IMG/VR virus record: IMGVR_UViG_3300042889_001072
Location: 1-24,143 of that record
Length of the DNA stretch: 24,143 bases
Reading direction: 5' to 3' (one strand)
Source of the DNA: a virus
Shown here: positions 1 through 24,143 of the stretch, piece after piece
Numbering within the stretch: the stretch's first letter is position 1
How the letters are laid out: each line of letters opens with the position of its first letter
Position numbers and translations under genes: made by a program
Notes under the pieces: model-generated
Seen by the model: the letters and a program-made list of their open reading frames with translations, nothing else
Database searches by the model: none
Told to the model about the DNA's origin: nothing

Positions 1-110
1 TAGTCTGTTTGGAAGAATCTAACTTTAAGTTGTGCTACGTTACCATCTGCACATTCATTCAATGCGTAGATATATCCTTGTATATACTTGTTGTATTCCT
101 TTATTTTCAT
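1..110 (-). CDS. Hypothetical protein, N-terminal part (runs off the window)
   Basis: The ATG at 110-108 overlaps the TGA of the preceding gene (ATGA) and the frame stays open to the window edge, giving at least 36 residues. It begins MKIKEYNKYIQGYIYALN and is helical, with no signal peptide. Too little is visible to assign a family. The ATGA overlap shows it is translationally linked to the secreted-protein gene upstream. Confidence 0.6.
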   Translation of the reverse strand, partial: MKIKEYNKYIQGYIYALNECADGNVAQLKVRFFQTD

Positions 111-640
111 TTAGTCCGAACCTTAGCTTCTTGTTCTATAACTGCTGCTTCGTATAAAGCATCCATTCTTTGTTTACTAATATCATTTACAGAAGATTTA
201 GCAGGTACATCTAAATGTGCATAAGTTCCACCATCAATTACACAAGGTCTACCAACACGTTTAAATGCTTGTCTGACTTCTTCATTATTACAAAGTAATT
301 CTTTTGCTGCTTGAGTATCACCCATTGCTTTAATTTCCCTAGAATCTAATCTACGAATACAAGCAATATCTTCCCAAGTAGTACCTAATGATAAACTTCC
401 CCCAGCAAATCCAGCACCCATACTTGTACTTCCCATACACGTTTCAGAAAATGTAGTGGTTAAAGATGGAGCAACTGCCATACCAACTTGTCTACTCAAA
501 TCAGAACCTGTATTGGAACTGACACTTTGATTTCTAGCATCAACGCCAGTATTAGCTGTAACTGGTATATTAACATTTTGTCCAACATCAGCAAATACTG
601 CATTACTGAACAATAATAATAAAACACATAATTTTTTCAT
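107..640 (-). CDS. Secreted phage protein, unknown function
   Basis: A 177-residue protein with a clear signal peptide: MKK, a Leu-rich hydrophobic core, and a likely cleavage site after SNAVFA at about residue 17. The mature part has a Ser/Thr-rich segment, a central Gly/Met/Ser-rich stretch (GSTSMGAGFAGGSLSLGTTW), then a helical region with four cysteines that could form periplasmic disulphides. The start is supported by AGGATAT shortly before the ATG. It follows another small secreted protein and precedes a linked gene. I do not recognise a named family; a role in the periplasm, lysis or the virion is only inference. Confidence 0.75.
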   Translation of the reverse strand: MKKLCVLLLLFSNAVFADVGQNVNIPVTANTGVDARNQSVSSNTGSDLSRQVGMAVAPSLTTTFSETCMGSTSMGAGFAGGSLSLGTTWEDIACIRRLDSREIKAMGDTQAAKELLCNNEEVRQAFKRVGRPCVIDGGTYAHLDVPAKSSVNDISKQRMDALYEAAVIEQEAKVRTK

Positions 641-651
641 AGTATATCCTA

Positions 652-678
652 ATATAAAAATGAGGGTTTCCCCTCATT
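652..678 (-). terminator. Rho-independent terminator
   Basis: Read on the minus strand: an 8-bp stem AATGAGGG / CCCTCATT closed by a GAAA tetraloop, followed by a U-rich tract. It lies just after the TAA of the Ser/Thr-rich secreted protein gene. This is one of the cleanest terminators in the window. Confidence 0.85.
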
Positions 679-688
679 ACAAAACTGT

Positions 689-1102
689 TTAATGGTGTGA
701 AGAAACTACAGTAACAGGAACAATAACATTCGCTAAAGTAGTTACAACAGAACCACTAGACATAGCAGAAACATTATGTGCGGTTCCACTATAATCTACT
801 ACATTCCAAGAAGGAGAAACATAACCAGTACCAGTAGATGTAGAACTTGCAGTTCCAATAATACTAGCAGAAACAACTGGAGTAGATGACAAACTTGCAA
901 CAGTAGAAGCACCAGTCAAAGTACCGATTGAAGTTTGTGATATAGTTTGTGCAGGAGCAGCAGATACCATTGTACCAACACTAATAGTTCCATTCATTAC
1001 AGAAGTAATTGTAGATGGTGCTAAACTAGGTGATGGTGTTGAAGGTGAAGCAAACACAAATGGTGAAACTAGGGACATACATAAAACTAATAATTTTTTC
1101 AT
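689..1102 (-). CDS. Secreted Ser/Thr/Val-rich low-complexity protein
   Basis: A 137-residue protein with a signal peptide (MKKLLVLCMSLVSPFVFA, cleavage near residue 18). The rest is almost entirely Ser, Thr, Val, Ala, Gly and Pro, with no cysteine in the mature part and a C-terminal SSHH. That composition suggests an extended beta-rich or disordered exported polypeptide rather than an enzyme. It is followed directly by a strong terminator. Function unknown; no family recognised. Confidence 0.7.
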   Translation of the reverse strand: MKKLLVLCMSLVSPFVFASPSTPSPSLAPSTITSVMNGTISVGTMVSAAPAQTISQTSIGTLTGASTVASLSSTPVVSASIIGTASSTSTGTGYVSPSWNVVDYSGTAHNVSAMSSGSVVTTLANVIVPVTVVSSHH

Positions 1103-1162
1103 TTCATTTCTCTCTAAATAATCTATAATCCATAGACCAAGGACATTTACATCATTGTAAAT

Positions 1163-1618
1163 TCATTTCAAATTGGTGAGTTTGTAAATTGTATCATTGC
1201 ACAATTCAACAATACTATCAATCGCATTTTGTAGTTCAGAAAATGAACCACAGTTACTACGATTAGCATCAATCCAATCTCTAGTTGTTTTAATGATTTC
1301 AACGCAAGAAGTAAAAGTTATCTTAATTTCTGGATAACTCGTAATGACACCAAATCGTCCTTGATAAGATTCAGCAAAACCGTCTGTCAAATCTATAATA
1401 GAATTGTAGTAATCATCTAGTGCTTTATGTTCAGAATATGATTTTGTTTGTAGGTGTGCATAATGTGCTTTAGTTCTTGATTCAAAACATAATGCAATCA
1501 ATGATGCGCCAGAAGAAAATGTTTCTTCATCTTTTGTTAATATTTGTTCTCTAACTACCATTTCATTTCCTCTGTAAGGTCTATTAAAATTAATAAGGGG
1601 TGTTCTTTCTAAATTCAT
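1163..1618 (-). CDS. Helical phage protein, DUF5856/Dps-like
   Basis: A 151-residue alpha-helical protein. The ATG at 1618 is preferred over an upstream TTG at 1633 because AGGTAA lies about seven bases before it. The segment around RTKAHYAHLQTKSYSEHKAL followed by YYNSIIDLTDGFAESYQG resembles a phage family of ferritin/Dps-like four-helix proteins that I recall as DUF5856. The metal-binding role is unproven; only the His/Glu-rich helix pattern is visible. The gene follows a small ORF with almost no gap. The family assignment is from memory and should be confirmed. Confidence 0.6.
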   Translation of the reverse strand: MNLERTPLINFNRPYRGNEMVVREQILTKDEETFSSGASLIALCFESRTKAHYAHLQTKSYSEHKALDDYYNSIIDLTDGFAESYQGRFGVITSYPEIKITFTSCVEIIKTTRDWIDANRSNCGSFSELQNAIDSIVELCNDTIYKLTNLK

Positions 1619-1622
1619 AATA

Positions 1623-1874
1623 TTACCTGTCAATTTTAATTGTTGATGTATAAGTATTCACTAATATATGTGAGGATTCATCAACTTCACAATCCTCAGC
1701 GATAACGCATTTATCGCCAAATCTATCTGCATTATGGATGTGTATACCTTCTGGTATAATCACAAAATCTCTTTGGTTATCATCTAACCTTGCCCAGTAT
1801 TCTCTATTGATATTGTTCGCATACCAATATGATTCTAACTTAGATTTAAGGACTTTTATTTTAAATCCAATCAT
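1623..1874 (-). CDS. Hypothetical protein, 83 aa
   Basis: A complete ORF with AGGAAA before the ATG. A basic N-terminal third (IKVLKSKLES) is followed by a beta-rich part containing HIHNADRFGDKCVIAEDCEV. No transmembrane helix and no recognised domain. It ends a few bases before the start of the Dps-like helical gene, so the two are probably cotranscribed. Confidence 0.6.
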   Translation of the reverse strand: MIGFKIKVLKSKLESYWYANNINREYWARLDDNQRDFVIIPEGIHIHNADRFGDKCVIAEDCEVDESSHILVNTYTSTIKIDR

Positions 1875-1890
1875 AGTATTTCCTTATAGC

Positions 1891-1920
1891 AAAATGGGCA
1901 ACCACAATTGATTGCCCCAT
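1891..1920 (-). terminator. Terminator-like hairpin
   Basis: On the minus strand, ATGGGGCAATC pairs with GGTTGCCCAT (one bulged G, one G-U pair) across a short loop and is followed by TTTT. It lies just after the TAG of the 76-aa gene, where a terminator is expected. Confidence 0.6.
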
Positions 1921-1932
1921 ACAGTTTTTAAA

Positions 1933-2163
1933 CTAGAATATATCGACAGTTACATCTTTAGATTCTTTTGTTTTCATACGTCCTAGTCTATATGCTTCGC
2001 TAACCATTTCATCCAATGCAGCCTTAAATTCTGGCATTGCTGATAAAATCGCAGCATTTTGTTCTTCAACTGTTGTATATGATTCAGTAGCTACAGATAC
2101 TGCCATCATATACAAACTGCTTGCTTCATCTTCGGTAGTTTCTACCCAATGTTTAATTTCCAT
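1933..2163 (-). CDS. Hypothetical acidic helical protein, 76 aa
   Basis: The start is set at the ATG at 2163 because AGGAG lies five bases upstream; the open frame extends further but without a better site. The protein begins MEIKHWVETTEDEASSLYMM. It is helical and acidic, with an EEQNAAILSAMPEFKAAL segment. The start overlaps the end of the upstream gene by 11 bases. No family recognised. Confidence 0.6.
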   Translation of the reverse strand: MEIKHWVETTEDEASSLYMMAVSVATESYTTVEEQNAAILSAMPEFKAALDEMVSEAYRLGRMKTKESKDVTVDIF

Positions 2164-2512
2164 ACATACTCCTAAAATCTTTAATGTATTGTTGTGTAAG
2201 TGGTTTACCGACATCTGATAACATAAAAAGTGGTAACTTCTTTACATTTTCAGCATCCAATAACCATTTCTGATCATCTCCAGTGAGAATAGAATTCAAT
2301 GCATCTTCCATTGTAACAATCTTTTCTTCTTCAGGAACTTGTGGTAATTGTTTCACTATCCCACCCAATTCTTTTACTAACATTTCTTTAACCATATCCC
2401 TGATGTCATCTAGAGTTGGAATAGACGGGGTAACAGGAACAACAGGTTGAGCCGTTGCAGCTTTTAGATTTGCTAATTGTTGTTCTAAGCTAGATAATGT
2501 GTTTATTGCCAT
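2153..2512 (-). CDS. Hypothetical protein with N-terminal coiled coil, 119 aa
   Basis: GAGGAA precedes the ATG. Residues 5-20 (LSSLEQQLANLKAAT) form a short coiled coil, followed by a Pro/Val linker (QPVVPVTPSIP) and a helical acidic C-terminal domain. This layout of oligomerisation helix, linker and globular end is common in small phage structural or accessory proteins, but nothing here identifies the function. It lies downstream of the collagen-like gene. Confidence 0.6.
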   Translation of the reverse strand: MAINTLSSLEQQLANLKAATAQPVVPVTPSIPTLDDIRDMVKEMLVKELGGIVKQLPQVPEEEKIVTMEDALNSILTGDDQKWLLDAENVKKLPLFMLSDVGKPLTQQYIKDFRSMYGN

Positions 2513-2569
2513 TTTAGTTCCTCAATATTAAAAGTTATTTTCTATTCTGAATAACAGTAGAAGAAGTTG

Positions 2570-2596
2570 GTTGGTCGAGATTTTACTTCGACCAAC
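2570..2596 (-). terminator. Terminator-like hairpin after the collagen-like gene
   Basis: A perfect 9-bp stem (GTTGGTCGA / TCGACCAAC) with a 9-base loop. On the minus strand it begins a few bases after the TAA at 2603-2605, which closes the in-frame extension of the collagen gene, and about 80 bases after that gene's first TGA. The tract after the stem is only moderately pyrimidine-rich. Confidence 0.55.
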
Positions 2597-2602
2597 ACAA
2601 CA

Positions 2603-2677
2603 TTACTTTTTACTTGTTTTTCTTACGATGGTTGTTTTTGAAACTTTTTCACTAGCAGACCTTTTAGATCCGCCAGT
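2603..2677 (-). other. In-frame sense extension beyond the collagen gene's TGA
   Basis: After the TGA at 2678-2680 the same frame stays open for 24 codons and ends at a TAA at 2603-2605. The encoded tail starts TGGSKRSASEKV and continues Lys/Ser/Thr-rich (KTTIVRKTSKK), which reads like a natural basic C-terminus. The terminator-like hairpin lies just beyond this second stop. It could be the former gene end lost to a nonsense mutation, or a UGA read-through extension. Chance cannot be excluded. Confidence 0.4.
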
Positions 2678-3091
2678 TCAAACTTCCTCTGACCTTCCGT
2701 TCCCGTTGTTCCCGTTGCCGCCATTGTTGCCATTGTCGCCATTGTTCCAATTATTCCCATCAGAGCCATTATTCCCGTTGTTTCCGTTGTCGCCTTTGTC
2801 ACCTTTAGGACCATCTTTGCCATCAGCCCCATCAGCTCCATCAGCTCCGTCTTTGCCATCGGAACCATTTCTTCCATCTCTTCCATCTCTACCATCTCTA
2901 CCGTCAGACCCATCTTTTCCATCTTTACCATCTTTACCAGCCTGACCAGGAGGTCCGGATGGTCCAGAAGGTCCAGAAGGTCCAGGTAGTCCGCAGCAGC
3001 ACTGTTTCTGTCCATCATCGTCATCATCATTATCTTGTAAAATCACTAATCCTGATTGTATGCCAGATTGAACATTAGTTAAATCGGACAT
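2678..3091 (-). CDS. Collagen-like Gly-X-Y repeat protein
   Basis: A 137-residue protein. Residues 1-25 form a leader with a run of five Asp, then a CCCG cluster. About 33 Gly-X-Y triplets follow (GPSGPSGPP, then GKDGKDG, GRDGRDG, GADGADG, then GNNGNNG). Collagen-like triple helices in phages are usually fibre or spike components, and the Asp/Lys/Arg-rich triplets suit salt-bridge stabilisation without hydroxyproline. One Gly is replaced by Trp in the last third (GNN WNN GDN). The ATG lies six bases after the TGA of the Ala-rich gene and in the same frame. It probably encodes an exposed virion fibre. Confidence 0.85.
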   Translation of the reverse strand: MSDLTNVQSGIQSGLVILQDNDDDDDGQKQCCCGLPGPSGPSGPSGPPGQAGKDGKDGKDGSDGRDGRDGRDGRNGSDGKDGADGADGADGKDGPKGDKGDNGNNGNNGSDGNNWNNGDNGNNGGNGNNGNGRSEEV

Positions 3092-3097
3092 TTTTGT

Positions 3098-3985
3098 TCA
3101 AGCTCTTACGTTAGTAGCAGTTTGACCTGAACCAATCATAGTACCCAAGTTTACAGTGCTTTGAGTGTTATGTTGAATTGCAGTAGCAACTTGACCTAAT
3201 AGACCAACGATTTGTTGTTGAGCAACAGCGTTAGCTTGAGCAACAGCAGTTTGATTGATGTTATTAGTAACAGTTACACCAGAATCAGTCACTCTACCTG
3301 AATGACGCAATTCAGTTGCTTCGTTTTGAGCAACGATGATTTGACGATTCAATGAAGCAGTTTCGATGTTTTGAATCAACGCACGAGTTTTATCACCATC
3401 TTGTGTAATTGCTTGAGCAGTGGCATAAGTGCCTTGCAATACGTTGGTATTAACAGCATTAAAACCAGCAGCACTTGCAGCAGCTGCAGCATTTACAGCA
3501 CTAATTACATTACCAGAAGCAGCTAAAGTAGTAGCAATTCCTTGTCCGCCTTGTAGAGCTATAGCAGCAGCACCATCAGATACAGCTTTAACTATAATGC
3601 CTTGACCTTGTAAGTTAGCAATTTCTGACTGCATTGATGCAAGTGCTGCAGCATTTGTGTTGACAGCTAGAGCCGCCTGAAGTTGACCTTCCGCTTTCCA
3701 AATTTCACCTTCAACATTACCTAAAGTTTGTGAATTTTGTGCACTTGTAACGATATTTTGAACATCAGCAGCAGTCAATTGTGGTGTTAGAGCAGCAGTT
3801 GCAGCAGTTCCTAAACCGTTTTGGTCACCTAATAGACGAGGCAAAAGTGCTCCAACTAAAACTGCACCTAAAACTCCACCACCTATTCCTAAACTTCCTG
3901 TTTCAGCCATTGTACTATCTCCTAAAATTGATTTTAAATCGACATTCTTCAAAAGACTTTGTATATCAGTCATATCAACTGCCAT
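3098..3985 (-). CDS. Ala/Gln-rich phage protein, probably virion-associated
   Basis: A 295-residue protein with GGGAG ahead of the ATG. The N-terminus has a Gly/Leu-rich hydrophobic stretch (residues about 31-52, GIGGGVLGAVLVGALLPRLL). A long Ala/Gln/Asn-rich helical region follows. It contains YATAQAITQDGDKTRALI and an Asn/Gln-rich part (TVTNNINQTAVAQANAVAQQ), a pattern I recall from uncharacterised phage proteins near structural genes. The C-terminus is ATNVRA. Coupling to the collagen-like gene suggests a shared structure. Biochemical function unknown. Confidence 0.7.
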   Translation of the reverse strand: MAVDMTDIQSLLKNVDLKSILGDSTMAETGSLGIGGGVLGAVLVGALLPRLLGDQNGLGTAATAALTPQLTAADVQNIVTSAQNSQTLGNVEGEIWKAEGQLQAALAVNTNAAALASMQSEIANLQGQGIIVKAVSDGAAAIALQGGQGIATTLAASGNVISAVNAAAAASAAGFNAVNTNVLQGTYATAQAITQDGDKTRALIQNIETASLNRQIIVAQNEATELRHSGRVTDSGVTVTNNINQTAVAQANAVAQQQIVGLLGQVATAIQHNTQSTVNLGTMIGSGQTATNVRA

Positions 3986-4228
3986 ATTAGTTCTCCCTAT
4001 TTTCTTTCCCTAGAAATGCTAGGTCATCCCTATTGCATATGCAATAAAACTTTTGAACTGATTAATTAAAGTTCTTAATATTATTTAGTAAATAGTGATA
4101 TGAGAGATTTAGGTAAGTCGTTGATTTATAAGAGAATTAGTGTAAATAACTAAGTGTTCTCACTTATATGAGGAATTTTAGGCAAGCAAATGTACCAACT
4201 ATTGTCGGTACACCTTTACTATAGGGGA
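3986..4228 (-). promoter_or_regulatory. Intergenic region upstream of the Ala-rich gene
   Basis: About 240 bases without a convincing ORF. On the minus strand it contains TATAAATC (4130-4123), a near match to the T4 late core, about 140 bases before the ATG. It also holds a perfect palindrome TATTGCATATGCAATA (4031-4046) and a short hairpin CCTAG/CTAGG next to the ribosome-binding region. It probably carries the late promoter of the Ala-rich/collagen transcription unit. No experimental consensus is available for this phage. Confidence 0.4.
4192..4211 (-). terminator. Hairpin downstream of the FixJ-like gene
   Basis: GTACCGAC / GTTGGTAC, an 8-bp stem with one G-U pair and an AATA loop, located 18 bases after the TAA of the FixJ-like gene on the minus strand. 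No strong U tract follows, so termination is tentative. Confidence 0.45.
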
Positions 4229-4834
4229 TTAACGTGGTATACTAGGAGAAACAATATAAATTAGTTCAGACATACCTAATTTAGTTTTGATTTTTATATG
4301 TGATGAATGTGTTTCCACAGTTCTATATGAAATGTTTAATAGTTTTGCTATCTTTTTATGGCAGAATCCTTGTACCAATAATCCAAGAACTTCTTGTTCC
4401 TTTGGTGATAATAGATTTAATAATTCTGTAGCATTAGCAGTTTCAATTAGATGCCTTTTATTGACAATATCTAATAACATACCCTCTTGTAATCTAGAAG
4501 GCAATACCGTATCAATATCAGAATAATCTAGGAAATCGTAAGCACCTAGTTTGAATGCATTAGATGTAACTTTTGTATCGGCATACTCAGATACAAATAT
4601 GAACGGTGAAGTAACGGAACGTATCTTTTCCTTTAAGGATACATTGAATGAGTTTAACAAGTCCATATTTACTATGGTACAAGAGTTCCTAGTTTTGTCG
4701 TACTTGTTAAAATATTCAATTCCAGATGTAAAACTCTTTAAGGCATATCCTAATGAATCTGCCATTGAATTTATTTTATCTTTAATTCTTTCATTATCTG
4801 CAATGAGATAAACTTTCGGTGGTTCTAATATCAT
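4229..4834 (-). CDS. FixJ/LuxR-family response regulator with degenerate receiver
   Basis: A 201-residue protein with two domains. Residues about 7-120 look like a receiver domain (KVYLIADNERI at the start, PFIFVSEYAD, and AFKLGAYDFLDYSD near the end). Residues about 142-195 are a clear LuxR-type helix-turn-helix (LSPKEQEVLGLLVQGFCHKK, then IAKLLNISYRTVETH). The residue expected to be the phosphorylated Asp appears to be Asn56 (TIVNMD), the acidic pair is reduced (AD), and the conserved Lys after DFL is missing. It is therefore probably a phosphorylation-independent DNA-binding regulator of phage or host promoters. AGGGAA precedes the ATG; a hairpin follows the stop. Confidence 0.85.
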   Translation of the reverse strand: MILEPPKVYLIADNERIKDKINSMADSLGYALKSFTSGIEYFNKYDKTRNSCTIVNMDLLNSFNVSLKEKIRSVTSPFIFVSEYADTKVTSNAFKLGAYDFLDYSDIDTVLPSRLQEGMLLDIVNKRHLIETANATELLNLLSPKEQEVLGLLVQGFCHKKIAKLLNISYRTVETHSSHIKIKTKLGMSELIYIVSPSIPR

Positions 4835-4859
4835 TTCATTCCCTAATTAGTGTTATTGT

Positions 4860-5261
4860 TCAATTATATGTATATATGCCACACTTCTCTAGGAAATCAA
4901 CACCTGAATGGTCACGGTATTTGTGTTTGTAAAATACTTGGATTATGCCTGCACCATATATCAACTTAGCACAATCAATACACGGAGCGTGGGTAAGAAA
5001 CATAGTTGCTCCATTACCTGATTCATTACTACTAGCCAACTTCATAATTGAATTTGCTTCTGCGTGTATTACTTCAGGTTTGGTTTTATTATTATCATCT
5101 TCACAATTATTATCCCACAATGCAGGTGTGCCATTCCAAGAAAATGATATCACATTATTATTCTTAACAATGACTGCCCCAACTTGTAACCTTTTCGCTC
5201 TTGACATTTTAGCGCACTCTGACGCCAAGTTCATATAGAAATCTATCATTCTGTTATTCAT
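4860..5261 (-). CDS. dCMP deaminase
   Basis: Deoxycytidylate deaminase converts dCMP to dUMP, the substrate of thymidylate synthase. Zinc-site motifs are intact: HAE at residues 67-69 and PCIDC at 93-97 (numbering from the ATG at 5261). MSRAKRLQVGAVIVKNNNVI is the typical family N-terminal segment. With 133 residues it is a compact version. An alternative ATG at 5282 adds seven residues but has no Shine-Dalgarno sequence; the ATG at 5261 has GAGGA only at a long distance (about 14 bases). The start overlaps the end of homing endonuclease A, so its translation signals may have been rebuilt by that insertion. Confidence 0.9.
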   Translation of the reverse strand: MNNRMIDFYMNLASECAKMSRAKRLQVGAVIVKNNNVISFSWNGTPALWDNNCEDDNNKTKPEVIHAEANSIMKLASSNESGNGATMFLTHAPCIDCAKLIYGAGIIQVFYKHKYRDHSGVDFLEKCGIYTYN

Positions 5262-6066
5262 AGTAATGTATTTTATCCTCATTTATATTGTTTAACGCCT
5301 TGTTTATATTATCCTCACCTTCGTAAAATAACCACCCTACATTTTTTCCGTTTTTGGGAGATATACCCTTATTGACATAATTAATAAATCCTGGTCCTTC
5401 AGATAATCCTAACTCATGTAATCTTTCGTTACGTTTACCTAATGTATAATAACACTCACCTGTAGGCGATAGAAATAACCAATATTTTTGTCCATAAGAA
5501 TTCTTGTTTAATCTTAAAGACTCTGCTCTTTTTTGTATAGTTAAATCGCTTTGTTTTTTACCTAAATTAGCATCTCGTAACTTTTCTCTAGTTTCGGCAG
5601 TTACTTCATGCCCTAGTTTACTTTTAGATAATTTATTCCGCATTGTAACGCTTCGCATTTTACCTTTCCAATTAGGAGGAATTGATTTAGGTATTTCGCC
5701 AAGTTCTAATCTTCTTTTCTTTGTATCTTTCATTTTTTGTATAGATTCTGGAGTATCACAAAATCTGGTTCCTCCATTATGTTTGTTTAACCATTCAGGA
5801 TGTTTTGCGGCATCTATTCTAGTCAAAAATCTGGTTTCCCAATATAATGCTTCTATTTTAGATATAAATGTTTTTCGAATTTGGACTGAAAAGGAATCTA
5901 TACCATATTCTTCTATAAGATCGGATATTGTTTTGGAGGAAGTAAAATAGGTTGTCCAAAGTTGATCTGGATGGGCTACTTCTTTTTCGGTATATCTAAC
6001 GCCATAATATCTTTGTCCTGTTGGGATAAAGGTAATACAATAGGCAAAAGGTATATAAATATTCAT
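5254..6066 (-). CDS. GIY-YIG homing endonuclease A
   Basis: A free-standing homing endonuclease of 270 residues. The N-terminal GIY-YIG nuclease domain is recognisable (YCITFIPTGQRYYGVRY, residues 9-25), with a helical continuation to about residue 90. Residues about 130-180 carry NUMOD3-type DNA-binding repeats (GKMRSVTMRNKLSKSKLG, then REKLRDANLGKKQ). The C-terminus is a further DNA-binding module. Such enzymes cut unoccupied alleles and spread their own gene by recombination. It overlaps the dCMP deaminase start and is preceded by a late-type promoter and a structured leader resembling that of endonuclease B. Confidence 0.88.
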   Translation of the reverse strand: MNIYIPFAYCITFIPTGQRYYGVRYTEKEVAHPDQLWTTYFTSSKTISDLIEEYGIDSFSVQIRKTFISKIEALYWETRFLTRIDAAKHPEWLNKHNGGTRFCDTPESIQKMKDTKKRRLELGEIPKSIPPNWKGKMRSVTMRNKLSKSKLGHEVTAETREKLRDANLGKKQSDLTIQKRAESLRLNKNSYGQKYWLFLSPTGECYYTLGKRNERLHELGLSEGPGFINYVNKGISPKNGKNVGWLFYEGEDNINKALNNINEDKIHYYE

Positions 6067-6092
6067 GCTGATACTCCTAGTAAGTTATTAGA

Positions 6093-6134
6093 ATAGGTAG
6101 ATGCTTCCAACATCGTGACCTATAACTATTTATA
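6093..6134 (-). promoter_or_regulatory. Late promoter plus hairpin leader of endonuclease A
   Basis: On the minus strand TATAAATA (6134-6127) is followed by a two-part hairpin. The outer stem is ATAGGT / ACCTAT (6123-6118 with 6098-6093), with an internal bulge CAC opposite T. The inner stem is GATG / CATC around a 7-base loop TTGGAAG. TCTAAT follows the outer stem directly. The same order of parts occurs before endonuclease B with different stem bases, which suggests a conserved RNA structure. Confidence 0.6.
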
Positions 6135-6164
6135 TAAACTAGAAACTCGCTGTAATATATTCGC

Positions 6165-6377
6165 CTAGTGTAAGGTTGTGTTTTCCCCCCGAACCTCTTC
6201 GGGCATCTTTGCAACAAATTGTTTCACAGCTACTTCAGCAATTATATTAGCAAAGTTCTCAAGGAGTTCATCTAAGTCTTCATCATCAGGAACATCCATT
6301 GTATGGTCATCATTAACAATAAACCCTGATGCCTCTGCAAATTCTTCCAACCAATCGTAATCTTTTTCTTCACTCAT
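6165..6377 (-). CDS. Hypothetical acidic protein, 70 aa
   Basis: Strongly acidic (MSEEKDYDWLEEFAEASGF, then DDEDLDELLENF). The ATG overlaps the TGA of the upstream gene as ATGA. Near the 3' end the coding sequence contains a perfect CCCGAA / TTCGGG inverted repeat. Small acidic phage proteins often bind host factors, but nothing specific can be claimed here. Confidence 0.65.
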   Translation of the reverse strand: MSEEKDYDWLEEFAEASGFIVNDDHTMDVPDDEDLDELLENFANIIAEVAVKQFVAKMPEEVRGENTTLH

Positions 6378-6631
6378 ATTTTATATTTCCACTCTTTGAT
6401 TGAAACTTGCAGAAAGTTATCTGGATGCCATCTGGTCATTATAAAGTGCATTCTAGTTTCATAACATTCTTGCATTATAGGATCTTTCATCTTCTTAAAT
6501 GCTTCTCTCAGTTCACTTAATGTTCTATTGGTAATATTAATACTAGGAAATGGATAAGAATGTGTAACTCTAAAATTATCATCTGTTTCGGAATCTCTTA
6601 TTAAAACATCAACATAAGGTATTAACTTCAT
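6374..6631 (-). CDS. Hypothetical protein, 85 aa
   Basis: A complete ORF coupled on both sides by ATGA overlaps. It has an N-terminal beta-rich part (MKLIPYVDVLIRDSET), a helix LSELREAFKKMKDPIM and a C-terminal RWHPDNFLQVSIKEW. No domain recognised. It belongs to the run of tightly overlapped small genes on the minus strand from about 9850 down to 6165. Confidence 0.65.
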   Translation of the reverse strand: MKLIPYVDVLIRDSETDDNFRVTHSYPFPSINITNRTLSELREAFKKMKDPIMQECYETRMHFIMTRWHPDNFLQVSIKEWKYKI

Positions 6632-6897
6632 TTCAAATCATCCTCAGCAAAATCTTCATCAACATCTGCAATGAATAATTCAATAATACTTAATGCTTCT
6701 AGGATATCATCATTATCTGCTAATGGATATAATGACCATAGTTTGTTTTGACCAAAGTCCTTTAGTTCCTCATAGGTAAAATCTTTGCTATCAGAAACGT
6801 GCCACAAGGATAATACTTGTTCCTCTTTCTTTGCACCCTCTGAACTGCTATTATAGAACGAATACCAGTTTGACGTTGACCATCTTGAATATGACAT
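6628..6897 (-). CDS. Hypothetical protein, 89 aa
   Basis: The start is set at the ATG at 6897, with GAGG about ten bases upstream; a GTG at 6903 overlaps the previous gene and has no proper site. The protein has an aromatic Ser-rich N-terminus (MSYSRWSTSNWYSFYNSSSE) and an acidic C-terminus (FIADVDEDFAEDDL). The TGA overlaps the next ATG. Function unknown. Confidence 0.6.
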   Translation of the reverse strand: MSYSRWSTSNWYSFYNSSSEGAKKEEQVLSLWHVSDSKDFTYEELKDFGQNKLWSLYPLADNDDILEALSIIELFIADVDEDFAEDDLK

Positions 6898-6899
6898 TT

Positions 6900-7046
6900 T
6901 CACTTCACCTCGTATTTAACTCTTTGAAATACTGTTAATAAGTTTATCATTGCATATTTTGGACTTGCAATTCCAACAAGTATAATTGCTAATCCAAATA
7001 ATATGATAAAGATTCGTTCTAAGAAAAACTTAATAATCATATTCAT
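6900..7046 (-). CDS. Small membrane protein, 48 aa
   Basis: Starts at the ATG at 7046 with AAGG eight bases upstream. It encodes one transmembrane helix (IFIILFGLAIILVGIA) flanked by a charged N-terminus (MNMIIKFFLER) and a basic tail (FQRVKYEVK). It overlaps the upstream gene by 17 bases and ends just before the next ATG, so it fills an otherwise empty gap exactly. Probably an inner-membrane micropeptide. Confidence 0.6.
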   Translation of the reverse strand: MNMIIKFFLERIFIILFGLAIILVGIASPKYAMINLLTVFQRVKYEVK

Positions 7047-7197
7047 AATTTGCACCTTCAATCCTAAGATTAACTACTTCAATAAACTCCTTTAATCTTG
7101 CTATATGATAACTGGTGCTGTTGGAATCTATTTTCAAAGAGATTTGATTTAGTAAATCAATATACACTTTCTTTTCTTCAGCTGTCATTTCATTCAT
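7030..7197 (-). CDS. Hypothetical helical protein, 55 aa
   Basis: The start is placed at the ATG at 7197 (MNEMTAEEKKVYIDLLNQIS) because AGAGGA lies seven bases upstream. An upstream TTG in the same frame falls inside the previous gene and is unlikely. The protein is amphipathic and helical (SYHIARLKEFIEVVNLRI). The start overlaps the upstream stop as ATGA. No family recognised. Confidence 0.6.
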   Translation of the reverse strand: MNEMTAEEKKVYIDLLNQISLKIDSNSTSYHIARLKEFIEVVNLRIEGANYEYDY

Positions 7198-7370
7198 AAA
7201 CCCATCCTCTGAAAACCTTCTTCCTCTGCTGCCCAAGCCTTGTTAGATCGCTCACGATCAAGTTGGCTTGTCAATTCTTCGATATACTTATCCCTAATCT
7301 CTATGATCATTTTAGCTGCTTCTAATCGGTCTTTTATTGTATATTCTTCATTGTCTAAAAATTCATTCAT
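7194..7370 (-). CDS. Hypothetical coiled-coil protein, 58 aa
   Basis: An ORF bounded by ATGA overlaps at both ends. It reads MNEFLDNEEYTIKDRLEAA followed by a long charged helix (IIEIRDKYIEELTSQLDRER), so it is probably a short coiled coil. Its fit between neighbours and its codon use support it as a real gene. Function unknown. Confidence 0.6.
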   Translation of the reverse strand: MNEFLDNEEYTIKDRLEAAKMIIEIRDKYIEELTSQLDRERSNKAWAAEEEGFQRMGL

Positions 7371-7870
7371 AATTCACCAAATTGTTTAATAGTTTCTTCC
7401 CAAGAGGTATGCCATATTGCAGGACTCTTTTTATCTCTCCATTCAATAATAGTGCTTAATGTATCATCAATCAATAAACTATCTGGTCTAGCATATAGTT
7501 GTTTCAATTGTTTTCCTGGAACAAATACAGCAGGGTAATCAATCTTGTATTCCTTCAACCATATCTCTTTTTGCCTAGATACTTCTACAAGGTATTTCTC
7601 TTGTGCAGTAGAGGATAATAACTTTATTTCATAGTCATCTTCAATGCTTCTTAAGAAATGGATTGCTTCATCAAAATCTGGCATCGGTTCAAGTGTAGCA
7701 AAATGACCATCCATAATGAATTCATCAAATCTTCTTTTGTATTCCTTCTTTTCTTTACCCTTACTAGGATAATCTATTTCAGGACATTCCTTAAACATAG
7801 ATATGAATTGCTTTCTAAAATCACATAGAACGCCATCCATATCCACGTAAATTGTTTTTAACATAATCAT
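7367..7870 (-). CDS. HAD-family 5'(3')-nucleotidase-like hydrolase
   Basis: A 167-residue protein with the HAD signature DMDGVLCDF (nucleophile Asp10, general acid Asp12) at the N-terminus, an SST motif (IKLLSSTAQ) in the second position and LLIDDT near the C-terminus for the Mg-binding acidic pair. Size and the DMDGVL(C/A)DF form fit the deoxyribonucleotidase (NT5C-like) branch, which removes phosphate from nucleoside monophosphates. In a phage with dCMP deaminase, TS and DHFR it may adjust dNMP pools. Other small-phosphate substrates remain possible. ATGA overlaps link it to both neighbours. Confidence 0.8.
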   Translation of the reverse strand: MIMLKTIYVDMDGVLCDFRKQFISMFKECPEIDYPSKGKEKKEYKRRFDEFIMDGHFATLEPMPDFDEAIHFLRSIEDDYEIKLLSSTAQEKYLVEVSRQKEIWLKEYKIDYPAVFVPGKQLKQLYARPDSLLIDDTLSTIIEWRDKKSPAIWHTSWEETIKQFGEL

Positions 7871-8082
7871 TGACCCCCAAGTCTTAGGAAAGGTCCAATC
7901 TTACCTGAACCTGAGAAAAAATCCATTGAGTCGGAAGATTCATAAGAATTTTCAGTTGGAAGTTCTAGGTCAACCCAACTACAATAACTGCTGTATCCTG
8001 ATGAATCTTCAGAGAGAACATCAATAGTAGTTTCTGGTGGAAGTGTTTGAAGATAAGTGATAAGTTCTGCTATAGTAGTCAT
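7867..8082 (-). CDS. Hypothetical protein, 71 aa
   Basis: Starts MTTIAELITYLQTLPPETTI, a helix-strand opening common in small phage proteins, followed by a Ser/Tyr/acidic-rich stretch (EDSSGYSSYCSWVDLELP) and a Gly-rich end. It is the first gene after a strong sigma70-like promoter, and its TGA overlaps the HAD gene's ATG. No function assigned. Confidence 0.65.
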   Translation of the reverse strand: MTTIAELITYLQTLPPETTIDVLSEDSSGYSSYCSWVDLELPTENSYESSDSMDFFSGSGKIGPFLRLGGQ

Positions 8083-8113
8083 TTTAATTCCTCAATAATT
8101 TGATTTATAAGTT

Positions 8114-8141
8114 ATTATACTATATCTGTAGGAGAAGTCAA
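8114..8141 (-). promoter_or_regulatory. Sigma70-like promoter
   Basis: Minus strand: TTGACT (8141-8136), 16-base spacer, TATAAT (8119-8114), about 30 bases before the 71-aa gene. The bases before the -10 (GATATAG) recur at the 10287-10314 promoter. It overlaps the end of the upstream membrane-protein gene. Confidence 0.8.
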
Positions 8142-8374
8142 GGTTTATTTTGTTGTTTCTTAAAATCTCTGTATGACCATTTGATAGGTAACACAATACA
8201 ATAGTAAACTGCACCAATCACGATAGTTGATAACACATAAATTGCTAACCATCTATCATATGGATTAGGAAGAAACACTACGGAAAAGCAAGCAACACAG
8301 TGAAACATTAAAAACACATAATAATAGTTAAAATTCTTAAACATCCACTTCACAAAATCTATTTTATCTGCCAT
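8138..8374 (-). CDS. Small membrane protein with two TM helices, 78 aa
   Basis: AAGGATA precedes the ATG. Two hydrophobic helices are visible: YYYVFLMFHCVACFSVVFL (about residues 17-35) and WLAIYVLSTIVIGAVYYCIV (about 42-61). A basic C-terminal tail (KWSYRDFKKQQNK) suggests a cytoplasmic end. It overlaps the cupin gene's stop by 11 bases. Function unknown; holin-like or superinfection roles would be speculation. Confidence 0.65.
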   Translation of the reverse strand: MADKIDFVKWMFKNFNYYYVFLMFHCVACFSVVFLPNPYDRWLAIYVLSTIVIGAVYYCIVLPIKWSYRDFKKQQNKP

Positions 8375-8780
8375 TTTTATCCTTAGTTGAAAAAAATCTG
8401 ATAGCCATTATGGGTTCTATTGCATTAAAATGATGGACAATACCAGCAGGAATCACTATAAAATCCCCAACATTCATATGAAGCTCTAGATTGATATCAT
8501 CAAACTTAAAATAGAATCTACCAGTACCCTTAACAATCATCCTACCTTCATTATCATTATGAGTATGTGGTTCTCTAGTAGTTAATGCAGACATTGTTTG
8601 AAATATGTCATAGTCTACAAAATCATATTTGTTTAGCATATCAAAAATGAATGAATCCATATCTTGAATTTCTGTTTTGTTGTAGATTATGTCATATTTT
8701 AACAATTCTAGTTTGACCAATAATTCATTGATTACACATTGTTGAAGAACTTTATTTTCATACTTATATAGAGTAGCCAT
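8364..8780 (-). CDS. Acireductone dioxygenase-like cupin
   Basis: A 138-residue cupin starting at ATG 8780 (MATLYKYENK). It resembles acireductone dioxygenase (ARD), which oxidises the acireductone intermediate of the methionine salvage pathway. Candidate metal ligands are His72 and His74 (EPHTHNDNEGR), Glu78 and His116 (PAGIVHHF). Their spacing (2, 4, 38) equals that I recall for Klebsiella ARD (His96, His98, Glu102, His140). VGDFIVIPAG and AIRFF are further ARD-like segments. At 138 residues it is shorter than the usual 180 or so, mainly at the N-terminus. It would act on methylthioribose-derived metabolites; a different cupin activity is possible. Confidence 0.75.
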   Translation of the reverse strand: MATLYKYENKVLQQCVINELLVKLELLKYDIIYNKTEIQDMDSFIFDMLNKYDFVDYDIFQTMSALTTREPHTHNDNEGRMIVKGTGRFYFKFDDINLELHMNVGDFIVIPAGIVHHFNAIEPIMAIRFFSTKDKNGR

Positions 8781-8959
8781 TAACAATACCCATAAAGGTA
8801 TTTCTTTCTAGAGTACCAATAGGTTTTTAACGCTACCAGCACAAAAACACCCATTACAAACATAACCACAAATTCTCCAGTCATAAACAATGTAACAAAA
8901 AAAACAATTGATATAGATAAAACCATTATATCTGTTACTGTTACTAAAACTTTCTTCAT
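8780..8959 (-). CDS. Small membrane protein with two TM helices, 59 aa
   Basis: The ATG at 8959 overlaps the previous gene's TGA (ATGA), and the TAA at 8782-8780 overlaps the cupin's ATG (TAATG). It encodes two hydrophobic helices: IMVLSISIVFFVTLFM, then VVMFVMGVFVLVALK. The C-terminus is aromatic and basic (YWYSRKKYLYGYC). The double overlap is good evidence of a real gene. Function unknown. Confidence 0.65.
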   Translation of the reverse strand: MKKVLVTVTDIMVLSISIVFFVTLFMTGEFVVMFVMGVFVLVALKTYWYSRKKYLYGYC

Positions 8960-9078
8960 TTCGTTTCCTCTAGACTAATACACTTTGCAATTTTTATTTT
9001 CTTGTAATTTCCAAGATCTGTTTTCTGAACCAATGCCACTTCACATTCTTCAGAATTTTGATATACTTCAGTATTCAT
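8956..9078 (-). CDS. Hypothetical 40-aa protein
   Basis: A short ORF running MNTEVYQNSEECEVALVQ to an end at ISLEETK, mixed alpha/beta. Its ATG overlaps the end of the GC-richer gene upstream and its TGA overlaps the next ATG. No function can be suggested. Confidence 0.5.
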   Translation of the reverse strand: MNTEVYQNSEECEVALVQKTDLGNYKKIKIAKCISLEETK

Positions 9079-9634
9079 CAAGAAAGCACTCCATTGACTG
9101 CATGTACTCATACTCCTTCTCTAAGTCACGGTATATCTCTTTCATATACTCACGGCATTGCCACTCAATATCCGCTTCAGCATCTATAATTAGCCGCTCA
9201 TAGTCCTCGCCCTCTTCATCATCTAGCTCAGGTAGTATGTTCAAGTCCCAAGACCCTAGATGTACTGTGTTGTGGTGTGAGTAGTTGTTAGATAGTCTTG
9301 TAAGTTCCAGATCGTAGTATTCACAAGCCGCACCTCGATGGTCGAAAGGTATTACAGCCATATACAACTTAACATGCTCTTGTTTCAGGTCAGGGTGCGC
9401 CTCAAGAAACTCTCTCAGGTTTATTGACCCAGTAAAGCAAGCCCCATCACCTTGTGAGCCAAAGCCTGAGAAGTGCATGCTGTCTGTGGCTGTGTATATA
9501 CCCAGACCCTCTAACTTCTCTGCCCAATACTCCTGTGTGCTCTCCCACCAGTAGTAATCCCCTGATTGGGCGTACTCTTGATGCCTTTTGAACGCTTGTT
9601 CTTTTGCTTCGTTTGATAGTTCTTTATATTGCAT
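9068..9634 (-). CDS. Phage protein with SQGDGACF motif, 188 aa
   Basis: The start is the ATG at 9634 (MQYKELSNEAKEQAFKRHQE), with AGGAGA about seven bases upstream; an upstream GTG in the same frame lies inside the previous gene. A central FSGFGSQGDGACFTGSI matches a motif I recall from uncharacterised phage proteins. The N-terminus is helical with YYWWESTQEYW; the C-terminus is a long acidic helix ending in ECFLDEY. Base composition (about 45-50% GC by counting sample lines) and codon use differ from the roughly 25-38% GC neighbours, suggesting recent acquisition. Function unknown. Confidence 0.7.
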   Translation of the reverse strand: MQYKELSNEAKEQAFKRHQEYAQSGDYYWWESTQEYWAEKLEGLGIYTATDSMHFSGFGSQGDGACFTGSINLREFLEAHPDLKQEHVKLYMAVIPFDHRGAACEYYDLELTRLSNNYSHHNTVHLGSWDLNILPELDDEEGEDYERLIIDAEADIEWQCREYMKEIYRDLEKEYEYMQSMECFLDEY

Positions 9635-9848
9635 GACTAATTCTCCTAGTGCCCGCTCCAACACATTCAAGAGTACAAGCTGTTTCAGGCAAACCAAGTT
9701 GCTCTCTGAGTCGTACTATGCACTCCTGCTCAGTTTCGTTTCTAAGTGCTAAAGGTTCTGCTCCTGTTCTACCATCTGATACTCTAAAGTTTAACACCCT
9801 ATTATTAATGTAATATACGAGGTGCATTTGTTCTGTAATCTTTCTCAT
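9624..9848 (-). CDS. Hypothetical protein, 74 aa
   Basis: It lies in the same GC-richer island as the gene it overlaps by 11 bases. It has a beta-rich N-terminal part (MHLVYYINNRVLNFRVS) and a helix with arginine-rich LREQLGLPE, ending in a small CTLECVGAGTRR segment. Both genes probably arrived together. No family recognised. Confidence 0.6.
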   Translation of the reverse strand: MRKITEQMHLVYYINNRVLNFRVSDGRTGAEPLALRNETEQECIVRLREQLGLPETACTLECVGAGTRRISHAI

Positions 9849-10030
9849 GTCTGTATTCCTATTAAGGTTGTTGGTGCTAAGTTAGGTTGCTCTAACTTAG
9901 CTATCTGGGTGTAGTATCAGATACTACGCATACCATTTGTTTAGGGACTTAAATTCCTTTACTAACTGAGGATACTTATCCTCAAGTAGGCTACACAGAA
10001 GTTCAAACATTATCAACAATAATAGAAACA
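9849..10030. ncRNA. Intergenic stretch with three perfect hairpins
   Basis: Three strong inverted repeats occur within 110 bases. 9876-9901: 10-bp stem GCTAAGTTAG / CTAACTTAGC with a 6-base loop. 9911-9927: 7-bp stem GTAGTAT / ATACTAC. 9967-9984: 7-8 bp stem TGAGGATA / TATCCTCA. None is followed by a clear U tract on either strand. On the minus strand they form the 3' region of the small membrane-protein transcript or the leader of the 74-aa gene. A structured RNA is possible. The strand is undecided. Confidence 0.35.
9924..10010 (-). CDS. Possible 28-aa peptide
   Basis: The ATG at 10010 opens a 28-codon frame (MFELLCSLLEDKYPQLVKEF, then KSLNKWYA) ending at TAG. It is amphipathic and plausible as a helix, but there is no Shine-Dalgarno sequence and the DNA also forms two hairpins, so coding is uncertain. 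Confidence 0.25.
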   Translation of the reverse strand: MFELLCSLLEDKYPQLVKEFKSLNKWYA

Positions 10031-10189
10031 TTAGATGTTCCTCGCATAAAGACCAAAGTAAAAAGACGTAAATCCTAATGCAAACCAAACAGCAGGTTGA
10101 ACTCCTGAGTCAAATTGATTTGCTTCAACATATAAGATTGAACCAATCATCATTAATGCACCAATAACCAAACGAATTAAACCTTTCAT
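10031..10189 (-). CDS. Small membrane protein, 52 aa
   Basis: The ATG at 10189 opens a 52-codon frame. An N-terminal hydrophobic helix (LIRLVIGALMMIGSILYV) is followed by a short polar loop (EANQFDSG) and a second helix (AVWFALGFTSFYFGLYA). Similar MKGLIRL-type two-helix peptides occur in other phages. A sigma70-like promoter at 10287-10314 points at it, leaving a leader of roughly 90 bases that contains the two tandem hairpins at 10239-10268. Shine-Dalgarno is weak (GGGG about ten bases upstream). Confidence 0.6.
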   Translation of the reverse strand: MKGLIRLVIGALMMIGSILYVEANQFDSGVQPAVWFALGFTSFYFGLYARNI

Positions 10190-10214
10190 TTTTAAACCCC
10201 GAATTTTAAATTTG

Positions 10215-10222
10215 TATAAATA
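10215..10222 (+). promoter_or_regulatory. T4-type late promoter core (plus strand)
   Basis: TATAAATA, within a 12-base string TTTGTATAAATA that is shared exactly with the late promoter of endonuclease B. If it acts like T4 late promoters, transcription would start near 10228, just before three AUGGAA repeats and the tandem hairpins. No plus-strand protein gene follows for over 1 kb, so its product would be a non-coding or antisense RNA. Confidence 0.45.
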
Positions 10223-10228
10223 CTATTG

Positions 10229-10268
10229 ATGGAAAGTTGAACATGGAAGTTCGGGACATGGAAGTCCC
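10229..10268 (+). ncRNA. Tandem CsrA/RsmA-binding hairpins (putative RNA)
   Basis: Two adjacent hairpins carry the same loop ATGGAA. 10239-10252 has stem GAAC / GTTC; 10253-10268 has stem GGGAC / GTCCC. Each contains ACATGGAAGT, which fits the CsrA/RsmE consensus ACANGGANGU with GGA in the hexaloop. A third ATGGAA (10229-10234) lies just upstream without a clear stem. The plus-strand late promoter core sits directly before it. The RNA could titrate host CsrA late in infection. On the minus strand the same DNA forms two leader hairpins for the 52-aa gene. Confidence 0.5.
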
Positions 10269-10286
10269 ACCCCCTATGTTTCAGAT

Positions 10287-10314
10287 ATTATACTATATCT
10301 ACAGAAGAAGTAAA
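10287..10314 (-). promoter_or_regulatory. Sigma70-like promoter
   Basis: Minus strand: TTTACT (10314-10309), 16-base spacer, TATAAT (10292-10287). It is almost the same as the 8114-8141 promoter (shared GATATAGTATAATA and a similar spacer), so these look like copies of one early-promoter type. It faces the 52-aa membrane protein. Confidence 0.7.
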
Positions 10315-10317
10315 GCA

Positions 10318-10389
10318 TTATTTTAATGTGATTGGCAATAATATTAACAATGTTAGGTTGATAAAAATTAGTGCCATCATTATAATCAT
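10318..10389 (-). CDS. Possible 23-aa hydrophobic peptide
   Basis: The ATG at 10389 overlaps the previous TGA (ATGA). The frame encodes a single hydrophobic helix (MIIMMALIFINLTLLILLPI) and ends at TAA. The overlap pattern matches real genes nearby, but the size makes it tentative. Confidence 0.4.
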   Translation of the reverse strand: MIIMMALIFINLTLLILLPITLK

Positions 10390-10550
10390 CTATCTGCAAG
10401 TCTCTTTAAAATATCTTTAACCTGTTCATCGGTCTGCAACATAGTATGAAACAGTTCGGTTGAAATTGCAATATATTCTTCTTGCTCTTCAAATGTTAAT
10501 AGATCCTGTTTTTGGATTATTGCTAGTTCTAGGTATCTTTTGATGTTCAT
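10386..10550 (-). CDS. Hypothetical helical protein, 54 aa
   Basis: A frame from ATG 10550 that overlaps the stop of the 83-aa gene (ATGA) and is itself overlapped by the next ATG. The protein is helical and acidic (MNIKRYLELAIIQKQDLLTF; DEQVKDILKRLADR). No family recognised; the gene fills the gap exactly. Confidence 0.55.
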   Translation of the reverse strand: MNIKRYLELAIIQKQDLLTFEEQEEYIAISTELFHTMLQTDEQVKDILKRLADR

Positions 10551-10798
10551 TGTTCATCCTCTAATAATGTGTAACAAGGATGTAGTTTGGGCAACCCCAA
10601 AACAACATTATAGTTTTTGTATTTCAGTGATTCATTTAGTTCCATTGAACGAACTTCACACTCATATTTACCACCTCGCCAATCTCTTTCAAGTTTGGCT
10701 TGTTTGATTGCAGTCTCTTCATTGTCAAATGCACCGACTACATAACTATGTGATTCCCTATCACCGAAACGATAGGCTGTAACTACATAAATTAACAT
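10547..10798 (-). CDS. Hypothetical protein, 83 aa
   Basis: The start is set at ATG 10798 (MLIYVVTAYRFGDRESHSYV) because GGAGA lies four bases upstream. The beta-strand opening, followed by NEETAIKQAKLERDWRGGKY and YECEVRSMEL, suggests a small mixed alpha/beta fold of a kind common in phage accessory genes. It lies just downstream of DHFR, probably in the same transcript. Confidence 0.65.
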   Translation of the reverse strand: MLIYVVTAYRFGDRESHSYVVGAFDNEETAIKQAKLERDWRGGKYECEVRSMELNESLKYKNYNVVLGLPKLHPCYTLLEDEQ

Positions 10799-10820
10799 TG
10801 ATTCTCCAGAATTGTAAGGT

Positions 10821-11309
10821 TTATTTCGCATATTCCCAAGGTTTCCATTTTACCACAGTAAATTCATTATACTCTTTTTCTTCTACTATGTGAAACTTGT
10901 AACCATTTCTGCGATTCATACAAGGTAGATAAACATCACCTTCCGCTGGAAAGTTTAGTGTTGAAATGATTGTCATATCTGCATATGGCATAAACAATTT
11001 GTAAATTTCTGCTCCACCGCAAACCATATATCTCTTCTCTGGATTCTGTTCATATTCAAACAAGAATTGATCCATTGAGAATGTTTCAAACCCTTTCAAG
11101 GTATAGTTCTTATCTCTAGATAATACAATAGCATCCCTTCCAGGTAGTTTACCTACTTGTTCTGCAGTTGTTCTTCCCATTATAAGAGTATTACCCATTG
11201 TTTCTGCTTTGAAGAATTTCAATTCATCAGAACAATACCAAGGAAGAGAGTTTATACTAGAATTGCCTATCACCCCATTAGATGCTACTGCTGCTATTAA
11301 TGTAATCAT
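10821..11309 (-). CDS. folA: Dihydrofolate reductase
   Basis: A 162-residue DHFR of normal length. It reduces dihydrofolate to tetrahydrofolate with NADPH and recycles the dihydrofolate made by thymidylate synthase. Visible motifs: IAAVASNGVIGNSS with LPWYCSDELKFFK (substrate site and Met20-loop region), MGRTTAEQVGKLPGR (NADPH-binding arm) and VCGGAEIYKLFMPYAD (cofactor and core strand). GGTGA precedes the ATG and a sigma70-like promoter lies 30-60 bases upstream. With dCMP deaminase and thyA in the window it completes a phage dTMP route. T4 names its enzyme frd. Confidence 0.95.
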   Translation of the reverse strand: MITLIAAVASNGVIGNSSINSLPWYCSDELKFFKAETMGNTLIMGRTTAEQVGKLPGRDAIVLSRDKNYTLKGFETFSMDQFLFEYEQNPEKRYMVCGGAEIYKLFMPYADMTIISTLNFPAEGDVYLPCMNRRNGYKFHIVEEKEYNEFTVVKWKPWEYAK

Positions 11310-11340
11310 ATTTCACCGATTTATTGAATGTTTATTATAT

Positions 11341-11369
11341 ATTATACTATATTATGACTCTACCAACAA
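11341..11369 (-). promoter_or_regulatory. Sigma70-like promoter of DHFR
   Basis: Minus strand: TTGTTG (11369-11364), 17-base spacer, TATAAT (11346-11341), with the recurring ATATAGTATAATA around the -10. The AT-rich bases may also hold a divergent plus-strand promoter (TATACT) for the LPW paralogue cluster. Confidence 0.65.
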
Positions 11370-11376
11370 CTTAAAT

Positions 11377-11404
11377 TTAACTCAACAAAAAGGAATACTA
11401 AAAT
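11377..11404 (+). repeat. Repeated leader of LPW paralogues, copy 1
   Basis: The leader before paralogue 1 (AACAAAAAGGAATACTAAAA plus about ten bases upstream) matches the leader of paralogue 2 at 11763-11789 with about three differences. It includes AAGGA as the Shine-Dalgarno sequence. It shows that the unit of duplication included the translation start region. Confidence 0.7.
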
Positions 11405-11750
11405 GACAATAACATATACTTGGACTATTACTGGTCTTGAATGTGCAGATCCTGATAGCGATGTTGATTGTGATACAATTAAAGAAGCTACTTGGACTTT
11501 AACTGGAAACGATGGTACTAACACAAGCTCTATTACTGGAAAAACTTCATTAAATATAGTTATGAGCCCAGAAGAAGGGCAAACCCATTCAGATGTGTTT
11601 GCTCTAGTAACTGAAGCAGAAATTATAACCGCAGTACAGACTGTAATGGGCACAGAAAATATTAGTAATATGGAAACAAATATCGCTAATAAACTTACTG
11701 AACTTACTTTACCAGCTTATGTTATCCAAACACTCCCTTGGGTAGTATAA
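11403..11750 (+). CDS. LPW-tail paralogue 1
   Basis: A 115-residue protein. It begins MTITYTWTITGLEC and ends TLPWVV. The order is: an N-terminal strand with Tyr-Thr-Trp, a second strand (EATWTLTGNDG), an insertion strand, then an ALVTEAEIITAVQTVMG helix and a Pro-Trp tail. Marine T4-like phages carry related proteins (which I recall as DUF7936) with the same TYTW start and LPW end; their function is unknown. It is the first of three tandem copies, opposite in strand to all neighbours except endonuclease B. Confidence 0.75.
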   Translation: MTITYTWTITGLECADPDSDVDCDTIKEATWTLTGNDGTNTSSITGKTSLNIVMSPEEGQTHSDVFALVTEAEIITAVQTVMGTENISNMETNIANKLTELTLPAYVIQTLPWVV

Positions 11751-11753
11751 ATC
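11746..11753 (+). promoter_or_regulatory. Late-promoter-like TATAAATC overlapping a stop codon
   Basis: TATAAATC begins inside the final Val codons of paralogue 1 and contains its TAA. It lies 42 bases before the ATG of paralogue 2. One base differs from the T4 late core. Confidence 0.35.
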
Positions 11754-11787
11754 TCTATATTTTAACTTAACAAAAAGGAACACTAAA

Positions 11788-12147
11788 ATGACAACATATG
11801 TATGGAAAGTAGATTCACTTGAATGTACAGCTAATCCTGGCTTCTCTTGTACTATAATCAAATCAGCACCTTGGACATTAACTGGTGATGATGGAACTAA
11901 TACAACTTTCATTCAAGGTAATGCACCAATAAACATGACCATGGTCGAAGAAGAGGGTCATGCTGAAGGCGATAGATTTGCAGCACTAACTGAAGCTGAA
12001 GTAATAACTGCTATACAAACCCAGTTAGGAACTGCTATAGTAAATGAATTAGTGGCTCATATTGATAATGAACTTTATGTAAAAACTTTACAAACACCAC
12101 CAGAACTACCTAAAATAATAGTACCACCTTTGCCTTGGGTGGTATAA
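11788..12147 (+). CDS. LPW-tail paralogue 2
   Basis: 119 residues, MTTYVWKVDSLEC to LPWVV. Shared segments with copies 1 and 3: WTLTGDDGTNT, ALTEAEVITAIQTQLG and the tail. It has a Pro-rich insertion before the tail (LQTPPELPKIIVPP) that makes it the longest. Two cysteines near the N-terminus are at positions similar to those in the other copies (one additional Cys in the 'FSC' segment). The leader is nearly identical to that of copy 1, so duplication of 1 and 2 was recent or is kept by gene conversion. Confidence 0.75.
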   Translation: MTTYVWKVDSLECTANPGFSCTIIKSAPWTLTGDDGTNTTFIQGNAPINMTMVEEEGHAEGDRFAALTEAEVITAIQTQLGTAIVNELVAHIDNELYVKTLQTPPELPKIIVPPLPWVV

Positions 12148-12150
12148 ATA
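12143..12150 (+). promoter_or_regulatory. T4-type late promoter core overlapping a stop codon
   Basis: An exact TATAAATA that contains the TAA of paralogue 2 and lies 32 bases before the ATG of paralogue 3. A start near 12156 would give a leader of about 25 bases with AAGGA. Confidence 0.5.
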
Positions 12151-12181
12151 TACATATTAATATAATATAAGGAATAAACTA

Positions 12182-12529
12182 ATGGCAATAACATATACTT
12201 GGTTAATAACATCAATTGAATGCAACACACCTGATGCTGATGCAGACTGTGATATAATTACATCTGCAAGTTGGAGATTGATTGGAACTGATGGTGATTA
12301 TAGTAGTTTTTCTTTTGGAACTTCTCCATTAAATATAGTTCTAGAAGTAACTCCTGGAACTCTAGAATTAGAAGCATATAATGCTTTAACAGAAGCTGAA
12401 ATGATAACTGCTGTTCAAACTGCTTTAGGTGAAGAACAAATAACATCACTGGAAGCAGAAATAGCTGAACGAATCCAACAACAAGTTGCTCCAACTACTA
12501 TTTCTCCACCTTTACCTTGGGTAGTTTAA
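12182..12529 (+). CDS. LPW-tail paralogue 3
   Basis: 115 residues, MAITYTWLITSIEC to LPWVV. Shared elements are SASWRLIGTDG, ALTEAEMITAVQTALG and the Pro-rich PPLPWVV end. It is the most divergent of the three in the central strands. Its TAA lies directly against the stop of the displaced thyA tail on the other strand, so it marks the left edge of the thyA region. The three-copy cluster may supply a decoration or adaptor protein in variants, which is inference only. Confidence 0.75.
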   Translation: MAITYTWLITSIECNTPDADADCDIITSASWRLIGTDGDYSSFSFGTSPLNIVLEVTPGTLELEAYNALTEAEMITAVQTALGEEQITSLEAEIAERIQQQVAPTTISPPLPWVV

Positions 12530-12703
12530 TTATATTGCAATCGGTGCTTTAATAGTTGGGCGATAATTGTATTTTTGTAAGTCATAAGATCCAATATGGA
12601 AATCATCAATTGAAGGATACTTACGATCAATGACCAATTTGGGCAACTTGTATTCATATAAATCTCTACTTAATAATTCGTTTGCTTGTTCAATATGATT
12701 CTT
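12530..12703 (-). pseudogene. Displaced 3' end of a second thymidylate synthase gene
   Basis: Minus-strand translation from 12703 gives 57 in-frame codons, beginning KNHIEQANELLSRDL, continuing LPKLVIDRKYPSIDDF, and ending IKAPIAI at TAA 12532-12530. This is the canonical C-terminus of thymidylate synthase (E. coli ends IKAPVAI). It matches residues 269-325 of the intact ThyA here, also exactly 57 residues, at about 32 of 57 positions by eye. It has no start codon or N-terminal part, and upstream of codon 1 the sequence turns into a perfect inverted repeat. It is best read as the original thyA tail left behind when endonuclease B and a replacement tail were inserted. Confidence 0.9.
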
Positions 12704-12726
12704 GTATAGATGTTATACAAGAATCA
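12696..12726. repeat. Perfect 13-bp inverted repeat at the thyA-fragment boundary
   Basis: TGATTCTTGTATA pairs perfectly with TATACAAGAATCA across GATGT. One arm includes the Lys-Asn-His codons that begin the thyA remnant; the other lies outside the thyA homology. It could be a bidirectional terminator for the LPW cluster, though there is no U tract, or a scar of break repair at the insertion point. Confidence 0.8.
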
Positions 12727-12747
12727 CATTAGTGAGTTTTCAATTTG

Positions 12748-12793
12748 TATAAATAGTAATAGGCGTTAGTCACGGTGGTCAAGACCTACTAAC
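12748..12793 (+). promoter_or_regulatory. Late promoter plus hairpin leader of endonuclease B
   Basis: TATAAATA (12748-12755) is followed by an outer stem GTTAGT (12765-12770) / ACTAAC (12788-12793), an internal bulge CAC opposite T, an inner stem GGT / ACC and a 7-base loop GGTCAAG. TCTAAT comes directly after the outer stem, as at endonuclease A. The stems differ in sequence but keep pairing between the two loci. Confidence 0.6.
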
Positions 12794-12827
12794 TCTAATC
12801 ATTCTACTATTAATTACAGGAACTAAT

Positions 12828-13724
12828 ATGACCAGCAACATTATATATAATAGTGGTATTTATGCCATAGTAAATAAAAAATCAGGTCGTTCTTATATTG
12901 GATCGTCTATAAATATAGAAAAACGATGGAAATCCCACTTAAGAACCTTAAGAAAAAACACACACCACAATATATTTCTACAAAGAGCATTCAACAAATA
13001 TGGAGAAATTATTTTTGGATTCTCATACCTAGGAATAATGATAACACCAACTCAAGAAGAATTATTTGAGTCAGAACAATCCCACATACATAAATGTCCA
13101 CATAAACTATATAATTTAGGTAGTGTTGGTGGCGGAAATAACCTTACTAATCATCCAAATAAAGATGATATTAGGCAAAGAATCATCAACACCAATCGTA
13201 ATAATAATGCTCAATTATCAACAGAAGAGCTCTCTGAAAAATATGGTCGTTGTGGTTCAGAAAACGGCAATTATAGGGGTGGAATTGGGTTCAATAGTTT
13301 TCATTATTGTTCAATTTGTAATATATCAGTTATATCCGATTCTGCCAAAGTATGCACGAATTGTCGGGACAGAAATGGTGTCAATAATCCTTTCTATGGT
13401 AAAACTCACTCTAAAGAAACTCTTGAAAAATTAAGAATCTCAAATATAGGAAGAACTAAATCTCAATATGAAATAGGTTCTATATCTGGGGAAAATTCTA
13501 GTAAATTTAAAGGGTATTATCATACACCGTGGGGAATATTTCCAGCATCTAATCAAGCAAAATCTGCCCATTCATATATGTCAGTTGTAACTATAACTAG
13601 ATGGTGTGAATATCCAGATAACGATATTGTTAGATTAGGAGCATCAAAATACCTGCAAGAGATAGGTCCTTCTGTTATAGGAAAGACCTATCGTGAACTA
13701 GGATTTTCATTTACTCCAAAATAA
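12828..13724 (+). CDS. GIY-YIG homing endonuclease B (I-TevI-like)
   Basis: A 298-residue homing endonuclease. The GIY-YIG nuclease domain is at the N-terminus (GIYAIVNKKSGRSYIGSSIN, residues 10-29), followed by EKRWKSH with the conserved Arg and His and a later Glu region (ELFESEQ). A zinc-finger-like CSIC...CTNC (Cys161, 164, 176, 179) separates it from a NUMOD3 DNA-binding segment (YGKTHSKETLEKLRISNIG), a layout like phage T4 I-TevI. It lies tail-to-tail with thyA with two bases between the stops, and on its other side is the displaced thyA tail. The likely target is therefore thyA near the YKNH codons. Confidence 0.9.
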   Translation: MTSNIIYNSGIYAIVNKKSGRSYIGSSINIEKRWKSHLRTLRKNTHHNIFLQRAFNKYGEIIFGFSYLGIMITPTQEELFESEQSHIHKCPHKLYNLGSVGGGNNLTNHPNKDDIRQRIINTNRNNNAQLSTEELSEKYGRCGSENGNYRGGIGFNSFHYCSICNISVISDSAKVCTNCRDRNGVNNPFYGKTHSKETLEKLRISNIGRTKSQYEIGSISGENSSKFKGYYHTPWGIFPASNQAKSAHSYMSVVTITRWCEYPDNDIVRLGASKYLQEIGPSVIGKTYRELGFSFTPK

Positions 13725-13726
13725 TA

Positions 13727-14704
13727 TCACACAGATATTGGTGCCTCTATTTTAGGGTGGCTTTTATAATCAACAACATTAAATGATGATAATGTGAAGT
13801 CATCAATACAATGATATTTCTTATCAATTTCTAGTTGACATAATGGATATAAACTTAAATCCCTAGATAACAATTCCTCTGTTTGTTCAATATGGTTTTT
13901 ATAGATATGAGCATCACCAATAGATATGTGTAAATTATCGGGTACCATATCAACAACATTAGCAATCATATGTGTCAATAATGCATATGAAGCGATATTG
14001 AACGGAGTTCCGAGGAAAAAATCCTGAGACCTGACATATAGATGACAACTCAAAGCATATTTCGGAGTTTTCATATCATCCATAATTTTATGAAATTCTT
14101 CTTCATAATATTCTGATGGTTGAATATCTGTTGGGCAATATTTGACTCTTTCAAAAAATGATAACTTTCTTACACCAAACTGAAAGAACGCATGACAAGG
14201 AGCTAATGCCATTCTACTATTCTTTACATTCTGTTGTGGTGATACTCCTTCATCTGGCAAATCAGCAACATTCCAAGCAGATACAATATGTCTACGACTA
14301 AAAGGTCTTTCTATTAATCCTTCAATAAGATTATCTATCTGGTCGGCTTCATCTTCACCCTCAGACCACCATTTTCTCCACTGGTATCCATATATTGGAC
14401 CAAGGTCTCCATCTTCATCAGCCCATTCTTCCCAGATGGTTGGCTTATCATTACCATTCATTCTTCTTAATTCTTCATTATCAGTAGAACCAGATAAGAA
14501 CCAAAGTAACTCATTAGCAACTAATTTGAATGGAGTAAACTTTCCTGACAGTAATGGAAATCCTTTCTTTAGGTCAAACTCAAGATGTTTACCAAATAAT
14601 GATAATGTACCTGTGCCAGTTCTATCATCTGAATCGTTACCATCTATTAGGATTTCTTCTAAAAGTCGGTAATACTGATCCATAGGTCTTTCTATATCGT
14701 TCAA
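13727..14704 (-). CDS. thyA: Thymidylate synthase (intact)
   Basis: Converts dUMP to dTMP with methylene-tetrahydrofolate. 325 residues, longer than the 264 of E. coli because of an insertion at about 180-215. Catalytic Cys170 is in APCHAFFQF; the dUMP-binding region RSQDFFLGTPFNIASY (225-240) keeps Asn236, which favours dUMP over dCMP and argues against a dCMP hydroxymethylase. RTGTG (28-32) and IGDAHIYKNHIEQ (262-274) are intact. The last 57 residues (from Lys269) diverge from the canonical tail, ending IEAPISV with YKSHP in place of the usual YDPHP. That segment may have come with endonuclease B. The ATG overlaps the upstream stop (ATGA). Confidence 0.97.
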   Translation of the reverse strand: MNDIERPMDQYYRLLEEILIDGNDSDDRTGTGTLSLFGKHLEFDLKKGFPLLSGKFTPFKLVANELLWFLSGSTDNEELRRMNGNDKPTIWEEWADEDGDLGPIYGYQWRKWWSEGEDEADQIDNLIEGLIERPFSRRHIVSAWNVADLPDEGVSPQQNVKNSRMALAPCHAFFQFGVRKLSFFERVKYCPTDIQPSEYYEEEFHKIMDDMKTPKYALSCHLYVRSQDFFLGTPFNIASYALLTHMIANVVDMVPDNLHISIGDAHIYKNHIEQTEELLSRDLSLYPLCQLEIDKKYHCIDDFTLSSFNVVDYKSHPKIEAPISV

Positions 14705-15111
14705 AGGATACCACCAAAAGCATTTATTGTATTGTATAATATAAATACGCCATTCAATACTACCGAAAATATGAAAGTATCATGTTTCAAATCCGTAAAT
14801 TTAGATTTTGATTGTAGTATCTTGATAATTTCATCTAGGTTATAGATTGTATTATCTTTACTGCTTACAAATCCCTGTAATGAAATATTTTGATTATTCA
14901 TACTATCAAGTAAACCTTGGTATTTAATATGAGATTCCTCAGATTCTTTTTTCATACGGATAATTTCCGTATTCCTTGCTTGAATCATATCAAGTCTGGA
15001 GGCAGCAAGTTCTTCTAACAGTGCTCTTTCTAATTCAAATACAGGATATGCAACCCATTCACCTTTTTCAGACTTATCCATACCAAAGAAACTTCTGTTG
15101 TATCTGTCCAT
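14701..15111 (-). CDS. Tail-anchored coiled-coil protein, paralogue 3
   Basis: 136 residues. N-terminal MDRYNRSFFGMDKSEKGEWV, then a long helix/coiled coil (about residues 25-110) and a C-terminal membrane helix (FIFSVVLNGVFILYNTINAF). The N-terminal RY...G(E/D/Y)W pattern is shared with the next two upstream genes. Phages often carry small RY...GxWVxY proteins, usually without a membrane anchor. The ATG overlaps the upstream stop. Function unknown; a membrane-surface scaffold or an effector is possible. Confidence 0.65.
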   Translation of the reverse strand: MDRYNRSFFGMDKSEKGEWVAYPVFELERALLEELAASRLDMIQARNTEIIRMKKESEESHIKYQGLLDSMNNQNISLQGFVSSKDNTIYNLDEIIKILQSKSKFTDLKHDTFIFSVVLNGVFILYNTINAFGGIL

Positions 15112-15509
15112 TATATCATTCCTATTCTTTCAAACACAAAGAAGGCAATTGCACCAAAGTTAAATACTGTCGACATAACTAACAAAGAAAACAATTTGGT
15201 ATTCCAATTTTTAAGATATTCCAAATCATCACCTAGACGTTGAAGTTCTTCAAAATTTTGCATAGATTCACTTTGATGTTCTTTAAGGTCATCTTCTCTC
15301 CATCTATTAACTTTACTAATTAACACATTAAGTTCTTCAATACACTGTTTATGCATTTCAATATCTGCATTACGTTCTTTGATAACATCAAATAATGAAT
15401 TATTATTTCCTTCTAATAAGGTTTCAAAATCTTCATTCTTACACCAATCGCCAGTGTCAGATTTCACCATATTCCCAATACCAACAAACTGTTGCCTATA
15501 CCTTTCCAT
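15111..15509 (-). CDS. Tail-anchored coiled-coil protein, paralogue 2
   Basis: 132 residues. N-terminus MERYRQQFVGIGNMVKSDTG with DW following, a coiled coil through about residues 40-100 (IEMHKQCIEELNVLISKV; NFEELQRLGDDLEYLKN), then a C-terminal membrane helix (LFSLLVMSTVFNFGAIAFFV). It overlaps both neighbours by a single base or a few bases. It has the same layout as the genes on either side, with different coiled-coil length. Confidence 0.65.
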   Translation of the reverse strand: MERYRQQFVGIGNMVKSDTGDWCKNEDFETLLEGNNNSLFDVIKERNADIEMHKQCIEELNVLISKVNRWREDDLKEHQSESMQNFEELQRLGDDLEYLKNWNTKLFSLLVMSTVFNFGAIAFFVFERIGMI

Positions 15510-15760
15510 TACGATAATCCTATAAAAATTAATAATGATATTGCTATAAATGACACAGCAGATAAACCAACAATGATATCGTGCATCTTTTCCAACTTAA
15601 TTTCATCCACAATAGCCAAACTATTTCTGGCTCTCCAAGACTTCTCAACTAACTTATTAGAATCTAATACAGTTTGATTATGATCATCATATGTAACCCA
15701 ATATCCATCCGGTGCTTCTACCATTGGCATGGGCAATCCATCGTGGTTATACCTTTTCAT
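15509..15760 (-). CDS. Tail-anchored protein, paralogue 1
   Basis: 83 residues. N-terminus MKRYNHDGLPMPMVEAPDGY with WVTYDDHNQ, a short helix and a C-terminal membrane helix (IIVGLSAVSFIAISLLIFIG). It is the shortest of the three, with the best match to the RY...DG.WV.YDD motif seen in soluble phage proteins. The coiled-coil spacer is almost absent. Translation is coupled to the gene downstream. Confidence 0.65.
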   Translation of the reverse strand: MKRYNHDGLPMPMVEAPDGYWVTYDDHNQTVLDSNKLVEKSWRARNSLAIVDEIKLEKMHDIIVGLSAVSFIAISLLIFIGLS

Positions 15761-15896
15761 TTTTCATATCCTCATCTAAAGATTTCTTCACTAATTCTTT
15801 TTGTTGCTCAGACATATTGCTCATGTACTGAATTTTTCCCTTCTTATCAATCCAAGCAATAAGCATCTTGGAATGAGGTTTTATATGCGGTTTCAT
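15747..15896 (-). CDS. Hypothetical protein, 49 aa
   Basis: A short frame from ATG 15896 with AGGAG upstream. It encodes MKPHIKPHSKMLIAWIDKKG followed by a charged helix (SEQQKELVKKSLDEDMKN). The frame ends inside the start of paralogue 1, overlapping it by 14 bases. The strong ribosome-binding site and tight packing support it. Confidence 0.6.
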   Translation of the reverse strand: MKPHIKPHSKMLIAWIDKKGKIQYMSNMSEQQKELVKKSLDEDMKNEKV

Positions 15897-15903
15897 TGGT
15901 CTC

Positions 15904-16110
15904 CTAATCTAGGGATTTGAGTTCTGAAAGGTTATAGATCTTGTCTTTGATAAAGACCATTAATCCGATGTTTGTTTTGTAAACAAGGAAATGGTCTTCT
16001 GTAAGATACTTATACACAACTCCACCACCTATTACTGCACCTAGAATAAGTCCACATATAGATGAAATTAACATACATTTGATATCGTTTATTGTTTTTT
16101 GAATAGTCAT
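15904..16110 (-). CDS. Small membrane protein, 68 aa
   Basis: AGGAA lies about eight bases before the ATG. One glycine-rich transmembrane helix (MLISSICGLILGAVIGGGVV) is preceded by MTIQKTINDIKC and followed by a soluble, beta-rich tail (FLVYKTNIGLMVFIKD). It may sit in the inner membrane with the tail outside. Function unknown. Confidence 0.65.
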   Translation of the reverse strand: MTIQKTINDIKCMLISSICGLILGAVIGGGVVYKYLTEDHFLVYKTNIGLMVFIKDKIYNLSELKSLD

Positions 16111-16124
16111 AATATAGTTCCTAT

Positions 16125-16433
16125 TTAATTTAGTATATCGACAAGTATTTTTCTAATTGCTAAGTTTTCTTGCATTGATATGTTTTTATACCTCATATCT
16201 TCTCTTATCTCTTTAACAAAGAAAGTCCTATTAATTTCTACATTCATTTTGTATGTGGCGTTATTGAGTATTTGTCTAGCTCTTTGACCAGTTATATTTT
16301 TAAGTCTTCCAATCTCAGTAGTACCTAGATTGTCAAAGTAGTGGAGAGTAAAAACATTTAGCTGATTATCATTAAGAACGTGTTTAAATTTCTCAATGAT
16401 ATATTTCTTATCCATTCTAGTATCAAGTTTCAT
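16125..16433 (-). CDS. Helix-turn-helix protein, sigma region 4-like
   Basis: 102 residues. The segment around LNDNQLNVFTLHYFDNLGTT, EIGRLKNITGQRARQILNNA resembles the region 4 helix-turn-helix of sigma70-type factors (hydrophobic core, LGTTEIG turn, recognition helix GQRARQIL). No region 2 or 3 is present, so it cannot act as a full sigma factor. It could be a promoter-specific transcription regulator. It has its own sigma70-like promoter directly upstream. An alternative internal ATG would remove six residues. Confidence 0.6.
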   Translation of the reverse strand: MKLDTRMDKKYIIEKFKHVLNDNQLNVFTLHYFDNLGTTEIGRLKNITGQRARQILNNATYKMNVEINRTFFVKEIREDMRYKNISMQENLAIRKILVDILN

Positions 16434-16465
16434 AACGTAGTCTCAGTTTTAGTTAAGTTGTGACT

Positions 16466-16493
16466 ATTATAAATCAATTAATGGCTATGTCAA
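16466..16493 (-). promoter_or_regulatory. Sigma70-like promoter
   Basis: Minus strand: TTGACA (16493-16488), 16-base spacer, TATAAT (16471-16466). The -35 overlaps the last codons of the MESH1-like gene. It faces the HTH gene. Confidence 0.85.
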
Positions 16494-17012
16494 CAAATAT
16501 TTTTTTAAATCATAACAAGTATTAAACATACAATCTAATTCTTCACAATCACCATGTAACCCAGCATCAACAACTTCTTTTGCCCATTCAAAGTAGTCTA
16601 GTCTCCGTTCTTTGCTCCAGCCAATAGGAGGATCAAGTAAAATATCAGTCATATTTGCAATCTTATCTGCCAGTTTAACTAATCTTGCTTCATATGATAT
16701 TTTACTAGCATGGATTACTTGAAGTCTTTTCCTTTCTTCTTTAGGTAGAGATTTGTCATCAGTACAATCATATACAATATTTGCTATTGTTGAACCAAAA
16801 TCTTCCTGTAGATCACAATATTCAAACCTAGTATCTTCTATTACATCATGAAGAATTGCTGCTGATAAAATATCTTCATTACAAATATTTGAATCAGATA
16901 AAATTCTAACAACTTCTATTGGATGGTTTATATAAGGTGTTATACCATCTTTACGAAATTGCCCTGCATGTGCCATAGCTGCTAGACGTAATGCTTGAAT
17001 AAATGTTTTCAT
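16485..17012 (-). CDS. MESH1-like HD hydrolase, (p)ppGpp or NADPH
   Basis: A 175-residue HD-domain protein very like the small alarmone hydrolase/MESH1 family. Motifs: YINHP (His30), AAILHDVIEDT (His55-Asp56, Glu59-Asp60), LVKLADKIANM (Asp116, Asn120), and family-typical KEERKRLQV and GWSKERRLDYFEWAKEVV. It fits a stand-alone (p)ppGpp 3'-pyrophosphohydrolase, with NADPH phosphatase activity also known in MESH1. No synthetase or TGS/ACT domain is present. It could remove the stringent-response alarmone during infection. GGTGA precedes the ATG. Confidence 0.9.
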   Translation of the reverse strand: MKTFIQALRLAAMAHAGQFRKDGITPYINHPIEVVRILSDSNICNEDILSAAILHDVIEDTRFEYCDLQEDFGSTIANIVYDCTDDKSLPKEERKRLQVIHASKISYEARLVKLADKIANMTDILLDPPIGWSKERRLDYFEWAKEVVDAGLHGDCEELDCMFNTCYDLKKYLLT

Positions 17013-17042
17013 AATTTCACCATAATAATTTAAAAAGTTTTT

Positions 17043-17594
17043 TCAACTTGCTACTTTTCTTGGTCTGCCTCGGCTCTTCTTTAATCCAGATTCTAGAGGG
17101 AATAATTCCATTTGAGACTTTGGGGGTTCTACTTTCTTCACCTCTTTCACATCAGCACGATATTCAGCTTCATCAATTCCCCATGGCCAGATAAAGAATC
17201 CTGCATCAACAACTTTATCTAATGTAATATTAGGATATAGTTTAGGGATTTCTTGATCTTTAATAGCAATAACTAACTCTGCTTCTGTTGGATGAACATT
17301 TTCAAGTAATTGTATAAACATTTGTTCACGTTTTAGATTAGACAAATCTGTTCTTGTAAACCTTTCAAATGATTTTGATTCTACAAATAAATTACTCGGA
17401 TTCATATCAATTGGTGCAGAATCTGGTTTATATGGCGGAGTGCCTTCTGGTAATACCCATTTACCCTTGGGGATAAACCCATATCCAAATACCATTTTAA
17501 TTGCTTCATTACCAACTGTTGCTTTTAGGAGTGCTAATGTGTCACCATCATTGATTCGTTTTAGCATTTCTGGGATAGATTCTTTCTTTGTCAT
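17043..17594 (-). CDS. DUF6433-like phage protein
   Basis: A 183-residue protein. LPEGTPPYKPDSAPIDM and LKREQMFIQLLENVHPTEAE with LVIAIKDQ match a phage family I recall as DUF6433, common in T4-like cyanophages and relatives; its function is not known. The helical N-terminus resembles family members. The C-terminus ends KKSRGRPRKVAS, with an RGRPRK AT-hook-like motif, which suggests contact with DNA. It lies between RNase H and the MESH1-like gene. Confidence 0.8.
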   Translation of the reverse strand: MTKKESIPEMLKRINDGDTLALLKATVGNEAIKMVFGYGFIPKGKWVLPEGTPPYKPDSAPIDMNPSNLFVESKSFERFTRTDLSNLKREQMFIQLLENVHPTEAELVIAIKDQEIPKLYPNITLDKVVDAGFFIWPWGIDEAEYRADVKEVKKVEPPKSQMELFPLESGLKKSRGRPRKVAS

Positions 17595-17626
17595 ATTTCA
17601 CCTTGTGTTGTTGTGTGCATTATATA

Positions 17627-18520
17627 TCAAAAGTCTTCTATAGAATTGAAGAGTAACTTCATATTATTTGCAATTAAATAATTAAATATCTTAACCTTGT
17701 TTCTATCATATTGTTGAGAATTGAAATCATCTAATATTTTTGTTTCAATTTCTTCTGGTATCTTCTCAAAAGATATTAAGAGTTCATTACGATGCCAATT
17801 CCTTATCTCAGAATCATTTCTACATGCTCCAATACCTTGATCAAGAAATTCTTCAATGCGTTTCTTAACTAGAGGAGATTGTCTAACCTTATTCACAAAA
17901 CAATCATCATCACTTAAGATAGAGGGTATACCATCAGAACTATCACCTCTTGCAATGTGTTCATTAATGAAGTGCTTAACATTACTAGGACTTTCAATAT
18001 ACTTCTTCTGAGCAGGAGAATATTGTCTAATGTTGCTATATTGATGCAATTGTTTAAAATCTTTATCAGAAGATAGTATCAAGGTTTTCTTAGGAGAAGG
18101 GAATAACACATTACCATCAGTGTAATTTTCTTGAGTCCATTTGGCAAGAACTGCAATAATATCATCGGCTTCAATACCATCCAGATTCAATAATTTATAT
18201 GGAAATGCTTGTTTAATATCTTCACGAACTTCTGATATAATTTCAAAGACAAATTTCCAATCTACTGAAGATGCTTCTCTAGTTGTTTTACGACTTGCTT
18301 TATAGTAAGGAAACTTTTCTTTTCTCCAATAATTTCTACCATCTGATGCAATAACAAGTTCTCCATATTCACCAGAAAACTTCATCTTATTATATAAGAT
18401 AGAAGATATTATAGAATGTCTAATAATATTCTTACTATTTTCGGGGTTGTCGGGTGTTATATCTCCCATAAATTGAAAGATTGATGCCAAAGCAATCTGG
18501 TTAAAATCCATAATAATCAT
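17627..18520 (-). CDS. rnh: T4 RNase H-like 5'-3' exonuclease (FEN family)
   Basis: 297 residues (T4 RNase H has about 305). It removes RNA primers and short DNA from lagging-strand fragments. Motifs of the PIN/FEN fold: MDFNQIA (Asp5), IASDGRNYWRKEKFPYYKAS (Asp60, the helical gateway region), GIEADDIIAVLA (Glu117, Asp119, Asp120), SSDKDFKQL (Asp152, Asp154) and ARGDSSDGIPS (Asp193, Asp196), i.e. the full acidic set. A C-terminal helix-hairpin-helix region is less clear. TAATG overlap with the upstream gene. Works with DNA ligase, encoded further upstream. Confidence 0.92.
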   Translation of the reverse strand: MIIMDFNQIALASIFQFMGDITPDNPENSKNIIRHSIISSILYNKMKFSGEYGELVIASDGRNYWRKEKFPYYKASRKTTREASSVDWKFVFEIISEVREDIKQAFPYKLLNLDGIEADDIIAVLAKWTQENYTDGNVLFPSPKKTLILSSDKDFKQLHQYSNIRQYSPAQKKYIESPSNVKHFINEHIARGDSSDGIPSILSDDDCFVNKVRQSPLVKKRIEEFLDQGIGACRNDSEIRNWHRNELLISFEKIPEEIETKILDDFNSQQYDRNKVKIFNYLIANNMKLLFNSIEDF

Positions 18521-19617
18521 TAGAATATTCTCAATATAATTGTATTTTCATTAGTACGACCAAATGGGAGATTCCCCTTGGATTTTAGTTCGGTAAATTG
18601 TTCTACCATTTGTTTTTTATTCAACAAAGAAAAATCTTTAACTATATTTGGTTTAACAACTTTGATCAATGATAAAACAGTATCATAACCAATGATAGTG
18701 GTGCCCTTTACAGTCAATTTATCGTTATCTGTTGCCTTGTAATAAGATATCTTACGGGTTACTGTATCGTATAGCCAAACCTCCTTAGAATCAATTATTT
18801 TAGATGGAGTTATAGATTTAATATCTAACTCTGTAAACACAGGTAGATACTTCATCTTTGAAACTATATCAATAGCAGATTTGGATTTAACTACCTTAAC
18901 CTTTTTAGATGATACTACTTGTTGTGTACAAGATGCCACAAAAGAATTCAATAGTTTTAGAAAGTTCTTTATCTGTACAGTTTTAATATGAGAATATGAA
19001 TCTTTCAGATCCTCACATTCTCCAAGCAACACTTCTTCAAGTTCTTGTATATGATTTTTATACATATCAGGAATAAGCCTAGCAGCCTGTCCTGAAATAG
19101 TCTTAACAGAATTCTTAAATACAAATGTTTTTGGATATCCTAATGTAATAAATTCATCAATCTCTCCATCAATTTCTGCAGCAAAATCTACAGCTATCTT
19201 CTTAATTCTATCTTGAATTGAGATGACATTCTTAGGTTTTGTAGATTCAACTTTTGCTTTTGGAGTTACTGATATGACATCCAATTGTTCAATAGAATCT
19301 TCAATGAAAGTTAGTTCACGTTGATCTAGATATTGATCTCTTGCTTTTAATCTTAGCAAGATACCAATCTGTCTAAAATAATTTTCATCAAGTTTAGATA
19401 ACAAAGTCTTTCTTAATTTATTATCAATAGCATCTAATGCCCACTTTTTCTTATCAGCAGGTGATGCGTATACGTTATACCAATTCAACGCTTGAATTAA
19501 TGTGACTCTGTAATCTAAAAAATTGATAACAGGTTCATTACTACCTTTCATTATTGCATCAATTTTATTGCGCCTTTCTTTTATCTTTTGGTCAGGATCT
19601 TTTTTCAAAGCAACCAT
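18520..19617 (-). CDS. Large uncharacterised phage protein, 365 aa
   Basis: No recognised domain. The N-terminal third is helical and charged (DQKIKERRNKIDAIMKG; VTLIQALNWYNVYAS; KKWALDAIDNKLRK). A Lys/Val/Pro-rich linker (VTPKAKVESTKPK) precedes a helical middle part. The C-terminal 100 residues are beta-rich (VWLYDTVTRKISYYKATDND; TVKGTTIIGYD) and end NENTIILRIF. Similar unannotated proteins stand beside RNase H in T4-like marine phages, as I recall. It is translationally coupled to rnh (TAATG), which suggests a shared role in replication or host-DNA contact. Confidence 0.7.
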   Translation of the reverse strand: MVALKKDPDQKIKERRNKIDAIMKGSNEPVINFLDYRVTLIQALNWYNVYASPADKKKWALDAIDNKLRKTLLSKLDENYFRQIGILLRLKARDQYLDQRELTFIEDSIEQLDVISVTPKAKVESTKPKNVISIQDRIKKIAVDFAAEIDGEIDEFITLGYPKTFVFKNSVKTISGQAARLIPDMYKNHIQELEEVLLGECEDLKDSYSHIKTVQIKNFLKLLNSFVASCTQQVVSSKKVKVVKSKSAIDIVSKMKYLPVFTELDIKSITPSKIIDSKEVWLYDTVTRKISYYKATDNDKLTVKGTTIIGYDTVLSLIKVVKPNIVKDFSLLNKKQMVEQFTELKSKGNLPFGRTNENTIILRIF

Positions 19618-19626
19618 GATGATTCC

Positions 19627-19812
19627 TTATATATTCCTATAGTTCATGTTTATTTTATAATGTGAGAAAGCTTTATGAAACTCTCCTTCATATTCATAAT
19701 ATATCTTTGCTAAAGATTTTTGCATTCTTTTAGTATAACTTCTATGAGTTATTTGTTCTTTAGAATTAAAACATATTCGTCCTCTTATACGAGTAACATA
19801 TATAGCTGCCAT
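19627..19812 (-). CDS. Hypothetical basic protein, 61 aa
   Basis: The start is taken at ATG 19812 (MAAIYVTRIRGRICFN), with a GGGA element upstream; an earlier in-frame TTG is less likely. The protein is basic (THRSYTKRMQKSLAKIYYEY) and may bind nucleic acid. No family recognised. Confidence 0.55.
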   Translation of the reverse strand: MAAIYVTRIRGRICFNSKEQITHRSYTKRMQKSLAKIYYEYEGEFHKAFSHYKINMNYRNI

Positions 19813-19826
19813 AATATAATCCCACT

Positions 19827-20000
19827 TCAATCATCTTGGTTTAGGTCTTCATATTCTTTTGAAGATTCATATTTAAGCTTGGTCAAAGACTTCTGCTCCC
19901 TCTTGTAATCAGTTTTTAATTTTACTACTTTACTACGATATTTGGCTTCAGATAATTCACCCTTTACCCAATCATGCGTATATTCTACATTTGAACTCAC
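19827..20000 (-). CDS. Hypothetical coiled-coil protein, 57 aa (GTG start)
   Basis: No ATG is available at the 5' end; GTG at 20000 has AGGA seven bases upstream, a good site. The product is highly charged and helical (SEAKYRSKVVKLKTDYKREQ, then KSLTKLKYESSKEYEDLNQD). A sigma70-like promoter lies directly upstream. The GTG start is the reason for confidence in the reading frame. Confidence 0.6.
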   Translation of the reverse strand: MSSNVEYTHDWVKGELSEAKYRSKVVKLKTDYKREQKSLTKLKYESSKEYEDLNQDD

Positions 20001-20030
20001 TTCTTTTTCCTCGTTGTTAAAAATTACTAC

Positions 20031-20057
20031 ATTACACTACAGTTGTTAATATGTCAA
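20031..20057 (-). promoter_or_regulatory. Sigma70-like promoter
   Basis: Minus strand: TTGACA (20057-20052) with TAATGT at a 17-base spacing or TGTAAT at 15. The -10 is weaker than in the other promoters. It faces the GTG-start gene. Confidence 0.55.
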
Positions 20058-20065
20058 GCTTTCCT

Positions 20066-21079
20066 TTAGTTCTCTAAAATACTTTTAATTCCTATAAGAA
20101 CATTCTCTCGTTCTCTTAAGATTTTTTCAACATTACTTTGCTGAATAGTTAATAACCTTTGATATTCATTTGAATCATTATCAAGTTTATATATAAGAGC
20201 AGTAGCCTCTTCTGCATTATGGACAATCTGAGCGTCATCTATAGTATAATCACATCTATTGATAGTAACCATACACCTATAATCATATAGCATCAATACA
20301 CTATACATGATAGCCTCATAGAATCTATTTGCCATAAATGCATAGTTGTTATGGGTATGTACATCTTCAAAATATAAAGAGTATTTGTAATCCTTCAAAT
20401 GTTTGTCAAAAAATACCTGAGTCTTAGTTTGATATTCCCAATCTAGTTTGTCTTCAAATGAAGCAACGACCCCAGCATCCTTAAACTTTACATGATTCTT
20501 TTTTGATGCACTTAAAGTATAATCAAGACCATTATAATCTAACATATCTTTTATACGATATTTACGAAAGGTTCCATAATATATGATTCCTTCCTTAGGT
20601 ACATTAGAATTTTGATACTCTTTACCATCAAATATCAGAGTATTTAGATTTAACGTGTGCCAGTGTGTAATCCAATCATTAAGCAACTTACCACCAGATT
20701 TCTTACGTAAAATCCACCCCCTATATCCTTCTCGTGGATTATTGCATATCATATCATAGGTACGTTCATTCTCATGACTCCATTTACGTAAAAGTATATT
20801 ATCTTCAACATCGTGATCATTTACCAACCAGAACATCTTAGCTTGAGGATTATTATTAAGCACTTCAAGATATGCATTGTACTTCATATACGGAGAAGCA
20901 TAAGCACATATAATAGCATCATACTTTTGATCAAGATAAAGTGGTATCTCTGACATATGTGCTAACAAATCACACTGCAGATAATCTCGTATGATAATAC
21001 TATTCCTAACATGTACTATACATGTCTGATTAATCTTCTCCTGCTTTCTCTCACACGACTCAATTATCAATACTTTCAT
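20066..21079 (-). CDS. GT-B glycosyltransferase, beta-glucosyltransferase-like
   Basis: 337 residues (T4 beta-glucosyltransferase has 351). The order of features follows T4 BGT: an N-terminal Rossmann strand (MKVLIIES), DYDAIICAYAS-like strand, KMFWLVNDHDVEDN, a second-domain start IIYYGTFRKYRIKDML (T4: DVIYGGSFRSGQRES), YSLYFEDVHTHNNYAFMANR with FYEAIMYSVLMLYD (T4 has a similar NFITLRVWETMASDAVMLID), and a C-terminal helix LTIQQSNVEK. It would transfer a sugar, probably to modified bases in phage DNA, against restriction. The window contains no dCMP hydroxymethylase, so the acceptor base is unknown. Other glycosyl acceptors are possible. The ATG overlaps the ligase's stop. Confidence 0.6.
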   Translation of the reverse strand: MKVLIIESCERKQEKINQTCIVHVRNSIIIRDYLQCDLLAHMSEIPLYLDQKYDAIICAYASPYMKYNAYLEVLNNNPQAKMFWLVNDHDVEDNILLRKWSHENERTYDMICNNPREGYRGWILRKKSGGKLLNDWITHWHTLNLNTLIFDGKEYQNSNVPKEGIIYYGTFRKYRIKDMLDYNGLDYTLSASKKNHVKFKDAGVVASFEDKLDWEYQTKTQVFFDKHLKDYKYSLYFEDVHTHNNYAFMANRFYEAIMYSVLMLYDYRCMVTINRCDYTIDDAQIVHNAEEATALIYKLDNDSNEYQRLLTIQQSNVEKILRERENVLIGIKSILEN

Positions 21080-22410
21080 TTTATATCCTTAGCTAAATCA
21101 GCAGTTTCTTTATCTTCACGAACTTCTAAAAATATTGGGAGAAACAAAGATTCTTCACCTTGAACATTCTTGATTCTAGCATTATACTTCACAGCAATAA
21201 TTTTGTCAAAGTATTCACTCGGTGGTGCATTTCTTTGCTCATCAGTAAATCCTGAACCAACATATACCTTTACTTTACCATCAGAAGATTCACAATATAA
21301 TGAACCTATAGCATCAGCATATTTACCTGTTCCAGATATAACACTCATTACTTTCAGATCGCAATCTAATTCAGCTTTGAACTTTATTTGTCCTTTAGAT
21401 CTTTTGTTTTCCCATAATGAATTTGGATCTTTAAGGATGATACCTTCATCCCCATCATCAAGATAGTTTTGAAATATTGTTTGAGTTTGTTCTAATGAAT
21501 GAACATCAAAAGTTTCAACCAATTCAATTTTCCTATATATATCACATCTATCAATAAGATATAGTAATCTTTTGAATCTATATCTATAAGGCTGGTCACA
21601 TTTACCTGCAATGAAATCTTCATAAGGTATTTGGTCCCAAAGAGTAGCAACAACTCTATCTGCTTGTTCTTTTGTTATAGTTCCCTTTACTGCCCGATTC
21701 AAGATCCCATTACCAGTTTGACGATCACATATCTTACCGTTTGAATCTGTTTCAATTGTATCATATACCAGAAGTTCACCATCAAACACAAGGTTTTTAC
21801 CATAAGCCAACTCAATAAATTCTTCTTCCAGACTGCCTAGTAATGAAATCTCTTTACCATTCCTAGAACGAAACTCAACAGTACCTTTTAAATCTCTATC
21901 AAATTTAACAATAGCATTGAATCTCATGCCATCTTCTTTCTTCTGGACGATGGCAGGGAATGTAATCTTATCAACCAACTTCTGTTCAAAAGGCGAACAT
22001 AACATACAAGGGAATTCTGGTATTAGGTTCTTCCAAACCTTATTGATTGTTGAAGTATTAACACCACACTTAAGGTCTTTCTGTATGATTCGCTCAACAA
22101 CTTTTGCATTATTTGCTGTTACATTTTCAAGAATAAACTCTAAATGTGTAATAGCATTGTTACCAGTAATTTTGCGACTGGCTAATTGTTCAACTAATTC
22201 TTGGATAGCCCAATCTAGATTATCATCACTCAGAAGAAAAGTATTTGGTTCATACTTTGGAATCTTTCTTTGATAAAACTGGGTGAATGGATCATTGGCA
22301 AGACGACAAACTTCTTTCAGTAGTTCATTGTCTTTATGTTTGGTCAACAATTCAATTTTGAAGTTTCTTGAATTGTTCGCTTCAAGTTCTTGTAGTATTT
22401 GTAATATCAT
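21076..22410 (-). CDS. 30: ATP-dependent DNA ligase (T4-type)
   Basis: 444 residues from the ATG at 22410, chosen because MILQILQELE matches T4 ligase MILKILNEI. Nucleotidyltransferase motifs: KEDGMR (Lys158, the AMP-carrying residue), LVFDGELLVY (Glu212 region), DEGIILKD (Glu322) and KGQIKFKAELDCDL (Lys343, Lys345). KHKDNELLKEVCRLA is another T4-like segment. An upstream TTG in frame has no proper site. It seals Okazaki fragments with RNase H. Shorter than T4 (487), mainly in loops. Confidence 0.95.
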   Translation of the reverse strand: MILQILQELEANNSRNFKIELLTKHKDNELLKEVCRLANDPFTQFYQRKIPKYEPNTFLLSDDNLDWAIQELVEQLASRKITGNNAITHLEFILENVTANNAKVVERIIQKDLKCGVNTSTINKVWKNLIPEFPCMLCSPFEQKLVDKITFPAIVQKKEDGMRFNAIVKFDRDLKGTVEFRSRNGKEISLLGSLEEEFIELAYGKNLVFDGELLVYDTIETDSNGKICDRQTGNGILNRAVKGTITKEQADRVVATLWDQIPYEDFIAGKCDQPYRYRFKRLLYLIDRCDIYRKIELVETFDVHSLEQTQTIFQNYLDDGDEGIILKDPNSLWENKRSKGQIKFKAELDCDLKVMSVISGTGKYADAIGSLYCESSDGKVKVYVGSGFTDEQRNAPPSEYFDKIIAVKYNARIKNVQGEESLFLPIFLEVREDKETADLAKDIK

Positions 22411-22428
22411 TATATGTCTCAATATAGG

Positions 22429-23127
22429 TTAAATTTTAGTTTTACATATTATACTCATAACTTCTTTATTGTACAAATTAATCTTACCCCATTTGTGCTC
22501 TGGAATGATTTTGATTTCTAACTCTAACAGTAAAGAATAGATTCTTGCTTTTGCCGATAGACTGTTTACTGTAACAGTTAAATTATTTTTGGTGATATAA
22601 TCTATTGTTGATAGGAATTCTACTTCTTGTTTACTATGCGCCATTATTTTTTTAAAATAAATTTTCATCAAATCTTTACGATGGGAATATTTTGATACCC
22701 ATTCTGCCTCTGTACGAATATGTCTTATTAAATTTTCCACGACAGGTTCTTTATGAATATTATCGGTTTCATGTGGATAGATACATTCTACGGGGAAATG
22801 AAGCGAACCAATTTTATATATATTAAATGCATATTTGGGATGCATTTCCCAATTTAGAAAGATAAATATTCCTCCTTTGTGGTTGTGTATGTACTCTATA
22901 CCCACTAGCAATTCGGCATCTTTTTCTTTAATTCTATTTAAAAGTTCTACACATTCATAATCTGCACCTATCCCATGTTCATAGTGGGAGATCTTTATGT
23001 GATTAAAATCAGGACTCCATTCATTCTCTGGTGGTTTTTTAAATTCTGGTGGTTTTGATAATTCAGATAACAATGATTCTATATCATTACTATTTTGTCT
23101 TCTTTCTCTTAATTCTTGAATATTCAT
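22429..23127 (-). CDS. Hypothetical protein, 232 aa
   Basis: The start is ATG 23127 (MNIQELRERRQNSNDIESLL), with GGGG six bases upstream and an ATGA overlap. An acidic helix and a Pro-rich linker (PPEFKKPPENEWSPDF) precede a central domain (YEHGIGADYECVELLNRI; IFIFLNWEMHPKYAFNIYK) and a C-terminal helical-beta segment (SLSAKARIYSLLLELEIK). No catalytic motif recognised. Confidence 0.65.
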   Translation of the reverse strand: MNIQELRERRQNSNDIESLLSELSKPPEFKKPPENEWSPDFNHIKISHYEHGIGADYECVELLNRIKEKDAELLVGIEYIHNHKGGIFIFLNWEMHPKYAFNIYKIGSLHFPVECIYPHETDNIHKEPVVENLIRHIRTEAEWVSKYSHRKDLMKIYFKKIMAHSKQEVEFLSTIDYITKNNLTVTVNSLSAKARIYSLLLELEIKIIPEHKWGKINLYNKEVMSIICKTKI

Positions 23128-23318
23128 AAGGTACCCCAAGTTTCACAAAGTTTTACACCGATATTGCTAACGCCTTCTGCATCATCCTCTAAGAGTGAAG
23201 CTATCTTCCTTTTAACATCTCTTATAGTTTTGCAACGCAGACGCAGGTTGATGTTTAAACCAGCCAACTCCCCAGCATATTGATATTGTGTCCAGAATAC
23301 TTCAAATTTATATGGCAT
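23124..23318 (-). CDS. Hypothetical protein, 64 aa
   Basis: MPYKFEVFWTQYQYAGELAG followed by LNINLRLRCKTIRDVKRKI and an acidic end (LLEDDAEGVSNIG). Its promoter at 23349-23376 stands directly upstream. The alpha/beta pattern is ordinary and no family is recognised. Confidence 0.65.
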   Translation of the reverse strand: MPYKFEVFWTQYQYAGELAGLNINLRLRCKTIRDVKRKIASLLEDDAEGVSNIGVKLCETWGTL

Positions 23319-23348
23319 TTTCTAATCTCGTTTCGTTAAAGTTGAGCT

Positions 23349-23376
23349 ATTATAATCTATACAATAGCTTTGTCAA
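23349..23376 (-). promoter_or_regulatory. Sigma70-like promoter
   Basis: Minus strand: TTGACA (23376-23371), 16-base spacer, TATAAT (23354-23349). Consensus quality, upstream of the 64-aa gene. Confidence 0.88.
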
Positions 23377-23379
23377 CAC

Positions 23380-23472
23380 TTATTTAAAAATAGTTGACCA
23401 TTTCATTAACTTTTCAATCTTATTTTTCTTCGCAGTATCAATAGCGAAAGTGTCGATCATGCCATCATTCAT
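23380..23472 (-). CDS. Short hypothetical peptide, 30 aa
   Basis: ATG 23472 has AAGGAG about nine bases upstream and overlaps the stop of the 136-aa gene. It encodes MNDGMIDTFAIDTAKKNKIE and ends IEKLMKWSTIFK. A longer frame in the same phase extends upstream, but it lies within the previous gene and has no site. A small cytosolic peptide of unknown role. Confidence 0.5.
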   Translation of the reverse strand: MNDGMIDTFAIDTAKKNKIEKLMKWSTIFK

Positions 23473-23875
23473 AATCTCTTGCTCCTTCAAAGCTTCTTGA
23501 TATATCACGAGAAGAATAACCATATCCCGTACTTTCATTAACAGCGTAAATACCATTAAATGTTTTGCCATGATATCCAAAAACTTCCTCTAAATGAGCA
23601 CCAATCAACAATTCCTGATGTAGAATTTTCCTAATATTAGTTATCATATAATCAGATACAAATTCTGCAAAAGTTTTATCGTGATCCTCTTTTATATACA
23701 GATATTCTAGGCACTGAGAAATTGTATCTATTTCTCTATCTATATCAGATTGATCAAATTTTTCTTCGGTTTTTCTGAGACGATTTATAGCAAGAAGTTC
23801 TATACCTTTTGCTAATTGTTCAAGGGTTTGTTGTTTCTTATTACTTACTTTTGATGTTTTTAGATATGTTTTCAT
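23465..23875 (-). CDS. Hypothetical protein, 136 aa
   Basis: AGGAGA precedes the ATG and a strong promoter lies just upstream. The basic N-terminus (MKTYLKTSKVSNKKQQ) is followed by a helix (LEQLAKGIELLAINRLRK), an acidic region (DQSDIDREIDTISQCLEYL) and a Gly/Tyr/Ser-rich C-terminus (NESTGYGYSSRDISRSFEG). No family recognised. It is the first gene after a near-consensus promoter, so it is probably expressed early. Confidence 0.65.
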   Translation of the reverse strand: MKTYLKTSKVSNKKQQTLEQLAKGIELLAINRLRKTEEKFDQSDIDREIDTISQCLEYLYIKEDHDKTFAEFVSDYMITNIRKILHQELLIGAHLEEVFGYHGKTFNGIYAVNESTGYGYSSRDISRSFEGARDYE

Positions 23876-23900
23876 ACTGTTCTCCTGTTAAGTTAGATAT

Positions 23901-23929
23901 AGTATAAAAGAAGAAAATGCGGTTGTCAA
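23901..23929 (-). promoter_or_regulatory. Near-consensus sigma70 promoter
   Basis: Minus strand: TTGACA (23929-23924), exact 17-base spacer, TATACT (23906-23901). The TTGACA begins directly after the TAG of the upstream gene. Confidence 0.9.
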
Positions 23930-24143
23930 CTATTCTTTTGTTAATCCTAATGCAGTATTGTCTTCAATATCAATATTATCTTCTAAATATATCTCATAGG
24001 TATTGAAAGGTAAAAGAGATTCTTCAGATATTTTAGATTCATCATCTTTCTTTGTATGATTACCAGTAACAGATATAAGAATCAATACTGCTAATGGATC
24101 AAATACAAAAACAATCATCAATATAACTATCCTAACTGCTTTT
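23930..24143 (-). CDS. C-terminal part of a membrane protein (runs off the window)
   Basis: Open from the window edge to TAG 23932-23930. The visible residues include a hydrophobic helix (VILMIVFVFDPLAVLILISV) with an FDPLAV motif, then a charged tail (HTKKDDESKISEESLLPF) ending in NTALGLTKE. An ATG at 24121 is internal to this frame and probably not the start. FDPLAV-type helices occur at the end of larger phage membrane proteins, as I recall. The main body lies outside the window. Confidence 0.6.
   Translation of the reverse strand, partial: KAVRIVILMIVFVFDPLAVLILISVTGNHTKKDDESKISEESLLPFNTYEIYLEDNIDIEDNTALGLTKE

Follow-up and report, generated by a model that had tools for sequence, protein, structure and literature searches.

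A portable element folded opposite the starts of phage homing-endonuclease genes: a candidate antisense switch

Selfish homing-endonuclease genes are common in T4-like phages, and there is no general understanding of what stops new insertions of them from harming the phage. The locus studied here raises the matter in a concrete form: why do two different endonuclease genes of one phage begin behind the same promoter and the same hairpin leader, and which strand carries the hairpin?

Two copies of one leader in a T4-like phage

The window, by which we mean the whole stretch of DNA analysed, is 24,143 nt long (IMG/VR virus record IMGVR_UViG_3300042889_001072, positions 1 to 24,143), and its genes read as those of a T4-like phage. 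Its RNase H-like exonuclease shares about 40% identity with its nearest relatives, from Pelagibacter, Methylophilales and Synechococcus T4-like phages, and DNA ligase, thymidylate synthase and dihydrofolate reductase are also encoded. The two copies of the leader, A and B, have the following features, where R2 is a model of the strand antisense to the endonuclease, built without promoter or start codon and with copy A absent from the rows of its alignment.

5254 to 6066, minus strand: endonuclease gene A, 270 aa, SegE-type GIY-YIG (PF19835, E 2.6e-9; phrog_314 homing endonuclease, E 9.4e-18)
6054 to 6061, plus strand: copy A antisense late-type box, a perfect TATAAATA over codons 3-5 of gene A (exact match; putative promoter)
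6067 to 6123, plus strand: copy A structured core, antisense to gene A, in the order G-P3(8 bp)-A-P1(6 bp)-R-P2(4 bp)-loop-P2'-GUG-P1' (R2, 53.2 bits, E 1.1e-11)
6067 to 6091, plus strand: copy A P3 hairpin, whose loop contains the complement of the Shine-Dalgarno sequence (6074-6078, minus strand)
6093 to 6123, plus strand: copy A P1/P2 hairpin, the one first described, on the opposite strand
6127 to 6134, minus strand: copy A sense late-promoter box TATAAATA (exact match)
12748 to 12755, plus strand: copy B sense late-promoter box TATAAATA (exact match)
12765 to 12793, minus strand: copy B P1/P2 hairpin
12765 to 12836, minus strand: copy B structured core, antisense to gene B (R2, 35.1 bits, E 4.3e-7)
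12828 to 13724, plus strand: endonuclease gene B, 298 aa, GIY-YIG with NUMOD3 (PF01541, E 2e-9; PF07460, E 6.7e-6)
12842 to 12848, minus strand: copy B antisense box, TATATAT on the gene strand

A preliminary description of this DNA had noted the shared leader, and all of its parts are present as written: both copies run in the order TATAAATA, outer stem, CAC, inner stem, 7-base loop ending AAG, T, closing stem and TCTAA. It had also called the two proteins different members of the GIY-YIG family, which agrees with the SegE type of A and the GIY-YIG plus NUMOD3 architecture of B; the few viral relatives recovered by peptide search (2 for protein A, 5 for protein B) were of little use. The antisense box of copy A ends 5 nt before the antisense core. 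Copy B has a long P3 loop with the Shine-Dalgarno sequence inside it and the ATG start codon within the P3 stem, and its antisense box lies 5 nt from CAGC, though the start codon is upstream of CAGC. Within the window, TATAAATA occurs 7 times against 5.36 expected. Compared with shuffled sequences, the full leaders fold no better (z -0.42 for A, -0.43 for B), and the trimmed hairpins give z -2.27 for A and -0.49 for B. Taken from the window alone, the two leaders are hardly above chance, and it is related sequences that settle whether the structure is real.

Several other genes of the window deserve mention. Two DUF7936 genes (11403-11750 and 12182-12529, plus strand), with a similar-looking ORF between them (11788-12147), form a tandem array just before copy B. 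An ORF at 2678-3091 (minus strand) has a long collagen-like G-X-X repeat rich in GKD/GAD and is overlapped by a frame-shifted ORF. The receiver-plus-LuxR-type regulator at 4229-4834 (minus strand; GerE, E 1e-11) is, to our knowledge, unusual in a T4-like phage, and a short protein at 16125-16433 (minus strand) weakly matches the phage sigma-factor family phrog_351, possibly representing the late sigma factor gp55 of this phage.

Recurrence of the element and the strand that folds

Successive patterns were searched against IMG/VR. The first, holding only the promoter and GTCACG parts, matched 19 stretches, 10 of which have the same leader (L012-L014, L020, L021, L023-L025 and L028 were left out as chance matches), and the second matched at least 120 (chance matches L045, L059 and L121 left out). 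Among the matches listed through the third pattern, which fixes no base of any P1, P2 or P3 pair, the stems are present in 130 of 132 distinct sequences; L159 and L226 were dropped as chance matches. The fourth pattern omits the promoter and the entire first hairpin, and P1 is present in 189 of its 191 distinct sequences; the fifth, using the Aeh1-like box CTAAATA, gave P1 in 103 of 104 distinct sequences, L476 being dropped as a chance match. With near-identical repeats merged before counting, here as for the R2 hits and antisense-box offsets below, the 55-bp element with a late box outside it occurs as at least 362 distinct elements in many T4-like phage contigs. The outcomes named beforehand as fatal to the leader, a lack of further matches or broken pairing, are not what these elements present, their stems being kept.

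A search of 20 whole element-bearing records with R2 found 65 places, 57 of them distinct, with a maximum of 13 in a 361 kb record and 12 in a 142 kb record. R1, run over 18 other records, found 40 places in 17, the eighteenth being the record of the chance locus L159. Across 12 whole named genomes of cultured T4-like phages (T4, Aeh1, S-PM2 and nine others), R2 gave nothing at E below 0.1, and blastn of cultured phages with two leader queries returned short chance matches only. Bacterial and archaeal genomes yielded a single pattern match, which R2 did not recognise.

On the gene strand, a spacer of 3 to 5 bases separates the late box from P1 (6 bp); then come C(A/G)C, P2 (4 bp) with a loop of 6 bases, a single pyrimidine and P1', followed by TCTAA, a 4-bp stem around the Shine-Dalgarno sequence, pyrimidine, CAGC, ATG and NNTATWTAT. 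The P3 hairpin holding the Shine-Dalgarno sequence and the conserved sequence through CAGC, ATG and codons 3-5 go beyond the preliminary description. The antisense strand forms two adjacent hairpins, one of 8 bp and one of 6+4 bp; P3 has 4 bp on the gene strand but reaches 8 bp here, where CAGC and TCTAA add the pairing of CUGR with UUAG. The Gs of GYG and the linker A are invariant unpaired bases of that strand. In the long-loop form, the class of copy B with 12 elements (one of which, L135, can be read either way), the start codon lies inside the P3 stem, before CAGC.

The elements show further regularities. In 96% of 354 elements, P1 is directly preceded on the gene strand by a T that belongs to none of the known pairs, so that an A follows P1 on the antisense strand. 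Positions 1 and 6 of the P2 loop (gene strand) avoid Watson-Crick combinations, with C.A 45, T.G 37, T.A 6 and C.G 1 of 101, as though each strand needed a pair of wobble shape there. The spacing from sense late box to P1 is bimodal, most often 5 nt (159 of 354), nearly as often 3 nt (149) and rarely 4 nt (22). In G006, the record of L094, three copies share an identical P2 and loop, yet each has a P1 stem of its own.

In the first 29 leaders, 91 changes were two-sided and none was one-sided. RNA helices ordinarily pass through one-sided changes to G.U, which makes the absence of such intermediates odd. We present the pairs by strand; every A.C combination becomes G.U when the complementary strand is read. 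Counted on the gene strand in 334 elements, whose detection fixed no paired base of P1 or P2 and from which four cores with 0-2 paired P1 bases were dropped, the 2004 P1 cells comprise 1959 Watson-Crick, 43 A.C, 1 G.U and 1 other, and the 1002 cells of the outer three P2 pairs comprise 994 Watson-Crick, 7 A.C, no G.U and 1 other. The A.C combinations are spread over 25 different P1 sequences. The tRNAs of the same contigs have G.U in 8.1% of their pairs (361/4444 by ARAGORN, a control valid for G.U alone, ARAGORN brackets containing no A.C pair), so the near-zero G.U of the gene strand is not a local habit.

Read on the antisense strand, 60 diverse elements give 960 Watson-Crick, 110 G.U, 3 A.C and 7 other among 1080 cells, that is 99.1% paired, while the same columns are 89.2% paired on the gene strand. 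One P3 position keeps G.U in 60/60 elements, and each of the next two has G.U in 20/60. The minimum free energy is lower on the antisense strand in 128/130 and 59/60 elements, and RNAalifold gives -22.7 kcal/mol for the antisense strand against -14.9 kcal/mol for the gene strand. The preliminary description was right that the stems covary, with 262 cells changed on both sides and 14 of 18 pairs covarying in the antisense alignment, and no shuffle or slide control came near the real alignment in pairing or in two-sided cells; the strand it had chosen did not stand, the fold being kept on the opposite one. From wobble polarity, the 8-bp P3 and the pairing, the conserved fold therefore belongs to the strand antisense to the endonuclease, and we regard both the reality of the fold and its strand as very probable.

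This bears directly on the earlier proposal that a hairpin in the endonuclease mRNA leader controls translation or stability. The sense late box and the Shine-Dalgarno sequence are in place, P1/P2 is foldable on the gene strand too, and I-TevI and mobE of T4-type phages hide the Shine-Dalgarno sequence in sense hairpins, according to excerpts of PMC2988022 and PMC3014915. Set against these points are the common A.C and almost absent G.U of the gene strand, beside the tRNA level of G.U, and the halved P3; moreover, long-loop elements shift the Shine-Dalgarno sequence and start codon within the fold, yet the fold is kept. Because the wobble pattern shows selection for folding of the complementary strand, an I-TevI-type hairpin is not what the sequences preserve. 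As a selected fold the sense hairpin is largely refuted by these comparisons, and we consider control through it very improbable.

Two other structures were tried and rejected. A cruciform, with both strands folded together, has no preferred strand and would give equal A.C and G.U. An outer helix joining TATAAATA to codons 3-5 in a three-way junction is complementary, but its flanking pairs show no covariation (-13/ATG+12, p 0.25; -14/ATG+13, p 0.82; -15/ATG+14, p 0.20), and it formed in just 76 of 150 minimum free energy folds; the association at -12/ATG+11 (p 0.0005) mirrors two promoter lineages.

On the antisense strand, G.U makes up about 2% of P1 and 0.7% of P2, less than in the tRNAs, which might reflect some constraint on the gene strand too or a molecule that is DNA. 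In the latter case the folded strand would function as DNA in single-stranded form, its hairpin on the template strand being a site for a phage recombination, replication or transcription protein. The rarity of wobble in P1/P2 even on the folded strand would fit such a site, G.T is better tolerated than A.C in DNA too, and the module moves, with recombination at the leader. Against it, the G.U fixed in P3, with its two frequent neighbours, would be odd for a DNA hairpin, and the element occupies precisely the interval from late box to start codon. We regard a DNA site as unlikely; the folded molecule is probably RNA.

Facing late boxes and the genes behind them

A late promoter had been claimed for both genes, and the wider set agrees: a sense box of the form [N][AC]TAAATA, T4-type late promoter sequence, stands at 55 of the 57 distinct hits of R2. 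Among 338 boxes in 354 elements (a count that includes the fourth-pattern loci), TATAAATA occurs 168 times, ACTAAATA 65, GATAAATA 46 and GCTAAATA 30, and 92 of 103 boxes in the CTAAATA set have A or G followed by C, the Aeh1 form. According to excerpts of PMC2988020, T4 late promoters consist of an 8-bp box placed roughly a helical turn ahead of the start; nine of fifty sites have A at -13, and Aeh1 has a/gC at -13/-12. The S-PM2 form is NATAAATA in those of PMC2984593. The sense box N[AC]TAAATA thus covers the T4 TATAAATA, S-PM2 NATAAATA and Aeh1 a/gCTAAATA forms. What differs from the known arrangement is that a second box of the same type faces the first from inside the gene.

The second box is visible in codon usage, counted with fourth-pattern loci left out, as they were from the antisense offsets, where the pattern fixed the tested bases. 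Among 167 genes with Ile-Tyr at codons 3-4, codon 2 ends in T in all 167 (91.6 expected from synonymous usage), ATC is used at codon 3 in none (15.6% elsewhere), and TAC is used at codon 4 in 13 (26.5% elsewhere). Judged by these frequencies, codons 2-4 are constrained at the nucleotide level, and their antisense reading is NATAWATA. The antisense box lies 5 nt from the core in 185/270 ordinary elements and in 12/12 long-loop elements; in the latter, it is the distance to CAGC that is kept, though the start codon precedes CAGC. Where extra bases follow CAGC, the box tracks the start codon instead in some genes (offset 8 in 4/13 'other' elements).

Of 155 elements whose outer box is TATAAATA, 27 have T at -9 of the inner box, which then reads TATATAT on the gene strand, whereas the outer box has A at -9 in 56/57 R2 hits. 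In the CTAAATA lineage the inner box is ATAAATA or GTAAATA and never CTAAATA, a lineage test that is confounded because CTAAATA would there place an in-frame TAG. The whole pattern is as would be expected of two convergent late promoters, with transcripts starting at the two ends of the fold. That the antisense RNA has its own late promoter, looser in sequence than the outer one, seems to us somewhat favoured. A search for a good terminator after P1/P2 on the antisense strand found none, with 6.2 U in 12 nt and a longest U run of 3 in 298/354 elements.

An ORF of at least 60 aa is present at 54 of the 57 distinct R2 hits, and 339 of the 362 elements have an ORF directly downstream, within 60 nt. 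The remaining 23 are without an ORF of at least 40 aa in that distance, and several of them have GTG starts, contig ends or decayed genes; L037, for example, keeps the element and has lost most of the gene seen in L036. In the 150 longest of 285 nonredundant ORFs, Pfam found NUMOD3 in 62, GIY-YIG in 17, HNH in 14, HNH_3 in 12, SegE in 10, HNH_5 in 10 and an MTES_1575 REase in 1, these counts overlapping. The other 135, shorter ORFs were sorted by crude motifs only, which divide all 285 into 160 GIY-YIG-like, 38 HNH-like and 87 neither; many of the 87 show NUMOD-like repeats or HNH-like motifs by eye. The downstream genes are thus of the free-standing homing-endonuclease type, with a GIY-YIG, HNH or related domain and often NUMOD. 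A 532-aa protein behind the element in L358 (1715-3313, minus strand) combines an MTES_1575/Vsr-like nuclease domain with DUF7487, a third nuclease fold behind the same leader.

Related sites were compared. L080 and L074 have flanks 73% identical and an identical leader, in front of an HNH-like gene in one and a GIY-YIG-like gene in the other; L162 and L161 occupy a common site (flank 88% identical) and differ in gene and P2; L054 and L042 have the same gene but not the same site, and their homology starts again at the late box, from its first base. From these alignments, the module moves with its gene or stays in place while the gene is swapped. The view of the preliminary description that the leader is a transferable module specific to homing-endonuclease-like genes is borne out, since it precedes different nuclease families and moves with the gene.

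The antisense-strand RNA might instead act in trans, on other mRNAs or as the RNA partner of the nuclease, rather than on its own gene. Its strong structure and the invariant unpaired bases suggest a binding partner, and loops may be identical within one genome. The RNA is, however, hardly found without an endonuclease gene, and the genes come from unrelated nuclease families, so one RNA is unlikely to be a partner for all of them. We judge action in trans improbable. In broader terms, a portable structured RNA shared and needed by unrelated homing endonucleases (for example an RNA or RNP timing or licensing homing in trans), or else a site on the template strand that folds in single-stranded form and couples the nuclease cassette to replication and late transcription, is an unlikely account of the element.

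Alternatively, both strands could matter, the mRNA leader and the antisense RNA folding into complementary hairpins that work as a matched pair, in the manner of the antisense systems that control plasmid copy number. The almost pure Watson-Crick P1/P2 would suit folding of both strands, with P3 kept on the antisense strand only. The loops of copies within one genome are not diversified, however: P2 loops are identical in 3/58 pairs within a genome and 26/3683 between genomes. Copy-specific recognition is not supported, since the loops are no more distinct within one genome than between, and we find a matched pair quite improbable.

Proposed working and known systems

The reading that we prefer, by a narrow balance, is that the element encodes a structured cis-antisense RNA that represses its endonuclease and is flanked by two facing late boxes. 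The conservation, the fold and its strand, the link to endonucleases and the sense late box can all be read from sequence. The fold selected on the strand opposite the gene covers the Shine-Dalgarno sequence, and the element looks like a portable antisense switch travelling with selfish nuclease genes.

In the proposed working, the outer box would drive the endonuclease mRNA, with its first bases at or in P1, and from the inner box in codons 3-5 the antisense RNA would begin with the G of GCUG, immediately ahead of the start codon. This RNA would be the complement of practically the entire 5' leader of that mRNA and would fold into the 8-bp P3 with its anti-Shine-Dalgarno loop, then the P1/P2 hairpin with the conserved R/GYG internal loop. 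By pairing with the mRNA leader it could block ribosome loading or mark the mRNA for RNase cleavage, keeping the nuclease low even late in infection, and element and gene would move between sites as a unit. We infer the existence of the folded strand as RNA, the promoter role of the inner box and the repression from the arrangement of the parts, and we put repression of the neighbouring gene at about an even chance.

If the proposal is true, one recurring antisense RNA cassette placed on unrelated nuclease families would be a general answer to the restraint of new insertions, and the element would be a new RNA family, absent from Rfam 15; wobble-pair polarity alone would have revealed a functional strand opposite an annotated gene. 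As a marker, R2 finds these genes, decayed ones included, without protein sequence. In the window and in six other loci, the element matched no Rfam 15 covariance model, and no such element is described in excerpts of the open-licence literature on homing endonucleases, phage antisense RNA and structured metagenome RNAs.

Three known systems invite comparison. IS10 RNA-OUT is an antisense RNA over the transposase start. Like the RNA proposed here, it is short, structured and placed opposite the point where translation of a mobile-element nuclease begins, and is expected to limit expression of that nuclease. The present element differs in its convergent phage late boxes, its two hairpins with a conserved internal loop and its unrelated nucleases, and its activity is putative.

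Hairpins that hide the ribosome-binding site are described for I-TevI, I-TevII, I-TevIII, segB and Aeh1 mobE in the same excerpts of PMC2988022 and PMC3014915. There too an RNA structure lies at the start of a T4-type homing-endonuclease gene with a late promoter adjoining; those hairpins are on the sense strand, whereas here the conserved fold is on the complementary strand and common to many families. In T4, R2 had no match at E up to 5, and in Aeh1 it reached no significance (E 0.15).

Closest in setting is CfrI of S-PM2 (Millard 2010), an antisense RNA that lies at a homing-endonuclease gene and, in excerpts of PMC2984593 and PMC12197685, is proposed to take part in the regulation of that gene; because of CfrI, antisense RNA at such a gene has a precedent in T4-like phages. 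R2 found no match in S-PM2 (NC_006820) at E up to 5, and the element is not homologous to CfrI. As described in those papers, CfrI is about 225 nt long and links one homing-endonuclease gene to psbA, whereas the present fold covaries, spans 55 nt and is found again and again in front of endonuclease genes that are unrelated.

Follow-up and report, generated by a model that had tools for sequence, protein, structure and literature searches.

Which strand is read, and to what end, at a 196-bp intergenic gap of a T4-like phage where two hairpins touch and share one loop sequence (10215-10268)? On the plus strand the hairpins resemble binding sites of the host regulator CsrA, and on the minus strand the same bases lie just downstream of an early promoter. 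We analysed this locus within a 24,143-base virus record, referred to here as the window, and compared it with related viral contigs.

Genome setting and the repeated hairpins

Recognisable in the window are DHFR, thymidylate synthase, dCMP deaminase, a ligase and an RNase H-like exonuclease. The closest thymidylate synthases of isolated phages were less than 45% identical to that of the window, no similar DNA was found among isolated phages, and no tRNAs were found. The gap holding the hairpins separates genes 10386-10550 and 10031-10189, and every flanking gene (10386-10550, 10547-10831, 10821-11309 (DHFR), 10031-10189 and 9624-9848) lies on the minus strand. Elsewhere, three tandem paralogous genes of ~115 aa each (11403-12529, plus strand), two of which match phrog_7802, sit inside the minus-strand early region, and a response-regulator-like protein with a LuxR-type DNA-binding end (4229-4834, minus strand) adjoins late genes. 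The sequence elements at the hairpin site are as follows.

10215..10222, plus: TATAAATA, a late-promoter word facing the plus strand, enriched upstream of genes in related contigs
10229..10234, plus: third ATGGAA, a degenerate copy of a 14-15-nt repeat, without a hairpin
10239..10252, no strand assigned: inverted repeat GAAC-N6-GTTC, folding by itself only when the plus RNA is short; in the minus RNA it supplies the 3' arm of a long hairpin
10241..10250, plus: first ACANGGANGT match (Csr/Rsm-like), from a motif scan
10253..10268, minus: upper hairpin GGGAC-UUCCAU-GUCCC (on plus, GGGAC-AUGGAA-GUCCC), pair probability at least 0.98 on either strand
10256..10265, plus: second ACANGGANGT match (Csr/Rsm-like), from the same kind of scan

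The paired hairpins are real as a sequence feature. The preliminary description had reported two touching hairpins with the common loop ATGGAA, ACATGGAAGT within both, a third ATGGAA upstream and TATAAATA ahead of all three; each of these was confirmed, with 10239-10252 abutting 10253-10268, ACATGGAAGT at 10241-10250 and 10256-10265, and the remaining two elements at 10229-10234 and 10215-10222. With a stem of at least 4 and a gap of at most 12 as the criterion, tandem hairpins with the same hexaloop occurred once in the window compared to a mean of 0.003 in 300 dinucleotide shuffles (reached in 1/300), and a single further pair with a common loop, unrelated and 5 nt long, turned up in ~390 kb of related contigs. 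ACANGGANGT had 3 occurrences in the window where 0.47 were expected, a count reached in 1/100 shuffles. The three ATGGAA copies form one imperfect tandem repeat with a 14-15-nt unit, so the two Csr-type matches are not independent and count as one event. Among the matches listed, the core (10228-10281) had no match elsewhere in the window, in the related contigs (390 kb) or in viral or genome contigs. Exact and relaxed tandem patterns returned only coding repeats or chance matches among those listed for the viral collection, and none in the genome collection.

The minus-strand early promoter and its predicted leader

The elements read on the minus strand are listed below.

10287..10314, minus: early sigma70-type promoter TTTACT-N16-TATAAT, 10/12 consensus positions, predicted +1 at ~10281-10280
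10240..10280, minus: 5'-terminal stem-loop AACAU(A)GGGGGU-GGGAC-UUCCAU-GUCCC-(GA)-ACUUCC-AUGUU, from the predicted MFE fold
10190..10281, minus: untranslated leader of ~92 nt, from +1 to the start codon of the 52-aa gene; orthologue leaders are short and hairpin-free
10206..10259, minus: possible 17-codon upstream ORF (MSRTSMFNFPSIVFIQI) with AGGGGGUG ahead of it, read from sequence only; its start codon overlaps the hairpin loop
10031..10189, minus: 52-aa small membrane-protein-like gene, served by the hairpin leader, phrog_12621-like (E 9e-4)

The stretch 10276-10330 aligned to early promoters of related viruses, and the minus promoter proved homologous to several of them, in L040, L048 and L066 (E 1e-5 to 1e-2), with 35/40 bases identical in L040 (E ~1e-5). 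Related contigs contain ~100 such intergenic promoter-like sites, mostly 20-50 nt upstream of gene starts. Judged by this homology, the predicted minus promoter at 10314-10287 is an early sigma70-type promoter of the virus group (TTTACT/TTGACA - TATAAT), with shared flanks, and not a chance match.

The first 42 nt from the predicted +1 folded as a single hairpin (nucleotides 2-42) with an MFE of -19.0 kcal/mol (z -3.2), a stability matched by 6/1000 shuffles, while the plus strand of the same DNA gave -14.3 kcal/mol (z -1.8). In the minus lower stem, AACAUAGGGGGU pairs with ACUUCCAUGUU, the 3' arm being supplied by the second repeat copy; two of the lower-stem pairs are G-U pairs available to the minus RNA only, and the plus RNA is 4.7 kcal/mol weaker, a modest strand asymmetry that 6% of shuffles attain. 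For 137 other promoter-like sites in the virus group, the first 45 nt downstream had a median of -0.8 kcal/mol and a most stable value of -13.0 kcal/mol, which marks the leader as an outlier. The modelled transcript therefore carries a stable predicted hairpin at its 5' end, as a 5'-terminal stem-loop leader should, and no intrinsic terminator was found at the hairpin site on either strand. The earlier caveat that the same DNA forms minus leader hairpins under a sigma70-like promoter held for the promoter and failed for the second small hairpin, which is not predicted on the minus strand: the GAAC/GTTC pairing had a probability of 0.001-0.002 in longer minus transcripts. The minus strand is preferred because the neighbouring genes lie on it, the early promoter is homologous to those of relatives and the stable fold starts at the predicted +1. 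A minus-strand leader under the sigma70 promoter is thus the better-supported reading compared to a CsrA function. From the sequence, promoter homology, predicted fold and gene order, all of which were computed, we infer a cis function for the stem-loop, and our best reading, in which we place roughly even confidence, is a cis-acting 5' stem-loop in the leader of an early minus-strand mRNA, where it would influence mRNA stability or translation for the 52-aa gene.

Orthologues of the 52-aa gene in L016-L023 were 71-92% identical and had the same promoter type, with short leaders that carry a 27-aa ORF in place of the hairpins. These orthologues do without the hairpin, so the gene does not depend on it. 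Early promoters followed by long leaders with tandem hairpins were also found in T5-like contigs, whose stretch of DNA in common with this virus lies 235 bp away. In a separate observation, window 9075-10003 (a phrog_5162 gene plus leaders) was 80-92% identical in pieces to the T5-like contigs L056, L057, L059 and L067, a segment common to another phage type within a T4-like genome, with piece breaks at hairpin leaders. These four contigs also contain ~14 copies of a dispersed hairpin repeat, CTAAGTTAG-N6-CTAACTTAG, with one further copy at window 9877-9900. Its 9-bp arms are fixed and its 6-nt loop is variable; two L056 copies lie within open reading frames (4330, 5009), and many copies come after GTAGTATC..GATACTAC downstream of an early promoter.

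The main alternative to the leader reading is that no RNA function has been selected, and that slippage in a rapidly changing intergenic stretch duplicated a near-palindromic unit of 14-15 bp, with the fold and the motif as by-products. In favour are the three imperfect copies at 14-15-nt spacing, and the hairpins are kept in no relative, the orthologous leaders lacking them. However, between the two stems an A-U pair is replaced by G-C in a compensatory change and one G-C pair is added, and the minus stability is not only unusual (z -3.2) but begins exactly at the predicted +1, so that we regard a neutral origin as unlikely, though far from negligible. The 17-codon ORF raises another alternative, a leader-peptide or attenuation device in which ribosomes entering at 10259 open the hairpin and alter expression of the 52-aa gene. 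AGGGGGUG stands at a usable spacing upstream of the hairpin ATG, and a second in-frame ATG lies in the next repeat, but the ribosome site is buried within the stem, no terminator-like site lies downstream, and the search returned no informative homologue of the peptide. We consider such a device improbable.

A late-promoter word and Csr/Rsm-like motifs on the plus strand

The late promoter claimed ahead of the hairpins stood up to comparison, as TATAAATA is a genuine late-promoter word in the virus group: 36/54 of its copies in related contigs were intergenic and 30/54 lay at most 120 nt upstream of a same-strand start, compared to a mean of 12.5/75 within 120 nt of a start for permuted control words. 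In addition, 10203-10227 matched L040 4256-4280 at 24/25 positions, where the sequence serves a GIY-YIG endonuclease gene as its late promoter and overlaps the opposite-strand early promoter of a ribonucleotide-reductase-like gene (both identities judged from translations, not from a family search). The genuine late word and the L040 match together make a plus late RNA from 10215 plausible. This RNA would be antisense, with no gene for 1188 nt other than the ORF listed below, and no plus-strand terminator-like site was found in 6000-20000 of the window.

10243..10326, plus: possible 27-codon ORF (MEVRDMEVPPPMFQILYYIYRRSKALF), a candidate from the bare sequence

Outside the window, this ORF had no match better than E 0.1. 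A resemblance of its product to the start of a GIY-YIG protein (YYIY..RS) was considered and rejected, because relatives share this DNA as an early promoter and a convincing match to an endonuclease was not found. Among the related contigs, L040 shows endonuclease late promoters overlapping opposite-strand early promoters of ribonucleotide-reductase-like neighbours at 2440-2520 and 4213-4292. A conserved nested hairpin (GTTACT-CGCGG..CCC-AGTAAC) lies 3' of GIY-YIG late promoters at window 12748-12800 (plus strand) and in L040, L043, L048, L050 and L066; its outer stem has both-side changes at two pairs across six distinct sequences.

One explanation of the plus-strand elements is that they are the remnant of a lost homing-endonuclease insertion, the late promoter and hairpins deriving from a GIY-YIG-type late leader and possibly still driving the 27-codon ORF. 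The near-identity of 10203-10227 to the L040 endonuclease promoter (24/25) and the nested hairpin 3' of such promoters in seven loci point this way, yet the endonuclease leader sequence and hairpin are missing at 10215-10268, and the ORF crosses the early promoter and lacks a convincing homologue; we give this explanation little credence. The preliminary description had instead proposed a phage small RNA that sequesters CsrA, or a CsrA-controlled antisense RNA. Its observation that the hexaloops fit the Csr/Rsm consensus was exact, with two ACANGGANGT hairpins on the plus strand. A late RNA starting near 10228 from TATAAATA could present two high-affinity CsrA/RsmA hairpins that titrate CsrA, or be a CsrA-bound antisense transcript. 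CsrA SELEX selected ACA, GGA, a six-base loop, short stems and an AC/GU closing pair (PMC7652899), and the plus hairpins agree with these preferences in their hexaloops and short stems (PMC7652899), the ACANGGANGU matches being exact and closed by AC/GU pairs. The promoter word is a true one in the virus group, and a plus RNA that stops at or before 10275 folds into the two hairpins.

The proposed CsrA function fared poorly on several counts. There are only two sites, both from the one tandem repeat. The GAAC/GTTC hairpin is predicted (0.95) only for a plus RNA with its end near 10275; in plus RNAs ending past the minus +1 (~10281) it gives way to a larger stem in which its GG is paired, and its pair probability falls to 0.006-0.03. 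The plus strand carries two ACANGGANGT hairpins plus one unpaired GGA, the first hairpin being paired away in RNAs that extend beyond 10281. No plus-strand terminator-like site that would end a discrete small RNA was found in 6-20 kb, and ACANGGANGT with extended stems was not enriched elsewhere across 390 kb. A search for a CsrA gene found none in 24 related viral contigs, and an Rfam scan of the window gave no match at the gathering score, including to Csr/Rsm RNA families. In Serratia, free RsmA represses CRISPR-Cas, CRISPR-Cas expression rises when RsmA is lost, and less free RsmA leads to more CRISPR-Cas activity (PMC8450108), so that in this host a decoy would benefit the bacterium and be a poor phage strategy; some phages encode RsmA genes themselves, rather than decoys (PMC8450108). 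We therefore consider CsrA titration or binding by a late plus RNA very improbable. The combined case, in which the same DNA of a lytic phage encodes the early 5' stem-loop on one strand and, on the other, a late antisense RNA whose two Csr/Rsm-type hairpins bind or titrate host CsrA, has a slimmer chance still.

Proposed role of the stem-loop and comparison with known systems

In the preferred minus-strand leader reading, host RNA polymerase would start at ~10281 from the sigma70-type promoter (10314-10287), and the first 42 nt would form one stem-loop with a single unpaired 5' nucleotide and the GGGAC/GUCCC hairpin as its cap. An AU-rich linker of ~50 nt would then lead to the start codon of the 52-aa gene. 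The stem-loop would most likely shield this short early mRNA at its 5' end against 5'-end-dependent decay (RppH/RNase E type), a role known for bacterial mRNA in general, and keep GGGGGU, a ribosome-binding-site look-alike, out of use. The Csr/Rsm-like motif would then be the complement of the minus stem-loop, with no need for CsrA, and its resemblance to host CsrA binding sites is probably incidental. If this reading is true, the locus is a further example of a structured early leader, here in a T4-like virus, and serves as a caution that a perfect Csr/Rsm motif may be the shadow of an opposite-strand stem-loop. Were the plus-strand reading true instead, the phage would have a decoy against a global regulator of its host, a novel finding and one open to testing.

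Cassettes of the PeSL type (promoter-early stem-loop) in T4-type phages were reportedly described by Arbiol (2010) and Comeau (2014), both cited in PMC4503421, and their stem-loops are said to be terminators in the latter. The window resembles these cassettes in that a strong early sigma70 promoter adjoins a stem-loop, and the surrounding region is hyper-variable and holds many small genes. Unlike PeSL, the window stem-loop lacks a T run, and its core was not found a second time in the window or in 390 kb; neither a terminator stem-loop nor recurrence in the genome was found for the hairpin site. With T4 late leaders that carry hairpins, such as that of gene e (PMC3014915), the window shares a TATAAATA near a hairpin, but no plus gene lies downstream in the window, in contrast to the gene e leader (PMC3014915), which leaves the hairpin no ribosome site to mask. 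Like the CsrB/CsrC and RsmX/Y/Z decoy RNAs, the plus strand has GGA in hexaloops closed by AC/GU; unlike them, the window has two sites only, one of them unstable, no terminator and a putative plus RNA. In bacterial leaders of the ompA 5' UTR type, 5'-terminal stem-loops protect the mRNA. The window leader is unrelated to these in sequence and its decay role is putative, but it is like them in layout, with a hairpin at most 1 nucleotide from the predicted 5' end, untranslated and followed by an AU-rich linker.

Follow-up and report, generated by a model that had tools for sequence, protein, structure and literature searches.

The window, by which we mean the whole 24,143-base virus record, carries at its thymidylate synthase locus an intact thyA, then a GIY-YIG endonuclease gene, and then an out-of-place thyA 3' end (Table 1). 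An open reading frame and Pfam search of the window showed thyA to be complete, with its own stop codon. The endonuclease gene, referred to here as endonuclease B, is apparently complete too and lies on the opposite strand, as the preliminary description of this DNA had stated; it is convergent with thyA, only 2 bp separating the two stop codons.

Table 1. Features of the thyA locus, in window positions
Feature	Position	Strand	Basis
DUF7936 gene, ancestral right neighbour of thyA	12182..12529	+	Pfam PF25590; L003, L004, L009, L030
Displaced thyA 3' end of native type, 60 codons + stop	12530..12712	-	88% amino acid and 90% DNA identity to L001 tail
Inverted repeat, border of remnant and endonuclease leader	12692..12730		17-nt arms, 94%, 5-nt loop; folds
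Endonuclease B (298 aa, GIY-YIG, I-TevI type)	12828..13724	+	Pfam, TIGR01453 and PDB matches
Stretch of 58 bp identical to L008 3262-3319, covering the thyA stop region and the endonuclease B end	13675..13732		Sequence comparison
Hybrid thyA (thymidylate synthase, 325 aa, TTG start)	13727..14704	-	Pfam PF00303 Thymidylat_synt, E 4.9e-92
thyA codons 266-325, working tail of foreign type, L008 nearest	13730..13909	-	80% amino acid identity to L008; AU test
thyA codons 224-236, I-TevI-type homing site, recoded	13997..14035	-	Island scans; position via CGG4-1 td intron
thyA codons 1-180, part of native type	14165..14704	-	dS to L001 0.39

The displaced fragment matches ThyA residues 266-325 at 33 of 60 positions, a similarity far beyond chance (tblastn E ~5e-15), and it is the sole internal protein-level duplication that we found in the window besides three DUF7936 paralogues. 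Its recognition as a thyA tail holds good, and it is not a piece of an unrelated gene; but the start originally assigned to it (position 12703, giving 57 residues) is too late, because similarity opens three codons earlier, where the remnant begins with H-L-YKNH at residue H266, directly preceded by an in-frame TAA. The stop codon of the remnant adjoins that of a DUF7936 gene. In four relatives, all without the endonuclease (L003, L004, L009 and L030), the stop codon of an intact thyA abuts or overlaps a convergent DUF7936 gene, which is followed by dfr, and the remnant of the window occupies exactly this DUF7936-adjoining position. The dfr gene of the window is of the type present in L001, L003, L006 and L007. 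Because the remnant stands in the ancestral place of thyA and the dfr gene is of native type, the remnant did not come with the insert; the latter consists of a thyA 3' part of foreign origin and the endonuclease gene. Gene order and similarity together indicate that the remnant is native and in its original place, and that the working tail is foreign. The region between thyA and dfr in the window also holds the three DUF7936 paralogues in tandem (11403-12529, plus strand), where relatives have none, one or two.

Relatives for comparison were ten IMG/VR contigs obtained by a ThyA search, together with further ones from a profile search; the phage collection contained no close isolates (all thyA matches less than 60% identical), and the genome contigs searched yielded just one distant thyA. 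An uninterrupted thyA ending in remnant-type sequence, a relative that the preliminary description had proposed to look for, exists in the IMG/VR contig L001, which has a single thyA and no endonuclease. Over residues 1-265 its ThyA is 88.7% identical to that of the window (84.3% at the DNA level), whereas its tail is only 55.7% identical to the working tail of the window and 88.5% identical (90.2% for DNA) to the remnant, stop codons being counted in both tail comparisons. Synonymous divergence from L001 amounts to 0.39 for codons 1-180 of the window and 0.32 for the remnant, and values so similar imply that these two pieces have one history. The genes upstream of thyA are syntenic between the window and L001, and none of the relatives without the endonuclease carries both tails, a combination that had been named beforehand as evidence against a displacement.

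Tree comparisons, likewise suggested at the outset, gave the two tails different histories. AU tests on the tail rejected a grouping of the window with L001 (p = 0.001 for protein, 0.009 for DNA) and, for DNA, a grouping of the working tail with the remnant (p = 0.022); in the best tail trees, with modest support, L001 is the partner of the remnant and L008 that of the working tail. In trees of the N-terminal part the window groups with L001 (and L002), a grouping with L008 being not firmly excluded (p = 0.07 and 0.17). On its left side the foreign DNA has no sharp limit. Synonymous divergence between the window and L001 rises from 0.39 (codons 1-180) to 1.4 (181-220), reaches saturation (222-239) and is 1.0 at codons 241-265, yet in a block comparison with L002, codons 201-220 and 241-260 of the window look native. 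From these two patterns we place the border somewhere within codons ~181-266, or else the site discussed below and the tail may be separate patches.

Endonuclease B appears to be an intact GIY-YIG protein of the I-TevI type and is a predicted nuclease. It matches the Pfam family GIY-YIG (PF01541, E 2e-9) and, above the cut-off, NUMOD3, with the I-TevI zinc finger falling below the cut-off; it also exceeds the cut-off of TIGR01453, the NCBIfam subfamily of group I intron endonucleases, and matches PDB chains of both the catalytic and the DNA-binding part of I-TevI (1mk0, 1ln0 and 1i3j, the last at 139-212). When it is aligned with five relatives, the catalytic residues G10, I11, Y12, Y23, R33, E83 and N96 are invariant. 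It has its C-terminal domain (HTPWG..., GKTYRELGF.F.PK) in common with an endonuclease of Sinorhizobium phage phiN3 and not with I-TevI, so that its target could differ. In that phage (L043, 4007-5283) the endonuclease gene lies directly upstream of a short open reading frame of 139 aa with the annotation NAD synthetase; the gene may be a split one. The window itself has a second GIY-YIG gene, of the SegE type (5254-6066, minus strand), overlapping a dCMP deaminase gene (4860-5282) at the start of the latter.

Block comparison showed codons 221-240 of the window to be only 50-70% identical to those of every in-group relative, and an island scan restricted to sites identical in L001 and L002 singled out codons 224-234, with mismatches at 18 of 31 sites as against 33 of 547 elsewhere (0 of 300 shuffles). 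The td gene of phage CGG4-1 has an intron with an I-TevI homologue, and its exon 1 ends in CAACG...TTGGGT; aligned to thyA, the CNNNG cleavage motif corresponds to codons 224-225 and the intron site lies after codon 232, which puts the recoded island on an I-TevI-type homing site. The Gln-Arg pair (C..NG) is kept in all 10 in-group relatives; in the window these codons read GTC AGG, so that the C is lost and with it the CNNNG that I-TevI needs (PMC4065259).

When each of the 11 in-group sequences was scanned against the rest, this site was the best island only in the window (codons 224-233) and in L008 (codons 234-239), the two carriers of endonuclease sequence. Mismatches at codons 224-236 number 5 of 20 in the window and 6 of 21 in L008, and the nine non-carriers have one altogether; the chance of the two carriers being the top two among eleven is 1 in 55. 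The island scan itself is unbiased, but the test is partly post hoc because the region was spotted by eye and then matched to the I-TevI site. The recodings of the window and L008 are unlike each other, and the amino-acid changes are not unique when taken alone, since site conservation among 102 distinct phage ThyA sequences is second lowest in L008 and only tenth lowest in the window. Nor does loss of Q224, and hence of CNNNG, predict an endonuclease: L057, L137 and L167 are without Q224 and have no GIY-YIG open reading frame in the DNA examined. The distance from codon 224 is ~126 bp to the codon where the remnant begins and ~310 bp to the gene for endonuclease B, which fits intronless homing, where cutting takes place away from the endonuclease gene, as a T4 review describes (PMC2988022).

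The second carrier, L008, links the foreign type of tail with the endonuclease. Its tail is 80% identical to the working tail of the window in amino acids (72% in DNA), and its N-terminal part just 76% identical to that of the window; directly after its thyA, in opposite orientation, stand the final ~58 bp of the gene for endonuclease B, whose remainder is gone. That these adjoining 58 bp are identical, whereas the tails agree at only 72% of DNA positions, implies that tail and endonuclease are not strictly one travelling unit. For this unexpected identity the simplest account would be that the endonuclease end was exchanged separately and recently.

Where the remnant meets the endonuclease leader there is an inverted repeat that heads the window's list of such repeats, its arms occupying 12692-12708 and 12714-12730. 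One arm consists of the remnant's own YKNH codons, and 12713-12730 matches the thyA of L001 at 18 of 18 bases in reverse orientation. The repeat may have arisen by fold-back copying while a break was repaired, or it may serve as a regulatory hairpin. A T4-type late promoter, TATAAATA (12748-12755), upstream of the endonuclease gene was considered and dropped, because the window has 7 copies of this sequence where 5.4 are expected, no more than chance.

The explanation that we favour, and regard as quite probable, is a free-standing homing element at a phage thyA, intronless and with an I-TevI-like GIY-YIG endonuclease, that replaces the 3' end of its target and displaces the old one. In a mixed infection, an I-TevI-like endonuclease would cut the other phage's thyA at the conserved codons for dUMP binding (224-236), and break repair on the donor would copy a recoded, resistant thyA 3' region along with the endonuclease gene; the recoded I-TevI-type site of both carriers may thus protect the hybrid allele from cutting. 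What leads us to this explanation is that L001 resembles the remnant, not the working tail, at its thyA 3' end and the window in its N-terminal part, that the remnant and codons 1-180 are equally diverged from L001 and AU tests reject the tail grouping of the window with L001, that the remnant adjoins DUF7936 in the ancestral manner next to a dfr of the L001 type, that the endonuclease is I-TevI-like with conserved catalytic residues, that L008 combines a related tail with the end of the same endonuclease gene, and that the I-TevI-type site is recoded in both carriers and in 0 of 9 non-carriers. The same architecture and model are, moreover, known from the WHO elements of yeasts (part proven, PMC7282813) and reported for the mORFs of fungal mitochondria (PMC3630166). 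Counting against it are the single complete copy of the element, the unequal match of tail and endonuclease end to L008, the reassortment of tail types among relatives without the endonuclease, the difference between the two carriers' recodings, the partly post hoc connection to the I-TevI site, the C-terminal domain unlike that of I-TevI, and the blurred left border of the foreign DNA.

A homing element with a foreign tail had already been proposed in the preliminary description, and this part of the proposal is supported, but the cut had been placed near the YKNH codons, and the I-TevI-type site at codons 224-236, ~126 bp upstream, is the more likely position. Under the older placement the element would be of the same type and the recoding of codons 224-239 unrelated, a lost-intron scar or drift, for example. 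The remnant does start exactly at the H-L-YKNH codons, which encode a conserved His and Tyr of thymidylate synthase, and CAT ATC (H-I) is common to the window and L008 where others have H-L; carriers and non-carriers nevertheless differ little there, and heavy recoding confined to both carriers is found at codons 224-239, making a cut at the YKNH codons rather unlikely. Alternatively, ordinary homologous recombination between phages could have swapped the thyA end, with the endonuclease inserted independently as a passenger. Reassortment of thyA tails and dfr types among relatives without the endonuclease agrees with such exchange, as does the unequal divergence of tail and endonuclease end from L008. 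However, an ordinary exchange replaces the old tail, and here the old tail persists on the far side of the endonuclease gene, next to an unaltered native dfr side; in L008, too, the related tail occurs together with that endonuclease end, and we consider this account unlikely.

Two further explanations fare much worse. The presence of two thyA 3' ends might reflect acquisition of a second whole thyA, the resident gene being deleted except for its tail, and replacement of the whole gene had been the alternative offered in the preliminary description. It is contradicted by the native codons 1-180, which are as diverged from L001 as the remnant is, and by the synteny of the upstream genes with L001; no further remnant of a second thyA was found in the window, and this course of events is very improbable. 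Even less credible is the view that the endonuclease gene lies inside a group I intron, the remnant being its 3' exon. Such introns occur in td of T4-like phages, and endonuclease B falls in a subfamily of group I intron endonucleases, but Rfam, whether by gathering score or by E-value, gave no match at the locus to a group I intron or to any other known RNA, the hybrid open reading frame is uninterrupted and ends with its own stop codon, and an in-frame stop precedes the remnant.

The closest parallels to the homing element proposed here come from fungi. In the WHO elements at FBA1 of Torulaspora and Lachancea yeasts (Coughlan et al. 2020, PMC7282813), as in the window, the endonuclease gene lies downstream of an intact chimeric target and a displaced old 3' fragment lies beyond it, starting slightly downstream of the cut (in the window, of the predicted cut); the 3' part of the target has raised divergence and a conflicting phylogeny, and the endonuclease may oppose the target gene. 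Both components of this organisation are found in the window, namely a target gene with a 3' end of foreign type followed by the endonuclease gene, and beyond it a displaced end close to that of the element-free relative L001. WHO proteins differ in being intein-like LAGLIDADG enzymes with a zinc finger, encoded in eukaryotic nuclear genomes and often clustered, whereas the phage element has a single GIY-YIG gene related to I-TevI and thyA as its target. By analogy, then, the element would work like a WHO or mORF element while standing outside the WHO protein family, membership of which we considered and rejected. In the fungal mitochondrial mORFs (Allomyces atp6; Glomus atp6, atp9, cox2 and nad3; PMC3630166) a foreign C-terminal part is likewise fused in frame and followed by an endonuclease gene and then by the displaced native C-terminal part, and at Glomus atp9 the endonuclease is also of the GIY-YIG type (PMC3630166). 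These elements differ in being mitochondrial and mostly LAGLIDADG, with the endonuclease in the direction of the gene, and not convergent with its target as endonuclease B is. The likeness to Allomyces atp6 that was noted at the outset therefore holds, although it is not uniquely the nearest analogue, the yeast WHO element being equally close.

Among phages, the nearest system is I-TevI in the td intron of T4-like phages (passages of PMC2988022; L168 and L169), where a homologous GIY-YIG endonuclease has the same target gene and where the homing site corresponds to the recoded site of the two carriers. Endonuclease B differs in having no intron, in being encoded downstream of the gene on the opposite strand, and in its other type of C-terminal DNA-binding domain. 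The seg endonucleases of T4 resemble it as free-standing GIY-YIG genes beside a conserved gene, and, as would be expected here, they cut at a distance from the endonuclease gene with co-conversion of the flanks; in the passages of PMC2988022 that deal with them they are described as intergenic, with no displaced target end. Keyword searches of that review and of a recent survey of phage homing endonucleases (PMC10448857) produced no comparable phage case; priority is uncertain, and as far as we have found in these sources the arrangement, known from fungi, is apparently new for phages.

Exchange of thyA 3' ends extends beyond the two carriers. L002 combines an L001-like N-terminal part with a tail like those of L009 and L030, L005 combines an L004-like N-terminal part with an L008-like tail, and many pairwise change-points among the relatives fall at codons 265-295. 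At yeast FBA1 the same signature was attributed to repeated WHO homing (PMC7282813). It is conceivable, though we hold it somewhat doubtful, that phages harbour a WHO-type class of elements, with an intronless I-TevI-type endonuclease and a protective recoded 3' end, and that thyA 3' ends turn over throughout this phage group because such elements home repeatedly and later lose the endonuclease; ordinary recombination explains the reassortment in relatives without the endonuclease just as well. If the homing-element interpretation is true, a fungal homing strategy extends to phages; instead of being removed by splicing or occupying neutral ground between genes, an element of this kind repairs the gene that it enters by giving it a resistant end. 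It would also tie intron homing, by I-TevI at td, to intronless homing at the same gene, and it offers a testable reason why the 3' end of one conserved metabolic gene should reassort.

Other thyA loci with GIY-YIG neighbours (L070, L046 and L054) show no displaced tail; at L070 (3227-5108) a closely I-TevI-like, free-standing endonuclease gene is convergent with a distant thyA and lies just downstream of it. The thyA of L009 (3855-5657) has an in-frame insert of ~275-280 residues after residue ~112, giving an open reading frame of 600 aa, and the insert has no Pfam or Rfam match. Elsewhere in the window, at 2678-3091 on the minus strand, is an open reading frame with collagen-like Gly-X-Y repeats.
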